Positions 1 to 64,000 of a DNA stretch of 64,000 bases are shown one piece after another (position 1 is the stretch's first letter; every line of letters starts with the position of its first letter). Made by a program: the position numbers and the translations under genes. The notes under the pieces were generated by a model, which was given only the letters and a program-made list of their open reading frames with translations, was not told the DNA's origin and searched no databases. The DNA is taken from NCBI RefSeq assembly GCF_007827275.1, contig NZ_VISE01000001.1:3968001-4032000 (forward strand), written 5' to 3'. The stretch is from Gillisia sp. Hel_I_86 (lineage in GTDB: Bacteria; Bacteroidota; Bacteroidia; Flavobacteriales; Flavobacteriaceae).

Positions 1-2
1 AT

Positions 3-149
3 TCCAATTCTTGGATTATTACTGCTCATCAAGATGCCAAAGACATCATAGAAAGACCATACAGGTCGTTTTGGAAAGATAAAATGATAGAGTTAGGGGG
101 AAACTATATGTTGTGGTCCAATGCTCCCGAAAACCCTAGTTACAATTAG
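3..149 (+). CDS. C-terminal fragment of an unidentified protein
   Basis: Frame 3 is open from the window edge and ends in a TAG stop at 147-149, giving about 48 residues that end WSNAPENPSYN. The composition looks coding and it is rich in aromatic residues. The 5' part lies outside the window and I do not recognise the family. The stop overlaps the 3' end of the convergent aminotransferase gene by 4 bases, a usual tail-to-tail arrangement. Confidence 0.5.
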   Translation, partial: SNSWIITAHQDAKDIIERPYRSFWKDKMIELGGNYMLWSNAPENPSYN

Positions 150-991
150 CCCAACCTAGCCTTAACATTTAACTTGGAAAGCACTTCTTTCGCCACTTTA
201 TTATTATATTCTTTTTTACGATATTTGGATATTGGTTGAATTCCAACGATCACATTTGAAATAAACAATTCATCTGCTTTTTGAAGCTCAAAAGGAGAAA
301 TGCTGGTTTCCTCGATTTCAAGATCCATCATTCTACCCACAACAGAAATTATTTGCTTTCTCGAAATTCCATTAAGAGCACCATCTTTTAAAGGAGGTGT
401 TTTAATCTTATCGCCGTTCACTAAGAAAATATTACCATTTAATGCCTCCACCACCTGCTTGTTCTCATTGATCAGAAGACAGTTCTGATAATCATTTTCT
501 TTGGCAAAAATGCTTCCCAAGACATTAATGGCTCTATTATTAGACTTAATAGTCGAAAGAAGTCCGCTGGTCACATAATAATCTTTAAACAATTCCACTT
601 CGTAAGGTCCTTCATTTAATAAATAGAAAGGATCACTAAGTGTTTCTGAAGTAATAATATATTCTATATCTAGCGTATTCGGTCTATAATACCCACCATG
701 TTTTCTAAAAACCGTAAATCGAATTCTCGCAGGAGAATCAATAAGTCCATTGGCTTTTAACAGCAATAGGATCTCTTCTTCCAAAAATTCAGGAGAAAAA
801 TTTGCTGGGATCTCCATTCGCATGATACGCATAGAGGACATTAACCTAAAATAATGATCTTCCCAAAAGATGATCTTTCCATTTATAACCCGCAAAGTTT
901 CAAACACAGAATCTCCATAGGCCAGCCCCCTATTAAAAACTGAAATAGTTGCATTTTTATCTTCTACTAAATTTCCATTGATATTTATCAT
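146..991 (-). CDS. Class IV PLP-dependent aminotransferase (IlvE/PabC fold)
   Basis: A 281-residue fold-type IV PLP enzyme. The N-terminus NRGLAYGDSVFETLRV is typical, the Schiff-base lysine is about K149 (STIKSNNRA), and the cofactor-binding acid is about E182 in VVEALNGNIF, followed by GISRKQI. The family covers branched-chain aminotransferase, D-amino-acid aminotransferase and 4-amino-4-deoxychorismate lyase; the sequence alone does not let me choose. It is cytosolic. It lies downstream of a START-like gene on the same strand, but a terminator-like hairpin ending in seven U sits directly against the ATG. A perfect -7 box (TACCTTTG, 1030-1023) lies just upstream, so it probably has its own promoter. 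Confidence 0.85.
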   Translation of the reverse strand: MININGNLVEDKNATISVFNRGLAYGDSVFETLRVINGKIIFWEDHYFRLMSSMRIMRMEIPANFSPEFLEEEILLLLKANGLIDSPARIRFTVFRKHGGYYRPNTLDIEYIITSETLSDPFYLLNEGPYEVELFKDYYVTSGLLSTIKSNNRAINVLGSIFAKENDYQNCLLINENKQVVEALNGNIFLVNGDKIKTPPLKDGALNGISRKQIISVVGRMMDLEIEETSISPFELQKADELFISNVIVGIQPISKYRKKEYNNKVAKEVLSKLNVKARLG

Positions 992-1022
992 AAAAAAACC
1001 CCGTAATATTTATAAAACGGGG
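992..1022 (-). terminator. Intrinsic terminator abutting the aminotransferase ATG
   Basis: On the minus strand, CCCCGT (1022-1017) and ACGGGG (1004-999) form a 6-bp GC-rich stem with a 12-nt AT-rich loop. Seven U residues (998-992) follow, and the ATG begins at 991. It suits termination of transcripts from the START-like gene upstream. Its U-tract leaves no leader before the next start codon. Confidence 0.6.
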
Positions 1023-1048
1023 CAAAGGTACTATTTAAAATATAGAAA

Positions 1049-1435
1049 TTAGGACGAACCTAGGATCTGTTTTAAGTCTGAAATCATGTTTTCCCAAAGC
1101 ATCTTCCCTTCTTCTATCTCATCTTCTTCAGCAAAATCTGTGATCATTATAGAAACATCCTTTGTGATCTCATCTACCTGAATTCTGATTTCGAAAAAAT
1201 ATGGGGACTCCTCGTCTTCCAACCATCTAAATTTTATGCGTTCACCATTTTTCTTGCTTAGGAGTTTTGCTTTTTCTTCAGATTCGTTCCAAATGAAGGT
1301 AAAAAATTCCCCACGAGAATTTACATTGTCCGCATACCACTCGCTAAGACCAGAAGGTGTTGAAATATATTGATATAATAACGAAGGGGAAGCTTGTATT
1401 GGAAACTCCATTTCGTACTTAACTTTATCTTCCAT
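1049..1435 (-). CDS. START-like (AHSA1/SRPBCC fold) domain protein
   Basis: A 128-residue protein beginning EDKVKYEMEFPIQASPSLLY. The spacing of tryptophans and acidic residues (LSEWYADNV, FRWLEDEE) is that of the single-domain START-like proteins common in Flavobacteriia. The fold forms a hydrophobic ligand cavity, but no ligand or reaction can be named from sequence. No signal peptide, so it is probably cytosolic. It is the upstream member of a two-gene minus-strand unit separated from the aminotransferase by a hairpin terminator. Confidence 0.75.
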   Translation of the reverse strand: MEDKVKYEMEFPIQASPSLLYQYISTPSGLSEWYADNVNSRGEFFTFIWNESEEKAKLLSKKNGERIKFRWLEDEESPYFFEIRIQVDEITKDVSIMITDFAEEDEIEEGKMLWENMISDLKQILGSS

Positions 1436-1519
1436 GCTGCTTTAATTAGATTTTGGGCAATATATATATTAATTGCTAACCTTGAAAGAAAACAAATTAA
1501 ATATTTCGTAAAATAATGC

Positions 1520-1549
1520 TTGTGCTAAAACAAATAGTTTTTATATTTG
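1520..1549 (+). promoter_or_regulatory. Promoter of the tRNA gene
   Basis: TTG at 1520-1522, a 19-nt gap, then TATATTTG at 1542-1549. This is a perfect match to the Bacteroidota housekeeping consensus (TTG near -33, TAnnTTTG at -7). The mature tRNA starts at 1633, leaving a 5' leader of roughly 75 nt. Confidence 0.7.
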
Positions 1550-1632
1550 CAGCCGCAAACTTTGAGGTTGAAACCCTTATTATTAGTAGTCATTTTACTA
1601 ATCTATTTGTTTGCAATTGAAATACGAATTTT

Positions 1633-1706
1633 GGCGAGGTAGCTCAGTTGGTTAGAGCGTCGGATTCATAACCCGGAGGTCACGAGTTCAAATCTCGTTC
1701 TCGCTA
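1633..1706 (+). tRNA. tRNA with CAT anticodon (annotated as tRNA-Met)
   Basis: A 74-nt cloverleaf. The acceptor arm 1633-1639 pairs with 1699-1705, with G-U at both ends. D-stem GCTC/GAGC is present, the anticodon loop is TTCATAA with CAT, and the T-stem ACGAG/CTCGT encloses TTCAAAT. The discriminator is A1706 and CCA is not encoded. A CAT anticodon can also mark tRNA-Ile2 (lysidine-modified). Elongator Met is the likeliest reading because position 1 is paired, unlike an initiator. Confidence 0.93.
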
Positions 1707-1710
1707 CTTA

Positions 1711-1747
1711 AACCGATCAGAATATAATTTCTGATCGGTTTTTTTAT
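1711..1747 (+). terminator. Intrinsic terminator after the tRNA
   Basis: AACCGATCAG (1711-1720) and CTGATCGGTT (1731-1740) form a perfect 10-bp stem with a 10-nt loop, followed by a run of T. It lies 4 nt after the tRNA. Confidence 0.85.
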
Positions 1748-1828
1748 TCTCTTAATTTTCTTTCCTGTTTTTTAATTATATCTTAATGCTTAATTTCCTG
1801 AGATTTCAGATTTTAATTCATTTTTAAA

Positions 1829-2509
1829 ATGCAGCATATAGTTATTCTTACCGGCGCCGGAATTAGTGCAGAAAGCGGTCTTAAAACTTTTCGCGACTCC
1901 GATGGGCTTTGGGAAGGATATGACATTATGGAAGTCGCCTCGCCTGATGGTTGGGATAGAAACATGGAAAAAGTATTAGATTTCTACAATCAACGCAGAA
2001 AACAATTATTACAAGTGTCTCCAAATAAGGCTCATAAAGCCTTGGTAAAATTGGAAACTAAGTACAAAGTTAGTATTGTTACCCAAAACATAGACGATCT
2101 CCACGAGCGAGCGGGAAGCTCTAGGGTAATTCATCTCCATGGAGAATTATTAAAGGTACGGAGTACTTTTGATGATGATTTAATCTTGGATTGGAAAAAT
2201 GATTTAAAAACTGGAGATTTTTGTGAGCATAATCATCAGCTCAGGCCGCATGTAGTTTGGTTTGGTGAGGCTGTACCTATGTTTCAAAAAGCAGTAAAGC
2301 TTGTGGAAAATGCAGATATATTAATTATTGTTGGAACTTCTATGCAGGTTTATCCAGCTGCTGCACTTTTAGATTACTTGGATAATGTAACTCCAATTTA
2401 TTTTATAGATCCTCAACCTAATATTTCTTCAGCTAAAAACCTAACTATTATTGCTGAAAAAGCCACCAAAGGGCTTGTAAAATTAGCAGAAGCACTTATT
2501 TCTTCCTAA
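1829..2509 (+). CDS. cobB: Sir2-family NAD-dependent protein deacylase
   Basis: A 226-residue sirtuin that removes acyl groups from lysine using NAD+. Visible motifs are GAGISAESG (9-17), the NAD pocket TQNIDDLH (85-92) and the catalytic HLHGEL (His104). FYNQRR (52-57) places Tyr53 and Arg56 in the Y-x-x-R pattern of class III sirtuins, which favour succinyl or malonyl lysine. The two CxxC zinc pairs of classical sirtuins are absent; only one Cys occurs in that segment. This suggests a compact, zinc-free zinc-ribbon region. It appears monocistronic, about 80 nt after the tRNA terminator. Confidence 0.9.
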   Translation: MQHIVILTGAGISAESGLKTFRDSDGLWEGYDIMEVASPDGWDRNMEKVLDFYNQRRKQLLQVSPNKAHKALVKLETKYKVSIVTQNIDDLHERAGSSRVIHLHGELLKVRSTFDDDLILDWKNDLKTGDFCEHNHQLRPHVVWFGEAVPMFQKAVKLVENADILIIVGTSMQVYPAAALLDYLDNVTPIYFIDPQPNISSAKNLTIIAEKATKGLVKLAEALISS

Positions 2510-2656
2510 TTGCTATTTCAAAAAAAACATATGTAGTCAAATAACTTGATGATTTTAATTTTACCAAAAAATAATCTTCGAAGCAATCCCCCGAGGGATT
2601 ACATTGGAGAAGATACAACTGGTCGTTTTGCGTAACCCTTTTTATCCTTGCTTTTA

Positions 2657-3237
2657 TCAAGGTCCTAGACTTATATGGTCAATTTGAGGATCCTCGAGTT
2701 TCACGGTGAAAATTGCAAGTGCGCCTTGCATCTGCGTATTATTGATGCCATATGCCATGGCATGATGGTACCCATGAACGTTCTTTAGTTCACTGTTTTT
2801 GACCTCGATCTTATAGCGGTGTTTCGATTTTTCTTTATAATATTCGGATTCCTGAAATAGCATTTGTTCTTGGTGCAAACTTGATTTTATCGAGACCGGG
2901 TGGCTTTTGGCCTTGGCACCTAGCTTATAACACCCATCCATTATTGGGCAAGTCTTGCATTTCATTTCCCTATGTCAAAAAAAATAAGGATCTACATGGT
3001 TCGTGCCACTATCCTTTTTCCCTTGCCATGCTTTTCAGATGGCCAGGTGTCCGCCTGGCACACGAACCTATCGACGTCTTTCTTACAATCGAACCTATCC
3101 CCTGCCTTTCTATAGCCTTGTATGATAGTGGGGTTCAGCTGTGCCACTATCTTTATGGTGTTGTTGTCTTTGCCTCTGAGTTTAAGGTCTTCCTTACCGG
3201 ACTAGGCGCTATCTTTAGGTACGATTAAATCATATAG
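2657..3237 (-). pseudogene. Decayed IS1182-like transposase (C-terminal part)
   Basis: The longest open piece (2657-2965) reads KCKTCPIMDGCYK, then HRYKIEVKNSELKNVHGY. That is the Cys-rich segment and C-terminus of IS1182-group DDE transposases. The minus strand upstream (about 2966-3237) still encodes transposase-like sequence such as GDRFDCKKDVDRFVC. It is broken by stops at TAG and TGA codons and needs frame changes to join. The N-terminal catalytic half is missing. It is an inactive insertion-sequence remnant between the sirtuin and rpsA. Confidence 0.7.
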
Positions 3238-3317
3238 ATCTGAATACGCACTTAATTGAATTTTTTGCTGCTGTAACAACATACTTAAGTCGTTGTTGAC
3301 CAACTTATAATATACTG

Positions 3318-3355
3318 AAAATGGAGCGAAAACACTACGGTTTCCGCTCCATTTT
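3318..3355 (-). terminator. Terminator-like hairpin downstream of rpsA
   Basis: Positions 3318-3333 and 3340-3355 form a 16-bp inverted repeat with one mismatch (AAAATGGAGCG arm). The loop is 6 nt and there is a short T-run on each side. It lies about 100 nt beyond the rpsA stop and could act in either direction. It may instead belong to the insertion-sequence remnant. Confidence 0.4.
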
Positions 3356-3453
3356 GGTCATTTTGAAAAAACTTTTTTGAGGGACTTTTTCAGTGCCCTC
3401 TTAAATTAAGGAAGCTTTTTCTTTTAAGCTTAAAAGTGAATGGTATTAAAAGC

Positions 3454-5280
3454 CTACGCCTTCCCTTCCATTTTGTCTTTTAAGGCTTGAAGATCTGCAT
3501 TTACATCACCAATAGTGGTTTTCTCTGTGTTTTGAGCAGCTTTTTTAGCAGCTTGTTTCACGATTTTTTGCTCTTCTTCTTTATGTACAGCCATGTGTGA
3601 AGCTACCACCCTCTTAAATTCTTTATTGAATTCAATAATTTGGAACTCCGCAGACTCACCTGCATTTAATTTCTTACCATCTTCTTTTTCAAGGTGACGT
3701 GTAGGAACAAATGCAGTAATATCCTCATTAAAATCTATAGTCGCACCTTTGTCAACTATTTCAGCTATCTCTGCAGTATGTGTGGTACCTACAGCAAATT
3801 CAGTTTCATATTTGTCCCAAGGGTTGGATTCAGTTTGTTTGTGACCTAAACTTAATTTACGGCCTTCCACATCTAATTCCAATACAACCACTTCCAAGGT
3901 ATCACCTACGTTGGTAAATTCAGATGGATGCTTGATCTTCTTGGTCCAAGAAAGGTCAGAAATATAAATAAGTCCGTCTATTCCTTCTTCCAATTCTACG
4001 AATACACCAAAGTTTGTAAAGTTACGTACAATACCTTTGTGTTTAGAACCAACTGGATACTTAGAAGTAATATCTGTCCATGGATCTGCGCTTAATTGCT
4101 TGATACCAAGGGACATTTTACGATCTTCACGATCTAAAGTCAAGATTTGAGCTTCAACCTCATCCCCTACTTTTACGAAATCCTGAGCAGAACGTAAATG
4201 CGTGCTCCAAGACATTTCAGAAACGTGAATAAGTCCTTCAACTCCTTCAGCAACTTCAATAAACGCTCCGTAATCTGCAATTACAACTACTTTTCCTTTA
4301 ACGTTGTCTCCAACTTTAAGGTTTTCGTCCAATGCTTCCCAAGGATGTTTGTGTAATTGTTTTAAACCTAATTGAATTCTAGTCTTAGCTTCATCGAAGT
4401 CTAGAATAACAACATTCAATTTCTGGTCTAATTCAACTATTTCGTTTGGATGGTTAATACGAGACCAAGAAAGATCTGTAATGTGCACCAATCCATCAAC
4501 TCCACCAAGATCTACGAATACACCGTAAGAAGTAATATTCTTAACAGTACCTTCCAATACTTGACCTTTTTCCAGTTGACCAATAATTTCTTTTTTCTGC
4601 TCTTCGATATCTGCTTCGATAAGCGCTTTATGCGATACAACAACGTTCTTAAATTCGTGGTTGATTTTCACAACTTTGAATTCCATTGTTTTGCCTACAT
4701 AAGCATCGTAATCCCTAATTGGCTTCACGTCGATCTGAGATCCTGGCAAGAATGCCTCGATTCCAAATACATCTACGATCATACCACCTTTAGTACGACA
4801 TTTAACAAAGCCGTTTACTATCAATGCTTCATCATGTGCTTTGTTCACACGATCCCAAGCCATGATCACACGAGCTTTACGGTGAGAAAGGATCAATTGA
4901 CCTGTAGCGTCTTCACGTACATCAATTAATACTTCAACCTCATCTCCAACTTTAAGATCTGGATTGTAACGGAATTCGTTTAAAGAGATAACTCCTTCAC
5001 TTTTCGCGTTGATGTCGATAATCGCGTCACGATCTGTGATATTGATCACTCTTCCTGTAGTTACTTCATCATCTAAAGTATCTACAAAATTTTCGGCTAC
5101 CAACTTCTCAAACTCTTCCAACTTGGTATCATCTACAGGATCTATTCCTTCTTCGTAGTTGTGCCAGTTAAAGTCTTTTAAGAATTGCTCAGGATTTTCC
5201 TGTTGTGCAGACGGAGCCGCTTTGGTTTGAACTTCAGAGCTAGACTCTTGAACTTCTGGATTTTTTGTTTCTTCAGCCAT
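3454..5280 (-). CDS. rpsA: 30S ribosomal protein S1
   Basis: A 608-residue protein built of successive S1/OB-fold RNA-binding repeats. The characteristic motifs recur: YGVFVDLGGVDGLVHITDLSW, YGAFIEVAEGVEGLIHVSEMSW and FGVFVELEEGIDGLIYISDLSW. It binds mRNA and helps deliver it to the 30S subunit, which matters in Bacteroidota where Shine-Dalgarno use is weak. The acidic N-terminal extension and Lys/Ala-rich tail match Bacteroidota S1. A perfect promoter lies at 5403-5432. cmk lies upstream on the same strand but 450 nt away, so the two are probably separate units. Confidence 0.96.
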   Translation of the reverse strand: MAEETKNPEVQESSSEVQTKAAPSAQQENPEQFLKDFNWHNYEEGIDPVDDTKLEEFEKLVAENFVDTLDDEVTTGRVINITDRDAIIDINAKSEGVISLNEFRYNPDLKVGDEVEVLIDVREDATGQLILSHRKARVIMAWDRVNKAHDEALIVNGFVKCRTKGGMIVDVFGIEAFLPGSQIDVKPIRDYDAYVGKTMEFKVVKINHEFKNVVVSHKALIEADIEEQKKEIIGQLEKGQVLEGTVKNITSYGVFVDLGGVDGLVHITDLSWSRINHPNEIVELDQKLNVVILDFDEAKTRIQLGLKQLHKHPWEALDENLKVGDNVKGKVVVIADYGAFIEVAEGVEGLIHVSEMSWSTHLRSAQDFVKVGDEVEAQILTLDREDRKMSLGIKQLSADPWTDITSKYPVGSKHKGIVRNFTNFGVFVELEEGIDGLIYISDLSWTKKIKHPSEFTNVGDTLEVVVLELDVEGRKLSLGHKQTESNPWDKYETEFAVGTTHTAEIAEIVDKGATIDFNEDITAFVPTRHLEKEDGKKLNAGESAEFQIIEFNKEFKRVVASHMAVHKEEEQKIVKQAAKKAAQNTEKTTIGDVNADLQALKDKMEGKA

Positions 5281-5402
5281 TGCTGATGTAATATTTGTAT
5301 TCTGGGTTCTTTATGGAAATTTCAGATAATTAAACACAGAAGTGATTATATATTTGATTTTCAGCCCTTTTCTTTTTCCATTTCTTTATCTAAAAAGGAG
5401 TG

Positions 5403-5432
5403 CAAAAATACGTATTATTTTCTGTAATACAA
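5403..5432 (-). promoter_or_regulatory. rpsA promoter
   Basis: On the minus strand, TTG at 5432-5430, a 19-nt gap, and TATTTTTG at 5410-5403. This is an exact Bacteroidota housekeeping promoter, about 120 nt before the rpsA start codon. It leaves a long leader that could carry S1 autoregulation. Confidence 0.65.
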
Positions 5433-5536
5433 AAGGCTGAAACTAAATAAAATAAGAACTTTTATATCAGTTTATAAAAGTGGATTTTTTATAAAGAATA
5501 ATGTTAAATTTATAGTAAAAATATATGTTTACTAGG

Positions 5537-5608
5537 GATGTCAGGTTGAGCGGAGTCGAAACCTCTTTTTTAAGCTAGAAAGTTCTCGACTTCGCTCGAA
5601 CAGACAAA
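5537..5608. repeat. Interspersed dyad repeat in the rpsA-cmk gap
   Basis: The segment holds GTTGAGCGGAGTCGAA and CTCGACTTCGCTCGAA as inverted arms. The same wording recurs at 42290-42315 and partly at 34325-34355 and 24736-24775. The 454-nt gap 5282-5735 otherwise contains only the rpsA promoter; I see no other gene in it. Confidence 0.55.
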
Positions 5609-5735
5609 ATGAGATATTTTAAATGCTTGGAAATCAACCGAGAAAATAATAAAAATTGAAAGTAATTATATACAGTCCCTTTTAAATCCTTTTTCGATGA
5701 ATATGTGCAGAAATTCCTAATATATAAGAGATTAT

Positions 5736-6440
5736 TTAGTGGTTTACAGTATCGATTGCTGCTTTTGCCAATTGAAGTACTTTCTGAAATTGCTTTTCGA
5801 TATTCCAAGCTGAATTATCGATCTCAATAGCATCTTCTGCCTTTACTAATGGAGAATCTTTTCGGGTAGTATCCAAATGATCCCTATCTGTTACATTCTT
5901 TAATACCTCCTCATAATTCACATCTTGCCCCTTCTCCTTCATCTCTTTAAAACGGCGTTGTGCTCTTTCTTCTGCCGTAGCTGTCATAAATATTTTGAGT
6001 TCGGCATTCGGGAAGACAACGGTACCAATATCACGACCATCCATTACCACTCCTTTTTCCAATCCCATTTCTTGCTGTTGCGCTACTAATTTTTCACGAA
6101 CTTCTGAAATAGCCGCTACCCTACTCACATAATTTGAAACCTCAAGTGTTCTAATTTCATCTTCAATGTTTTCATCATTTAAGTAGATAGCTGCAAAGCC
6201 CAACTTTTCATCAAAAATGAATTTTAAATTTAGAGATGGTAGATCTTGAATCAAGCTTTTTACATTAAAAGTGTCTTTTAATATATATCCTTTTCGCATT
6301 GCATATAAGGTGATTGCGCGATACATTGCGCCAGTATCTACATATACATAACTTAATTCTTTGGCCAATTGTTTTGCTACGGTGCTCTTTCCTGTGGAAG
6401 AAAACCCGTCTATCGCAATGGTGATTTTATGATATGTCAA
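5736..6440 (-). CDS. cmk: (d)CMP kinase
   Basis: A 234-residue cytidylate kinase, ATP + (d)CMP to ADP + (d)CDP. The P-loop is GFSSTGKST (12-20). The CMP-binding segment is VYVDTGAMYRAITL, followed by GRDIGTVVFPNAELKIFMTA and the lid RAQRRFKEMKEKG. Length is normal. It is cytosolic and acts in pyrimidine nucleotide recycling. A cmk-rpsA neighbourhood is a conserved bacterial gene order, seen here with a long gap. Confidence 0.95.
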   Translation of the reverse strand: MTYHKITIAIDGFSSTGKSTVAKQLAKELSYVYVDTGAMYRAITLYAMRKGYILKDTFNVKSLIQDLPSLNLKFIFDEKLGFAAIYLNDENIEDEIRTLEVSNYVSRVAAISEVREKLVAQQQEMGLEKGVVMDGRDIGTVVFPNAELKIFMTATAEERAQRRFKEMKEKGQDVNYEEVLKNVTDRDHLDTTRKDSPLVKAEDAIEIDNSAWNIEKQFQKVLQLAKAAIDTVNH

Positions 6441-6520
6441 GCTTGTAGATTTAATATAAGTGATTTTTGTTTTATATAATAAATTTCAAAAAAAGAGAGC
6501 TTACCTGAAAAGTAGTTCTT

Positions 6521-6603
6521 CGTCAAGCTGAACTTGTTTCAGCTTCTATTGAAAATTAACACTTCAATTTAAGAAGATCCTGAAATAAATTCAGGATGAC
6601 GTC
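6521..6603. repeat. Interspersed inverted repeat (GAACTTGTTTCAG family)
   Basis: The left arm CGTCAAGCTGAACTTGTTTC and the right arm CTGAAATAAATTCAGGATGA are imperfect complements separated by about 45 nt. It sits between the lon stop and the cmk start. Close copies occur at 45985-46066 and 58717-58792, with a half copy at about 60761-60795. Confidence 0.6.
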
Positions 6604-6633
6604 TTTGATAATTTTCAGGTAGGTTCTTAAAAC

Positions 6634-9084
6634 CTATAATTCTTTTGGATTCTTCACTTTATCTTGAGTGAGCGCGAGATCTATTACATCTTTCATCTCC
6701 TTCACATAATGAAAAGTAAGCCCTTTTAAATAATCTGCTTTGATTTCATCGATATCCCGTTTGTTGTCTTCACAAAGGATGATCTCCTTTATTCTAGCTC
6801 TCTTAGCAGCAAGAATCTTCTCTTTAATTCCTCCAACAGGTAATACTTTTCCTCTTAAAGTGATTTCCCCAGTCATTGCCAGACTTTTCTTGATCTTGCG
6901 CTGAGTGAATAACGATACTAATGATGTAAGCATAGTAACTCCTGCACTTGGACCATCTTTTGGGGTTGCTCCTTCCGGCACGTGAATATGAACATTGTAT
7001 TTCTCGAATACTTCAGGGTCTAAATCCAGCATTTCTGCATTTGCCTTGATATATTCCATCGCTATAGTAGCAGATTCCTTCATCACTTTCCCGAGGTTTC
7101 CGGTAATATTTAAATTTCCTTTTCCTTTAGAAAGAATAGATTCTATAAATAGAATATCTCCACCCACACTCGTCCAAGCCAAACCTGTCACTACTCCGGC
7201 AACTTCGTTATTTTCATATTTATCGCGTTCCATTCTAGGGCTTCCAAGAATTTCGATGATATTTTGGTTGCTTATTTTTATAGAATATTTTTCCTCCATC
7301 GCAATATTTTTGGCTGCATAGCGCACCATTTTTGCGATTTGTTTCTCCAATCCTCTTACTCCGGATTCTCTGGTATAACCTTCAACAATTTTCTCTAACT
7401 GCGCCTTTCCTATTTTAATATGTTCTTTGGTAAGTCCATGCTCTTTTAATTGCTTTGGCAATAAATGCTGCTTTGCGATCTCTACCTTTTCTTCGATCGT
7501 ATATCCCGTAACATTAATGATCTCCATACGATCCCTCAAAGCAGGCTGAACAGTACTTAAACTATTTGCGGTAGCAATGAACATCACTTTAGAAAGGTCA
7601 AATCCCATTTCCAAGAAATTATCATGGAACTCACTATTCTGTTCTGGATCCAAAACCTCCAATAATGCTGAAGATGGATCTCCATTATGACCGTTAGATA
7701 ACTTATCTATTTCATCCAACACAAAAACAGGATTGCTGGTTCCTGCTTTTTTAAGACTCTGAATAATCCTACCCGGCATAGCTCCAATATAGGTTTTTCT
7801 ATGCCCTCTTATTTCTGCTTCATCACGCAAACCACCTAATGATATACGAACATACTCTCTACCCAAAGCTTCTGCAATAGACCTACCTAAAGAAGTTTTA
7901 CCAACTCCCGGAGGTCCATATAAACAAAGAATTGGAGATTTCATATCATTACGCAGCTTTAAAACTGCTAGATATTCAATGATACGTTCTTTTACATCAT
8001 CCAAACCATAATGATCTCTATCCAAGATCTTTTTAGCTCGTTTTAAGTCGAATTTATCTTTGCTGAATTCATCCCAAGGAAGATCTAGAAAAAGATCTAA
8101 ATAGTTCCTCTGAATGGAATATTCTGCAACCTGAGGATTCATTCGCTGCATTTTAGCAAGCTCTTTCGTAAAGTGCTTTTCAACCTTCTCGTCCCATTTT
8201 TTATCTTTAGCACGAACGCGCATTTCTTCCATCTCATCTTCATTAGTAGCACCTCCCAATTCTTCCTGGATGGTTTTCATTTGCTGATGAAGGAAATATT
8301 CCCGCTGCTGCTGACTCATGTCGCTTTGTACCTTGCTCTGGATCACATTTTTAAGTTCCAGTTTCTGGTTCTCAACGTTCATGAATTTTAAAGTATCCAG
8401 CGCTCTGGTCTTCAAATTATTGGTCTTCAATAATTTCTGCTTTTCCTCAACACTTAAATTCATATTGGAAGAAACAAAGTTGATCAAGAAAGAAGGGCTA
8501 TCAATATTTTTTATAGCAAAGGAAGCTTCAGATGGAATATTGGGGCTCCCTTTAATTATCTGCAAAGCCAGATCTTTAATAGATTCTGTAATAGCTCCAA
8601 ATTCCGCGTTCTTAACATCTGGTCTAACTTCCGGTACTTCTTCTACAGCAGCGGTCATATAAGGTTTTTCAGAAATAACCTCCTTTATTTTGAACCGCTT
8701 TTTCCCCTGGATGATCACCGTAGTGTTACCATCGGGCATTTTTAGGACCCTTAGAATCCTTGCTACTACTCCGGTTTTATAAATATCATCTACTCCGGGA
8801 TTTTCGACATCTTCGTCTTTTTGGGCAACAACCCCTATTACTTTATTTCCGCTATTTGCGTCGTTTATCAACTTTATAGAAGTATCTCTTCCTGCCGTAA
8901 TTGGAATTACAACACCTGGGAATAATACAGTATTTCTTAAAGGTAATATTGGTAATATTTCTGGGAGTTCTTCTTTATTTATTTCCTCTTCGTCTTCTGG
9001 GGTCATTAAAGGAATTAACTCTGCATCTTCATCGATTCCTTGAAATGACAAACTGTCAATATTTAATAATTTAGATTTAGCCAT
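6634..9084 (-). CDS. lon: ATP-dependent protease La (Lon)
   Basis: An 816-residue LonA protease. The N-terminal substrate-binding domain contains [14 protein letters not shown], a coiled linker follows, and the AAA+ module has Walker [10 protein letters not shown] and Walker B VFVLDEID. The C-terminal protease domain holds the catalytic Ser713 in [11 protein letters not shown] and a Lys at about 756 in [13 protein letters not shown]. It degrades misfolded and regulatory proteins in the cytosol. Length is normal and the start codon is well supported ([12 protein letters not shown]). It is divergent from the sigma-factor operon to its right. Confidence 0.97.
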
Positions 9085-9301
9085 ATCTTTATTTAGGTCA
9101 AACTGTCACTACAGTTTATTATTTATATCTACATACAATCTTCTGCAAAGGTTTAATCCTACTGCCCCTGTACGTAGCGGGTATTATTTTAACTTGTTAT
9201 TTCAATTGTTGTGCCAGCTAAAAGAAATGAATCTTTTTTTCAAAAACTGTAACAATTTAAAAACAAAGGTATCTTTATAGTAGGAGCCTAATAGAAATTT
9301 C

Positions 9302-9865
9302 TTGACACCAACCATTACCTATACAGACGATTTGATTGTACGTTGCCAGAAACAGGACCAGCGAGCACAATTGGAAGTATACAAAAAATACTATAAAGCA
9401 ATGTACAATACGGCTCTTAGAATTGTAAAAGATACTACGGAAGCTGAAGATATCATGCAAGAGGGGTTTATCAAGGCATTTTCTAAAATAGATACATTCC
9501 AAGGGAAATCAACTTTTGGGGCCTGGATCAAGAAAATTGTAGTAAACCTTAGCATCAATGCCTATAACAAGAAAATAAAATATACACAGGTAGCGTATAA
9601 TGATGAATTTAGGAATGAAACAACTGAAACAGATATAATAGGCATAACTGAAGAAGAGGAAAATAAATGTAAAATTCAACATATTTTAAAAAAGTTCGAA
9701 TTCCTTAAAGAAAATTATAAAGTCATTCTTACGCTTCATTTAATTGAAGGATATGATTATGACGAAATATGCGAGATCCTAAAACTAAGCCCTGCCAATT
9801 GTAGAACAACCATCTCTAGAGCAAAAGAACAACTAAGAAAAATAATATCAGAAAATGAAAGATGA
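9302..9865 (+). CDS. Sigma-70 family (ECF-type) RNA polymerase sigma factor
   Basis: A 187-residue ECF sigma factor. Region 2 is DLIVRCQKQDQRAQLEVYKKYYKAMYNTALRIV with DTTEAEDIMQEGFIKAF. Region 4 is LIEGYDYDEICEILKLSPANCRTTISRAKEQLRK. The start is an unusual TTG at 9302; the next in-frame ATG would remove part of region 2, so TTG is preferred. An AGGAG at 9282-9286 is too far away (15 nt) to be decisive. It heads a four-gene operon with a membrane anti-sigma-like protein and two beta-rich exported proteins. The set therefore looks like a cell-envelope response module. Confidence 0.9.
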   Translation: MTPTITYTDDLIVRCQKQDQRAQLEVYKKYYKAMYNTALRIVKDTTEAEDIMQEGFIKAFSKIDTFQGKSTFGAWIKKIVVNLSINAYNKKIKYTQVAYNDEFRNETTETDIIGITEEEENKCKIQHILKKFEFLKENYKVILTLHLIEGYDYDEICEILKLSPANCRTTISRAKEQLRKIISENER

Positions 9866-10421
9866 AGAATTATATAAGCTCTTTAGTACAGCGAACTGCG
9901 ATCTTGAAGAGCCCGAAACTGGCCATGAAGAACGCTTTCTCTCTAAATTAAATGAGTCCCGAAATCTAAAAACCTCAAGAAATGAAAGTCTTGTAAGGCC
10001 CTTATGGACATCTTGGATAGCCGTTGCAGCGAGTATTGTATTTGTAATACTAATTGCCGGAAGTTTTTTAAACACGAACATTCTTGCCAAACCTGCAGAT
10101 CTTGCTGCGGTTTCTCCTGAAATGAAAGAAACACAAGAGTTTTATACAAAAGCTATTAGAGCTGAACTCCAACAGGTGAACGCTTCCAAATCTCCTGAAA
10201 CAAAAATAATTATTGATGATGCCTTGGTACAATTGGAGCGATTGGACAAAGAATATAAAAAATTGAGAGTAGATCTTTCTAACAGTGGTAAGGATAAGCG
10301 GGTAATATTCGCAATGGTATCCAACCTACAACAACGTATAGATCTATTAAATACCGTTTTGACCCAAATTGAAGAAATTAAAGAACTAAAAAACAACAAA
10401 AATGAAAGCACTATTATTTAA
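9855..10421 (+). CDS. Probable membrane anti-sigma factor
   Basis: A 188-residue protein. It has a soluble acidic N-terminus, one transmembrane segment at about residues 53-72 (WIAVAASIVFVILIAGSFL), and an external helical part with coiled-coil character (LVQLERLDKEYKKLRVDLSN). Its ATG overlaps the sigma gene by 11 nt and its own end overlaps the next gene by 20 nt, indicating translational coupling. The position and single-span layout fit an anti-sigma factor sequestering the ECF sigma at the inner membrane. I see no zinc-binding HxxxCxxC motif, so this is inferred mainly from context. Confidence 0.6.
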   Translation: MKDEELYKLFSTANCDLEEPETGHEERFLSKLNESRNLKTSRNESLVRPLWTSWIAVAASIVFVILIAGSFLNTNILAKPADLAAVSPEMKETQEFYTKAIRAELQQVNASKSPETKIIIDDALVQLERLDKEYKKLRVDLSNSGKDKRVIFAMVSNLQQRIDLLNTVLTQIEEIKELKNNKNESTII

Positions 10422-11508
10422 CATATTAATTTTTGCGGTGATGTATCCTGCAATCCCGTTTGGCAGTGGGGACGATGCCTCATTAAATAAATTATCTGGC
10501 AAGCACACCAAAGAGAAAAAAATCTCCAAATCTTATAATGTAGCTGCGGATGCTTTACTGACGATTGATAATAGCTACGGAAATATAGATGTCTCTACTT
10601 GGAACCAAAATAAAGTTCAAATTGAAGTAATTATTAAAGTAAATGGGAATGATGAGCAAAAAGTGAAGGAAAAGTTGGATGAGATCAATGTGAAATTCGA
10701 CCAGTCTTCTGAAGGGGTTTTTGCCAAAACTTATTTTGATGAGGATAAGAGGTCATGGTGGAATATGATCTTTGGAGAAAACAACAATTTAAATATGGAG
10801 GTTAATTATTTCATTAAAGCTCCAGTTACAAATAATGTACAGCTTATAAATGATTACGGAAATATCTACTTGGATAAATTAACCGGGAATGCAAAAATAA
10901 ATTGCGATTATGGAAGCATTGATATTGGTGAATTGTTGGGAAATAGCAATCATATTAATATCGATTATTCCCGAAATAGTCACATTGGAGTGGTGAAAAA
11001 TGCGGTTATCAATGCAGATTATTCTGAATTTGAAGTAGAGGACGCAAAAACCTTGGATATCAATGCAGACTATACCCAAAGTAAAATCCGCAAAGTGGAA
11101 TATTTAAAATACAATGGGGATTATGGAAGTTTAAGTGTAGATAAGGTTAGAAAACTCGAGGGCAATGGGGATTACGTGAGTACCAAGATTGGACAAGTTT
11201 ATCAATCTTTGGATCTTGATCTGGATTATGGGAGCGCAGAGATCAATAAGATCATGAAGGGAGCCGGAAATGTGAAGATCAAAACCACTTATGCTGGGGT
11301 TAAACTAGGCTACGCAATGGATCATCCTTTTAATTTCGATATCCAGTCTTCTTATGGAGGTATAGATGGAATGGAGGGTTTAGAGGTTCAAAATAAAAAT
11401 GTTGAGTCCACCAAAAAAAGCTATTCGGGCTACCATCTGGAATCTGGGAACCCTGGCAATATTGTTATAAGAAGCACCTATGCAAGAATCACATTACAAA
11501 AAAGATAA
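10402..11508 (+). CDS. Exported DUF4097-like beta-helix repeat protein
   Basis: A 368-residue protein with an N-terminal signal-like hydrophobic stretch (ALLFNILIFAVMYPAIPFG). It is followed by many short repeats of the type NIDVSTWNQNKV, DYGNIYLDKL, DYGSIDIGEL and DYGSAEINKI. The recurring D-Y-G/S turn suggests a right-handed beta-helix as in DUF4097/adhesin-like families. Probably periplasmic or surface-associated. It is the third gene of the sigma operon, so plausibly a target or sensor of that system. Function unknown. Confidence 0.65.
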   Translation: MKALLFNILIFAVMYPAIPFGSGDDASLNKLSGKHTKEKKISKSYNVAADALLTIDNSYGNIDVSTWNQNKVQIEVIIKVNGNDEQKVKEKLDEINVKFDQSSEGVFAKTYFDEDKRSWWNMIFGENNNLNMEVNYFIKAPVTNNVQLINDYGNIYLDKLTGNAKINCDYGSIDIGELLGNSNHINIDYSRNSHIGVVKNAVINADYSEFEVEDAKTLDINADYTQSKIRKVEYLKYNGDYGSLSVDKVRKLEGNGDYVSTKIGQVYQSLDLDLDYGSAEINKIMKGAGNVKIKTTYAGVKLGYAMDHPFNFDIQSSYGGIDGMEGLEVQNKNVESTKKSYSGYHLESGNPGNIVIRSTYARITLQKR

Positions 11509-11532
11509 ATCAACAACTAAAACAAATCGATC

Positions 11533-12264
11533 ATGAAAAAAGCAATTATTCTATTATGCCTTGTCCTAATGGGTTCCACGAGTATGGAAGCACAATGGTG
11601 GGGCAGTAAAAAAGTGAATGGAAATGGTAGTATGGTAACAGATACCCGTAGTACTTCCAATTATGATGGAATTGCCTTAGTAGGCTCTTTAGATGTACAA
11701 ATCGTTTCAGGAAAAGAAGGGGAACTTAAAGTAGAAGCAGAAAGCAACTTACAGGAATATATTCTTACAGAAGTCAAGGATGGAAAGCTTAAAATTTCTG
11801 TAGAAAAGAATGTCTCCTTAAACCCATCTCGAAATATGGCAATTCTAGTGACTGTTCCCGTAGAAACCATTAATAGTCTTTCGGTTACCGGATCTGGAGA
11901 TGTCTCCAATAGCGGCGTATTAAAGGCCGATGAGCTAAAAATAGGGGTTACTGGGTCTGGAGATATCAATCTTACCGTGGAAGCAAAAGAATTGTGGGGA
12001 GCCATCACAGGATCCGGCGATATTAAATTAACTGGAAAAGCACAAGATTTTAGCTGTAAAGTAACCGGATCCGGGGATTTTATGGCATACAATCTAAATG
12101 CCAAAAATGTGGAAGCCGCAGTTTCAGGATCTGGAGATATCCAGGTTACGGCATCCCAGTCCCTAAAAGCCCGTGTTTCGGGTTCTGGGGATATAAGTTA
12201 TAGGGGAAATCCAGAAAAACAGGATTTTAAAACATCTGGTTCTGGAGACATCTCCCAGCATTAA
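11533..12264 (+). CDS. Head-GIN domain (DUF2807-like) exported protein
   Basis: A 243-residue protein. The signal peptide is KKAIILLCLVLMGSTSMEA. A beta-helical domain follows, with six near-identical SGSGDI turns (for example VTGSGDVSNSG, VTGSGDINLT, VSGSGDIQVT), the hallmark of head-GIN/DUF2807 proteins. Predicted periplasmic or outer-membrane associated; molecular role unknown. It starts 24 nt after the preceding gene and closes the operon. An insertion sequence begins immediately after its stop codon, so the natural operon terminator has been displaced. Confidence 0.8.
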   Translation: MKKAIILLCLVLMGSTSMEAQWWGSKKVNGNGSMVTDTRSTSNYDGIALVGSLDVQIVSGKEGELKVEAESNLQEYILTEVKDGKLKISVEKNVSLNPSRNMAILVTVPVETINSLSVTGSGDVSNSGVLKADELKIGVTGSGDINLTVEAKELWGAITGSGDIKLTGKAQDFSCKVTGSGDFMAYNLNAKNVEAAVSGSGDIQVTASQSLKARVSGSGDISYRGNPEKQDFKTSGSGDISQH

Positions 12265-13393
12265 TAACTGATGTTACGCAGCAATTTTCTTTAAATTGCT
12301 ATTTGATGTTGATAACTCTTCCCATTGTTTCCAAGCTGCCTTGGTGGCAGCAAGCCATATTTCACTTTTCACTGCATAATGATTTTTATGGGTTCTAATT
12401 TTTAACCTTTCAAGTTTCATATGCGCAATCATGGATGCTATAAAATGGGCTTGTTGTGTTTGTACAGTTTTCGTTGGTGCTTTGGCAAAAGCGGTATTGT
12501 TTTTAATGGAGCGAAAAAATTCCTCTACTTTCCACCGTTTTTGATAGATTGTAGTAAGGCTCTGGTAATCTAAGTTTAAATCACTTGTAGCTAGATAAAG
12601 CGTACCAGTACTACCGTCCACGTTTTTGAAGACTTGCTTAGTTATCAATATAGGGTCACTATATTGTTTTAAATAAACTGACATAGTACGCTCTTCCAGC
12701 GTTAACGATTCAATACTTTGATAAATGCCCTTTGCTTTATCTTGTTCGCTCAATGCTACGGCCCTGTTTGATTTAAGGGCCATTATAAAATCTGAATTGC
12801 AGTCTTGTGCGATACAGCTCATATTCTCTGACGATGAAAACCAGCTGTCTGCCAAAACATACTTAAAACCTATGTTGTAGTTTGCTTGTACCACCATGCG
12901 GCGCATCATTTCGTTCTTGGTTTCCTTGCTTTTAAAAGTAGGTTTCCTTTTTTTGTTTAAAACGGCTACATCTTTCTTTACAAACTCAACACCTACAGGG
13001 AGGCCCATATCATACTTGGGACTATAATAATAGGAACTCACAAAATTTACACCTTTAACGTTTTTACCGCTACAATGGTCGTAGTGCCAATTTATTAAAG
13101 GATTGGTTTTTGTGTGTTTTTTGGGCTCAATGGAATCGTCAATAATCAACAACCCTTCTGATGACCTAATTTCGTGAACCATAGCTTTAGTTTCCAACCA
13201 CAAGGTTCTTGAGTCTATTTTACTGGATAGCAACCGCGTTATTTGGTCATGACCAACACTATTATCCGTCACTAATGACAAACCGGTCGCTGTACTGTAA
13301 GTCGGTGTAACCAACAAATAACCAGTATATAAGTCTAAAAGGTTATTAACATTCATAAATGAAATTTAATACTTTTGTGCGTAACATCAGTTA
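12265..13393. mobile_element. Intact IS4-type insertion sequence
   Basis: The element is bounded by perfect 16-bp terminal inverted repeats TAACTGATGTTACGCA (12265-12280) and its complement (13378-13393). It is 1129 bp long and carries one transposase gene reading leftwards. I could not identify an unambiguous target-site duplication. The outer AT-rich bases are similar on both sides, so the exact ends may be a few bases further in, for example at CTGATG. Confidence 0.8.
12274..13356 (-). CDS. DDE transposase, IS4-type (YREK)
   Basis: A 360-residue transposase. The first catalytic Asp is in LLIIDDSIEPKK (D73/D74), the second in KYVLADSWFSS, and the Glu lies in the IS4 signature YQKRWKVEEFFRSIK, which fits Y(2)R(3)E(6)K. 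The gene is full length with no internal stops, so it is probably active. Relatives in Flavobacteriia are often listed under IS701; the YREK motif places it in the wider IS4 group. Confidence 0.88.
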   Translation of the reverse strand: MNVNNLLDLYTGYLLVTPTYSTATGLSLVTDNSVGHDQITRLLSSKIDSRTLWLETKAMVHEIRSSEGLLIIDDSIEPKKHTKTNPLINWHYDHCSGKNVKGVNFVSSYYYSPKYDMGLPVGVEFVKKDVAVLNKKRKPTFKSKETKNEMMRRMVVQANYNIGFKYVLADSWFSSSENMSCIAQDCNSDFIMALKSNRAVALSEQDKAKGIYQSIESLTLEERTMSVYLKQYSDPILITKQVFKNVDGSTGTLYLATSDLNLDYQSLTTIYQKRWKVEEFFRSIKNNTAFAKAPTKTVQTQQAHFIASMIAHMKLERLKIRTHKNHYAVKSEIWLAATKAAWKQWEELSTSNSNLKKIAA

Positions 13394-13800
13394 ATCATTT
13401 AATTTGAAACTATTTGAAGTGAATTAGCAGTCCCATCAGGTGTACCCTTTTTGGACTGGTAATGGTACGGCACTATCCCATTTGTGTACTAGTTCTGTAC
13501 CGTCACCGTCCCATCAGTGGACAAGAACTGGTATCTAAATATAAACTATATAAAACAAATAAACATATAAAACCAAAGGGCAGGCAGGCCATTTTTTTTT
13601 ATTTATTTGTTAAACTAAAAAAGTATGGGATCAGTTCGTTAAAGATGTCATTTTTAAAGCAATTTTTAGCTCAAAATTTAAAGCTTTTCTTCTTCAACCT
13701 GTCTTTGTGCTTTTGAAAATAAAAACTCGCTTAAAAGACTTTAAAATTCCGTTTGTAAACGGAAAGACTATTTTCATAAAATTTAGGTTGTTTTGAATTG

Positions 13801-14001
13801 TTATGATTTTCTTGCAATTTTTAAACCCTGAACAGAATCATCAAATGGCACAAAGGGATTGATATGATACTTCTCAAAAAAGTCCAGAACAGCTTCCATT
13901 GTTTCGGTATAATTCGCATCATTTTCTATGGCATACTTTTTAAACCGCTCTACGGTTTCGGTATGAAGATTAATTCTTGAAAATCTCTTGCTCATGGTCA
14001 T
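13801..14001 (-). CDS. Truncated BfmA/BtgA-like mobilisation protein
   Basis: A 66-residue ORF reading SKRFSRINLHTETVERFKKY, then NYTETMEAVLDFFEKYHINPF. This is the ribbon-helix-helix-like N-terminal part of BfmA/BtgA mobilisation proteins of Bacteroidota, which are usually at least twice as long. Translation stops after QGLKIARKS, so the C-terminal region is lost. The start could be the first ATG or the one two codons later. Probably non-functional, but a marker that a mobilisable element once sat here. Confidence 0.55.
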   Translation of the reverse strand: MTMSKRFSRINLHTETVERFKKYAIENDANYTETMEAVLDFFEKYHINPFVPFDDSVQGLKIARKS

Positions 14002-14439
14002 TATTTTAGGAAATTAGGATAACTGGTTGTATTGTTTATGGTATGTGACGGACTTTTTATCCAATTTTGTCGCAAAAACGAAAGAAAACTAATTATTTTA
14101 TCATTATAATTAATTGATTAATAGGTGTTTACATATAAAAAATGAGTTTTGTAACATCGCGTAGCGTGTTACCCTCTTGCTGCTCATTTTTATCCGCTCC
14201 CGCTCCTAAAATTGGTAGCTCTATTACCCAATTTATAACATAAAACTGTCATTAATTTTGTATACAAACAGCAGTAAATTTTATGTGAATAAAAAACTCT
14301 TACTTTTTATATCCTGAGCGTTTTCCTTTTTTTTTTTAGAACCGAATAAGTAGGATTTAGCGTTCAATTCCAAATCCATACACTCTAAAAATCGACACTT
14401 CTTTTTCCTTTTCTATTTACTTCCTATAGAGCCTTCACC

Positions 14440-14564
14440 GTTACCTTTCTGGAAGGTGGGCTTTAAAACTTAAAATTATTGGAGGACTTATAATTGGAGG
14501 ACTTATAAAAAGCTTAGCGGTTTATGCAGTCCGGTTAATTTTAAGTTTTATATTTTTTACCAGA
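14440..14564. repeat. Large inverted repeat with a 15-bp tandem duplication in the loop
   Basis: Arms CTTTCTGG and AAAACTTAAAATTA on the left recur as complements TTAATTTTAAGTTTT and CCAGAAAG on the right. Between them, TTGGAGGACTTATAA occurs twice head to tail (14479-14508). GTGGGCTTTAAA also has a near complement, TTTAAAGCCACC, at about 14610. No ORF fits here; an origin, transfer site or structured RNA of the lost element is possible. Confidence 0.4.
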
Positions 14565-14759
14565 AAGATAAGGGCAATTTTCGAAGTAATCCTGAAAACG
14601 AAGATTTTAAAGCCACCATTTAAAACGGATTTTCCTCGAATGGATGAAATTAAAGCGAACTTACTTAAAAAGCTTTTCCAGTTTTTAAGAATGTTCAAGA
14701 CATTTTAGTGAAGCGCTTTTTCCGAAATGTAATGTAGTGGACAAGTGCTGGAGCGGAAT

Positions 14760-15206
14760 TTACTTTTTCAATAATCTTTCAGCATTTTCAATAGCCAAAC
14801 AACAAATATTTCCAAAAGAATCTTCTCCTTTATCTACTAATAATCGATATGCATTTATAAAATTATAATAAGCCGAAACTGCTCTTTTGCTGTTCTTTGC
14901 TTTAAGCAATGTTTCAAAAGATGAGCGTCTTAAATCTTCACGTATTATATCATCCACGTATTTTTTTAATTCTTCATCAGAAACCACAATTTCGGCATCG
15001 ATTTTTTCACTTAATTTCTTTTGTTTAATTCTGGAACCAAATGGATCAAACATATTCCTTAACTTTCCATTTTTAAAGGCCTCGAAATCTTCAGATGATT
15101 TACCAGGCCAAGCCATTCTTGAATTACCATTATTATCGGGATGGTAAAACCAAATTCCTTTTTTAAGCCTTTTCTTTAATTTCCGAGGGATTTTAAACTC
15201 TTTCAT
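14760..15206 (-). CDS. Uncharacterised protein co-oriented with a Fic gene
   Basis: A 148-residue basic protein. It begins KEFKIPRKLKKRLKKGIWFYHPD, has a central acidic helix (SDEELKKYVDDIIREDLRR) and ends AIENAERLLKK. No signal peptide, membrane segment or known motif is visible, and I do not recognise the family. It starts 22 nt downstream of the Fic gene stop on the same strand. Co-transcription is therefore likely, which makes it a candidate Fic partner, substrate or immunity protein. That role is inference from position only. Confidence 0.55.
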   Translation of the reverse strand: MKEFKIPRKLKKRLKKGIWFYHPDNNGNSRMAWPGKSSEDFEAFKNGKLRNMFDPFGSRIKQKKLSEKIDAEIVVSDEELKKYVDDIIREDLRRSSFETLLKAKNSKRAVSAYYNFINAYRLLVDKGEDSFGNICCLAIENAERLLKK

Positions 15207-15228
15207 AAAAGTAATATTTGAGTACTAT

Positions 15229-16302
15229 TTATTTTTTCAACACTTTAACCAATTTCACATTCAAATAAAGATTCTCCACTCCTACTTTTTGCGACTTTAA
15301 TATTCCAATTTTTTCAAGTTCAATAAGATATTCGGCTGCCGTTTGACGTTTAGCAATGCCTTTATCCACTAAATATTTTACTTTACAATAAGGCTGTTCA
15401 AATAACAATTCAATTAATTCCTTGGAATAAACTCGTTTGGGGAGCTTTTCTTTTGCAAAACGAATGGTTTCCTGCATTAATTGGTTAATACTATTTATTT
15501 TACCTAATGTGTAGTGAGAAGTTTCTTCTATACCTTTTAGTATAAAAAGTATCCAAGCTTCCCAGGCCGACTTCTCTGTGACCTTTCTAAGATATGTATA
15601 ATAGTCATTTTTATTTTCAATGATAAATTTGCTTAAATAGAGAATTGGGGTATCTAAAAGTCCTTTCTCGACTATGTATAACATATTTACAACTCTACCA
15701 GTTCGTCCATTTCCATCAAAAAAAGGATGTATCGCTTCAAATTGATAGTGCATTATAGCCAACTTAATAAGAGAATCTATATCATCTTCTCTATATATAA
15801 AGTCTTCTAAGTTCTTTAATAAATTTCGAATTACTTCTTCACCTTCTGGCGGAGTATAAATCGTTTTGTTATTGCTTGTGATGGTAGTTCCCGGAGCATT
15901 TCTTATACCAGATCCGTTCTCCTTTATTATTTGTACAATCTCAATAAAAGAATTGGTGGATAGTGGTCTTTTAGTTAAATTACTATAGCCCTCCCAAAGT
16001 GCATGACGATACCTTAAAACTTCTTTCGTTTGTGCATCAGTTGAAGAAATATTTGAAGATAAAGCTTTATATAGTAGATCTTGAGTTGTTACTATATTTT
16101 CAATTTCGGAACTGTCTTTCGCTTCTTGAAGCGTAATGGCATTTATAAGCATCGACTGGTTAGGGATTTCATTTGCACGCCCCTTTAATTCTGCTAAAAT
16201 TTTATTGGAAGCTATTGCCTGTTTTAAAATATTTTTTGTTTCCACATCAAAATTTGGAGGCAATAGTGGTAGTTTGTTATTTGGTTCTTCGGGATTATAC
16301 AT
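15229..16302 (-). CDS. Class II Fic-domain AMPylase-like protein (first copy)
   Basis: From the second ATG the protein is 357 residues. The catalytic Fic loop HPFFDGNGRTGR (192-203) is complete, so nucleotidyl (usually AMP) transfer to a protein hydroxyl is expected. The N-terminal helix carries SSEIEN (64-69), matching the inhibitory (S/T)xxxE(G/N) motif of class II Fic proteins. The C-terminus is a winged helix-turn-helix (KRQTAAEYLIELEKIGILKS) and can bind DNA. I chose the start at 16302 because the upstream ATG (16323) would put a TGTCGA operator half-site inside the coding region. It lies directly beside the CRISPR array, facing away from it. Confidence 0.88.
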   Translation of the reverse strand: MYNPEEPNNKLPLLPPNFDVETKNILKQAIASNKILAELKGRANEIPNQSMLINAITLQEAKDSSEIENIVTTQDLLYKALSSNISSTDAQTKEVLRYRHALWEGYSNLTKRPLSTNSFIEIVQIIKENGSGIRNAPGTTITSNNKTIYTPPEGEEVIRNLLKNLEDFIYREDDIDSLIKLAIMHYQFEAIHPFFDGNGRTGRVVNMLYIVEKGLLDTPILYLSKFIIENKNDYYTYLRKVTEKSAWEAWILFILKGIEETSHYTLGKINSINQLMQETIRFAKEKLPKRVYSKELIELLFEQPYCKVKYLVDKGIAKRQTAAEYLIELEKIGILKSQKVGVENLYLNVKLVKVLKK

Positions 16303-16306
16303 AGCA

Positions 16307-16383
16307 TCGACATTTAAAAACAATTATGTCGAGAGCATCGACATATTACAAATATATGTCGAAATTTTATATATTTATCGACA
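16307..16383. promoter_or_regulatory. TGTCGA operator cluster between fic and the CRISPR array
   Basis: Five half-sites alternate in orientation: TCGACA at 16307-16312, TGTCGA at 16327-16332, TCGACA at 16338-16343, TGTCGA at 16357-16362 and TCGACA at 16378-16383. Two of the gaps are 14 and 13 nt, giving repeated TCGACA-N13/14-TGTCGA dyads. They precede the Fic gene and run up to the degenerate first CRISPR repeat. Autoregulation by the Fic winged helix is the likely role. Confidence 0.6.
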
Positions 16384-16385
16384 TG

Positions 16386-19300
16386 CAATTGATTTTAACT
16401 AGGATTCACAGGACTTAGGAACGAATAAAGGTGCCTGCAGCTGTTGTGAATTGCTTTCAGAATTGTATTTTTAACTAGGATTCACAGGTACCGTCCATGA
16501 AGCACCTTGTGCTACACCGTTGTGAATTGCTTTCAGAATTGTATTTTTAACTAGGATTCACAGGAATATGCTGGAAGCCTTGCTCCTCAAAGGGTTGTGA
16601 ATTGCTTTCAGAATTGTATTTTTAACTAGGATTCACAGGATGATATACTACTTTATCAATAGTATATATGTTGTGAATTGCTTTCAGAATTGTATTTTTA
16701 ACTAGGATTCACAGGGCAATTTTTCTTTTAGTGCTGATTGGTATGTTGTGAATTGCTTTCAGAATTGTATTTTTAACTAGGATTCACAGGGTTTACATGA
16801 TTAGAACCATCCCCAATAAGTTGTGAATTGCTTTCAGAATTGTATTTTTAACTAGGATTCACAGGGAGATCGATGAAACAAACATAGACAACTATGTTGT
16901 GAATTGCTTTCAGAATTGTATTTTTAACTAGGATTCACAGGATTACGTAGTGTGCCGCTAAGGCGGCAGGGGTTGTGAATTGCTTTCAGAATTGTATTTT
17001 TAACTAGGATTCACAGGCTGATTGTTGCAGCTTTGCCGCTGCCGGTAGTTGTGAATTGCTTTCAGAATTGTATTTTTAACTAGGATTCACAGGTTGCGGT
17101 TTAATTGACCGCGTTCTCGTTCGTTGTGAATTGCTTTCAGAATTGTATTTTTAACTAGGATTCACAGGGATAGTAGGTTTCAATTATTAGGTACCACAGT
17201 TGTGAATTGCTTTCAGAATTGTATTTTTAACTAGGATTCACAGGTTTTTCTACTGAAACCTTTTCGATTTTGGTGTTGTGAATTGCTTTCAGAATTGTAT
17301 TTTTAACTAGGATTCACAGGTTCAGGCTTTGGTTCCCCTCTAAGCTGATCGTTGTGAATTGCTTTCAGAATTGTATTTTTAACTAGGATTCACAGGATTA
17401 TTTAATTTGTCTTTCATCCTTTCATAGTTGTGAATTGCTTTCAGAATTGTATTTTTAACTAGGATTCACAGGTTGAATATCCCATTGCACTGTTCAATGT
17501 GAGTTGTGAATTGCTTTCAGAATTGTATTTTTAACTAGGATTCACAGGCATTTCGGTAAGCAAAACAAAATGCGGTACGTTGTGAATTGCTTTCAGAATT
17601 GTATTTTTAACTAGGATTCACAGGAACTCTATATGAGTGGAATGATGTTCCTATGTTGTGAATTGCTTTCAGAATTGTATTTTTAACTAGGATTCACAGG
17701 TTAAAGCTACTGTTATTAAAGGGTTCGTTAGTTGTGAATTGCTTTCAGAATTGTATTTTTAACTAGGATTCACAGGAAATGCCTATGTAATTAACGCGAC
17801 AGACGAGTTGTGAATTGCTTTCAGAATTGTATTTTTAACTAGGATTCACAGGAGCTGCTTTTGGTGCAGGATATGTTATAGGTTGTGAATTGCTTTCAGA
17901 ATTGTATTTTTAACTAGGATTCACAGGAAGCTGCAGCTGCTCTTTTAGTTTCTGCTGGTTGTGAATTGCTTTCAGAATTGTATTTTTAACTAGGATTCAC
18001 AGGTTGTGGAAAAGATATAGCATAGCAAACGGTTGTGAATTGCTTTCAGAATTGTATTTTTAACTAGGATTCACAGGAAACATCGTAATCCACATCTACT
18101 GCCAAGGGTTGTGAATTGCTTTCAGAATTGTATTTTTAACTAGGATTCACAGGTTTGTGGAAAAGATATAGCATAGCAAACGGGTTGTGAATTGCTTTCA
18201 GAATTGTATTTTTAACTAGGATTCACAGGGTTGGTCCAATGAGTAACATCACTGAATTTGTTGTGAATTGCTTTCAGAATTGTATTTTTAACTAGGATTC
18301 ACAGGAACATACCATATACAAGTACGTTGGCAACGTTGTGAATTGCTTTCAGAATTGTATTTTTAACTAGGATTCACAGGAATAAAATTGAGTAGAGCAG
18401 ATTGGGTAATGTTGTGAATTGCTTTCAGAATTGTATTTTTAACTAGGATTCACAGGCAAGTATTCTCTTCTTACGATGAAGCCTTAGTTGTGAATTGCTT
18501 TCAGAATTGTATTTTTAACTAGGATTCACAGGTCACACCTTACTTACCTCCATCAATGGGTTGTTGTGAATTGCTTTCAGAATTGTATTTTTAACTAGGA
18601 TTCACAGGCCCTGGTATCTATCAGCAATGAAGCCAGTAGTTGTGAATTGCTTTCAGAATTGTATTTTTAACTAGGATTCACAGGATTTTAGTTGTTTTGC
18701 GTTGGCTTGGATAAGTTGTGAATTGCTTTCAGAATTGTATTTTTAACTAGGATTCACAGGACTGAAGGGGTTCTAGAACACCTCCTCCAGGTTGTGAATT
18801 GCTTTCAGAATTGTATTTTTAACTAGGATTCACAGGGACAGCATACAAAATGCTCATGTTTTGGCAGTTGTGAATTGCTTTCAGAATTGTATTTTTAACT
18901 AGGATTCACAGGGACAGCATACAAAATGCTCATGTTTTGGCAGTTGTGAATTGCTTTCAGAATTGTATTTTTAACTAGGATTCACAGGTAATAAATTAAT
19001 GGAATCGTCCTTAAATGTGTTGTGAATTGCTTTCAGAATTGTATTTTTAACTAGGATTCACAGGTTGAATCTGAATTACCAGAGGATATGCAAGGTTGTG
19101 AATTGCTTTCAGAATTGTATTTTTAACTAGGATTCACAGGTTTGATTTTAAAAAGGAAATATTAATAGTAGTTGTGAATTGCTTTCAGAATTGTATTTTT
19201 AACTAGGATTCACAGGAGATATCGAATTTGCCAGCAACGCAATAGGTTGTGAATTGCTTTCAGAATTGTATTTTTAACTAGGATTCACAGGAATATCTAA

Positions 19301-22300
19301 ATTGATATTGTTAGCGTGTAGGTTGTGAATTGCTTTCAGAATTGTATTTTTAACTAGGATTCACAGGTAGATTTATGTTAGGAGTGTACCCAGAAGAGTT
19401 GTGAATTGCTTTCAGAATTGTATTTTTAACTAGGATTCACAGGGAATTCGGGTCTTTGTAGCCTACTATCGGGGTTGTGAATTGCTTTCAGAATTGTATT
19501 TTTAACTAGGATTCACAGGAGTTCTAACTGACGCATCAACAATATCGTGGTTGTGAATTGCTTTCAGAATTGTATTTTTAACTAGGATTCACAGGTTTCT
19601 TTAGCTTTTGTTGCCATAATGTTTAGTTGTGAATTGCTTTCAGAATTGTATTTTTAACTAGGATTCACAGGCCACGGGCGTTTGTTTCGAGCCATTCTTG
19701 GTTGTGAATTGCTTTCAGAATTGTATTTTTAACTAGGATTCACAGGATTGTTTCATAGAATCATCCATATTTTCTAGTTGTGAATTGCTTTCAGAATTGT
19801 ATTTTTAACTAGGATTCACAGGGCTGTTAATGTTTATAGTTATTAATAATGTGTTGTGAATTGCTTTCAGAATTGTATTTTTAACTAGGATTCACAGGCT
19901 TACAAGTGCCAATTCCATATTATTGATTGTTGTGAATTGCTTTCAGAATTGTATTTTTAACTAGGATTCACAGGGGGATAACAAGGCTGTCGCTGGAAAC
20001 TGTAGTTGTGAATTGCTTTCAGAATTGTATTTTTAACTAGGATTCACAGGACTTTGGGAAATACCAAGGCACTTGGAGGGTTGTGAATTGCTTTCAGAAT
20101 TGTATTTTTAACTAGGATTCACAGGCTGGGTAAAGGAGATAGCATTTTCATTAAGGTTGTGAATTGCTTTCAGAATTGTATTTTTAACTAGGATTCACAG
20201 GATCAAACAGATTTAGATTTAGATCCATTTGTTGTGAATTGCTTTCAGAATTGTATTTTTAACTAGGATTCACAGGTCACATCAACATCCGCTTCCAAAG
20301 TTGCTTGTTGTGAATTGCTTTCAGAATTGTATTTTTAACTAGGATTCACAGGAAATAAAGAAATCAAATATTATTCAATTATGTTGTGAATTGCTTTCAG
20401 AATTGTATTTTTAACTAGGATTCACAGGCCTAGGAGGGTTTGGCAAATACGATTTTGAGTTGTGAATTGCTTTCAGAATTGTATTTTTAACTAGGATTCA
20501 CAGGAAATCGTGATTTCATCCGATGTCCCACACGGTTGTGAATTGCTTTCAGAATTGTATTTTTAACTAGGATTCACAGGTCCTTTTTATTTATTAATCA
20601 TTAATCCCCCGTTGTGAATTGCTTTCAGAATTGTATTTTTAACTAGGATTCACAGGCATCTGCTATTTTTAATGCGATAACCGTAGGTTGTGAATTGCTT
20701 TCAGAATTGTATTTTTAACTAGGATTCACAGGCTAAGTGATTCTATGAATAATCTAACATAGGTTGTGAATTGCTTTCAGAATTGTATTTTTAACTAGGA
20801 TTCACAGGTATAAAATGTAGCAGACTTACTTGCTAGAAGTTGTGAATTGCTTTCAGAATTGTATTTTTAACTAGGATTCACAGGGCTATATCCATTACAG
20901 GACTAGGAAATTTAGTTGTGAATTGCTTTCAGAATTGTATTTTTAACTAGGATTCACAGGTAAGGGTTGCGAATGCAGAAATGCTTGAAAGTTGTGAATT
21001 GCTTTCAGAATTGTATTTTTAACTAGGATTCACAGGATTTGTTTGATCTTGATAAAATGCTTTCATGTTGTGAATTGCTTTCAGAATTGTATTTTTAACT
21101 AGGATTCACAGGTTCAACATGATGGCAACGAACCCAGATATGTTGTGAATTGCTTTCAGAATTGTATTTTTAACTAGGATTCACAGGAAACCCAAATATA
21201 ACCCCAGCCCAATGAAGTTGTGAATTGCTTTCAGAATTGTATTTTTAACTAGGATTCACAGGGTTTTTCTATTGCGTTATTCCATTTTGATAGTTGTGAA
21301 TTGCTTTCAGAATTGTATTTTTAACTAGGATTCACAGGAATTAAATAGGTTGTTATCATAATTATCCGTTGTGAATTGCTTTCAGAATTGTATTTTTAAC
21401 TAGGATTCACAGGTCCAAAGCCTTTTGTTTTGTATCTTCTCAAGTTGTGAATTGCTTTCAGAATTGTATTTTTAACTAGGATTCACAGGTTAGAAATATT
21501 AATGGATTCAGAAATAGTAGTTGTGAATTGCTTTCAGAATTGTATTTTTAACTAGGATTCACAGGCACTAATCATATACAGCGAAAGTTGTGGTGGTTGT
21601 GAATTGCTTTCAGAATTGTATTTTTAACTAGGATTCACAGGAAATTAATCTTTGCAGGTTTCTAATTGCATGTTGTGAATTACTTTCAGAATTGTATTTT
21701 TAACTAGGATTCACAGGTTGCTTCCGTATCTAGTTGCTTTGGTATCTGTTGTGAATTGCTTTCAGAATTGTATTTTTAACTAGGATTCACAGGTTAATGG
21801 TTGCCGGTAAGATATCGCTGGACGTTGTGAATTGCTTTCAGAATTGTATTTTTAACTAGGATTCACAGGATTATAAACGCTTTATGAAATGGCTTAAGCG
21901 TTGTGAATTGCTTTCAGAATTGTATTTTTAACTAGGATTCACAGGTTTAGAGGGCGTGGGGCGTTGCAGTTGACAGTTGTGAATTGCTTTCAGAATTGTA
22001 TTTTTAACTAGGATTCACAGGATTCAACATGATGGCAACGAACCCAGATATGTTGTGAATTGCTTTCAGAATTGTATTTTTAACTAGGATTCACAGGATT
22101 ATTGAAGGTAGTATTGGTGTGGCATATGTTGTGAATTGCTTTCAGAATTGTATTTTTAACTAGGATTCACAGGCTGTAGATGCAAATTTCACTACAATGG
22201 GTAGTTGTGAATTGCTTTCAGAATTGTATTTTTAACTAGGATTCACAGGCTCGTTTAGCGCATCTAAATCTTCTTTGTCGTTGTGAATTGCTTTCAGAAT

Positions 22301-24145
22301 TGTATTTTTAACTAGGATTCACAGGCTGCCCATTAAAAAACTGAGCCCAGAGGAGTTGTGAATTGCTTTCAGAATTGTATTTTTAACTAGGATTCACAGG
22401 AACTGCAGTTGTTTGGTAGTTGTATCATAGGTTGTGAATTGCTTTCAGAATTGTATTTTTAACTAGGATTCACAGGTCTCTAACGACGTATAATATGAAT
22501 CCAATAGTTGTGAATTGCTTTCAGAATTGTATTTTTAACTAGGATTCACAGGCTTTTTTTTTATCTAAAAACCAATAAGGCAGTTGTGAATTGCTTTCAG
22601 AATTGTATTTTTAACTAGGATTCACAGGGGGTTGTTCTATTACTGCAGCTACCGTTAGTTGTGAATTGCTTTCAGAATTGTATTTTTAACTAGGATTCAC
22701 AGGGGCCAAACGGTGCAGCATTACATAAAACATGTTGTGAATTGCTTTCAGAATTGTATTTTTAACTAGGATTCACAGGAAAACCTCTTTACCACTGCGA
22801 ATGGTTTAGGTTGTGAATTGCTTTCAGAATTGTATTTTTAACTAGGATTCACAGGTAATCTTAATCAAAAGAACTGGTCTACCATGTTGTGAATTGCTTT
22901 CAGAATTGTATTTTTAACTAGGATTCACAGGTATGAATCTAAATCCCCAGAACCTTCCAAAGTTGTGAATTGCTTTCAGAATTGTATTTTTAACTAGGAT
23001 TCACAGGGCACGCAAGAGTAAGCACGTGAGATTGGGGGTTGTGAATTGCTTTCAGAATTGTATTTTTAACTAGGATTCACAGGTTGGTCTAAAAGTTCTT
23101 TTTCTGCTCCAAGGTTGTGAATTGCTTTCAGAATTGTATTTTTAACTAGGATTCACAGGAAGGAAATTATGCTTCAACCAAAGCTTATAGTTGTGAATTG
23201 CTTTCAGAATTGTATTTTTAACTAGGATTCACAGGTTATGCAGGAAAAATCAATAGATCCTCATAGTTGTGAATTGCTTTCAGAATTGTATTTTTAACTA
23301 GGATTCACAGGTCATCTTTATACTCTTGTCTTAAACGATTAGTTGTGAATTGCTTTCAGAATTGTATTTTTAACTAGGATTCACAGGGCATATCATTGCC
23401 TGGACAGGCCAATACAAGTTGTGAATTGCTTTCAGAATTGTATTTTTAACTAGGATTCACAGGCAAATGCTTTTTTAATACCTTCTTTTGCCAGTTGTGA
23501 ATTGCTTTCAGAATTGTATTTTTAACTAGGATTCACAGGTGTTGTTTATTTTAGTTGTTCTTTCTTTATGTTGTGAATTGCTTTCAGAATTGTATTTTTA
23601 ACTAGGATTCACAGGGGTTGATGTTCCTTCGGATTTGTCTGGCAAGTTGTGAATTGCTTTCAGAATTGTATTTTTAACTAGGATTCACAGGCAGACAAGA
23701 TGGATGCCTTGATAATGAGAAGTTGTGAATTGCTTTCAGAATTGTATTTTTAACTAGGATTCACAGGTCATTTTTTAAATTAATCTCTGTAAAGTACGTT
23801 GTGAATTGCTTTCAGAATTGTATTTTTAACTAGGATTCACAGGGCGAAGCTTTTTTTTACCCCAAGTTTTTGGTTGTGAATTGCTTTCAGAATTGTATTT
23901 TTAACTAGGATTCACAGGAGTTTCGGCTCAATAATGCACACGGCCAGAGTTGTGAATTGCTTTCAGAATTGTATTTTTAACTAGGATTCACAGGTTGTTT
24001 TGAAAAAGAATCGAGCGTAGTTCGTTGTGAATTGCTTTCAGAATTGTATTTTTAACTAGGATTCACAGGAAGTGTTTATTTACACAATCATCGTGGTAAG
24101 TTGTGAATTGCTTTCAGAATTGTATTTTTAACTAGGATTCACAGG
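16386..24145 (+). CRISPR. Type II-C CRISPR array, 102 spacers
   Basis: 102 full 46-bp repeats start at 16443 and the last spans 24100-24145. A degenerate, 5'-truncated copy at 16386-16412 precedes them. Repeats begin GTTGTGAATTGC and end TAGGATTCACAGG. Spacers number 102: 84 of 30 bp, 17 of 29 bp and one of 28 bp. I saw only one variant repeat (21672, GAATTACTTTC). The plus strand is the crRNA strand, because the 5' part of the repeat is complementary to the tracrRNA anti-repeat. Each full repeat holds TTG (positions 2-4), a 19-nt gap and TATTTTTA (24-31), a promoter-like pair; the degenerate copy has lost it. Three protospacers are represented twice. The 5' position of the degenerate repeat suggests new units were added at the right, cas-proximal end, as reported for II-C loci. 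Confidence 0.98.
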
Positions 24146-24172
24146 ATACCCGCCATAAAAAGCTGGTATCCT
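24143..24172 (+). terminator. Hairpin closing the CRISPR array
   Basis: AGGATACC (24143-24150, sharing its first bases with the last repeat) pairs perfectly with GGTATCCT (24165-24172), followed by GTTTCTTA. It stands exactly where plus-strand array transcription should end before meeting convergent cas2. The T-run is weak. Confidence 0.5.
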
Positions 24173-24379
24173 GTTTCTTAGCTGCATTATTAGGATTAAA
24201 AAATGAGGAGATATTTAATCGTAACGACTCCCTCACAAATTCCTTTTTTGTTTCTAACCTGGACAAATAAAATTTTCCTCTAACATCAATGTGGAAGTAG
24301 TATGTCATTTCGACACGCAGCGAAGTGGAGTGAGAAATCTCATACAACCCACCTTTCGGTCGGGGGATGTCAAGTAATT
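24173..24379. other. Gap between array and cas2 with an interspersed repeat
   Basis: No gene is seen. Around 24302-24348 is a copy of an intergenic repeat (TCATTTCGACACGCAGCG, then GTGAGAAATCTCATAC) of the kind scattered through the right half of the window. If spacers are added at the cas-proximal end, this is where the leader should be. Confidence 0.4.
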
Positions 24380-24796
<417 letters not shown>

Positions 24797-25693
24797 CTAT
24801 TCGTACACCGGATATAAAATTTTTCTTCCCGTGCCCAAAAAGCATTCATATAAACTATTGGTGGTACGGCTCATTGCAACCATCAACGGACTTAACTTAT
24901 CATCTATCTTTACGTCCATTGCCGGGATTTGTAGCAGCTGACTTTTTAAAAAAGTATTGAGTTCTTCTATATTTTCCCCGCTTTCCACTATTTCATATAC
25001 CAGTTCATCCACAAATGGGCGATACGGCTCCATAATATCGTCTGCCAGGCAAAACGCATTGTATTTGTTTCGGTGAAAAATACCAACAGAAGGCAACATG
25101 CCGCTACTTATCAATGCCCTAGCAGTAACCGCCCTTAATATGGCATAGCCATAATTGAGAAGATTGTTAGGTGGGATTCCTTTTTGATACCTGTTGAATC
25201 CGTCAATATCAAATATATTTTGCCAGTAATGGGCAGCTGAAATGGCTTCATGATTTTCAGTATCACCACTTTTCACTTCCCCAGCCCACCTCAATAGTTT
25301 TTTATGGTTTTTTCCCCTGCGCAATAAATGATTGGCTTGATTGCCAATTTTGGAAGTAACGGTTTGTTGCCATAAATTTTTTTTAAGGGGAAGGCTGGCG
25401 TTCAACTGATTTCTAAAACGTTCCGTCTGTTGGGTATGGCCAACCAAAGGCTGAAGTATACTACAAGGTAAATGTTGTTTATCGCAGTTTACCACAGCAG
25501 CTTTATTTTGGATAAGCTTGGTTAACAACCCATTGGTAATGGTAATTTGAGGGTTTTCCAGAATTAGCACCCCGATATCCTCGATAGATACAGTCTTTGC
25601 CTCCTTTTCTTCTTCAGGATAAGAAACCACCAATTGTTCGTTTTTGGTGCTCAGGTAAGCGGGATTGCCGAAAAAGAGGGTGCGTTTGATCAT
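24797..25693 (-). CDS. cas1: CRISPR-associated integrase Cas1
   Basis: A 298-residue type II Cas1. The N-terminal beta domain begins IKRTLFFGNPAYLSTKNEQL with IEDIGVLILENPQITIT. The catalytic helical domain has NLLNYGYAILRAVTARALISSGMLPSVGIFH and DDIMEPYRPFVDELVYEIV, with the metal-binding Glu, His and Asp/Glu positions of the family. It integrates new spacers with Cas2. It starts 5 nt after the cas9 stop, so it is in the same transcript. Length is normal and the gene is intact. Confidence 0.95.
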   Translation of the reverse strand: MIKRTLFFGNPAYLSTKNEQLVVSYPEEEKEAKTVSIEDIGVLILENPQITITNGLLTKLIQNKAAVVNCDKQHLPCSILQPLVGHTQQTERFRNQLNASLPLKKNLWQQTVTSKIGNQANHLLRRGKNHKKLLRWAGEVKSGDTENHEAISAAHYWQNIFDIDGFNRYQKGIPPNNLLNYGYAILRAVTARALISSGMLPSVGIFHRNKYNAFCLADDIMEPYRPFVDELVYEIVESGENIEELNTFLKSQLLQIPAMDVKIDDKLSPLMVAMSRTTNSLYECFLGTGRKILYPVYE

Positions 25694-25698
25694 AGTTT

Positions 25699-28600
25699 CT
25701 AATATTCGCCAGTTTGAACAATATTTCCCAAATGGTTCAATCTTACCTTAACAATTCCATCTAGATGGCCTAAACTTTTAATAGGTTTCCAGGTAATATC
25801 TTTTAATTCTTTTACATCATTAACTTCTGTTTCTAAATGATGTCTAAAAACATAATCACGTACCGCTGAATTTCCATATTCAACTTTTGATATTTTCTGA
25901 ACACGGAATAAATTAGGAGAGATCAAATTCTGATTACTTGGATCTAACAGGTCTATTTCGAGCGGATCGAAATTTTCATTCGGAAAAATGAACATTTCGT
26001 TTTGCTTTAAACTGAAAAGAAGAGGCCATCCATTTTGATTTTTTTCTTTTACAATTGACAGCTTTTGGTCTTTACGAATAACAGCATCATAAAATGGTAC
26101 AACATCATCATCCAATTCACCATCTTCATCTTGGTAAATGGCAACGTGATGATTATTGCCAGTACTCACAAAATCAACTGGTATTTCTTGACCGTTTTCA
26201 TCAAAAATACTTTCTCCCAAATGGTTTTTTGCCGTATGTAAAGATTGGGCATTACTCACTCCTGTGATCCTAACCCTTTTAATCACAATACCTTTTTCTT
26301 TATTTAAATAAATAGGATGAGTGTCTAAATCAGAAAAGGCTTTTTTGTAATCGTTCCCGTATTCCTTTAACCTGGCATTAAGTGCGTTTTTCACAGTATT
26401 ATCCAGTATTTTATCGATGTGTTTCGCGTTTTTAAAGTTATCTGAATTAAGATCTTTCCTTATGGTAAAAATTTCCTCAAAACATAGCACTTCTTTCAAA
26501 AGTCCCCCATTGTGAGTTATAGAATCATTTTTGAGCATTTTGGTATCAAAAGCTACCTGAGGATTATTGTTATACTGTGCAAGGTGATTTAGAACTACCT
26601 CTCTTTCTTTTAAATTAATAATTAGCCGTGCTTCCTCCAGTGTAAACCGCTTGCTTATTTTGGTGGGTTTTTCAAGTGGTCTTTTGGACTTACCATAAAT
26701 AGTTTCCTTGTGCAGTTGTCCTCTAGGCGTGAGTTGAATTTTAGATTTAATTTGCCCCTTACCTGTCTTGGTCTTATTAATATTCTGGGTAACTACTTTA
26801 TTTTTGTTCTTAAAACTTATCAAAATACTTTCAATATGTTGTTTTGCGCTTTCGCGAAAACGTGGCATTGGGCTTTTATAAACACTTTTCCCTTTCTCAT
26901 TACGCTCTTTAATATTTGCCTCTATATTTTTAATGAGTGGATGATTATCTTGAGTCGAGTCTTTCCTAGCGCTTAGGTTATTAATGTGTTGAATGTGGTT
27001 GCGAGTGGTAAAAGCAACCGCAAGCGCATCCATTGCGTGATGGCGATGATCATTGCGCTTAGTCCAATCTTTAATGACTTCATGTTTCTTTAACTTTTGA
27101 GTGGTTTTGTTTAATCGTTCCTCAAATTCGGTGAGGCCTAAGGCACTATACTTGGGCAAGTTAAGCTCTTTCATCACATTGATAAGATCCCAATCATTTC
27201 TCAATTTATCGGTAATACTTCCAGTGGTAGCTACCACATCTTCAACTACTTCAAACAACATTTCCTTGGCTTTTCTTGCGATATATTGGCTATTGCGTAG
27301 ATCGCGTTCTATAAACCCATCAGGAATTTTGGCTAATGGCATCAATAGTTTATTACGTTTTGCCCTGTTGATTTTACCATCTTTGTGCATTGCTTCAATG
27401 CGCTCCACAAAAGCTTCTAATCCCAAATGGTAGTCTTGTGATATAAAATCATAGGCCGTACGGTTTGCTTTTTTAAGGTTATCCTTTTTAAAGGCAAGTG
27501 TTTTGTTAGAAAAAGAATCGTCAAATAACAAAGCCTTTGGAATGATATGCTCAATATCAATTTCTTTGCTGAAAATTTTATCGGGTGCTATATATGTGTC
27601 TGTAAATAGGTCTTTGTGCCCTCTGGATTCCAATTCTTGATACAGGCGATATCGGATAACGTCATTTTTAGTGGGATTGGGAATACCGAATTTCTGTGTA
27701 AGAAGTTTACGTATTTCATCATTTCGTCGCGTGCCATCAGTAATTCCTTTGGTCATTTCAGCACGTTCTTTAGCCGATTTTTTGAGTTCGCGAGCCAATT
27801 CAATACGTATTTCATCAGGCTTGCCATAGGTATCTATAATTTGATTGACCACATTGACCATTTGGTTAAGGATTTTCTCTACCATAGGATTGCGAAGGCT
27901 ATTCTTTTTAAGTATTTCTAACTTGGGCTTTAATTCGCGATTCTTTAAATCTTCTCTATTGAGACTTTTAGAGTGATTATAACCAGCTCTAGCGCAAGAC
28001 TCAGAATACAAATCGCCATCTTCTAGATAAGGCAGGATATTTCGAATAGCTTTGGCCGAAACGTTTCCATAGTCTTGAGAAAATGAAATATTGGTCAAAA
28101 GTGTTGCGTACTCTGGCTTAAAGCCAAACTTTTTCTGTAGTTTTTTCTTAAGTGCCACACTCGAATTGCCATAAATTAGGCGGTCTTCTTCAGAAATTTT
28201 ATCATCTTCCTCTGTTGCATACAACAAATGCCACAACTGGTAATGTGCTTGCTTCTCAAAATCATCCTCCAAAGGTTTAAAATCCAAAATATTTTTTGAA
28301 ATACCTATTGATGGAAACGTATTTTTAAGCTCCTCCTTAATAGTAGCGGCTGATGCTTTTTTCCAGTCTATACCATAACCTTCTCGTTCTGAAATAGTTT
28401 GAAAAACATTGAACAGTGCAGCATTTGTTCTATTTCCTTCAATTTTATCAAAATTACTTTTCCAATTGCTAAGTTTGCCTATATCCATCTCCTCTGAAAG
28501 AATTTTCAAAAGTTCCTTATAAGTCATGTCTCCACGAAGGTTTAATTCCTCAAACAATTTTTGCCGAATTTCTGCATCTAGGTCTTTTACTTCTATCCGG

Positions 28601-29940
28601 GATTTAGTCTCTGGATTGGTAAAAACAAGATGATTGAGATTTTGCCATGTTTTAAATTCCTGAAAAAGAGGCGATGATTTTGGAATCACACGACGACCTA
28701 CCCTGCGTGATTTAGATTTGCCAGTTTCTTGCTCGATATATTCCTGCTCCCAGCTTTCAAACTGACAAAAACTGATAAGCAACTTTTGGGATTTCAGTTT
28801 GCGCTGGTAGAAGATGATGACATCCCTTATCTCCTCTTTTAATGCTTCAGTAAGTTCACTGTGATATTTGGATTGGGTGCTCCAAATAGTTTCAAATTCG
28901 TCTAAATAATCCTGCCGATAAAAAACCTTATTTTTTAATGATGTATACGGATTTTTGAGCAGTTGTTTATAAAGAAACTGACCTACGGTTTCTCTGTTTA
29001 AATATAGTTGTTTGCTTCGGTCGGAAATGGCACCCAAATAACCACTGGATTTATTGATATTGTTATTGATTTCTTGCAATACGATGGCCAGATGTTCAAG
29101 ATCTAGCTTTTCAGTCAAAGCCTTGACACGCCACTCATAATTCTCTAAGCGTTTTTCTTGGGCAGTTCCTGTTCGTTTTATACCAACAATATCAAAAGGC
29201 TTTTGGCAGATAGCCCAAGTTTGACTTTTATTTTTATCCTGCAGTTCATCGGAAAGTGTAGATGAGAGAATGTTCGGATAGATTTTTTTTTGAGTGTCCC
29301 ATATTTTTTTAAATTCTTCTTTAAGGTCAGAGCGATAGAAATCTGGAATATATTTTCCATCTTTTTTTAATATGGTCAAAACATATTCGCCGGGCGTTAG
29401 ATTTTCATCGTACAACTTTTTTGCAACTGCCATCCCGTCGATAGCTTGTCCATCTTCCTCATTTTGAGCTTTACGACTGCTTTTATAGCCACGCTTTTTA
29501 TTGATAGTGAGAAAAACTTTGGCTAGATCTTCCAGTTCAATTTTTTTTGCTGAGGCGCTTGCCCGTAATGAAAGGGTTTGATGCGTAGTGTTTTTTCCTA
29601 TTTCGGTTAGAGCCGTATCACTATCAATAAAACCATTGAATTTTAAGATTTCAATTAAGTTTTTCCTCCGCATTTTATAGCGTTGTAGATTACGGCGAGC
29701 ACCACGCTTTTGAGTTCGAGAAGCGTTAGGTGTCAAGGATTTTCCTCCAGCAAAGTCCTGAGTAGGGTTTTTCGATTCAGATACTTTCCCAGAAGCATCA
29801 ACCTTGCTGAAATTATCATATTGAATGACACGTACCCCAAGCTTAATGATTGATGAAGTTTCTTGCTCGTTTCCTGCTTCATTTACGAGGGCCCACCCTA
29901 TAGAGTTTGTCCCCAAATCAAGTCCTAAAATTCTTTTCAT
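25699..29940 (-). CDS. cas9: Type II-C Cas9 nuclease
   Basis: A 1413-residue RNA-guided DNA endonuclease, in the size range of the longer Bacteroidota II-C enzymes. RuvC-I is LGLDLGTNSIGWALV (catalytic D8). The Arg-rich bridge helix RTQKRGARRNLQRYKMRRKN follows, RuvC-II is PDEIRIELAREL (E714), and HNH is DIEHIIPKALLFDDSFSNK (H798). RuvC-III is HRHHAMDALAVAF (H968, D971). All catalytic residues are present, so it should cut both strands. The C-terminal wedge/PAM-interacting part (about 1150-1413) gives no PAM by eye. A TATATTTA -7-like box at 29964-29957 probably drives cas9-cas1-cas2. Confidence 0.98.
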   Translation of the reverse strand: MKRILGLDLGTNSIGWALVNEAGNEQETSSIIKLGVRVIQYDNFSKVDASGKVSESKNPTQDFAGGKSLTPNASRTQKRGARRNLQRYKMRRKNLIEILKFNGFIDSDTALTEIGKNTTHQTLSLRASASAKKIELEDLAKVFLTINKKRGYKSSRKAQNEEDGQAIDGMAVAKKLYDENLTPGEYVLTILKKDGKYIPDFYRSDLKEEFKKIWDTQKKIYPNILSSTLSDELQDKNKSQTWAICQKPFDIVGIKRTGTAQEKRLENYEWRVKALTEKLDLEHLAIVLQEINNNINKSSGYLGAISDRSKQLYLNRETVGQFLYKQLLKNPYTSLKNKVFYRQDYLDEFETIWSTQSKYHSELTEALKEEIRDVIIFYQRKLKSQKLLISFCQFESWEQEYIEQETGKSKSRRVGRRVIPKSSPLFQEFKTWQNLNHLVFTNPETKSRIEVKDLDAEIRQKLFEELNLRGDMTYKELLKILSEEMDIGKLSNWKSNFDKIEGNRTNAALFNVFQTISEREGYGIDWKKASAATIKEELKNTFPSIGISKNILDFKPLEDDFEKQAHYQLWHLLYATEEDDKISEEDRLIYGNSSVALKKKLQKKFGFKPEYATLLTNISFSQDYGNVSAKAIRNILPYLEDGDLYSESCARAGYNHSKSLNREDLKNRELKPKLEILKKNSLRNPMVEKILNQMVNVVNQIIDTYGKPDEIRIELARELKKSAKERAEMTKGITDGTRRNDEIRKLLTQKFGIPNPTKNDVIRYRLYQELESRGHKDLFTDTYIAPDKIFSKEIDIEHIIPKALLFDDSFSNKTLAFKKDNLKKANRTAYDFISQDYHLGLEAFVERIEAMHKDGKINRAKRNKLLMPLAKIPDGFIERDLRNSQYIARKAKEMLFEVVEDVVATTGSITDKLRNDWDLINVMKELNLPKYSALGLTEFEERLNKTTQKLKKHEVIKDWTKRNDHRHHAMDALAVAFTTRNHIQHINNLSARKDSTQDNHPLIKNIEANIKERNEKGKSVYKSPMPRFRESAKQHIESILISFKNKNKVVTQNINKTKTGKGQIKSKIQLTPRGQLHKETIYGKSKRPLEKPTKISKRFTLEEARLIINLKEREVVLNHLAQYNNNPQVAFDTKMLKNDSITHNGGLLKEVLCFEEIFTIRKDLNSDNFKNAKHIDKILDNTVKNALNARLKEYGNDYKKAFSDLDTHPIYLNKEKGIVIKRVRITGVSNAQSLHTAKNHLGESIFDENGQEIPVDFVSTGNNHHVAIYQDEDGELDDDVVPFYDAVIRKDQKLSIVKEKNQNGWPLLFSLKQNEMFIFPNENFDPLEIDLLDPSNQNLISPNLFRVQKISKVEYGNSAVRDYVFRHHLETEVNDVKELKDITWKPIKSLGHLDGIVKVRLNHLGNIVQTGEY

Positions 29941-30000
29941 ATTGTATTTTTTAACCTAAATATATGATATCTAAAAATTAATCTTTTACGGAATCCCACA

Positions 30001-30031
30001 TTGCATAGTTCAATTTTAATCCTTAATATTG
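30001..30031 (+). promoter_or_regulatory. tracrRNA promoter
   Basis: TTG at 30001-30003, a 20-nt gap, then TAATATTG (30024-30031), one mismatch from TAnnTTTG. The predicted start falls about 5-8 nt downstream, right at the beginning of the anti-repeat. It is divergent from the cas9 promoter. Confidence 0.5.
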
Positions 30032-30035
30032 TCTT

Positions 30036-30124
30036 ACAATTTTGAAGCAATTCACAATAAGGATTATTCCGTTGTGAAAACATTTAAGCCGCCTCACCTT
30101 CCAATGTGGGGCATTTTTCGTTTT
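30036..30124 (+). ncRNA. tracrRNA
   Basis: The anti-repeat at 30036-30057 ends AAGCAATTCACAA. It is complementary to the first 23 nt of the CRISPR repeat with a single one-base bulge and one G-U pair. A short GGA/TCC nexus-like hairpin (30061-30070) and an AU-rich linker follow. Then GCCTCAC (30091-30097) pairs with GTGGGGC (30106-30112) and is followed by T-runs, an intrinsic terminator. Expected length is 75-90 nt. It is essential for crRNA maturation and Cas9 loading. It lies in the cas9 upstream region, transcribed away from cas9. Confidence 0.9.
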
Positions 30125-30688
30125 TATGTTTCATGAACTCCGCTTTATGAATATATAAAAGACGTGAGCTAAAACATTAAGGCAGCCTTCACGGGTCGCT
30201 TTCTTATTTTTCATGCTTTAGAATCGTTGATTTAATATGTTTTTTTGGAGAATCTCGAAGTAGGGATTGTAAGATTCCAATACATATTTAATTATAAATA
30301 ATTAGAACCACAACTATAATGTTAATTTATCGATAAAAAGCAACCATTATTTAATAAATCAGTTTAAGCGATTTTTAAATAGTGCTCGAAATTTCGAAAA
30401 CAGATCTTACAATATTAATCCTTTTATTGTCCGTTATCATTATTAAAAATTTCAAATCGAGAGTTCAAAATATGGTTATAATTGGCTTGCATCTCTTCAC
30501 TCAAAAAAGAGTTCTCAATTAAATAGAATCCTTTATTAAACACCGGTTCACAATGGGAGTAATTTTCCAAGATATAGTTTTTTTTTAATAAAGTAAATAG
30601 TTCTTATTAGGGGGCTTAAAAAGGTTTTCACCTATTTGGCTTAATTATTTTATAAATTGAAACAAGGTGTTAGTATGGAAGGAAATAT
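30125..30688. other. Mostly empty gap between tracrRNA and the second fic gene
   Basis: 564 nt of AT-rich DNA. Apart from a short coding-like fragment at 30424-30602 I see no gene, RNA or repeat here. Confidence 0.4.
30424..30602 (-). pseudogene. Possible gene fragment, unknown family
   Basis: The minus strand is open for about 58 codons ending in TAA at 30424-30426. It contains YSHCEPVFNKGFYLIENSF and EEMQANYNHILNSRFEIF, which has the amino-acid balance of real protein. There is no ATG near its beginning and a stop lies just upstream. It may be the surviving C-terminus of a gene lost beside the CRISPR locus. Chance openness in AT-rich DNA is not excluded. Confidence 0.3.
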
Positions 30689-31750
30689 TTATTTCAATGC
30701 ATTAAGAACGACTCCATTTACATAATAGTTAGTTCTACCTATTTTAAATTTGGTCAGGTGACCATCTTCTGCCAATTGGTTTAAATAATTAGCTGCAGTG
30801 ATGCGTGAGATATGCAGCTCTTTTTGTAAAAATTCTATTTTCGTGTAAGGTTGCTTAAACAAATGGTTAAGTAGATCTTGACTGTAGAATTTATAATTTT
30901 CCCGTAGGAGCACCTTAAATTCTGCCATTGCCTGTTTTATGTTTTTTACTTTCTCTAATGTATCTTTGGCTGTAACGGCAACAGCGGTGAGCATGAAGCA
31001 AAGATACTCTTCCCACTCCCCTTTATCGCGTACCTGCTGTAGCAGTCTGTAATAATCATTTTTATGTTGAATGATATACTTACTCAAATACAAAATGGGT
31101 GTATCTAACAAGTTATACTGTATGAGATATAATATATTCAAGATTCTGCCTGTACGACCATTCCCATCATAAAATGGGTGAATACTTTCAAATTGAAAAT
31201 GAAATAATGCCATTTTAATAAGATGGTCTACAGACAAACATTCTGGCTTATTTATAAACTCTTCCAGGTTTTGCATTAACGGTACTATCTCTGCATTGCT
31301 TTGTGGTGGCGAATAGACAACAGCATCTGTCTTTTGATTTTTAAGCGTTGTTCCAGGTACTTTTCTAAAGCCAGCATTATTGTTTTCTAGTATTTGCTGA
31401 ATTTGTTTTATGTGATTAATTGATAGAAAATTGTGTTTGACTACGATTTTGTAACCTGTTTTCATTGCTAATATGTAATTCTGCACCTCTTTGGCTTGAC
31501 TAGAGGTAAGCTTGCCGATACCCATACTTGCCTTATAAATTTCGTCATGGGTAGTAACAATGTTTTCTACCTCAGAACTATCTTTAGCCTCTTGTATGGC
31601 CAGTGTATTTATTAAAATATCTTGTCGAGGAATAGATTGTGCAACACCCTTTAATTCAGCCAAAGCCCTATGTGCTTCAGGTAAAAGTTTTAGAACTTTC
31701 AGGGTTTCTAACTCTTTAGGATAGGGCAAATTTTGAAGTTTCCAAGTCAT
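30689..31750 (-). CDS. Class II Fic-domain AMPylase-like protein (second copy)
   Basis: 353 residues with an intact Fic loop HPFYDGNGRTGR (191-202). The N-terminal inhibitory motif is SSEVEN (58-63), the class II (S/T)xxxE(G/N) form. The C-terminal winged helix contains SRITAANYLNQLAEDGHLTKFKIGRTNYYVN. It has the same architecture as the gene at 15229-16302 but clearly diverged sequence, so it is an old paralogue or independent acquisition, not a recent duplication. Four dyad operators lie immediately upstream. Expected activity is AMP transfer to a target protein, held off by the inhibitory helix. No partner gene follows it. Confidence 0.9.
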   Translation of the reverse strand: MTWKLQNLPYPKELETLKVLKLLPEAHRALAELKGVAQSIPRQDILINTLAIQEAKDSSEVENIVTTHDEIYKASMGIGKLTSSQAKEVQNYILAMKTGYKIVVKHNFLSINHIKQIQQILENNNAGFRKVPGTTLKNQKTDAVVYSPPQSNAEIVPLMQNLEEFINKPECLSVDHLIKMALFHFQFESIHPFYDGNGRTGRILNILYLIQYNLLDTPILYLSKYIIQHKNDYYRLLQQVRDKGEWEEYLCFMLTAVAVTAKDTLEKVKNIKQAMAEFKVLLRENYKFYSQDLLNHLFKQPYTKIEFLQKELHISRITAANYLNQLAEDGHLTKFKIGRTNYYVNGVVLNALK

Positions 31751-31779
31751 TCCTTAATTTTTATTCGCTTTTGATAATA

Positions 31780-31927
31780 TGTAAAGATAATTAGATTTTC
31801 TTTACACATCGCCTTTATATGTATAAATAAATGACAAAATTATACACATTTAAATTATATGTAAAGACAATTGCCGAATCCTTTACACATTATTCTTTTG
31901 TGTAAAGGGATTCATAAAAACTTTACA
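31780..31927. promoter_or_regulatory. Four phased TGTAAAG/CTTTACA operators
   Basis: Dyads: TGTAAAG 31780-31786 with CTTTACA 31800-31806; TGTATAA 31820-31826 with TTATACA 31840-31846; TGTAAAG 31860-31866 with CTTTACA 31881-31887; TGTAAAG 31901-31907 with CTTTACA 31921-31927. Gaps are 13, 13, 14 and 13 nt and centres are 40-41 bp apart, close to four helical turns. They cover the fic upstream region and imply cooperative binding, probably by the Fic winged helix. Confidence 0.7.
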
Positions 31928-31975
31928 TATCCTCGAAGAACGTTTGGTTAGATAATCAATACTTAGAACAATGAC

Positions 31976-32275
31976 CAATATAATTTGATGTGTTTTGCTT
32001 CATTTTAAATTCATTAAAAACAATTCAAAAGTTAAATGTTGTTATAGGAGCACTAATTCGGTATCCCATTAGTTTAGATGCTCTTGCAAGACATTTTACC
32101 ATTGAAAATGAAGATTCCTGATCTTTCCCTCCAACTTTACAATTTATCGGAAATTCCGAAATGGAATCAAGAACCTCGGGGCAAGCCCACGAGGTATGCA
32201 TTGGAAACTATTTTTAAAAATTTGAGGCAAGCCTCGGGGAATTAAACCCTCGATGAGGGATTAAAATACAAGATG
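31976..32275. repeat. Flanking direct repeat, copy A
   Basis: The first about 88 nt (starts AATATAATTTGATGTGTTTT) match the segment at 34185-34268 at roughly four bases in five. Further on, ATTAAACCCTCGATGAGGGA matches ATTAAACCCTTAATGAGGGA in copy B. The 555-nt gap 31751-32305 contains this and the fic operators only. Confidence 0.55.
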
Positions 32276-32305
32276 GAAAACTTAAGAAAAATTTATTTTT
32301 AAGGT

Positions 32306-33154
32306 TTATTTCGATTCAAGTGAAAAAAGCTGATCAAAAAATTCCGTATTCTTAACATCTGCCGGCGATAAGTAGTCCTCCTTCACTACCTGCACAAAGC
32401 CCATAAAAGTAAAATAGCGCTCAAAGGTTCTTAGTGAGTAACATCTAAACGAATAGTCATTTTCCTCCATAATTTGCGGAAAGGCTTGAAAATACATTCC
32501 GGCATAAAAATAGGCAGATCTTTTTTTGCTTCCATATTTTTTGAGCAGGAAAAGACTGAAGGCAGGATTTACACGACCTATGGCATCAGAGTCAAACCCA
32601 TCATAGTAAGCCCAATTGAGTTTATGGAACAAAACACTCAGGATTTCTTTCAGTATAAAATTTCCATCATCTGCATGCTTTTCCCCAATTTTGGTTAAGC
32701 TTAATTTTCCATTTCTCTTTTTGATTAAACTTGAAATTTCCAATAAAACACGGGTGATATTAATTTCAATAACTTCACTTTCTTTATATAACTTGCTAAT
32801 ACCTTTTTCAATCGCTTCGTTTTTAAGGTATCCCAGTCCGTAAATTTCTTTGACTAATTTAGTAGGCAAAGCCCCGGTTTTGGTGAGCTTTAATCCTTCG
32901 CCTCCCTTCATTTTATCAATGAGAAAGCGTACTTGCATGAGCAAGGGGCATTTTTTAAGTTGCTTTTCTGAAAGCTTGTTCAATATCAAAGGTCCTTCGC
33001 CCCCGGGAAAAATTTGAAGCTCTCCCATCTGCAAGGGAGTTAAACCGTCAAAATCATCCACACCACTCTCATTATAGGCATTTGCCCTTTTTTGCAACTC
33101 TTTATTCAAGTCTTCCAAATTATCAAAACCTTCCAAGCCATCGAGATTAATCAT
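32306..33154 (-). CDS. Uncharacterised protein with an LTPxQM / LKLTxxGxLP motif set
   Basis: 282 residues. The N-terminus is a charged helix. DDFDGLTPLQMGELQIFP and KCPLLMQVRFLI lead to GLKLTKTGALPTKLVKEIY. This motif order occurs in a widespread family of uncharacterised bacterial proteins that I know only as hypothetical. The C-terminal half is aromatic-rich (FRCYSLRTFERYFTFMGFV). No signal peptide or membrane segment. It follows the 177-residue gene by 23 nt on the same strand, so they form a two-gene unit. Function unknown. Confidence 0.6.
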   Translation of the reverse strand: MINLDGLEGFDNLEDLNKELQKRANAYNESGVDDFDGLTPLQMGELQIFPGGEGPLILNKLSEKQLKKCPLLMQVRFLIDKMKGGEGLKLTKTGALPTKLVKEIYGLGYLKNEAIEKGISKLYKESEVIEINITRVLLEISSLIKKRNGKLSLTKIGEKHADDGNFILKEILSVLFHKLNWAYYDGFDSDAIGRVNPAFSLFLLKKYGSKKRSAYFYAGMYFQAFPQIMEENDYSFRCYSLRTFERYFTFMGFVQVVKEDYLSPADVKNTEFFDQLFSLESK

Positions 33155-33177
33155 GTTTTGCTATTTAATATGTTTTA

Positions 33178-33711
33178 TTATAAATGTTCGTTTTCCGGGT
33201 CACCTTCATTTAATTCATCTAAAAGATCTTCTAATGAAATCCTGTTTTTCTGTTTTTCTTCTTCGGTCATTGTTTCATAGTCCTCCACAGTTTTTTCAAG
33301 ATCATTCAATTCTTTCTGTATCCCTTTCTCTTCAAAACCTACAAAGGTCATTTCGTAAAGGCAATGAGCGAGGATTTCCAATTCTGAAAAATCTTTTAAA
33401 CTTTCTTTACAAATGTCCATTCCTAACCATTTTTTCCAGGACGTAAATTCGATTGCTTGAGAAAATGATTGTTCCTCATTTTGAGGGTGGTTGTATTTCC
33501 CGGAAACATCTACATATTCCTCTTCGTCAAAGGCATCTTTTACAGCCTTTATCACAATCGTCATATCGGTTTCTTCGGAGGCCATCATCAGCAATTTTTC
33601 AAATACCGTCTCGTAGCCCTCGAGGCTTTTTTCTTCATCCGGATATATTTCCAAGAGTATAGCAGAAATGCTTAACCAGGAATTGCATTGCACCAGCTGT
33701 TGTAAGGTCAT
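33178..33711 (-). CDS. DUF6557-like protein
   Basis: 177 residues, very acidic. LSISAILLEIYPDEEKSLEGYE, EEYVDVSGKYNHPQNEEQSF, EFTSWKKWLGM and LEILAHCLYEMTFVGFEEKGI match the pattern I associate with DUF6557 proteins of Bacteroidota. The C-terminus is a long charged helix. Cytosolic, function unknown. It is the first gene of the pair with the 282-residue protein, and both lie between two diverged copies of a direct repeat. Confidence 0.6.
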   Translation of the reverse strand: MTLQQLVQCNSWLSISAILLEIYPDEEKSLEGYETVFEKLLMMASEETDMTIVIKAVKDAFDEEEYVDVSGKYNHPQNEEQSFSQAIEFTSWKKWLGMDICKESLKDFSELEILAHCLYEMTFVGFEEKGIQKELNDLEKTVEDYETMTEEEKQKNRISLEDLLDELNEGDPENEHL

Positions 33712-34184
33712 ATCGATTTACTTTTTCTGAGAAAGGTTTAGGTAAAATTAGGATTTTTCTATTTGAATTACTCAGCATTTCTTAACTGAATATTTTTGAA
33801 TTAAACTGAAAGATCAAACTCCTAAAGTCCAGGTAATTTATAGCCAACATATTATGTCGCTTAATCTCTATTTACTGTAAAAACGTTTTATAAACTCACA
33901 GACGACAGGTGCCCGAGAATGAAATTAAGAGGAGCCAGCTTTGTCTTTATAACCACGATTAGTATATGTATGTCATTCATAAATATCTCCTCAAAACTTT
34001 CTTCAAGGATATTAATATCCTGATCTCCTAATAGCATGAAAAACATTAACTGACCATGAAAAATAGATATTTTTAGCACTTGGTCATGAAAAGCATTGAT
34101 AATTCAAAATAGAAAGATCAGTATTGAGGAAATATGACTGTGAATACCGACCTACACTAATTCAGGAACTATAAATCACTAAAA
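33712..34184. other. Intergenic stretch with one doubtful ORF
   Basis: The minus strand holds an open frame at 33888-34079 that could start at GTG and encode about 63 residues (GDQDINILEESFEEIFMND is its most protein-like part). I do not recognise it and cannot support it as a gene. Nothing else is visible. Confidence 0.25.
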
Positions 34185-34420
34185 ATATAATTTGATGTGT
34201 TTTGCTTCATTTTAAACTGTTAAGGCAATTCAAACGTTAAAATATGTTAAAGCGGGACCAATTCGGTGACCAATAAAAGTAACCTCCCGCATAGACCTTA
34301 TAAACGCTGGAAAGTTAAATCTATGGTCGTTCCCTCCGACTTCGCTCCGGGAGACAAAAACGTCAAACAATTAATTACAAGCAAGTAATAATTAAACCCT
34401 TAATGAGGGATTAAAGTTTA
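34185..34420. repeat. Flanking direct repeat, copy B
   Basis: AATATAATTTGATGTGTTTT opens a block matching 31976-32063. A TCCCTCCGACTTCGCTCCGG phrase and ATTAAACCCTTAATGAGGGA follow in the same order as in copy A. The two copies bracket the DUF6557-like gene pair. Confidence 0.55.
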
Positions 34421-34481
34421 AATATGCGTTGTTAGTTTAATGTCAAATAGTTAAATTAGTACAAACCTAATAATTTAGTAG

Positions 34482-35201
34482 ATGGCACTGCAAGGCACTC
34501 ATATTCCGGATAAGATACTAGAAAGCAGAAACAAAAGGATTTCTGAAGAACATTTATTGAAGGAAGTACAAGAGGTCTTGGAAAGAGAACAGGTACAAGA
34601 AGATCTTATTCTGCAAAAGCTTAAACAAGGAATTGAAGCAGAAACCAATGTCCTACAATTAGAGTTTTTGGAAACTTCAAAAATTTATCATTTGACCGAT
34701 ATCGAAAGAATTTGCATAGATTACAGGTTACGGTTCTTAAACTCTTCCTATTTTAAAGCAGAACTTCCCTACGAAGCGATTTCTAAAATAAAACACCTTG
34801 AAAAAATCCATAGCACCAAGCTGGAGGGTTTTAAAATAATGGCACCGGCAAAACTATTCAAATTAGAAAATGCAGACGACCCCTTGCTTTTTGCACCCAT
34901 TGGAAATCAATATTATTATTTGATCCATTCTTGGGGAAAGGACCTCCACCCTTTTAGAAAATTAATGATGTGGCCTTTTAAGCAAATAGAAAACCTAGTT
35001 GTTTTGTTATTGATAGTTAGTCTTGCTTTTACATCTGTTGTTCCCCCAGGAATGTTTGGCCAGCACCACACAACTGCAGAATTTCTCATTATCTATTTAT
35101 TTATGTTCAAATGGTTGGCAGGTATGACCATATTTTTTGGGTTTAAAAAAGGCAAGAATTTTAGCGAGGCAATTTGGAGAAGTAAGTTTTATAATGCCTA
35201 A
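34482..35201 (+). CDS. Uncharacterised protein with two C-terminal membrane segments
   Basis: 239 residues. A long charged helical N-terminus (EEHLLKEVQEVLEREQVQED) and a mixed middle domain (FKIMAPAKLFKLENADDPLLFAPIGNQYYYLIHSWG) precede two hydrophobic spans (LVVLLLIVSLAFTSVVPPGMF and FLIIYLFMFKWLAGMTIFFGF). Probably anchored in the inner membrane with the bulk in the cytosol. I do not recognise a named family. It is the first clearly chromosomal gene right of the accessory island and begins a rightward cluster of three genes. Confidence 0.65.
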   Translation: MALQGTHIPDKILESRNKRISEEHLLKEVQEVLEREQVQEDLILQKLKQGIEAETNVLQLEFLETSKIYHLTDIERICIDYRLRFLNSSYFKAELPYEAISKIKHLEKIHSTKLEGFKIMAPAKLFKLENADDPLLFAPIGNQYYYLIHSWGKDLHPFRKLMMWPFKQIENLVVLLLIVSLAFTSVVPPGMFGQHHTTAEFLIIYLFMFKWLAGMTIFFGFKKGKNFSEAIWRSKFYNA

Positions 35202-35273
35202 TTGCATAAAAATTGATAAATCTGATATTTTTTAATTTTCTATAACTAACTTAGTTGTTATAAATCCAATAGT

Positions 35274-35522
35274 ATGAGTGAAGATCAAGGTTATGAACAT
35301 GTATATACAGGACCAGAAACAAATGTCCAATATTTACAGGAACTTTTTAATAAAGCGGGATTATCCAATATGGTGAGAAATGATTTTGATTCTGGTCTTA
35401 GAGCTGGTTTTGGTGGGGGTCTACCAGGGCAAGTTCAATTGTTTGTGATCAGTTCACATTTAGCCGAAGGTTTAGAAATTGCCAAATCCACATTCCCAGA
35501 AGAATTCAAAGATGGAAAATAG
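35274..35522 (+). CDS. DUF2007-domain putative signal-transducing protein
   Basis: 82 residues. The DUF2007 core is visible: YTGPETNVQYLQELFNKAGLSNMV, then LFVISSHLAEGLEIAKSTFPE. The family is a small ferredoxin-like fold proposed to bind regulatory ligands; the name rests on annotation, not biochemistry. Its last 11 nt overlap the following membrane gene, indicating coupling. Confidence 0.75.
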   Translation: MSEDQGYEHVYTGPETNVQYLQELFNKAGLSNMVRNDFDSGLRAGFGGGLPGQVQLFVISSHLAEGLEIAKSTFPEEFKDGK

Positions 35523-35703
35523 TATCCCAAAAAATCGAAATATCTGGCACCTGGTATTAGGAATCCTGTTTTTTTTATACGGATGCTATAAATTATATAC
35601 CCTTACCACTACTCAAGAAGAGAATACTTTTGGGTATGTTATTGCTGTTGGCTTTATAGCGTTTGGAATCTACGATCTCTATAAATATTATAAAGGTATC
35701 TGA
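35512..35703 (+). CDS. Small two-span membrane protein
   Basis: 63 residues from the ATG at 35512. Two hydrophobic helices, IWHLVLGILFFLYGCYKLYTL and FGYVIAVGFIAFGIYDLY, are joined by a short acidic loop. I prefer this start over the in-frame ATG at 35479, which would overlap DUF2007 by 44 nt and add a non-hydrophobic tail. Function unknown. Confidence 0.65.
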   Translation: MENSIPKNRNIWHLVLGILFFLYGCYKLYTLTTTQEENTFGYVIAVGFIAFGIYDLYKYYKGI

Positions 35704-35710
35704 ACAAAAT

Positions 35711-35748
35711 AAGAACCTCGAAAAAAGCTATTTTTCGAGGTTCTTATT
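35711..35748. terminator. Bidirectional terminator
   Basis: AAGAACCTCGAAAAA pairs with TTTTTCGAGGTTCTT around a short GCTA loop, flanked by A- and T-runs. It lies between convergent genes (membrane protein and ABC-F) and suits both. Confidence 0.85.
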
Positions 35749-35764
35749 TTTAATGTGTTTAAAA

Positions 35765-37438
<1,674 letters not shown>

Positions 37439-37577
37439 TTATTGTCCACCTGATAAAACATTAACGTTTTAATTAATCCTTTTAACGAGTGGTTAACACG
37501 AGGCAAATATCTCAAAATCTATATTTGTTCATTGCATACTATTTTTTGATTAAAAGGACATAGCAGAATTACCCCGA

Positions 37578-38996
37578 ATGAAATTAAAATTATCCCTAAT
37601 ACTATTTATTTCTTTATTTATTCTCTCTTGTGACAAGAAAAATAAAACTTCTGAGGTTTTTCTTAAAGGTCAAATTGCCAATCCAAGCAGTGAATATGTG
37701 ATAATTTCCAAAAACAACTTAGATATAGATACGTTGCGTTTGGATAACAACAACCAGTTTCAAGGTACTCTTAAGGGCATTAAAGCCGGCTTGTACCAAT
37801 TTAGACATCCTCCAGAGAATCAAATAATATATTTAGAGCCGGGCGATAGTACGATGGTATGGTTAAACACCTTGGCCTTCGATGAATCTTTGAATTTCAG
37901 CGGAAAAGGTTCAGAAAAAAGTAATTTCCTCACCGATCTTTATCTCCTTAACCAACAGGACAACGATCTAATTTTATCTTACTATAAGTCAGATCCATCT
38001 GAATTTGCCAAAAAAACAGATTCCATAAGGGCTAATAGAAAGCAGAAACTGATGGATCTTGTAGAAAAAAGCGATATTTCACAGGATTTTTATGCAATTG
38101 CAAATTCCAGTATCAACTATGAGTATTACGATCTTAGGGAACGCTATGCCTTTTTAATTCGAAAATACAATCCGAGTTTAATAGGTAAGATACCAGCAGA
38201 TTTTCATGAGTACAGAAATGAGGTTTCCTTTAATTATGTGGCTTTAGAGGATTCTTATGTCTATTTAAATTTTATAGATGATTTTTTAAGAACAAAAACT
38301 TTAGAAGATTGCGCTAAAACCAAACCATACGATAAAAATTGCACTAATTTAAATAGTTTCGAGAATATAAGGTACCAGATAGAATTGGTGGATTCCTTAA
38401 TTCAGAATAAGAATATAAAAAATACGTTTTTGGATAGATTGGCCTCCCAAGGAATTATTTATTCCCAAAAGGCAGAAAATGTAGATTTGATCTTGAACTT
38501 GTTGAAAAAGATGGATTATTCTGGAAATATGAAAAAAGGAATAGCCCAGATGGCCAAGATCCAATCAGATTTTCTACCTGGGAATTCACTTGGCGAGAAG
38601 ATCTATATAAATACACGCAAGGATACAGTTAAACTTAAAAGTTTTACTCGAAAGCCCATGATCACTTACCGTTGGAAAAGTTCTTCTCCATCGCATTATA
38701 AATGGCAACAGAAAATTATCAAGGACCTACAATTTAAATATCCAGAAGTGGCTTTTATTGGTATTAACCTAGATATGGACGGTTCCGATAAATGGATCGA
38801 AGTTATTAAAAACAATTCCTTCGATCCTAAATTACAATTTCAGGCCATTAAAATTCGGGTAGATGAAAATTTACTAAAGTATTACCTGAACAAATTAATT
38901 TTTATGGATTCCAAAGGCACGATTGCCCGAGGAGATCTTCAAATAAACACGCCAGATCTGGAAAATAAGATCTTGGAGTTTATAAGTCAACAGTAA
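37578..38996 (+). CDS. Thioredoxin-fold lipoprotein lacking CxxC
   Basis: 472 residues. The lipoprotein signal is LKLSLILFISLFILSC, with lipidation Cys at about 18. A DUF4369-like beta domain follows (VFLKGQIANPSSEYVIISKN, LEPGDSTMVW) and then a long helical middle. The C-terminal TlpA/thioredoxin-like domain (VAFIGINLDMDGSDKWIEVI, LIFMDSKGTIARGDL) is where a CxxC would normally lie, after a WKSSSPSHYKW stretch, but the cysteines are absent. It therefore looks redox-inactive. Probably periplasm-facing. Expressed alone, divergent from the ABC-F gene. Confidence 0.7.
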   Translation: MKLKLSLILFISLFILSCDKKNKTSEVFLKGQIANPSSEYVIISKNNLDIDTLRLDNNNQFQGTLKGIKAGLYQFRHPPENQIIYLEPGDSTMVWLNTLAFDESLNFSGKGSEKSNFLTDLYLLNQQDNDLILSYYKSDPSEFAKKTDSIRANRKQKLMDLVEKSDISQDFYAIANSSINYEYYDLRERYAFLIRKYNPSLIGKIPADFHEYRNEVSFNYVALEDSYVYLNFIDDFLRTKTLEDCAKTKPYDKNCTNLNSFENIRYQIELVDSLIQNKNIKNTFLDRLASQGIIYSQKAENVDLILNLLKKMDYSGNMKKGIAQMAKIQSDFLPGNSLGEKIYINTRKDTVKLKSFTRKPMITYRWKSSSPSHYKWQQKIIKDLQFKYPEVAFIGINLDMDGSDKWIEVIKNNSFDPKLQFQAIKIRVDENLLKYYLNKLIFMDSKGTIARGDLQINTPDLENKILEFISQQ

Positions 38997-39030
38997 CTCC
39001 GTTTACTTTACTTCAATAAAAATCATTAAA

Positions 39031-39062
39031 AAAGCCTGAACATTAAATTGTTCAGGCTTTTC
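39031..39062. terminator. Bidirectional terminator
   Basis: AAAGCCTGAACA (39031-39042) pairs with TGTTCAGGCTTT (39049-39060) with flanking A- and T-runs. It separates the convergent lipoprotein and transaldolase-like genes. Confidence 0.85.
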
Positions 39063-39084
39063 TTAAATCATAATATGCTTAAAC

Positions 39085-39738
39085 CTAATTCCCTTTGTTA
39101 TAATCTTCAAGGAATTTAGCCAAACCAATATCTGTAAGTGGGTGTTTTAACAGCCCTTCGATAGACGACAATGGCCCCGTCATGACGTCTGCTCCTAATT
39201 TCGCGCAATCTATCACATGCATGGTATGTCTTACAGAAGCTGCCAAGATTTGAGTTTCAAATTCGTAATTATCGTAGATCAATCTAATTTCCGCAATTAG
39301 GTTTAAACCATCAGTAGAAATATCATCCAGCCTCCCTATAAATGGAGAAACATAGGTTGCTCCCGCTTTAGCAGCTAATAAGGCCTGCCCTGCAGAAAAC
39401 ACCAAGGTGCAATTGGTTTTAATTCCTTTATCGCTAAAATATTTAATGGCCTTTATACCATCTTTAATCATAGGAACTTTCACTATAATTTGCTCGTGCA
39501 ACTCGGCTAACTCCTCACCTTCCTTGATGATCCCATCATAATCTGTTGCAATAACCTCTGCGCTCACATCGCCATCTACAATATCACATATCTTTCTATA
39601 GTGTTTAAATATATTGTCCTTTCCGGTGATCCCTTCCTTGGCCATGAGCGACGGGTTTGTGGTAACCCCATCTAAAACCCCTAGATCTTGGGCTTCTCTA
39701 ATCTGGTCAAGGTTTGCAGTATCAATAAAAAATTTCAT
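39085..39738 (-). CDS. fsa: Transaldolase / fructose-6-phosphate aldolase (short form)
   Basis: 217 residues, the length of the FSA/TalC subfamily. [19 protein letters not shown] and [13 protein letters not shown] are diagnostic. The Schiff-base lysine is K87 in [21 protein letters not shown] and [10 protein letters not shown] complete the phosphate-binding barrel. Many bacterial members annotated as FSA are true transaldolases, and the sequence alone does not settle it. Cytosolic; pentose-phosphate or sugar metabolism. Confidence 0.92.
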
Positions 39739-39784
39739 AGTGTTGTGTTTAAATAAATTATGGTTATGTTTACTCGTTGCAAAA

Positions 39785-40603
39785 TTACAATTTATAATGC
39801 TTTAGCAAGATTTTCTCATATAATTTGTCCGGAAGAATCCGCTTTAGGGCAATGGAGAATTTTTGTAAAGGTTCCCCAACTTTATAATGTCCCCTTGGCT
39901 TTGGGGTATTAATGATTTTATAGATCATCTTGGCCATAAGCTCTGGATCTTTACCTTCATCCACATGCTTGTTCATTATATCAAGCGTATTCTTATAGGC
40001 TTTTTTATATGGCGAAGCCTCTAAAACCGGAGCGTGGTACCTTCCAGCAGCAATATTCGTAGCAAAATCCCCTGGAGCCACATTGGTCATTTGAACATTA
40101 AAACCCTTTAATTCCATCCTAAAAGCTTCGGTGGTCAACTCTAAGGCTCCTTTGGTAGCTGAATATATTCCGCGATAAGGCAATCCCATATATCCGGCAA
40201 TAGAGGTGATATTAATCACAAGTCCTCCACCCTGCTCTCTCATATGAGGCAGTACGGCCTTGGTAACGTTCAGCGGGCCAAAATAATTGGTATCAAATGC
40301 CTTTTTGATCTCTTCTTCCGGGGTTTCTTCAATAGGACCGGTTATCCCGATCCCCGCATTATTGATCAGCACATCTATTTTACCTTCTTTAGCGATCAAT
40401 TCTGAAATAGCCGAAATGATAGTTTCATTCTTGGTAACATCGAGTGTTATAAGGGGAAAAGAAGTCGTGTGATCGGGGTTTGGGTTTCTGCTGGTTCCGT
40501 AAACCTTAAAATTTTTGGACATCAAGAATTCTCCTATGGATTTTCCAATTCCGGAAGAGCCTCCTGTAATAAGTACAACGTGTGGGGAAGTATCTGTTTT
40601 CAT
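39785..40603 (-). CDS. Short-chain dehydrogenase/reductase
   Basis: 272 residues from the ATG at 40603. The NAD(P) motif [16 protein letters not shown] and the catalytic YSATK are all present, so it is a classical SDR. A longer in-frame start (40666) is rejected because it would overlap the 3' end of the SRP RNA gene on the same strand. The C-terminus ([20 protein letters not shown]) suggests a steroid- or lipid-type substrate, but none can be named. Confidence 0.9.
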
Positions 40604-40648
40604 GATCACAAAGATGCGATAAAATTTAAATATCAGACACAAAAAATG

Positions 40649-40742
40649 GCAAGCGACCCACATCACACCGCTACGACCACTTACCCTTGCTGCGTTCCCG
40701 CCCTGGGGGATTCAGCAGGAGCTGGTTGTGTGGGACTTGCCG
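40649..40742 (-). ncRNA. ffs: Small SRP RNA (4.5S type)
   Basis: Read on the minus strand, the apical domain GGGCGGGAACGCAGCAAGGG is present, with the universal SRP54-binding internal loops. It lies within a long hairpin whose ends pair (CGGCAAGTCCCACA with GTGGGTCGCTTGCC). Length about 94 nt fits the short bacterial SRP RNA. It scaffolds Ffh for co-translational targeting to the membrane. A perfect promoter abuts its 5' end. Confidence 0.93.
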
Positions 40743-40745
40743 CTG

Positions 40746-40775
40746 CAAATATACAATGTTTACTACATTTTGCAA
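40746..40775 (-). promoter_or_regulatory. SRP RNA promoter
   Basis: On the minus strand, TTG (40775-40773), a 19-nt gap, TATATTTG (40753-40746). This exact Bacteroidota consensus ends only a few nt before the mature 5' end of the RNA. It serves as a local calibration for start-site spacing. Confidence 0.8.
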
Positions 40776-40829
40776 GGATTTTTTAACTTGAATTAATTAA
40801 ATTAGCCCAAAGCAAACAACAATATTTTC

Positions 40830-41885
40830 ATGAAGAAAGCTAAGCTCCTGTTACTGTTTATTTTAAATCTTTTATTTATTTCCTGCGGAAGTAATCCTGA
40901 TAAAAATAAAAGTGACTTTTCACTCAGTTTTGTGAGTTCCAAAGCCGAATTTAAGTTGGGCGAGACCGTAAAAATCAGTGTTCAGAACCCTAAAAACAAA
41001 AAAATAGATTCTACTTCCTTTTATTTTGAAAGGGAATTATTGGGAACAACAACTTCTACTTCAGAATTAGAGATCCCTTTAAATTTCGAAAAACTGGGAA
41101 ATCAGAAAATCAACGCCATTGTTTTTTCTGAAGGAGCAGCAGATAGCCTTCAAATAGATCTTAAGATCTTTAATAGCAAAGCTCCAGAAATTTACACTTA
41201 TAAAATTATAAACACCTATCCGCACGATATCGCAGCCTATACCCAAGGATTGGAATTTTTTAAAGACACTTTATACGAAAGTACCGGGCAATATGGTACC
41301 TCCTCCTTAAGAAAAACGAATTTTGAAACTGGCGAGGTTTTCGAAAAAGTAGAGTTATCCGATCAATATTTCGGAGAAGGACTTTCTATTCTTAATGGGA
41401 ATATTTATCAGCTTACCTGGAAAGAAGGAGAAGGATTCATTTATAATCTTAAAGACCTTAAAAAGACAGGTTCTTTCAATTTTAATGAAAGTAAAGAAGG
41501 CTGGGGTTTGTGCAACGATGGCAAACAATTTTACAAGAGTGATGGCACCGAAAAAATCTGGATCCTAAATGGCGAAACTTTAGCTGAAGAAACCTTTATA
41601 CAACCCACCACAAATAGATCTATTTCTACACAATTGAATGAATTGGAATGGGTAGAAGGGAAAATTTATGCAAATACCTATCAAAAAGACGGTGTTGCCA
41701 TTATTAATCCAAAAAATGGGGCTATAGAAGGGATCATTAATTTTAAGGGATTGCGGGATAAAGTAACGCAGCATCCTAAACTTGATGTTTTAAATGGAAT
41801 CGCATACAACCCAAATACCCAGAAATTGTATGTGACCGGAAAAAACTGGGATAAATTATTTGAAGTTGAAATAGTTGAAAAATGA
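40830..41885 (+). CDS. Glutaminyl-peptide cyclotransferase (glutamine cyclotransferase family), lipoprotein
   Basis: 351 residues. The lipoprotein signal is KKAKLLLLFILNLLFISC. An Ig-like stretch (FKLGETVKISVQNPKNKKI) comes next, then the beta-propeller cyclase core with YPHDIAAYTQGLEF, YGTSSLRK, YFGEGLSILNGNIYQLTWKEG and GIAYNPNTQKLYVTGKNWDKL. It converts N-terminal Gln to pyroglutamate on exported proteins. Its stop overlaps the start of the thioesterase gene (ATGA), so they are co-translated. Confidence 0.88.
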   Translation: MKKAKLLLLFILNLLFISCGSNPDKNKSDFSLSFVSSKAEFKLGETVKISVQNPKNKKIDSTSFYFERELLGTTTSTSELEIPLNFEKLGNQKINAIVFSEGAADSLQIDLKIFNSKAPEIYTYKIINTYPHDIAAYTQGLEFFKDTLYESTGQYGTSSLRKTNFETGEVFEKVELSDQYFGEGLSILNGNIYQLTWKEGEGFIYNLKDLKKTGSFNFNESKEGWGLCNDGKQFYKSDGTEKIWILNGETLAEETFIQPTTNRSISTQLNELEWVEGKIYANTYQKDGVAIINPKNGAIEGIINFKGLRDKVTQHPKLDVLNGIAYNPNTQKLYVTGKNWDKLFEVEIVEK

Positions 41886-42286
41886 GTGGCACTCCCGAAA
41901 TTTACGAAAAAACCATTACCGTAAAACCGTCAGATCTAGATGAGCTGAAGCATGTGAACAATGTTCAATATGTGCAATGGATCCAGGATATCGCAAAAGA
42001 GCATTGGGAAAACCGGGCTTCAGAAGAAATATTGAGCACCTATTTCTGGGTTGTGATTCGTCACGAGATAGATTATAAACAACAAGCATTCTTGCATGAT
42101 GAACTATTAATCCAAACATTCGTTGGCGAACACACCCATGTCACTTCTCAAAGATTGGTGAACATAAAAAACAGGAAAACCGGGAAAGTACTTGTTCAAG
42201 CAAAGTCCACATGGTGCTTAATGGATTATAAAACAAAAAAACCCGTAAAGATCTCTGCAGAGATGTTTCGGGTTTTTTATAGTTAA
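41882..42286 (+). CDS. Hotdog-fold acyl-CoA thioesterase
   Basis: 134 residues of the 4-hydroxybenzoyl-CoA thioesterase/YbgC group. VKPSDLDELKHVNNVQYVQWIQDIAKEHW carries the active-site Asp/Asn region, and STWCLMDYKTKKPVKI lies near the end. It hydrolyses an acyl-CoA of unknown chain. Cytosolic; coupled to the cyclase gene. A terminator hairpin overlaps its last codons. Confidence 0.85.
   Translation: MSGTPEIYEKTITVKPSDLDELKHVNNVQYVQWIQDIAKEHWENRASEEILSTYFWVVIRHEIDYKQQAFLHDELLIQTFVGEHTHVTSQRLVNIKNRKTGKVLVQAKSTWCLMDYKTKKPVKISAEMFRVFYS
42235..42278 (+). terminator. Terminator overlapping the thioesterase 3' end
   Basis: AAAAAACCCG (42235-42244) pairs with CGGGTTTTTT (42269-42278), with an inner palindrome ATCTCTGCAGAGAT (42251-42264). 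The stop codon at 42284-42286 lies just after the hairpin, so the terminator is embedded in the coding sequence. Confidence 0.6.
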
Positions 42287-42289
42287 TTA

Positions 42290-42315
42290 CTTCTCGACTT
42301 CGCTCGAAGTGACAA
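42290..42315. repeat. Interspersed repeat (CTCGACTTCGCTCGAA)
   Basis: CTTCTCGACTTCGCTCGAAG plus TGACAA, the same core as at 5585-5600. It fills the gap between convergent thioesterase and hemL. Confidence 0.5.
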
Positions 42316-42324
42316 TCTATCTTC

Positions 42325-43611
42325 TTATAAACTTTTAGCAACCTTATCTACCGCCGCTATTGTTTTATCTAGATCTTCGTAAGACAAGGCTTCGGTTATA
42401 AACCAAGTTTCAAATGCACTCGGTGCAATATAAATTCCCTCAGCTAAAAGTCCGTGAAAGAATTCCTTAAAAGTGTGATTATTGGCATGTGCTGCCGATG
42501 CAAAATCCTTTACAGGGGTATCCGAAAAATGAATTGAAATCATTGATCCTATCCTATTTATAGTATGCGGAATATTGTTGGATTTCAAAACATTATTGAA
42601 GCCTTCATGCAAATATGCTGTTTTCTCATCGATGCTTTTAAAGATCTCTCTCTTGCTATCCAGTTCTTCAAGCATCGCCAGACCAGCTGCCATCGCCAAC
42701 GGATTCCCACTTAAAGTTCCCGCTTGGTAGACAGGTCCAATTGGTGCTAAATGATCCATAATCTCTGCCCTGGCTGCAAAAGCACCAACTGGTAAACCAC
42801 CACCAATAACTTTTCCAAAAGTCACAATATCTGCACGTACACCCAGTCTTTCCTGAACCCCACCTGGCGCCAATCTAAACCCCGTCATCACCTCATCAAA
42901 AATAAGGAGGATATCATTCTCATCACAGAGTCGGCGCAAGCCTTCCAAAAACCCATTTCTTGGTGGGATGCAGCCCATATTTCCAGCGACAGGCTCTAAT
43001 ATTATACATGCAATTTCATCTTTATTGGCATCAACAAGTTTTCTAACATCATCCAAATCATTATAAGTTGCGAGAAGTGTATCTTTTGCAGTGCCTTCGG
43101 TTACACCTGGGCTATTTGGGGTTCCAAAAGTCACGGCTCCACTCCCCGCTTGAATCAAAAATGAATCACTATGGCCATGGTAACAACCGGCAAATTTTAT
43201 GATCTTTTCGTTTCCCGTAAAACCACGCGCTAACCGCACTGCGCTCATACAAGCTTCTGTTCCGGAATTCACAAAGCGTATCTTATCGATATTGGGAACC
43301 ATTTTTACTGCCAATTCTGCAATCTTGGTTTCAATCTCGGTGGGAGTTCCAAAGGAAGTTCCTTTTTTCGCCTTTTCAACAACCGCATCTACCACAGGTT
43401 TAAAAGCATGTCCAAGGATCATTGGTCCCCAAGAGTTGATGTAATCTATAAACTTGTTCCCATCTTCATCGTATAAATACGCCCCTTCCGCTTTTTCAAT
43501 AAAAACTGGAGTTCCCCCCACTGCATTAAATGCGCGAACTGGAGAATTTACTCCTCCAGGTATTACTTTTTGTGCAGCCTCAAACAACGCACTACTTCTT
43601 TTATAATTCAT
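42325..43611 (-). CDS. hemL: Glutamate-1-semialdehyde 2,1-aminomutase
   Basis: 428 residues from the ATG at 43611 ([19 protein letters not shown]); a longer in-frame start overlaps the upstream gene and is rejected. It is a fold-type I PLP enzyme. [39 protein letters not shown] and the PLP-lysine segment [13 protein letters not shown] are all present. It makes 5-aminolevulinate from glutamate-1-semialdehyde in the C5 haem pathway. The glucosaminidase stop lies 7 nt before it, so it may be read from the same transcript. Confidence 0.96.
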
Positions 43612-43618
43612 TTTTTTT

Positions 43619-44410
43619 TTAATTTGACGTAGATTCCACAATAAGTTCTTGCCCAATAGCAATATTGGTATTAGGCAAATTATTGATTTTTTGCAGTGTT
43701 TCTACACTTGTATTATTTCGTTTTGCTATAGAATATAAGGTATCCCCTTTTTGAACTATATAGCTGTTTGATCCATTTGTTTGCGCAACTACCTTTTTTC
43801 TGTCGCTTTTATATGTTTTCCCTAAAACTTCGCTATCAAACCTATCCAAATTGTAACGCTCTACTAAGTCTATAAGTTTTCTAGGGTACATTCTGTCTGT
43901 GGCATAACCCGCAGCTCGAAGGCCTTTTGCCCAAGCTTCGTAATCATCGGGATCCAATTTAAAAAGATCTGCATAACGCCGACGCTGACTTAAGAATAAG
44001 GAGTGATCCCTGTAAGAATATTTAGGATCGTTATATTTTCTAAAACATTCCTTAGATCTATCATCATCATGGTACACTTTATCACCTTCCCAGTCATGAC
44101 ATTTTATTCCAAAATGGTTATTAGCCCTTCTTGTGAGCTCGCCTTTTCCCGCTCCAGATTCCAGAATTCCCTGTGCCAGTGTAATGCTAGCCGGGATTTT
44201 ATAAAGTCTCATTTCCTCTTGCGCTATCACTGCGAATTTAGCAACATAATTTTCTACAACATTGGCATAAGATCCTCTGGGAGCACTCTCTGTTCTAGTA
44301 GCGCTCTGATTGTCCCTTTTTGAAGCCACCTTCTTTTTACTTCCACAAGAAGCCAGAAACAGCAAAAGAAAGAGCCCTATAAAAAGTTTATGAAGTTTTA
44401 TCTTATACAT
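43619..44410 (-). CDS. Glucosaminidase-domain lipoprotein with LysM
   Basis: 263 residues. The lipoprotein signal is [15 protein letters not shown] glucosaminidase (GH73-like) domain follows: [35 protein letters not shown], and [20 protein letters not shown]-terminal Lys[30 protein letters not shown], binds peptidoglycan. It should cleave the glycan backbone between GlcNAc and MurNAc at the periplasmic face. The Glu of ILESGAG is the likely catalytic acid. It overlaps the upstream PLP gene by 8 nt. Confidence 0.92.
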
Positions 44411-45356
44411 CTATGAGCAGAAGGTTTTTTTTAGTCAATAATTCGTTCATTCCGGCGATACCTTGAAGTCCGCCCGTATGAATGGCTAAAATACGGGAAT
44501 TTTGAGGGAATTTGGAATTTTCTATCATGTCAATAATCCCATATAGCATCTTACCTGTATAAACGGGATCGAGCGCGATCTCGTATTTTTTCCTGAACAG
44601 ATTTATAAAATAAATCAATTCTGAATTTACTTTTGCATAGCCTCCAAAATGATAGTCGGTTATTAATCTCCAATTATTCTTTGTTGTATATTTTTTTATT
44701 TCAGTAGAAAGCCAATCCCCTTTAAGGGCAGGAAATCCTAATATATATTGATCAGGCTTAGAGGCATTTATAATGCCCGCAATCGTGCCACCAGTACCAA
44801 CGGAACTACAGATGTAATTGAAATCTTTGTCTTCTTCTGTCAGTATTTCTTCGCAACCTTTTATTGCCAAGGGGTTTGTACCTCCTTCCGGAAGAAAGTA
44901 GAAATCCCCAAATTGATTCTTCAAATTCTTTATAAAATCTGGCTCCTCTTTTCTTTTATAACGATCCCTGGAAATAAAATGGAATTGCATGCCATGAGCT
45001 GCGGCATATTTTAAAGTTTCATTGGTAGCCAATGTTTTCTCTAAATCATTCCCCAGCTCATCTCCTCGTATGATTCCAATTGTTTTTAAGCCATATTTCT
45101 TACCTGCGGCGGCGGTTGCTGCAATATGATTGGAGTAAGCTCCACCAAAAGTTAAAAGTGTTGTTGAATTAATTTCCAGAGCTTTGGAAATATTATATTT
45201 CAATTTTCTGAATTTATTCCCTGATACAAAAAGATCTATAAGATCTTCCCTTTTTAAATATAAAGAAATGTTGGAAGGTTCAAAATGAGCAACCATTTGG
45301 TTTGCTGAAGAAGTAAAATTAAAATCGGCTTCCTGCATCATGCTGTAAAGATTCAA
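44403..45356 (-). CDS. ACC deaminase / D-cysteine desulfhydrase family PLP enzyme
   Basis: 317 residues of the tryptophan-synthase-beta fold. LYLKREDLIDLFVSGNKFRKLKYN gives the PLP lysine (about K48). LLTFGGAYSNHIAATAAAG and SSVGTGGTIAGI form the substrate and phosphate loops. Most bacterial members act as D-cysteine desulfhydrase rather than on ACC; I cannot separate them by eye. A start at the internal ATG pair (residues 6-7) is also possible. First gene of a three-gene minus-strand cluster with the glucosaminidase and hemL. Confidence 0.85.
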   Translation of the reverse strand: MNLYSMMQEADFNFTSSANQMVAHFEPSNISLYLKREDLIDLFVSGNKFRKLKYNISKALEINSTTLLTFGGAYSNHIAATAAAGKKYGLKTIGIIRGDELGNDLEKTLATNETLKYAAAHGMQFHFISRDRYKRKEEPDFIKNLKNQFGDFYFLPEGGTNPLAIKGCEEILTEEDKDFNYICSSVGTGGTIAGIINASKPDQYILGFPALKGDWLSTEIKKYTTKNNWRLITDYHFGGYAKVNSELIYFINLFRKKYEIALDPVYTGKMLYGIIDMIENSKFPQNSRILAIHTGGLQGIAGMNELLTKKNLLLIDV

Positions 45357-45404
45357 AAAAAGCTTTCAGAAAGCATAAAAAACAGCTACCAATTTTTGAA
45401 GAGA

Positions 45405-45731
45405 TTATAGGTATTTCAAAAAACTCCAGAATCCTCTAGATCTTATATAATTCATGTTCAACTCATTTATATAAGCTTCCTTTTCAAAAGATATATTTCG
45501 GTAGGCCAAAAACCTATTTTTATACTGTAGCAATCTAATCACAAATTCAATCCCGTACCATAAATAGAAAAATACAAGTATCATCTCTGCTTGCTGCTTT
45601 AGATGAATCTTTTCATGATTCAGAAAAACTGGATTATTTTTAAAACTCTTATTTTTCAATATAACAAATGGCCATAGGCTAACCCCATTAAAACCTTTAG
45701 CAAGTAGAAATTTGTTTACCAGAACAATCAT
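45405..45731 (-). CDS. Small HExxH-like membrane-associated protein
   Basis: 108 residues. NHEKIHLKQQAEMILVFFYLWYGIEF resembles a minimal metallopeptidase zinc helix (HEKIH), followed by a hydrophobic stretch. SFEKEAYINE could supply the third ligand Glu. I know similar short proteins in Flavobacteriia only as hypothetical. Proteolytic activity is unproven. Confidence 0.55.
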   Translation of the reverse strand: MIVLVNKFLLAKGFNGVSLWPFVILKNKSFKNNPVFLNHEKIHLKQQAEMILVFFYLWYGIEFVIRLLQYKNRFLAYRNISFEKEAYINELNMNYIRSRGFWSFLKYL

Positions 45732-45763
45732 TGGCGAAAGTTAAGAATTTGTATTTTTGTGAT

Positions 45764-45931
45764 ATGAATAATTTTTCAAAAAAGATCCCTTTAGAAAAAG
45801 GTGATTTTTACCTAACTCCAGAAGGATATAAATGTTTTACAGAGCAATATCATCTAAAAAGGGGATATTGCTGCGAGAGTAATTGCAGGCATTGTCCTTA
45901 TGGATATAATATGAAAACGAATTCTTTGTAA
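45764..45931 (+). CDS. DUF5522 small cysteine-rich protein
   Basis: 55 residues. FYLTPEGYKCFTEQYHLKRG, then YCCESNCRHCPYG is the DUF5522 signature, four closely spaced Cys that could bind a metal. I chose the ATG at 45764 over 45731, because the latter would extend into the promoter region shared with the divergent gene. Function unknown. Confidence 0.75.
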   Translation: MNNFSKKIPLEKGDFYLTPEGYKCFTEQYHLKRGYCCESNCRHCPYGYNMKTNSL

Positions 45932-45984
45932 TTTTTGTAAAAAATAATTTTGTTTGTCCGCAAAGGCCCTATATTGAAAAAGAA

Positions 45985-46066
45985 CGTCATTCTGAACTTG
46001 TTTTAGAATCTCATTACCATGTAAATCAATGTAAAATTGAGACCCTGAAATAAATTCAGGGTGACG
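45985..46066. repeat. Interspersed inverted repeat (GAACTTGTTTCAG family)
   Basis: CGTCATTCTGAACTTGTTTT and CCTGAAATAAATTCAGGGTG are the inverted arms, about 30 nt apart, with GTCA/TGAC outer ends. Same family as 6521-6603 and 58717-58792. Confidence 0.65.
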
Positions 46067-46138
46067 AAAGAACAATTAAGATGAATAGCGGATAAATATA
46101 AAGAATTCAATATTAAATCAATATAAAATAGCCCATTC

Positions 46139-48178
46139 ATGAATTTTAAAGATCTTATCCTACAGGGAATTCCTTCAACATTACCAGAGAAGAGAACCTA
46201 TGATCCCTCTGTAAATCATGCCCCGAAAAGAAAAGAAATTTTAAATGCTGAAGAAAAAAATCTTGCCCTAAGGAATGCCTTAAGATATTTTGATCCTGAA
46301 CATCATACTACTTTAATAGCTGAATTTAAAGAAGAATTGGAAACCTACGGAAGGATCTATATGTTTAGATTTAAACCGACTTATGATATTTATGCTAGGC
46401 CGGTAGAGGAATACCCAGGATCCTGTTTGCAGGCGAGAGCAATCATGTTGATGATTCAGAATAACCTGGATCCCAAAGTTGCCCAACATCCTGAAGAGCT
46501 AATTACTTATGGTGGAAACGGAGCTGTATTTCAGAACTGGGCGCAATACCTATTAGTGATGAAGTATCTGGCACAAATGGAAGATGACCAGACCTTGGTG
46601 ATTTACTCTGGGCATCCTATGGGGCTATTCCCATCAAATACAAATGCTCCGCGAGTGGTAGTAACCAACGGAATGATGATCCCGAATTATTCGCAGCCAG
46701 ACCACTGGGAAAAATTCAATGCGTTGGGCGTAACCCAATATGGTCAAATGACTGCCGGAAGCTTCATGTATATTGGACCACAGGGAATTGTTCATGGCAC
46801 TACGATCACCGTTTTAAATGCGGGGCGAAAAATAGCAAAAAACAAGGAGGATCTGGCAGGGAAGGTTTTTATAACCTCTGGTTTGGGAGGAATGAGTGGT
46901 GCGCAACCAAAAGCGGGAAATATCGCTGGCTGTATCACCGTTTGTGCCGAAATAAACCCAAAAGCGGTTCATACAAGGCATTCCCAAGGTTGGGTAGATG
47001 AAGTTTGCACAGATCTTAACGAATTAACCAATAGAGTAAATCTAGCCAAGCAAAACAAGGAAGTGGTTTCCATCGCTTATCAAGGGAATATTGTAGATGT
47101 ATGGGAACATTTTGATGAAGAAGACCTGTTTGTAGACCTGGGAAGCGATCAAACATCTTTACATAATCCTTGGGCTGGGGGTTATTATCCTGCAGGGATG
47201 AGTCTTGAAGAATCGAATGACATGATGGCCAACGATCCTGAGGAATTTAAAATTAAAGTCCAGGAAAGTTTATGCAGGCAAACGACAGCAATTAACAAAC
47301 ACACCAAAAAAGGAACTTATTTCTTCGATTATGGCAATGCCTTTTTATTAGAGGCCTCTAGAGCAGGTGCCAATATCTATAAAAATAATAAGGGTGAGTT
47401 TGTAAATTCTAAAACATTTAAAGAGACAGATCTGGAAAATGCGGCTTTTGCTTATCCTTCTTATGTACAAGATATTATGGGGCCTATGTGTTTTGATTAT
47501 GGATTTGGACCTTTTAGATGGGTTTGTGCCTCTGGCTTACAGGAAGATCTAGACAAGACAGACCAAATAGCTACAGATGTTTTAGAAAAATTAAAACTGG
47601 AAGCTCCAGAAGAGATCCAATCGCAACTATCTGATAATATAAAATGGATCAAAAATGCGAAAGCCAATAATTTGGTGGTTGGCTCTAAAGCTAGAATACT
47701 CTATGCTGATGCAGTTGGGAGAACAGAAATTGCTAAAGCTTTCAATAAAGCTATTGCCGAAAATAAAATAGGCACTGTTGTTTTAGGGAGAGATCATCAT
47801 GATGTTTCGGGAACAGATTCCCCTTTTAGAGAGACCTCAAATATTTATGATGGCTCAAGATTCACAGCAGATATGGCTATCCAAAATGTGATAGGAGATA
47901 GCTTTAGGGGAGCTACCTGGGTGAGCATCCACAACGGTGGAGGAGTTGGCTGGGGAGAGGTGATAAATGGAGGTTTCGGTATGGTTCTTGATGGTACTGT
48001 AGAAGCGGAAAACCGCTTAAAATCTATGCTTTTTTGGGATGTAAATAATGGATTGGCTAGACGTTCTTGGGCACGAAATAAGGAAGCAATTTTTTCTGTA
48101 AAACGTGCGATGGAGCAAGAACCAAAACTTAAGGTCACACTCCCAAATCTTGTAGACGATGCGCTGTTTTCAGAATAG
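46139..48178 (+). CDS. hutU: Urocanate hydratase
   Basis: 679 residues. LITYGGNGAVFQNWAQY, SGHPMGLFPS, FITSGLGGMSGAQPKA (NAD-binding), LGSDQTSLHNPWAGGYYPAG and MCFDYGFGPFRWVCASG (active-site region) identify urocanase. It converts urocanate to imidazolonepropionate in histidine degradation, using bound NAD+. It is about 120 residues longer than typical enzymes near 555 residues, as in the long form of this family. No other hut gene is in the window. Confidence 0.95.
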   Translation: MNFKDLILQGIPSTLPEKRTYDPSVNHAPKRKEILNAEEKNLALRNALRYFDPEHHTTLIAEFKEELETYGRIYMFRFKPTYDIYARPVEEYPGSCLQARAIMLMIQNNLDPKVAQHPEELITYGGNGAVFQNWAQYLLVMKYLAQMEDDQTLVIYSGHPMGLFPSNTNAPRVVVTNGMMIPNYSQPDHWEKFNALGVTQYGQMTAGSFMYIGPQGIVHGTTITVLNAGRKIAKNKEDLAGKVFITSGLGGMSGAQPKAGNIAGCITVCAEINPKAVHTRHSQGWVDEVCTDLNELTNRVNLAKQNKEVVSIAYQGNIVDVWEHFDEEDLFVDLGSDQTSLHNPWAGGYYPAGMSLEESNDMMANDPEEFKIKVQESLCRQTTAINKHTKKGTYFFDYGNAFLLEASRAGANIYKNNKGEFVNSKTFKETDLENAAFAYPSYVQDIMGPMCFDYGFGPFRWVCASGLQEDLDKTDQIATDVLEKLKLEAPEEIQSQLSDNIKWIKNAKANNLVVGSKARILYADAVGRTEIAKAFNKAIAENKIGTVVLGRDHHDVSGTDSPFRETSNIYDGSRFTADMAIQNVIGDSFRGATWVSIHNGGGVGWGEVINGGFGMVLDGTVEAENRLKSMLFWDVNNGLARRSWARNKEAIFSVKRAMEQEPKLKVTLPNLVDDALFSE

Positions 48179-48205
48179 AGACACAAACCATTTAAAACTT
48201 GATTT

Positions 48206-48748
48206 ATGAAATTCTTTAAAATTACAGCCGTGCTATTGTTGTTAGCTGTTGGTATGACTTCATGCAGTACAGTTAAGGTAGCATCAGATTATGATCAGAA
48301 AGTGGATTTTAATCAGTACAAAAGTTTCGCGTTTTTTAAGCCCGGAATAGACAAAGCGGATATTTCAGACTTAGATAAAAAAAGGATTTTACGTGCCATA
48401 GAGGAGGAAATGATATCGAAAGGCTTCACGAAATCCGAAGAACCAGATTTATTAGTTAGTATTTTCACTAAGACTAAAGAAAATATCAATATCTATCAGA
48501 ATAATAGCTACGGATATGGCTATGGTTGGGGATGGTATCCTTGGTACTGGGGAGCAGGATACAATACTGTTAACACTACCAGTGAAGGAACGCTATATAT
48601 AGATCTTATAGATTCTGAAGGTAAAGAATTGGTATGGCAAGGAATGGGTACCGCAGCGCTTGCAAAAGAAGTAAATAAAAAACAGGAAAGGATTAGCGAG
48701 ATTGTAGAGAAAATCTTTGAAAAATATCCTCCCGGACAAATGAAATAG
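48206..48748 (+). CDS. DUF4136-domain lipoprotein
   Basis: 180 residues. The lipoprotein signal is FFKITAVLLLLAVGMTSC with lipidated Cys. The DUF4136 pattern follows: VKVASDYDQKVDFNQYKSFAFF, ISDLDKKRILRAIEEEMISKGF and GTLYIDLIDSEGKELVWQG. An aromatic-rich insert YGYGYGWGWYPWYWGAGY lies in the middle. Predicted outer-membrane or periplasmic; function unknown. A strong terminator follows. Confidence 0.85.
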   Translation: MKFFKITAVLLLLAVGMTSCSTVKVASDYDQKVDFNQYKSFAFFKPGIDKADISDLDKKRILRAIEEEMISKGFTKSEEPDLLVSIFTKTKENINIYQNNSYGYGYGWGWYPWYWGAGYNTVNTTSEGTLYIDLIDSEGKELVWQGMGTAALAKEVNKKQERISEIVEKIFEKYPPGQMK

Positions 48749-48754
48749 TTAATT

Positions 48755-48781
48755 AAAAGCCTCCAAATTGGAGGCTTTTTT
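48755..48781 (+). terminator. Intrinsic terminator
   Basis: AAAAGCCTCC pairs with GGAGGCTTTT around a 5-nt loop, followed by T-rich sequence, 6 nt after the DUF4136 stop. Confidence 0.85.
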
Positions 48782-48871
48782 ATTGTTCAGCATTTTTGGG
48801 AAATAAGCAAACGCTATATAATTACTTTCCTGTTTCGTATATTTATACTCATATTTAATGAGGCACCCACT

Positions 48872-50629
48872 ATGTTAGAAAAAATTGAATCCAATGAAAT
48901 TTTAGAGAAGCTTCCTGCCCATCTAAAGCAATTTATTAAACCTCAGGACTATAGCGAATATAGTGCTATAAATCAGGCGGTTTGGAGATATGTAATGCGT
49001 AAAAATGTAGAATATCTAAGTAAAGTGGCCCACAAATCCTATCTGGAAGGTTTAAAGCAAACTGGAATATCCATAGATCATATCCCCAATATGTATGGGA
49101 TGAACAGGATCCTTCAAGAGATTGGTTGGGCAGCAGTTGCCGTAGATGGATTTATTCCACCCGCTGCATTCATGGAATTCCAAGCTTATAATGTATTGGT
49201 AATTGCTAGCGATATTCGACAAATAGATCATATAGAATACACTCCGGCACCCGATATTATACATGAAGGAGCGGGGCATGCGCCTATTATTGCAAACCCG
49301 GAGTATGCCGAATACCTGCGAAGATTTGGTGAGATAGGTTGTAAAGCGATTTCCAGTGCAAAAGATTATGAAATGTATGAAGCCATTAGGCATTTGTCCA
49401 TAATTAAGGAAGCGGAAGAGACTCCAGAAGATGAAATAAAAGCGGCAGAAGAAAAAGTAGCATATTTACAAAACAATATGGGAGCTCCAAGTGAAATGGC
49501 CCAAATTAGAAATCTTCACTGGTGGACTGTAGAATACGGGCTTATTGGAACCGTTGAAAATCCTAAGATTTATGGAGCAGGATTATTATCTTCTATAGGT
49601 GAAAGTGCTTGGTGCATGACCGACAAGGTGAAGAAAAAACCATATTCCATTGAGGCCGCTCAGCAAGAGTTTGATATTACCAAACCACAGCCTCAATTAT
49701 ATGTAACTCCAGATTTTGCTCATTTAAGCAGCGTTTTAGAAGAATTTGCCAATTCCATGGCGTTAAGACGTGGAGGTTTGGAGGGGATAAATAAGCTTAT
49801 TAACTCTAAAATTTTAGGAACAATCGAATTAAGCACTGGTTTGCAGATTTCGGGAGATTTCACTAAAGTGATAGAATCAGGCAATAAACCGGTTTATTTT
49901 CAAATTACAGGAAAAACAGCTTTATCCTATAGAGGGAAAGAACTCGTAGGCCATAGTGTACAGAATCATCCTGCTGGTTTTGGGTCTCCTATTGGGCAAT
50001 TAACAGGAATCAACCTTGCTATAGAAGATATGAGTCCGCGTGATCTTAGAGCTTACGATATTTATGAAGAAGAGAAGATTTCATTCGAATTTGAAGGAAA
50101 TATAAAAGTTAGTGGAACCATTGTTACAGGAACTCGAAATTTACAAGGCAAAATTATCCTTATTAGGCTAAAAGATTGTACGGTTCTACATGGCGAGGAA
50201 ATATTGTTTCAACCAGACTGGGGACATTACGATATGGCGATAGGAAAAAATATAATTTCAGCATTTGCAGGCCCTGCAGACCCTTTATCCTTCGATCTTA
50301 TAACCCACACCCCCTCTAGCACAACCATTAAGAGCAAAAAGAATGAGGAGAAGTTAGAACTGGAAACCCTTTATGAATCTGTAAGAAATATCAGAGAAGG
50401 GAACAATGCAAAATTTTCAGTTCAGGCAATATTCGATCTGGTTAAAAAATACCATTCCAATGATTGGCTACTTTCCGTAGAAATTTACGAACTAATATTT
50501 CATCAAGATCCAAAACTTGCAAAAGAGGTCAAAGAACATCTTGATAAATTAAAAATCCGTAGGCCAGATGTCGCCCATTTAATTGATGGCGGATTGGGAT
50601 TGATTGAGAATGATCTAGTACTGGATTAA
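48872..50629 (+). CDS. Aromatic amino acid hydroxylase with C-terminal extension
   Basis: 585 residues. The N-terminal half is the non-haem iron hydroxylase domain: DIIHEGAGHAPII supplies His131 and His136, and LHWWTVEYGLI supplies Glu221. Together they form the 2-His-1-carboxylate site. The likely reaction is phenylalanine to tyrosine with a pterin cofactor. The remaining roughly 270 residues (QISGDFTKVIESGNKPVYFQ onward) are not part of the usual bacterial enzyme of about 260-300 residues. They look like a beta-rich domain followed by a helical tail. Expressed alone. Confidence 0.88.
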   Translation: MLEKIESNEILEKLPAHLKQFIKPQDYSEYSAINQAVWRYVMRKNVEYLSKVAHKSYLEGLKQTGISIDHIPNMYGMNRILQEIGWAAVAVDGFIPPAAFMEFQAYNVLVIASDIRQIDHIEYTPAPDIIHEGAGHAPIIANPEYAEYLRRFGEIGCKAISSAKDYEMYEAIRHLSIIKEAEETPEDEIKAAEEKVAYLQNNMGAPSEMAQIRNLHWWTVEYGLIGTVENPKIYGAGLLSSIGESAWCMTDKVKKKPYSIEAAQQEFDITKPQPQLYVTPDFAHLSSVLEEFANSMALRRGGLEGINKLINSKILGTIELSTGLQISGDFTKVIESGNKPVYFQITGKTALSYRGKELVGHSVQNHPAGFGSPIGQLTGINLAIEDMSPRDLRAYDIYEEEKISFEFEGNIKVSGTIVTGTRNLQGKIILIRLKDCTVLHGEEILFQPDWGHYDMAIGKNIISAFAGPADPLSFDLITHTPSSTTIKSKKNEEKLELETLYESVRNIREGNNAKFSVQAIFDLVKKYHSNDWLLSVEIYELIFHQDPKLAKEVKEHLDKLKIRRPDVAHLIDGGLGLIENDLVLD

Positions 50630-50720
50630 AACCAGATTGTTTAGCAAGAGCTACAGTCAGGTCTTTGTTCTTATTTGAACGCAGCGGCCTTTTATCTTTT
50701 ATGGGCCCAATGATTATGAA

Positions 50721-51335
50721 TTATAATTGCAAGGATTCCATCGCATCAGAACTTTCAATTTGGTTACCATTGTATTCCAATGTCCATCCCATGGTGTTGG
50801 TTAAAATATAAATCTTTTGAAGCTCACTTATCAATCTGTTTTTTGCATTGGACTTAAGGGTCGACTTTTCTATTTTCTCTTTTAAAGACTTTTGTATTTT
50901 CTTCTGGATATTGTTATAATCCTCTGCTTCAAACTGATTGAGGTAATCTTGGGTAACATCGTAATATTGAATATTTGGATTGATGGAAATTTCTCCTTCT
51001 GGAATATAGGTTATAGTAACCGTTTTTGTTTTTGGATCTACTTCTGTTTGCAATTTGCTTAGATCATAGGCAATACTTACATCTGCATTCACAATGATCA
51101 ATGCTTTTTTTCGAGCAGAAAGCACATCCAAATAGAACTTTTTAGAGTCTTTATAGGAAAATACTTGAGCAAAATTTCCTTCGGTGACCACCAATTTGCC
51201 TACGTTCTTGATTTGTTTTTCAATTAGACCTGTACTTTCAATTAGCTGGTCCCTATCTTTTTGTTTATCATCGAAATATTGATACGCAATAAACCCAATA
51301 ATTACCAAAACCACCAACAATAAAACTTTTCTCAT
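50721..51335 (-). CDS. DUF4230-domain membrane-anchored protein
   Basis: 204 residues from the ATG at 51335. The N-terminal anchor is KVLLLVVLVIIGFIAYQYF. The DUF4230 domain then shows GKLVVTEGNFAQVFSY, ALIIVNADVSIAYDLSKLQTEVD and VTITYIPEGEISINPNIQYYDV. Predicted to face the periplasm. Function unknown, though the fold resembles lipid or membrane-associated domains. Confidence 0.8.
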   Translation of the reverse strand: MRKVLLLVVLVIIGFIAYQYFDDKQKDRDQLIESTGLIEKQIKNVGKLVVTEGNFAQVFSYKDSKKFYLDVLSARKKALIIVNADVSIAYDLSKLQTEVDPKTKTVTITYIPEGEISINPNIQYYDVTQDYLNQFEAEDYNNIQKKIQKSLKEKIEKSTLKSNAKNRLISELQKIYILTNTMGWTLEYNGNQIESSDAMESLQL

Positions 51336-51404
51336 GTCCAAAACTTTGGACGCAAGATACAAATATGTTTAGTTGCTATTAAATTAAAAAAAGGGGATAG
51401 AAAG

Positions 51405-51540
51405 ACATAAAAAAACCAATGGACGGCCCCACCCGTCCATTAGCTAATAATTCTAAAATCTACCCCAACAAATTTTAGAAACTAAGTCTCAAATTCAAAG
51501 CAAATCCCACAAAATGAAAGATGCTTTTACCTTCAAAACT
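51405..51540 (-). ncRNA. Candidate small RNA gene
   Basis: A good promoter (51545-51574) is followed, about 110 nt downstream, by a terminator. AATGGACGG (51418-51426 on plus) pairs with CCGTCCATT (51433-51441) around a 6-nt loop, then a U7 tract follows. Between them, TTCTAAAAT and ATTTTAGAA form another hairpin. No ATG-initiated ORF fits, so a transcript of about 130 nt with no coding capacity is predicted. It is not simply the GSCFA terminator, since it has its own promoter 160 nt past that gene. Confidence 0.4.
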
Positions 51541-51544
51541 TAAA

Positions 51545-51574
51545 TAAAAGTACGAAAAAAAAATATTGAAACAA
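51545..51574 (-). promoter_or_regulatory. Promoter of the candidate small RNA
   Basis: On the minus strand, TTG (51574-51572), a 19-nt gap, TACTTTTA (51552-51545), one mismatch from TAnnTTTG. This is the same deviation (final A) as in the CRISPR repeats. Confidence 0.45.
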
Positions 51575-51711
51575 TACTTTGAATAAAAATTTTTAAGATA
51601 AATTTATGTAAATCAAGCATTTAACGCTTAACTTATTACTAAGTTGTTAACATTTTAATATTTATTTATTGAAATTTTGAATCTAGGGAGCTCGTATTAT
51701 GGAGAATAAAA

Positions 51712-52689
51712 TTATAAAGAAGATCTTTTGAAATTATTTAGAGGAATTTTCTTACTGATGTTTTTGATTTTTTTATCCAGGTCTTTTAAAAAAATCTGAT
51801 GTTTTTCTGAATTTTTATTGAAAGGCTTATGAGCTAAAGCCTTATGTATTTTCTCTATAGAATTAAACAATCCTGAAGCACTTTTAGCTATCCAAGCATC
51901 TGTAAACAGCGACCAGATATAGGCTATTGCTTGGGAATTGGGGTGGATCATATCTTCTGCATAAAACCTGTAATCCCTTAATTCGTCGAACATGATTTCA
52001 TAAGCCGGAAAGTAGAAATACGTGCCTGAATCCTTGATTTTTTCCGATTCTAAAAATTGATGAATCCCAGTAATTAGATTTGCCTTGCTTCGTTGATTTT
52101 CGATAAACCCATCTTTAAGATGACGTACCGGGGAAACGGTAAAAAGCACCTTGAGCCCCGAATTAATTGTTAATAAGTCTTGACATACACTGTTAATATA
52201 ATTAACAATTTCTTTAATAGATAATAGTTCTTTTTTAAAATTTTTCTGATCCATTTTATGGCAATTAGCCACAGGAAGGTTCGATTTCACATCTTTATAA
52301 TACCAAGAAGTTCCAAAAGTGAATATAACATGGGTAGTATTTTCTATAAAATAACGTGTCTCTTTTAGACCTTCGTTCAATTTAAACAGCAACGCATCTT
52401 TAGTAGATGAATTTAAACAGGAATGTGCATCAAAACAATGCCACTGTTCATTATGAAAAAACACATCTTTCTCTTCATATTTATAGTTGCTAGCAACTTT
52501 TTTAGTAAAGTTATAAATAGCTCCAGGATGGTACAAGATCCCAAAAGGGTTTCGAAGATTCTGAAATTGATAATAATCCAGTTTCTTCCCTATATTTTCA
52601 ACAAAACAAGAACCTACTAATAAGATCTTGGAAGTATGATCTATTTTAGGTCCTTGTTCTATAATTGGTACAGATGTCCTGAATTTCAT
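51712..52689 (-). CDS. GSCFA-domain protein
   Basis: 325 residues. KILLVGSCFVENIGKKLDYY carries the GSCFA signature; NPFGILYHPGAIYNF, HVIFTFGTSWYY and FTVSPVRHLKDGF follow. YFPAYEIMFDELRDYRFYAEDMIHPN completes a GDSL/SGNH-like hydrolase fold, with Ser in GSCF and the Asp/His pair near DMIHPN. Probably an esterase or acyl hydrolase; substrate unknown. It lies downstream of alaS on the same strand (38-nt gap), probably co-transcribed. Confidence 0.88.
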   Translation of the reverse strand: MKFRTSVPIIEQGPKIDHTSKILLVGSCFVENIGKKLDYYQFQNLRNPFGILYHPGAIYNFTKKVASNYKYEEKDVFFHNEQWHCFDAHSCLNSSTKDALLFKLNEGLKETRYFIENTTHVIFTFGTSWYYKDVKSNLPVANCHKMDQKNFKKELLSIKEIVNYINSVCQDLLTINSGLKVLFTVSPVRHLKDGFIENQRSKANLITGIHQFLESEKIKDSGTYFYFPAYEIMFDELRDYRFYAEDMIHPNSQAIAYIWSLFTDAWIAKSASGLFNSIEKIHKALAHKPFNKNSEKHQIFLKDLDKKIKNISKKIPLNNFKRSSL

Positions 52690-52727
52690 TTTTCTTGGTT
52701 CTTCTGCTCCTATTTTGTAAAAGCTGT

Positions 52728-55343
52728 TTATTCTATAAAGCTCTTTGCATTTTCCAAAGCTTCTGCAATTCCGTGTGGGTTCTTGCCACCAGCTGTTGCA
52801 AAGAATGGCTGTCCGCCACCCCCGCCTTGGATATACTTTCCTAGTTCCCTAACAACTTTACCGGCATCTAGATTCTTTTGTTTTACCAATTCCTTAGAAA
52901 TATAGCATGACAGTAAAGCCTTTCCGCCATTTTCTGCGGCCAATAATAAAAATAAATTATCATTATTTTCACCAAGCTGAAACGCAAGGTCTTTTATTCC
53001 GCCAGCATCCAGATCTACTTTTTTGGCCAGAAAAGAAACCCCATCAATTTCGGTTAATTCTTTTTGCAATTCCCCTTTCAAGTCTTTTGCCTTTTCTCTT
53101 AATAAAGCGTCCAATTGTTTCTTTAAATTAGCATTCTCTTCCTGAATATTTTGAATAGCCTTCAGCGGATTTTTAGTGTTCTTTAGTTCTGCTGAAATTT
53201 CATTCAAAATTGTGGTTTGCTCAGTAAAGTAAGATTTTACGGCATCTCCCGTAATTGCTTCGATCCTTCTTATTCCTGCCGCAACAGCACCTTCTGAAAC
53301 GATTTTGAAATACCAGATCTCTGCCGTGTTTTTAACATGGGTTCCCCCACAAAGCTCTATAGAATTTTCGAATTTTATGGCTCTTACAGAATCCCCATAT
53401 TTCTCTCCGAATAAGGCTATCGCTCCTTGCTCTAAAGCCTCATCGTAAGTTAAATCACGTTGCTCATTCAGCGCAATTTGCTCTTGGATCCTTGAATTCA
53501 CAAAATGTTCTACTTTTTTTAATTCCTCTTGAGTGAGTTTGCTGAAGTGGGAAAAATCGAATCTTAAATAATCCTGATTCACCATAGAACCTTTTTGCTC
53601 TACATGAGTTCCTAAAACATGTCTTAAAGCTTGATGTAGCAAATGGGTTGCGGTATGATTGGCTTCAGTCCTTCTTCTTTTCGTAACATCTACCTTCGCC
53701 ATAAGTAAACCTGTTAAGTCTTTAGGCAAGGTTTTGGTAAAATGAACAATTAAGTTATTTTCTTTTTTAGTATCAATAACCTCAATCTTTTCAGCGTTCA
53801 AACTTAAAAGAAAACCCTTATCGCCTACTTGGCCACCGCCTTCAGGATAAAATGGGGTTTTATTCAATACAATCTGATATAGTTGACCGTCTTTCTTGCT
53901 ATCCACCTTTCTATGTCTGGTAATTTCCACAGGCGACTCCACAACATCATATCCCACAAAAGGAACTTCCTCTTCTTTTCCACGAACGGTCCAATCCCCG
54001 GCAGTAACTACAGATGCTGCTCTGGACCTATCTTTTTGTTGCTTCAATTCCGCATTGAATTCAGGTTCATCTAAACTAAATCCTCGTTCTCTTAATATAA
54101 GTGCGGTAAGATCTATTGGAAAACCAAAGGTATCAAAAAGCTCGAATGCTTTTTTTCCAGAAACCACTTTGCCTTCGGTTTCATCTATAATCTTTTCAAG
54201 TAAAATTAAACCTTGATCCAATGTCCTCAAGAATGATTGCTCCTCTTCTCTAATCACATTTTCAATTAAAGATTTCTGTGCCAATAACTCCGGGAAAGCT
54301 TCCCCCATCTGCTCGCTTAAAGTAGCGACCAATTTATGGATAAATGGCTCTTTGGTGTTCAAGAAGGTAAATCCGTACCTAATAGCTCTTCTTAAAATAC
54401 GTCTTATCACATATCCCGCACCGGTATTGCTGGGCAATTGACCATCTGCTATGGAAAATGCAACTGCACGCAGGTGATCTGCAATTACTCGAATTGCGAT
54501 ATCTGTTTTTTCTGAATTTCCGTATTTGGAATTGGTGACCTTTTCAATAGTTGCTATTAAAGGTGTAAAAACATCGGTGTCGTAATTAGATTTTTTATTT
54601 TGAAGCACCATGCACAAACGTTCGAATCCCATTCCTGTATCCACATGTTGGGCTGGCAATTTCTCTAAAGACCCATCTGCTTTTCGGTTAAACTCCATAA
54701 AAACAAGATTCCAGATTTCCACAACCTGGGGATGATCGGCATTGACAAGGTCTCTTCCGGCAACTTTAGCCTTTTCTTCTTCGCTTCTTAGATCCACATG
54801 GATTTCGGAACTTGGGCCACATGGGCCTTGATCTCCCATTTCCCAGAAATTGTCTTTTTTGTTTCCGAGGATAATTCTGTCTTTGGGCACTATATTTTTC
54901 CAAAGGTTGTATGCTTCTTCATCCAGTCCCAGATTATCACCATCTGAAGATCCTTCAAAAACAGACACATATAATATATCTTTTTTTATTTTGAACACCT
55001 CTGTTAAAAGTTCCCATGCCCAATGAATCGCTTCCTTTTTAAAATAATCCCCAAAACTCCAATTTCCCAGCATCTCGAACATGGTGTGATGATAAGTGTC
55101 CATTCCCACCTCCTCCAAATCATTGTGTTTTCCACTAACCCGAAGACATTTTTGAGTATCTGTGATTCTATTATGTTTTGGCACGGTATTTCCTAGAAAA
55201 TATTCCTTAAATTGGTTCATTCCTGCGTTGGTGAACATCAAGGTTGGATCGTCCTGAATGACCATTGGAGCAGAAGCAACAATTTCATGGGATTTAGATT
55301 GAAAAAATTCGAGGTATGTAGAACGTATCTCTTGAGAAGTCAT
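52728..55343 (-). CDS. alaS: Alanine--tRNA ligase
   Basis: 871 residues. The class II catalytic core has [19 protein letters not shown] and [17 protein letters not shown]. The editing domain has [17 protein letters not shown] and the zinc Cys/His of [14 protein letters not shown] coiled coil and the C-terminal DHHA1-type domain ending [15 protein letters not shown] complete it. It charges tRNA-Ala and clears mischarged Ser/Gly. Full length and normal; divergent from the M23 gene. Confidence 0.97.
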
Positions 55344-55372
55344 ATACTGAAAAAAGTCAAATAATTAATTAA

Positions 55373-55403
55373 TTGGAGGGTGAGAAAACAATTTTTATAT
55401 TTG
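55373..55403 (+). promoter_or_regulatory. Promoter of the M23-MerR-LemA-TPM operon
   Basis: TTG at 55373-55375, a 20-nt gap, TATATTTG at 55396-55403. It is about 70 nt upstream of the first start codon in the divergent alaS/M23 region. A minus-strand -7-like TATTTTTG (55459-55452) may serve alaS. Confidence 0.6.
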
Positions 55404-55474
55404 TTCGTTACTCATTACCCATTGCATGATTTTTGCATGATTATATACTCGCAAAAATAGCATAAATTTAATAT

Positions 55475-56452
55475 ATGTCGAAGGTTAAATATTATTACGA
55501 TAGTGACACACTTTCCTACAAAAAAATAGAGCATAAAAGTGGAAGGAAATTCGGTTTTGCCCTTATTGGAGTTGCGGGGTCTTTTCTTGCAGGTTTTATT
55601 TTATTGGTTATCTACATGAATATTCCACAAATTGAAACTCCCAAGGAAATGGCTCTTAAACGAGAACTGCAAAACATGCAATTGCAGTACAATATTGTAA
55701 ATAAAAAAATGGATCAGATTGAGAACGTACTTGCCAATGTAGAGGACAGGGACAATAATATCTATAGATTGTATTTTGAGTCCAACCCCATCCCGGAAGA
55801 GCAACGCAAAGCAGGTTTTGGAGGGATTAACCGTTATAAAAATTTGGAAGGTTACGAAAATTCCAAGTTGATTACTGAAACCAATAAAAGGATGGATATC
55901 CTTACCAAACAAATTGTGGTACAGTCTAAATCTTTGGATGAAATTGCGGTTCTTGCTGAAGAAAAAGAAAAATTACTAGCAGCCATACCTGCCATCCAAC
56001 CTGTTAAAAACGAAAATTTAAAACGTATTGCTTCCGGGTACGGATGGAGGAACGACCCATTTACCAAGGTGAAAAAATTCCATTATGGAATGGACTTTTC
56101 TGCACCAAGGGGCACCCCGGTCTATGCAACGGGGGATGGGGTTGTAGATCGGGCAGATAATAGATCTACAGGATATGGAAATCATATAAGAATAGACCAT
56201 GGCTATGGATATACCAGCTTGTACGCTCACCTATATAAATACAATGTGCGCAAAGGCCAAAAAGTGCAACGAGGTGATGTTATTGGATTTGTAGGTAGTA
56301 CCGGGCGATCCGAAGCACCGCATTTGCACTATGAGATCTTTATGAATGAAGACCGAATAAACCCTATTAACTTTTACTACGGAAATCTTTCTCCTGAAGA
56401 ATTCGACCAAGTACTTATTAAAGCGCAACAAGAAAACCAATCCCTGGATTAA
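55475..56452 (+). CDS. M23-family (LytM) metallopeptidase
   Basis: 325 residues. There is one N-terminal transmembrane helix (FALIGVAGSFLAGFILLVIYM), then a coiled coil (about residues 55-75 and 140-180). The C-terminal peptidase domain has KFHYGMDFSAPRGTPVYATGDG (zinc His and Asp) and APHLHYEIF (His-x-His). It acts on peptidoglycan cross-links or regulates amidases from the inner membrane. Its stop overlaps the MerR start by one base. Confidence 0.93.
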   Translation: MSKVKYYYDSDTLSYKKIEHKSGRKFGFALIGVAGSFLAGFILLVIYMNIPQIETPKEMALKRELQNMQLQYNIVNKKMDQIENVLANVEDRDNNIYRLYFESNPIPEEQRKAGFGGINRYKNLEGYENSKLITETNKRMDILTKQIVVQSKSLDEIAVLAEEKEKLLAAIPAIQPVKNENLKRIASGYGWRNDPFTKVKKFHYGMDFSAPRGTPVYATGDGVVDRADNRSTGYGNHIRIDHGYGYTSLYAHLYKYNVRKGQKVQRGDVIGFVGSTGRSEAPHLHYEIFMNEDRINPINFYYGNLSPEEFDQVLIKAQQENQSLD

Positions 56453-56781
56453 TGCATATAGACTTACCGGAAAAAAGATATTATGCTATAGGCGAAGTTG
56501 CTGAAGCTTTTGGGGTTAACACGTCTCTTATAAGGTTTTGGGAAAAAGAGTTCGATGCCCTAAAACCAAAAAAAAATGCCAAAGGCAACCGGTTATTTAC
56601 TCCTCAAGACATCAAAAACCTGGAACTTATTTATCATTTGGTAAAGGAGCGCGGTTTTACATTGGAAGGCGCAAAAATTCATTTAAAGGAAGAAAAGAAG
56701 AAAACTCTTAGTAACTTTGAAATTATTAGAAAACTACAGACTATAAAATCTGAACTAACAAAAATCAAAAACCAACTATAA
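56452..56781 (+). CDS. MerR-family transcriptional regulator
   Basis: 109 residues. YAIGEVAEAFGVNTSLIRFWEKEFDALKPKKNAKGNRLFTPQDI is the winged helix with the MerR RxW pattern, followed by a dimerisation helix (LKEEKKKTLSNFEIIRKLQTI). There is no metal- or ligand-binding domain, as in the small MerR proteins that recur next to M23 and lemA genes in Bacteroidota. Within a tightly packed operon. Confidence 0.88.
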   Translation: MHIDLPEKRYYAIGEVAEAFGVNTSLIRFWEKEFDALKPKKNAKGNRLFTPQDIKNLELIYHLVKERGFTLEGAKIHLKEEKKKTLSNFEIIRKLQTIKSELTKIKNQL

Positions 56782-56782
56782 C

Positions 56783-57382
56783 ATGAAAAAGTGGCTTATC
56801 CCGACAATTGTAATTATTGTCTTAGGTATTATTATTTACAGTACCACCGTAGGTTTTAACAACACAGCAATTGTAAAACAGGAAGATGCCAGGGAATCTT
56901 GGTCCAATGTGGAAAGTTCTTATCAACGAAGAAACGATCTTATTGGCAACTTGGTAAAGACAGTACAAGGTGCTGCAGATTTTGAAAGAGGAACACTTAC
57001 AGATGTTATAGAAGCAAGATCTAAGGCCACGCAAGTTACTGTGGATCCAACAAATATTACCCCAGAGCAAATGGCTCAGTTCCAACAGGCACAAAGTGGG
57101 GTTTCTTCAGCATTATCAAGGCTTTTGGTAACAGTAGAGCGATACCCGGATCTTAAAGCGAACCAGAATTTCCTTCAGTTACAATCCCAATTAGAAGGAA
57201 CAGAAAATAGGATTAATGTTGCCAGGGATCGCTATAACGCCTCTGTTACTGAATTCAACAAGTATATAAGACAATTCCCTAATACTATTTTTGCAGGTTG
57301 GTTTGGGTTTGACCAAATGGTGAGGTACGAAGCCGATGCAGGATCTGAAAATGCTCCAGATGTAGATTTCGATTTTAAATAG
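56783..57382 (+). CDS. LemA-family membrane protein
   Basis: 199 residues. The N-terminal helix is KKWLIPTIVIIVLGIIIYS. The LemA core follows: QEDARESWSNVESSYQRRNDLIGNLVKTVQG, LKANQNFLQLQSQLEGTENRINVARDRYN, VTEFNKYIRQFPNTIFAGW. It is a helical bundle outside the membrane. It is commonly encoded with TPM-domain proteins, as here. Role unclear, perhaps envelope maintenance. Confidence 0.93.
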   Translation: MKKWLIPTIVIIVLGIIIYSTTVGFNNTAIVKQEDARESWSNVESSYQRRNDLIGNLVKTVQGAADFERGTLTDVIEARSKATQVTVDPTNITPEQMAQFQQAQSGVSSALSRLLVTVERYPDLKANQNFLQLQSQLEGTENRINVARDRYNASVTEFNKYIRQFPNTIFAGWFGFDQMVRYEADAGSENAPDVDFDFK

Positions 57383-57390
57383 ATCTTAAG

Positions 57391-57831
57391 ATGAGTAAAA
57401 TTGAAGATTTTTTGACCAAACAGGAGGAAGAGGAAATTGTGGAGGCGATTAGAACGGCCGAAAAAGCTACTTCAGGAGAAATACGGGTACACATAGAAAA
57501 AACCCATGGTGCCAAAGATATTTTTGAACGCGCCATGGAAGTTTTTCATCTCTTAAAAATGCATAATACCAAAGAAGAGAATGGAGTTCTTATTTATGTT
57601 GCTGTGGAAGATCGCGATTTTGTGATTTATGGCGATAAAGGTATTAACGAGGTAGTTCCAACAGATTTTTGGGAAAGCACGAAAGACGCTATTGTTGCAC
57701 GATTTAAAGCTGGCAATTTCAAACAAGGCTTAATAGACGGGATCTTAAAAGCTGGAAAAGAATTGCAAACACATTTTCCTTGGAGCGAAGATGATATTAA
57801 TGAACTTCCCAATACAATATCTAAAGGATAA
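57391..57831 (+). CDS. TPM-domain protein (cytosolic, short)
   Basis: 146 residues. EEEIVEAIRTAEKATSGEIRVHIEKTHG, ENGVLIYVAVEDRDFVIYGDKGINEVVP and FKQGLIDGILKAGKELQTHFP match the TPM (TLP18.3/Psb32/MOLO-1) phosphatase-like fold. No signal peptide. The next gene starts directly at its stop codon. Confidence 0.85.
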   Translation: MSKIEDFLTKQEEEEIVEAIRTAEKATSGEIRVHIEKTHGAKDIFERAMEVFHLLKMHNTKEENGVLIYVAVEDRDFVIYGDKGINEVVPTDFWESTKDAIVARFKAGNFKQGLIDGILKAGKELQTHFPWSEDDINELPNTISKG

Positions 57832-58635
57832 ATGCTGAATTCTAAATTTTCATTTCTAATAACTCTTTTGTTTTTGCTGTCATTTTCAATTGATGCTGTC
57901 GCACAATTGGAAGTGCCACCTAAACCAAAAAAAGAGACCAGCATTTATGATTTTGCAGATATGCTTACTCCTTCTGAAGAGCAACTACTGGAACAGAAAC
58001 TAATTAATTATGCCGATACCACTTCAACACAAATTGTAATAGCCACTATAGAATCCTTAAATGGAGAATATATTGGGCTATATGCCCCAAAATGGGCACA
58101 GGAATGGGGAATTGGCCAAGCTAAGGAAGATAACGGATTACTGATCTTGCTTTCCAAAACAGATCGAAAAATCTGGATTACCACGGGTTATGGACTTGAA
58201 GAATATTTAACCGATTTTACCACAAAAGACATTATAGAAAACATTATTCTGCCTGAATTTAAGAACGGAAACTTTTATGGTGGCTTGGATCAAGGAACTA
58301 CCGCAATATTTCAAGTATTGAATGGCACTTTTGAAGGTTCACCTGTACGAGATAATAAATCTTCAGGGATCCCAATCAATTTGATTGTGATAGGGATCTT
58401 CTTCATTATTTTCCTTATTTCCTTGGCAAAAAAGAACCGAAACAACAAAGGAGGCCCCGGAAGCAGAGGCGGAATGGGAAGCATTTTATTGGATGCCATT
58501 ATTTTAAGCAGTCTTGGAAGAGGTGGTTTTGGTGGTGGAAGCTCTGGAGGAGGAAGTTTTGGCGGCGGCGGTGGATTTGGCGGCGGCTTTGGTGGTGGCG
58601 GCTTTGGTGGTGGCGGTGCCGGCGGCAGCTGGTAG
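57832..58635 (+). CDS. TPM-domain protein with glycine-rich membrane tail
   Basis: 267 residues. A signal peptide (FLITLLFLLSFSIDAVA) comes first. The TPM domain has IYDFADMLTPSEEQLLEQKL, STQIVIATIESLNGEYI and IWITTGYGLEEYLTD. One transmembrane helix, INLIVIGIFFIIFLISLA, follows. The C-terminus is almost pure Gly/Ser/Phe repeats (SFGGGGGFGGGFGG) ending GAGGSW, a known feature of this family. It probably works with LemA and the short TPM protein. Confidence 0.9.
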   Translation: MLNSKFSFLITLLFLLSFSIDAVAQLEVPPKPKKETSIYDFADMLTPSEEQLLEQKLINYADTTSTQIVIATIESLNGEYIGLYAPKWAQEWGIGQAKEDNGLLILLSKTDRKIWITTGYGLEEYLTDFTTKDIIENIILPEFKNGNFYGGLDQGTTAIFQVLNGTFEGSPVRDNKSSGIPINLIVIGIFFIIFLISLAKKNRNNKGGPGSRGGMGSILLDAIILSSLGRGGFGGGSSGGGSFGGGGGFGGGFGGGGFGGGGAGGSW

Positions 58636-58716
58636 TTTTGAGAAGTGAGTAGTGAGTAAAACTGTAAATTCTTCGACAAACTATCATTGATATATTTATA
58701 ATTATTTGCGTAAAAT

Positions 58717-58792
58717 AGACCCTGAAACAAGTTCAGGGTGACGAAGCTAGGTATTATAATTGCCGTCATGCTGAACTTGTTTCAGCATCTTA
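58717..58792. repeat. Interspersed inverted repeat (GAACTTGTTTCAG family)
   Basis: ACCCTGAAACAAGTTCAGGG and CATGCTGAACTTGTTTCAGC are inverted arms about 25 nt apart with TGAC/GTCA inner ends. This is the opposite arrangement of outer ends to the copies at 6521 and 45985. Confidence 0.65.
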
Positions 58793-58860
58793 GTACATGA
58801 ATTACTAGACTAAATAAATCTTTTCTTCACTGGACTCAAGGTGACAAAATTATAAATACA

Positions 58861-58896
58861 AAAAATCCCAAAAGAATAAATTCTCTTGGGATTTTT
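58861..58896. terminator. Bidirectional terminator
   Basis: AAAATCCCAAAAGA pairs with TCTCTTGGGATTTT, flanked by A and T runs. It lies between the convergent TPM operon and der. Confidence 0.8.
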
Positions 58897-58920
58897 ATGT
58901 TTAGACCCTCAATGAGGGAA

Positions 58921-60228
58921 TTATTTCTTTCTGAAATAAACAGAAATAGGAACTCCTGTAAAGTCGTACTCTTCCCTTAGTTTATTTTCCAAATAACGCT
59001 TGTAGGGATCCCTCACATATTGCGGGAGATTACAGAAAAATGCAAACTGTGGCTGCGGGGTTGGCAATTGCATACAGAATTTGATCTTTACATATTTTCC
59101 TTTCCACGCCGGGGGAGGATAACTTTCTATAATTGGCAACATGCGCTCATTAAGCTCGCTTGTTTTAATTTTCTTGCTTCGGTTTTTAAATACTTCAACC
59201 GCAGTTTCTATCGCCTTAAAGATTCTTTGCTTAGTCAATACCGAAATAAATACAATTGGCACATCTGTAAATGGCTCTATTTCCTTTCTAATTCTGCGCT
59301 CATACTCTTTCATGGTATTGGTTTCTTTATCTTCAACCAAATCCCATTTATTAACCAAGATCACGATCCCTTTTCTGTTACGTTGTGCAAGCCAGAAAAT
59401 ATTTTGTACTTGCCCGTCAAAACCTCTGGTGGCGTCTAAAACAATAAGACATACATCACAGTTTTCTATAGCCCTCACAGATCTCATTACAGAATAAAAT
59501 TCCAAATCTTCTTTAACTTTGGATTTTCTTCTAATTCCGGCTGTATCCACCAAATTAAATTCGAATCCGTATCTATTAAATTTTGTGTCTATTGAATCTC
59601 TGGTAGTTCCGGCAACATCGGTCACAATGTATCGCTCTTCCCCTATCAAGGCATTAATGAAAGAAGATTTCCCTGCATTTGGTCTTCCAACTACAGCAAA
59701 ACGTGGTAATTCTGACTCCTCTTCATCTTCTACTTCTGGCAATACCTCGATTAACGCATCCAATAATTCTCCCGTACCGCTTCCACTTGTACTCGCAATT
59801 GGATAGAATTCTCCCAATCCTAAATTGTAGAATTCGACTGCATTTTCCAGTCGTTTGGAGTTATCTACTTTATTAACGGCTAACAACACAGGTTTATCTT
59901 GTTTTCTAAGCAAATTGGCAACATCCTCATCCATTCCCGTGATCCCAGATTCTACATCTACCATAAAAATTATTGCATCTGCCTCCTCTATAGCAAGTAC
60001 TACCTGCTTATCGATTTCAGATTCGAAAACATCATCACTGCCCTTCACGTACCCACCAGTATCAATAAGGGAAAATACCTGTCCATTCCAGTCGGATTTC
60101 CCATAATGACGGTCCCGGGTTACCCCACTTAGCGAATCCACAATTGCCTCCCGGCGTTGAATCAATCGGTTAAAAAAAGTGGATTTACCTACGTTTGGTC
60201 TTCCCACAATGGCTACTATATTGCCCAT
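58921..60228 (-). CDS. der: Ribosome biogenesis GTPase Der (EngA)
   Basis: 435 residues with two tandem GTPase domains. The first has [14 protein letters not shown] and NKVD; the second has [17 protein letters not shown] and NKWD. A KH-like C-terminal domain follows ([27 protein letters not shown]). It acts in 50S subunit maturation. A perfect -7 box TAATTTTG lies at 60262-60255, but no TTG stands at -33 (GTG instead). Full length. Confidence 0.97.
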
Positions 60229-60974
60229 ATCGACTATAATCTTTAATTAGGCTGCAAAATTAGGGTTTTTTAGTTGAATAACACCGTAAAACGGCAATAT
60301 CAAATATGTATGGTTTGCGGGTTTCGTATGAATATTGAATTTTAGGGATTGATAAATAGCTACCTATGTTAATTCTATTTTTTATCTACTATTGAAATAT
60401 TGAATATTTAAAATCATTTATATTGTATATCCGTTTATTGTCCTATAGTTGTTTGGTCACCCTGAGACCCGTGATAAAAAATATCTAGCGTAGGAAATGA
60501 CGTGTTTAAAAATTACCTCAAATTTAGCCTGTTAAAGGATCTCAGAGCAGCTATCTCCTAGGTGGGAAAGACAATAAAAAAGGATTGTCATTCTGAAGGA
60601 AACGCAGTGGACTGAAGAATCTCAATAAAACAGAATCAATTTAACTAGAGATCCCTTCTAGCGTCGGGATGACAAAGTATTCAAAATACGTCAATGGTAG
60701 ACCCGTAAGAAAAAAAAAATTTAGCGCAGGAAATTGACGTGGTTTTTATATAAGCTGATGGGATGCTGAAACAAGTTCAGAATGACGTTATTTTATGACA
60801 CTTTTCGGATATACATTTATTTTACCTTGGTTTCTGTATAACAAACTCGCTATAAATTTTATATGAAAATATCTACTGACCTTTATCAAATTTTATACAA
60901 GCAAAAAAAGGGGGAAGCAAGGCTCCCCGAAATATCAACTCGAACCAAATAAAGTTTGCAATAAGATTTCTTAT
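60229..60974. other. Repeat-rich intergenic stretch
   Basis: 746 nt without a gene. It holds two imperfect copies of a GACCCGT, A-run, TAGCGTAGGAAATGACGTG phrase (about 60467-60505 and 60698-60740). It also holds a GTCATTCTGAAGG...GGGATGAC dyad (60586-60673), a half copy of the GAACTTGTTTCAG repeat (60761-60795) and a gapN terminator (60903-60928). Confidence 0.5.
60903..60928 (-). terminator. Terminator downstream of the GapN-like gene
   Basis: On the minus strand, GGGGAGC and GCTTCCCC form a stem around CTT, followed by U7 (60909-60903). It lies 45 nt past the dehydrogenase stop. Confidence 0.75.
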
Positions 60975-62552
60975 TTATAAAATATATTCTGTGCTCACAA
61001 AATTAGAGGTTTTGGATTCCAGTAATTTTTTCAATATCTCATTGTTGTAGGCGTTATCCTTGGATGCCACAAAAGTGCGGATGGAGAAGGAGCGCAACGC
61101 ATCATGCACGCTTAAAGTCCCTACGGCCGAATCCTTACGGCCGGTAAATGGAAAAACATCGGGACCTCGCTGGCAGGAACTGTTTAAATTTACACGGCAC
61201 ACCAAGTTGACCAAGGTATCGATAAGCGGGGCAAGTTCATTGATATCACTGCCAAATAAACTTATTTGTTGTCCGTAATTGGAATTTGAAATTTCATTTA
61301 ATAATTCCTGAATATCATTAAAGGGTTTTAGAGGAATAACAGGTCCGAATTGCTCTTCTTTATATACCCTCATTTCGTGGGTTACTGGAAATAACACCGC
61401 AGGAAAGATAAAATTATCAGTGATCTCACCTCCTTTTTTATTCAAGATAGAAGCACCTTTTTCTTGGGCATCTTTTATAAGATCTTGTATATATTGTGGT
61501 TTGTCCGGCTCTGGCAAAGGGGTAAGTTTAGCACCCTCTTCCCATGGATTTCCTAATTTTAAAGTATCTACACGAGCAGCAAAACGCTTATTGAATTCTT
61601 CCTGGATATCCTCATGTATATAGATAATTTTTAAGGCAGTACAACGCTGTCCATTAAAGGACAATGTACCAGAAATACATTCATCTATAGTAAGGTCCAA
61701 ATCTGCATCCGGCAGTATTATTGCAGGGTTTTTTGCTTCCAATCCCAACACAAGTCTCAACCTGTTTTTATGGGGATGCTGATCCTGCAATGCGATGGCC
61801 GATTTGCTGTTTCCTATTAAAGCCAATACATCTATTCTTCCCGATTTCATGATAGGAGCAGCCACTTCCCTACCCCTTCCATAAATAACATTTACGGCTC
61901 CTTTTGGAAAACTGTCCCTAAACGCCTCCAACAAGGGGGAAATGAGCAAGACCCCATGCTTTGCCGGTTTAAAAATAACGGTGTTCCCCATAATTAAAGC
62001 GGGAATTAATAAAGCAAAGGTTTCATTTAAAGGATAATTATAAGGTCCCAGACAAAGTACGACCCCCAAAGGTCCTCGCCGAATGTGTGCATTTACCCCA
62101 TCGCGTTTGGAAAACTTGGCACTGTTCCTATCCAGTTGCTTATAATCCTCAATAGTATCATTTATATATTCTATAGTTCTATCAAATTCCTTCTCAGAAT
62201 CGGGCAATGATTTTCCAATTTCCCACATCAACAGTTTTACCACTTCAGCACGTTTTGGTTTCATGAGGGAAACGAACTTTTCCATACATTCAATCCTATC
62301 TGCCACCTTCATTGTTGGCCAAATCCCCTGTCCTTTGCCATAGGCATCACAAGCGAAATCCAATACCTCCACAGCAGTAGCCTCATCCATGTGCGGAACG
62401 CTCCCCAATAAAGTAGGTTTATATTCTTCGGAAGATGAAATAGTGGAGTATACCTCATCTTTCTTGCCCTTCCATGATTTTAATTCCCCATTGGAAAGAT
62501 AGGTTTGCTGGTGCAATAGTTCTTTTATTTGAAAATCAGTTGAGTAATCCAT
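60975..62552 (-). CDS. gapN: NADP-dependent glyceraldehyde-3-phosphate dehydrogenase-like (GapN-type) aldehyde dehydrogenase
   Basis: 525 residues of the ALDH superfamily. [39 protein letters not shown] is the cofactor region; [19 protein letters not shown] holds the general-base Glu; [10 protein letters not shown] holds the catalytic Cys. The N-terminal [17 protein letters not shown] and the overall pattern match the non-phosphorylating GapN group. That group makes 3-phosphoglycerate and NADPH. The neighbouring serA uses 3-phosphoglycerate, which supports the assignment. Substrate is not proven by sequence. Confidence 0.82.
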
Positions 62553-62657
62553 TTCTAATTGGTTTTTTAAACATTTAATTTATAAAGCGGAGTGATACGT
62601 CTACTATTAATATGCCCTGAATTAATGATTTTTAATCTCTACCCCCGGGCTAATAGG

Positions 62658-64000
62658 CTAATATAAAATCCTGAACTTTATAGTGTTTTCTATCCCCTTT
62701 AACTCCTTGATCACTTCACTATCGTATGCCTTATCGATATCTGTAATAACATATCCAATGGTTTCATTGGTTTTAAGATATTGCCCAACAATATTAATAT
62801 CATGGGCCGCCAATATTTTATTGATCTTGGCGATGATTCCCGGCCTATTTAAGTGAATATGAATCAATCTATGTGCATTCTCTAAAATAGGTAATTGTAG
62901 ATTGGGAAAATTCACTGAGTTCGTTGTTCCTCCTGTGTTTATATATTCTATTATTTTCCCTGGAACAAAATTCCCGATATTTACCTGAGCTTCCTCTGTG
63001 CTACCCCCAATATGTGGAGTTAAGATCACATTGGGCAAGTTTCTTAGAGAAGACTCGAAAGTATCTTTGTTTGTTTTTGGCTCTTCAGGGAAAACATCTA
63101 CTCCTGCTCCCCTAACCTTTCCAGATTCTATATGTTGCTGAAGAGCTTCAATTTCCACTACATGACCCCTGCTTAAATTCAAAAAGATCACACCATCCTT
63201 CATTTGCTGAAACTGCTTTTCAGAAATAATATTTTTATTCTCTTTTCTTCCGTCTACGTGAAGACTAACAATATCGGATATTTTCAATAATTCCTCTAGG
63301 CTACTGCATTTAGTTGCATTTCCTAAAGCCAACTTTTCAACCAAATCGAAATAATATACATCGAATCCAATGGCTTCAGCAAGAATGGAAAGCTGAGATC
63401 CTATATTTCCATATCCTACAATCCCCAATTTTTTTCCGCGGATCTCAAAACTATTATTTGCAGATTTATCCCATTGCCCATCATGCATTTTAGAAATTTT
63501 ATCTGGAAGGTTTCGCATTAAGAGAATAATTTCACCTATTGCTAACTCTACTACCGATCTCGTATTGCTATAAGGAGCGTTAAAAACAGCCACGCCTTTT
63601 ACCAGACATTCGTCCAGGTCTATTTGATTGGTCCCAATACAAAAAGCCCCAACTGCTATCAATCGATTTGCATTGTCTAAGACTTTCTTGGTAAGCTGCG
63701 TTTTGGAACGAATTCCCAATACTGAAACATCTTTAATTTTTTCTGACAATTCCTCTTCGTCCATCGCTCCCCCATAAATGGAAACATTATAGCCTTCATT
63801 TTTTAATATTTTTAATGCATCCTGGTGAATATTTTCCAATAGCATCACCTTGATCCTGTTTTTAGGATAAGAAATAGCTTTATTCATTTTATGCACATAT
63901 AAAAATTCATCCAGACTGGGTGTAATATGATCGGCTTTTTCCAAGACGCTATCTCTTTCCACATTTTCTGTAAAGGCATAGAACTTATTTGCTAGTCCTG
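62658..64000 (-). CDS. serA: Phosphoglycerate dehydrogenase, C-terminal part of a probable SerB-SerA fusion (partial)
   Basis: The SerA part begins about ISYPKNRIKVMLLENIHQDAL and contains GAFCIGTNQIDLD, the NAD motif GKKLGIVGYGNIGSQLSILAE, catalytic Arg/Glu/His segments ending TPHIGGSTEEAQVNIG, and a C-terminal ACT domain ending KFRILY. It oxidises 3-phosphoglycerate, the first step of serine synthesis; the ACT domain usually gives serine feedback. A GTG (63962) or ATG (63887) start is possible. However, the frame stays open to the window edge and reads GLANKFYAFTENVERDSVLEKADHI. That is the end of a HAD phosphatase (SerB-like) domain, so I treat the gene as partial. Confidence 0.85.
   Translation of the reverse strand, partial: GLANKFYAFTENVERDSVLEKADHITPSLDEFLYVHKMNKAISYPKNRIKVMLLENIHQDALKILKNEGYNVSIYGGAMDEEELSEKIKDVSVLGIRSKTQLTKKVLDNANRLIAVGAFCIGTNQIDLDECLVKGVAVFNAPYSNTRSVVELAIGEIILLMRNLPDKISKMHDGQWDKSANNSFEIRGKKLGIVGYGNIGSQLSILAEAIGFDVYYFDLVEKLALGNATKCSSLEELLKISDIVSLHVDGRKENKNIISEKQFQQMKDGVIFLNLSRGHVVEIEALQQHIESGKVRGAGVDVFPEEPKTNKDTFESSLRNLPNVILTPHIGGSTEEAQVNIGNFVPGKIIEYINTGGTTNSVNFPNLQLPILENAHRLIHIHLNRPGIIAKINKILAAHDINIVGQYLKTNETIGYVITDIDKAYDSEVIKELKGIENTIKFRILY

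Follow-up and report, generated by a model that had tools for sequence, protein, structure and literature searches.

How can the newest spacers of a long CRISPR array be expressed when the array reads toward the end at which new spacers are expected? This question is raised by the type II-C locus of Gillisia sp. Hel_I_86, contained in the 64,000-nucleotide stretch of DNA analysed here (the window), because a promoter in the leader at that end cannot make sense crRNAs. A sequence-only reading had proposed that each repeat carries its own promoter. Judging from the sequence comparisons described below, we estimate at about three in four the probability that every full repeat carries a Bacteroidota-type promoter for the housekeeping sigma factor, with a start near repeat position 36, and that transcription of the array ends at a hairpin made of repeat and leader.

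The array and its promoter-like repeats

The array (16443–24145, + strand; 7.7 kb) consists of 102 full repeats of 46 nt, 101 of them identical and one, beginning at 21672, with a single mismatch, and of 101 spacers of 28–30 nt. On the − strand lie cas2 (24380–24757), a type II cas1 (24797–25693) and cas9 (25699–29940, 1413 amino acids), and the presence of these genes without csn2 or cas4 places the locus in type II-C. Of three neighbouring open reading frames examined, two encode Fic proteins and the one at 14760–15206 has no match. A tracrRNA gene with predicted ends at 30036 and 30118 (+ strand) was recognised from its anti-repeat (30042–30057) and from a tail closing in a hairpin and a T-run. 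The direction of the array, taken from this anti-repeat, is opposite to that of cas9 and convergent with cas9-cas1-cas2, so that the array reads toward cas2, the expected entry side of new spacers.

All 102 full repeats contain TTG at positions 2–4 and TATTTTTA at positions 24–31, that is, TTG-N19-TATTTTTA, exactly as had been described; in the first full repeat these elements occupy 16444–16446 and 16466–16473 (+ strand). The degenerate repeat at the leader-distal end (16367–16412, + strand), which retains the last 20 nt, has indeed lost the box, reading TGATTTTA in its place, and has lost the TTG as well; within its first bases there is a lone TATATTTA without TTG (16370–16377, + strand), possibly a distal-end promoter. 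In the window as a whole, TTG-N19-TAnnTTTR matches 113 times against a shuffled mean of 5.2, and 102 of these matches are the repeats, with 11 elsewhere. All of these repeats derive from copying a single sequence, and the independent evidence therefore amounts to one repeat plus its relatives.

Bacteroidota housekeeping promoters are characterised by TAnnTTTG at −7, accompanied by TTTG near −33 in B. fragilis, whereas F. hibernum has TTG at −33 (PMC9723704, PMC7366714, PMC8092290); for F. johnsoniae the −33 element is reported to have escaped identification (PMC7366714). If the box is placed at −12 to −5, following the spacing given in PMC9723704, the TTG falls at −34 to −32 and the predicted start, formerly put near repeat position 37, shifts to position 36 (16478 in the first full repeat), which would leave 11 nt of repeat at the start of the RNA.

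In 1021 upstream regions, TTG-N17-21-TAnnTTTG occurs at 5.9 times the shuffled count, with an optimum gap of 19–20, a spacing that the repeat TTG, at gap 19, fits well. The repeat box matches every fixed letter of the consensus except the last, which is A where housekeeping promoters have G; this had been presented as the only deviation, and the A is there, but the A-ended form is the weaker one, at 1.6 times the shuffled count. Shuffles were used because the comparison of sense with antisense counts, tried and dropped, is a poor control, given that the upstream regions of divergent genes fall on both strands. The background rate was taken from 464 kb of the same genome, made up of the window after masking of the array and 20 further stretches, each of 20 kb. 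Counted on one strand, a TTG paired with a box at least as good as that of the repeat turns up every 7.8 kb on average at gaps of 18–21, and every 33 kb at a gap of exactly 19. The three sites that had been offered for comparison carry TTG-N19-TATATTTG or TATTTTTG as claimed: one at 1520–1549 (+ strand), ending approximately 84 nt ahead of the tRNA at 1633, one at 5403–5432 (− strand), and one at 40746–40775 (− strand), which overlaps the first bases of an Rfam SRP RNA match starting at 40749.

The box in related loci and in other phyla

Of 115 loci, 90 contributed to the comparison with 92 arrays (repeats of 33–52 nt, at least three copies each), array-less loci being uncounted, and a 34-nt fragment at one locus (L123) was removed before the 54 long and 24 further distinct Bacteroidota repeats were counted. 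Repeats were oriented by likeness to GTTGTGAATTGCTTTCAA, and those of other phyla by likeness to GTTGTGGTTTGC; a 36-nt repeat with TACCTTTC from a Bacteroidota plasmid (L215) stands outside both sets. Ten records out of 56 that matched served as plasmid controls, and three of the nine Pseudomonadota stretches yielded an array; for Planctomycetota, seven of 14 stretches did so, in addition to L015. The nine published repeats are examples picked by their authors.

An alignment with other Bacteroidota II-C repeats had been suggested as a check, and it places TAnnTTT[AG] at a gap of 17–23 in 37 of the 54 distinct long repeats from cas9 loci (17 of 26 clusters), compared with a mean of 1.3 and a maximum of 7 in 2000 shuffles; on the reverse strand the box occurs, anywhere, in only 2 of the 54. 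The other 17 lack the strict box, and some of them have TTTCTTTG or GTTCTTTG there. Among the nearest 46-nt repeats (24 edges, with no more than 8 differences), TA and TTT changed 1.0 times per site, against 4.5 for nn, 2.8 for positions 18–23, 5.2 for positions 32–36 and 6.0 for position 31. Among close relatives, then, TA and TTT vary less than the surrounding letters and the final A/G of the box varies freely; when edges of up to 12 differences are admitted the contrast shrinks (TA 3.5, TTT 3.3, nn 6.5, positions 18–23 4.8, positions 37–46 4.3).

Starting from four seed 8-mers, a box matrix was built up on 60 stretches upstream of tracrRNA genes. It made 57 picks, 10 of which start with letters other than TA, and at least some of these 10 lie inside the anti-repeat; the 47 that do begin with TA end in G (31), A (15) or C (one). 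The final base of the tracrRNA box showed no significant association with that of the repeat box (p 0.40). At the tracrRNA of the window the matrix chose a site inside the anti-repeat, and the putative promoter seen there by eye is a different one, TTG-N20-TAATATTG (30001–30031, + strand), one base off the box consensus. Applied to the 54 long repeats, the matrix reached p<0.05 on the reverse strand too in 27, with a median score of 1.0 there versus 6.9.

The contrast with other phyla is directly observed. TAnnTTTR is found in none of 20 type II repeats from other phyla, 16 of which end in TAnn[ACG]T, a sigma70-like −10, and this ending, the form of Neisseria and Campylobacter, is found in none of the 78 distinct Bacteroidota repeats. 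The 36-nt class (GTTGTGGTTTGATT...GATATT), to which the repeats of Flavobacterium columnare and F. psychrophilum presumably belong, has no internal TAnnTTTG. The matrix was also applied to the first 20 start positions in each of 20 repeats taken from cas5 loci of Bacteroidota, and there the box did not score. The repeats from other phyla and from cas5 loci look richer in G+C, which alone makes the box rarer.

As for the TTG, it stands at positions 2–4 in 53 of the 54 long Bacteroidota repeats and in 9 of the 20 from other phyla, and its presence in the latter makes it weak evidence when taken alone; the promoter may include it optionally at most, because only 19 of 53 tracrRNA boxes have TTG at a gap of 17–21. 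The proposal of a repeat-borne promoter thus draws strong comparative support from the box and little from the TTG.

Proposed start and end of transcription

In the proposed mechanism, RNA polymerase would start near position 36 of each repeat and the transcript would comprise the last 11 nt of that repeat and the spacer before entering the following repeat, of which roughly the first 23 nt would pair with the tracrRNA; transcripts would probably end at the hairpin of the last repeat and leader. Promoter activity, start site and termination are all inferred from sequence. Promoters in the leader that point into the array do not exceed chance: when TTG is required one is found in 1 of 58 loci, boxes alone occur in 8 of 58 against 13.4 in shuffles, fewer than expected by chance, and a sigma70 scan of 23900–24500 gave nothing above shuffles.

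The array could also yield one long precursor, made through a leader-distal promoter or read-through, that is cleaved in every repeat with tracrRNA and RNase III while the box stays idle; we regard this as unlikely. The lone box at 16370 lies at the right end for this, and the tracrRNA gene and anti-repeat required for cutting are both present. Moreover, a box-only scan of the distal flanks, run because tracrRNA promoters often lack TTG, found TAnnTTT[AG] within 200 nt before the first repeat in 26 of 47 relatives against 15.1 in shuffles (18 against 15.5 on the opposite strand), and TAnnTTTG in 10 against 6.4, an excess that may in part consist of worn repeat copies and that lowered our confidence in the repeat-promoter model from 0.78 to 0.75. 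However, when TTG-N17-21-TAnnTTTR is looked for in 300-nt distal flanks, only 4 of 47 contain it, close to the 6.7% seen at random, no TTG-type promoter exists on the + strand of the window at 14000–16443, and a single precursor leaves the conservation of the repeat box unexplained.

Conservation within a repeat need not imply transcription, and TAnnTTTR might be kept for recognition of the repeat by Cas1-Cas2 or for a small central hairpin, its resemblance to a promoter being incidental. The centre folds better than shuffles (p<0.05) in 11 of the 54 long repeats, and some repeats show, by eye, matched changes on both sides; the window repeat lacks such a fold, and the hairpin was ruled out as the cause of box conservation there. 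The conserved letters are, besides, those of the host −7 box, and most type II repeats of other phyla have the sigma70-like ending instead, making this explanation rather improbable. A chance match in AT-rich sequence, copied 102 times, would count within the window as one event, but the number of distinct relatives that share the box leaves it hardly any likelihood.

A candidate end of transcription lies at 24141–24179 (+ strand), where ACAGG of the last repeat and the leader form a hairpin followed by TTCTT (z −5.7 for the fold of 24132–24185). By a terminator rule written only after the sequences had been inspected, 28 of 58 loci have such a hairpin after the last repeat on the crRNA strand; the opposite strand has it in 2 of 58, and among 1160 places taken at random 29 fit the rule. 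A simple scan did not list the window hairpin because of its loop limit of 8 nt and its demand for 5 T in 8. That unrelated hairpin sequences sit at the same place across long-class loci argues for a terminator. The element may instead serve as a leader motif for spacer insertion, a serious alternative to which we give somewhat less credence: among 36-nt repeats with the GATATT ending, the leader likewise holds, as judged by eye, a mirrored copy of the end of the repeat, without a T-run, and a leader palindrome was noted in Riemerella (PMC5006608).

A broader proposal is that the II-C repeat promoter has been rewritten to suit the host sigma factor. Pseudomonadota, Planctomycetota and others would have TAnaaT as the end of the repeat, and Bacteroidota would have TAnnTTTR, shifted inward in a lengthened repeat, where it would drive approximately 100 independent units ending at a terminator composed of repeat and leader and rebuilt after each spacer insertion. 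We hold it tentatively, the distal box excess having moved it from even odds to slightly below them. If these proposals are true, every phage fragment kept in the array could be turned on by the repeat beside it, which would explain the immediate expression of the newest spacer even in a 7.7 kb array; the repeat would be shaped by the host sigma factor as well as by the Cas proteins and tracrRNA, and this would allow a prediction of whether a II-C locus is expressible after transfer to another phylum.

Relation to known repeat-borne promoters

Repeat-borne promoters are already known in II-C systems. In Neisseria and Campylobacter the array is likewise antisense and convergent to the cas genes, the repeat carries the promoter, and the “proximal” repeat is degenerate, as it is here (PMC4607530, PMC7038990); the available main text of PMC4607530 contains none of the six Bacteroidota names looked for. 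Their −10, gnTAnaaT, forms the last bases of a 36-nt repeat and, by the same spacing, the start would fall in the spacer, whereas in the 46-nt repeat studied here the box has the Bacteroidota form and stops 15 nt short of the repeat end, so that the predicted start is still within the repeat.

Within Bacteroidota, a TTG 33 or 35 bp before each spacer has been proposed as a repeat promoter in F. columnare and F. psychrophilum (PMC8092290, PMC10309648), the former in 2021, so the idea of a repeat-borne promoter is not wholly new here. The support offered consisted of eight RNA-seq reads in one case and, in F. psychrophilum, of an array split by an insertion with both parts transcribed (PMC10309648). 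In their available portions these two papers refer to the TTG and mention no −7 box in the repeat, and the repeat strings looked for do not occur in their texts. For CRISPR1 of Riemerella anatipestifer, with 47-nt repeats, the authors found no repeat promoter and placed predicted promoters in the leader (PMC5006608); here the box lies in the repeat, and it provides a concrete candidate where that work found none. What appears to be new is the −7 box, its change with the host phylum and the predicted start inside the repeat.

Repeats and layout of the array

The CRISPR array delimited by repeat search (16443-24145, + strand) comprises 102 full 46-nt repeats, of which 101 are identical and the other differs at one position, and 101 spacers of 28-30 nt. 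On the opposite strand, cas2, cas1 and cas9 adjoin its high end, and past cas9 lies the tracrRNA gene, whose anti-repeat, as judged by eye, pairs with the repeat from position 2 to about position 24 (one bulge, one mismatch). The sequence-only reading held that every full repeat carries a promoter-like element, a TTG followed after 19 nt by a box of the Bacteroidota consensus, so that each spacer could be transcribed from its own repeat. The observation itself is correct: TTG at positions 2-4 and TATTTTTA, of the -7 box form TAnnTTTR, at 24-31 are found in 102/102 full repeats, and the three comparison promoters, upstream of a tRNA, rpsA and the SRP RNA, are present in the window as described.

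One spacer occurs twice among the 101, and a 28-nt spacer near 18000 lies within a 30-nt spacer near 18150. Two Fic-family protein genes, one on each side of the CRISPR locus (15229-16323 and 30689-31750, - strand), and a DDE-kind transposase gene about 3 kb ahead of the array (12274-13356, - strand) are also present.

Conservation of the box and its contrast with other repeats

The 102 window copies represent one event, and the chance test therefore rests on relatives. Bacteroidota cas9 loci were collected and 92 arrays extracted from 90 of 115 loci; among the distinct repeats, 54 are long (44-50 nt) and 24 have 36 nt. TAnnTTT[AG] stands 17-23 nt past the TTG place in 37/54 long repeats and 17/26 clusters (70% identity), whereas 2000 shuffles of the part past position 18 average 1.3 such repeats and never exceed 7. 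On the reverse strand it occurs anywhere in 2/54. A looser pattern, TAnnTT[TA][AG], is found in 43/54 (2.3 in shuffles). Fixed-letter information over the cluster heads amounts to 8.4 bits (null maximum 4.0, same anchoring). A matrix built from the tracrRNA box picks gives p<0.05 in 38/54 long repeats, and also in 27/54 on the reverse strand (median score 1.0 vs 6.9 forward), so reliance is placed on the pattern counts.

Changes were counted along a minimum spanning tree of 33 distinct 46-nt repeats. Over its 24 edges of ≤8 differences, the changes per site came to 1.0 for TA and TTT, 4.5 for nn, 6.0 for position 31, and 2.8 (18-23), 5.2 (32-36) and 2.1 (37-46) for the surroundings; the contrast between box and surroundings is weaker when edges with as many as 12 differences are admitted, 31 in all (TA 3.5, TTT 3.3, nn 6.5, position 31 11, 18-23 4.8, 32-36 7.8, 37-46 4.3). 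A small hairpin in the repeat centre (positions 20-35) is seen in five compared loci (L001, L108, L129, L140, L093), with changes at 23-32 that look matched by eye; folding finds no such hairpin in the window repeat.

The other-phylum set consists of 20 distinct type II repeats, 11 from fetched loci and 9 from Table 1 of PMC4607530. TAnnTTT[AG] occurs anywhere in 41/54 long Bacteroidota repeats and in 0/20 of this set, and the matrix test (p<0.05) retrieves 0/20 repeats from Bacteroidota cas5 loci, although the control repeats look G+C-richer, which favours the contrast with the long Bacteroidota repeats. The last letters are TAnn[ACG]T, the form of the sigma70-like -10 known from II-C repeats, in 16/20 other-phylum repeats vs 0/78 Bacteroidota repeats. 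TTG at 2-4 is uninformative on its own, since 9/20 other-phylum repeats also have it.

Among the 36-nt Bacteroidota repeats, 4/24 have a strict internal box, 7/24 end in TAnnTT and 8/24 in GAnnTT. In 15 of the 24, TTG at 9-11 precedes TAnnTT or GAnnTT at 31-36 with a gap of 19 (for example in loci L055, L056, L060, L066 and L083); to judge from their sequence, the -7 box of such repeats would span the repeat-spacer junction and reach into the spacer. In eleven loci with GATATT-ended repeats (including L066, L067, L083 and L084) the array, in crRNA orientation, and the best Cas9 match share a strand; in all long-repeat loci they are on opposite strands.

The proposed promoter, array ends and known systems

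In 1021 upstream regions from the own genome and relatives, TTG-N17-21-TAnnTTTG is found 61 times vs 10.4 in shuffles and TTG-N17-21-TAnnTTTA 42 vs 26.2, with a gap peak at 19-20; the own genome alone gives 11 vs 1.6 for the G-ended and 14 vs 5.6 for the A-ended form. The 47 TA-starting tracrRNA box picks end in G (31), A (15) or C (one), and thus promoters of these cas9 loci seem to use the A-ended box as well. TTG at a gap of 17-21 precedes 19/53 tracrRNA boxes, and according to PMC7366714 the -33 element could not be identified in F. johnsoniae. According to PMC9723704, the sigma A box of F. psychrophilum maps at -12 to -5; with the repeat box so placed, transcription would begin at repeat position 36 and TTG would occupy -34 to -32.

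Transcription could instead enter from a flank. A degenerate repeat copy, identified by sequence comparison (16367-16412, + strand), lies at the array end away from cas2, where it would be expected if growth takes place at the cas2 end. On that basis the window array is read toward the end that grows, so that a promoter in the leader, the cas2-side flank, would read the wrong strand. TTG-type promoters point into the array in 1/58 leaders and out of it in 4/58, and boxes alone point in from 8/58, fewer than the shuffled 13.4. In the 300-nt flanks before the first repeat TTG-type promoters number 4/47, near the random 6.7%. Boxes, TTG not required, occur within 200 nt in 26/47 of these flanks vs 15.1 shuffled (other strand 18 vs 15.5), and the box scan gives a lone TATATTTA without TTG in the window (16370-16377, + strand). 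This excess may partly represent worn repeats, and some loci may have a distal promoter.

Past the last repeat, folding and a terminator-like rule identify a hairpin across repeat and leader, followed by a T-run (24141-24179, + strand). By this rule, composed after the sequences were inspected, 28/58 long-repeat loci have a hairpin and T's on the crRNA strand and 2/58 on the other (mean 1.05 in 20 shuffles; 29/1160 random places), as do 8/31 loci of the 36-nt class vs 0 on the other strand. In the long-repeat loci its sequence varies between groups and its place is kept. One arm of the window hairpin uses the repeat's own ACAGG, so it would come through each spacer insertion unchanged. In the GATATT-ended class the leader mirrors the repeat end without a T-run, and the hairpin may therefore serve spacer insertion, in addition to or in place of termination.

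In Bacteroidota II-C loci with long repeats, the promoter reading of the repeat box is well supported by sequence comparison, and we infer that transcription would start from it. No report of TAnnTTTG inside a CRISPR repeat was recognised among the open-licence PMC matches listed. For Flavobacterium, a repeat TTG was put forward by PMC8092290 (2021), which had eight reads in its support, and by PMC10309648 (2023). PMC5006608 reports that Riemerella repeats have no promoter, and repeat-borne promoters are described in the II-C arrays of Campylobacter and Neisseria (PMC4607530; PMC7038990). The candidate promoter of the long Bacteroidota repeats would be a variant of these known II-C promoters.
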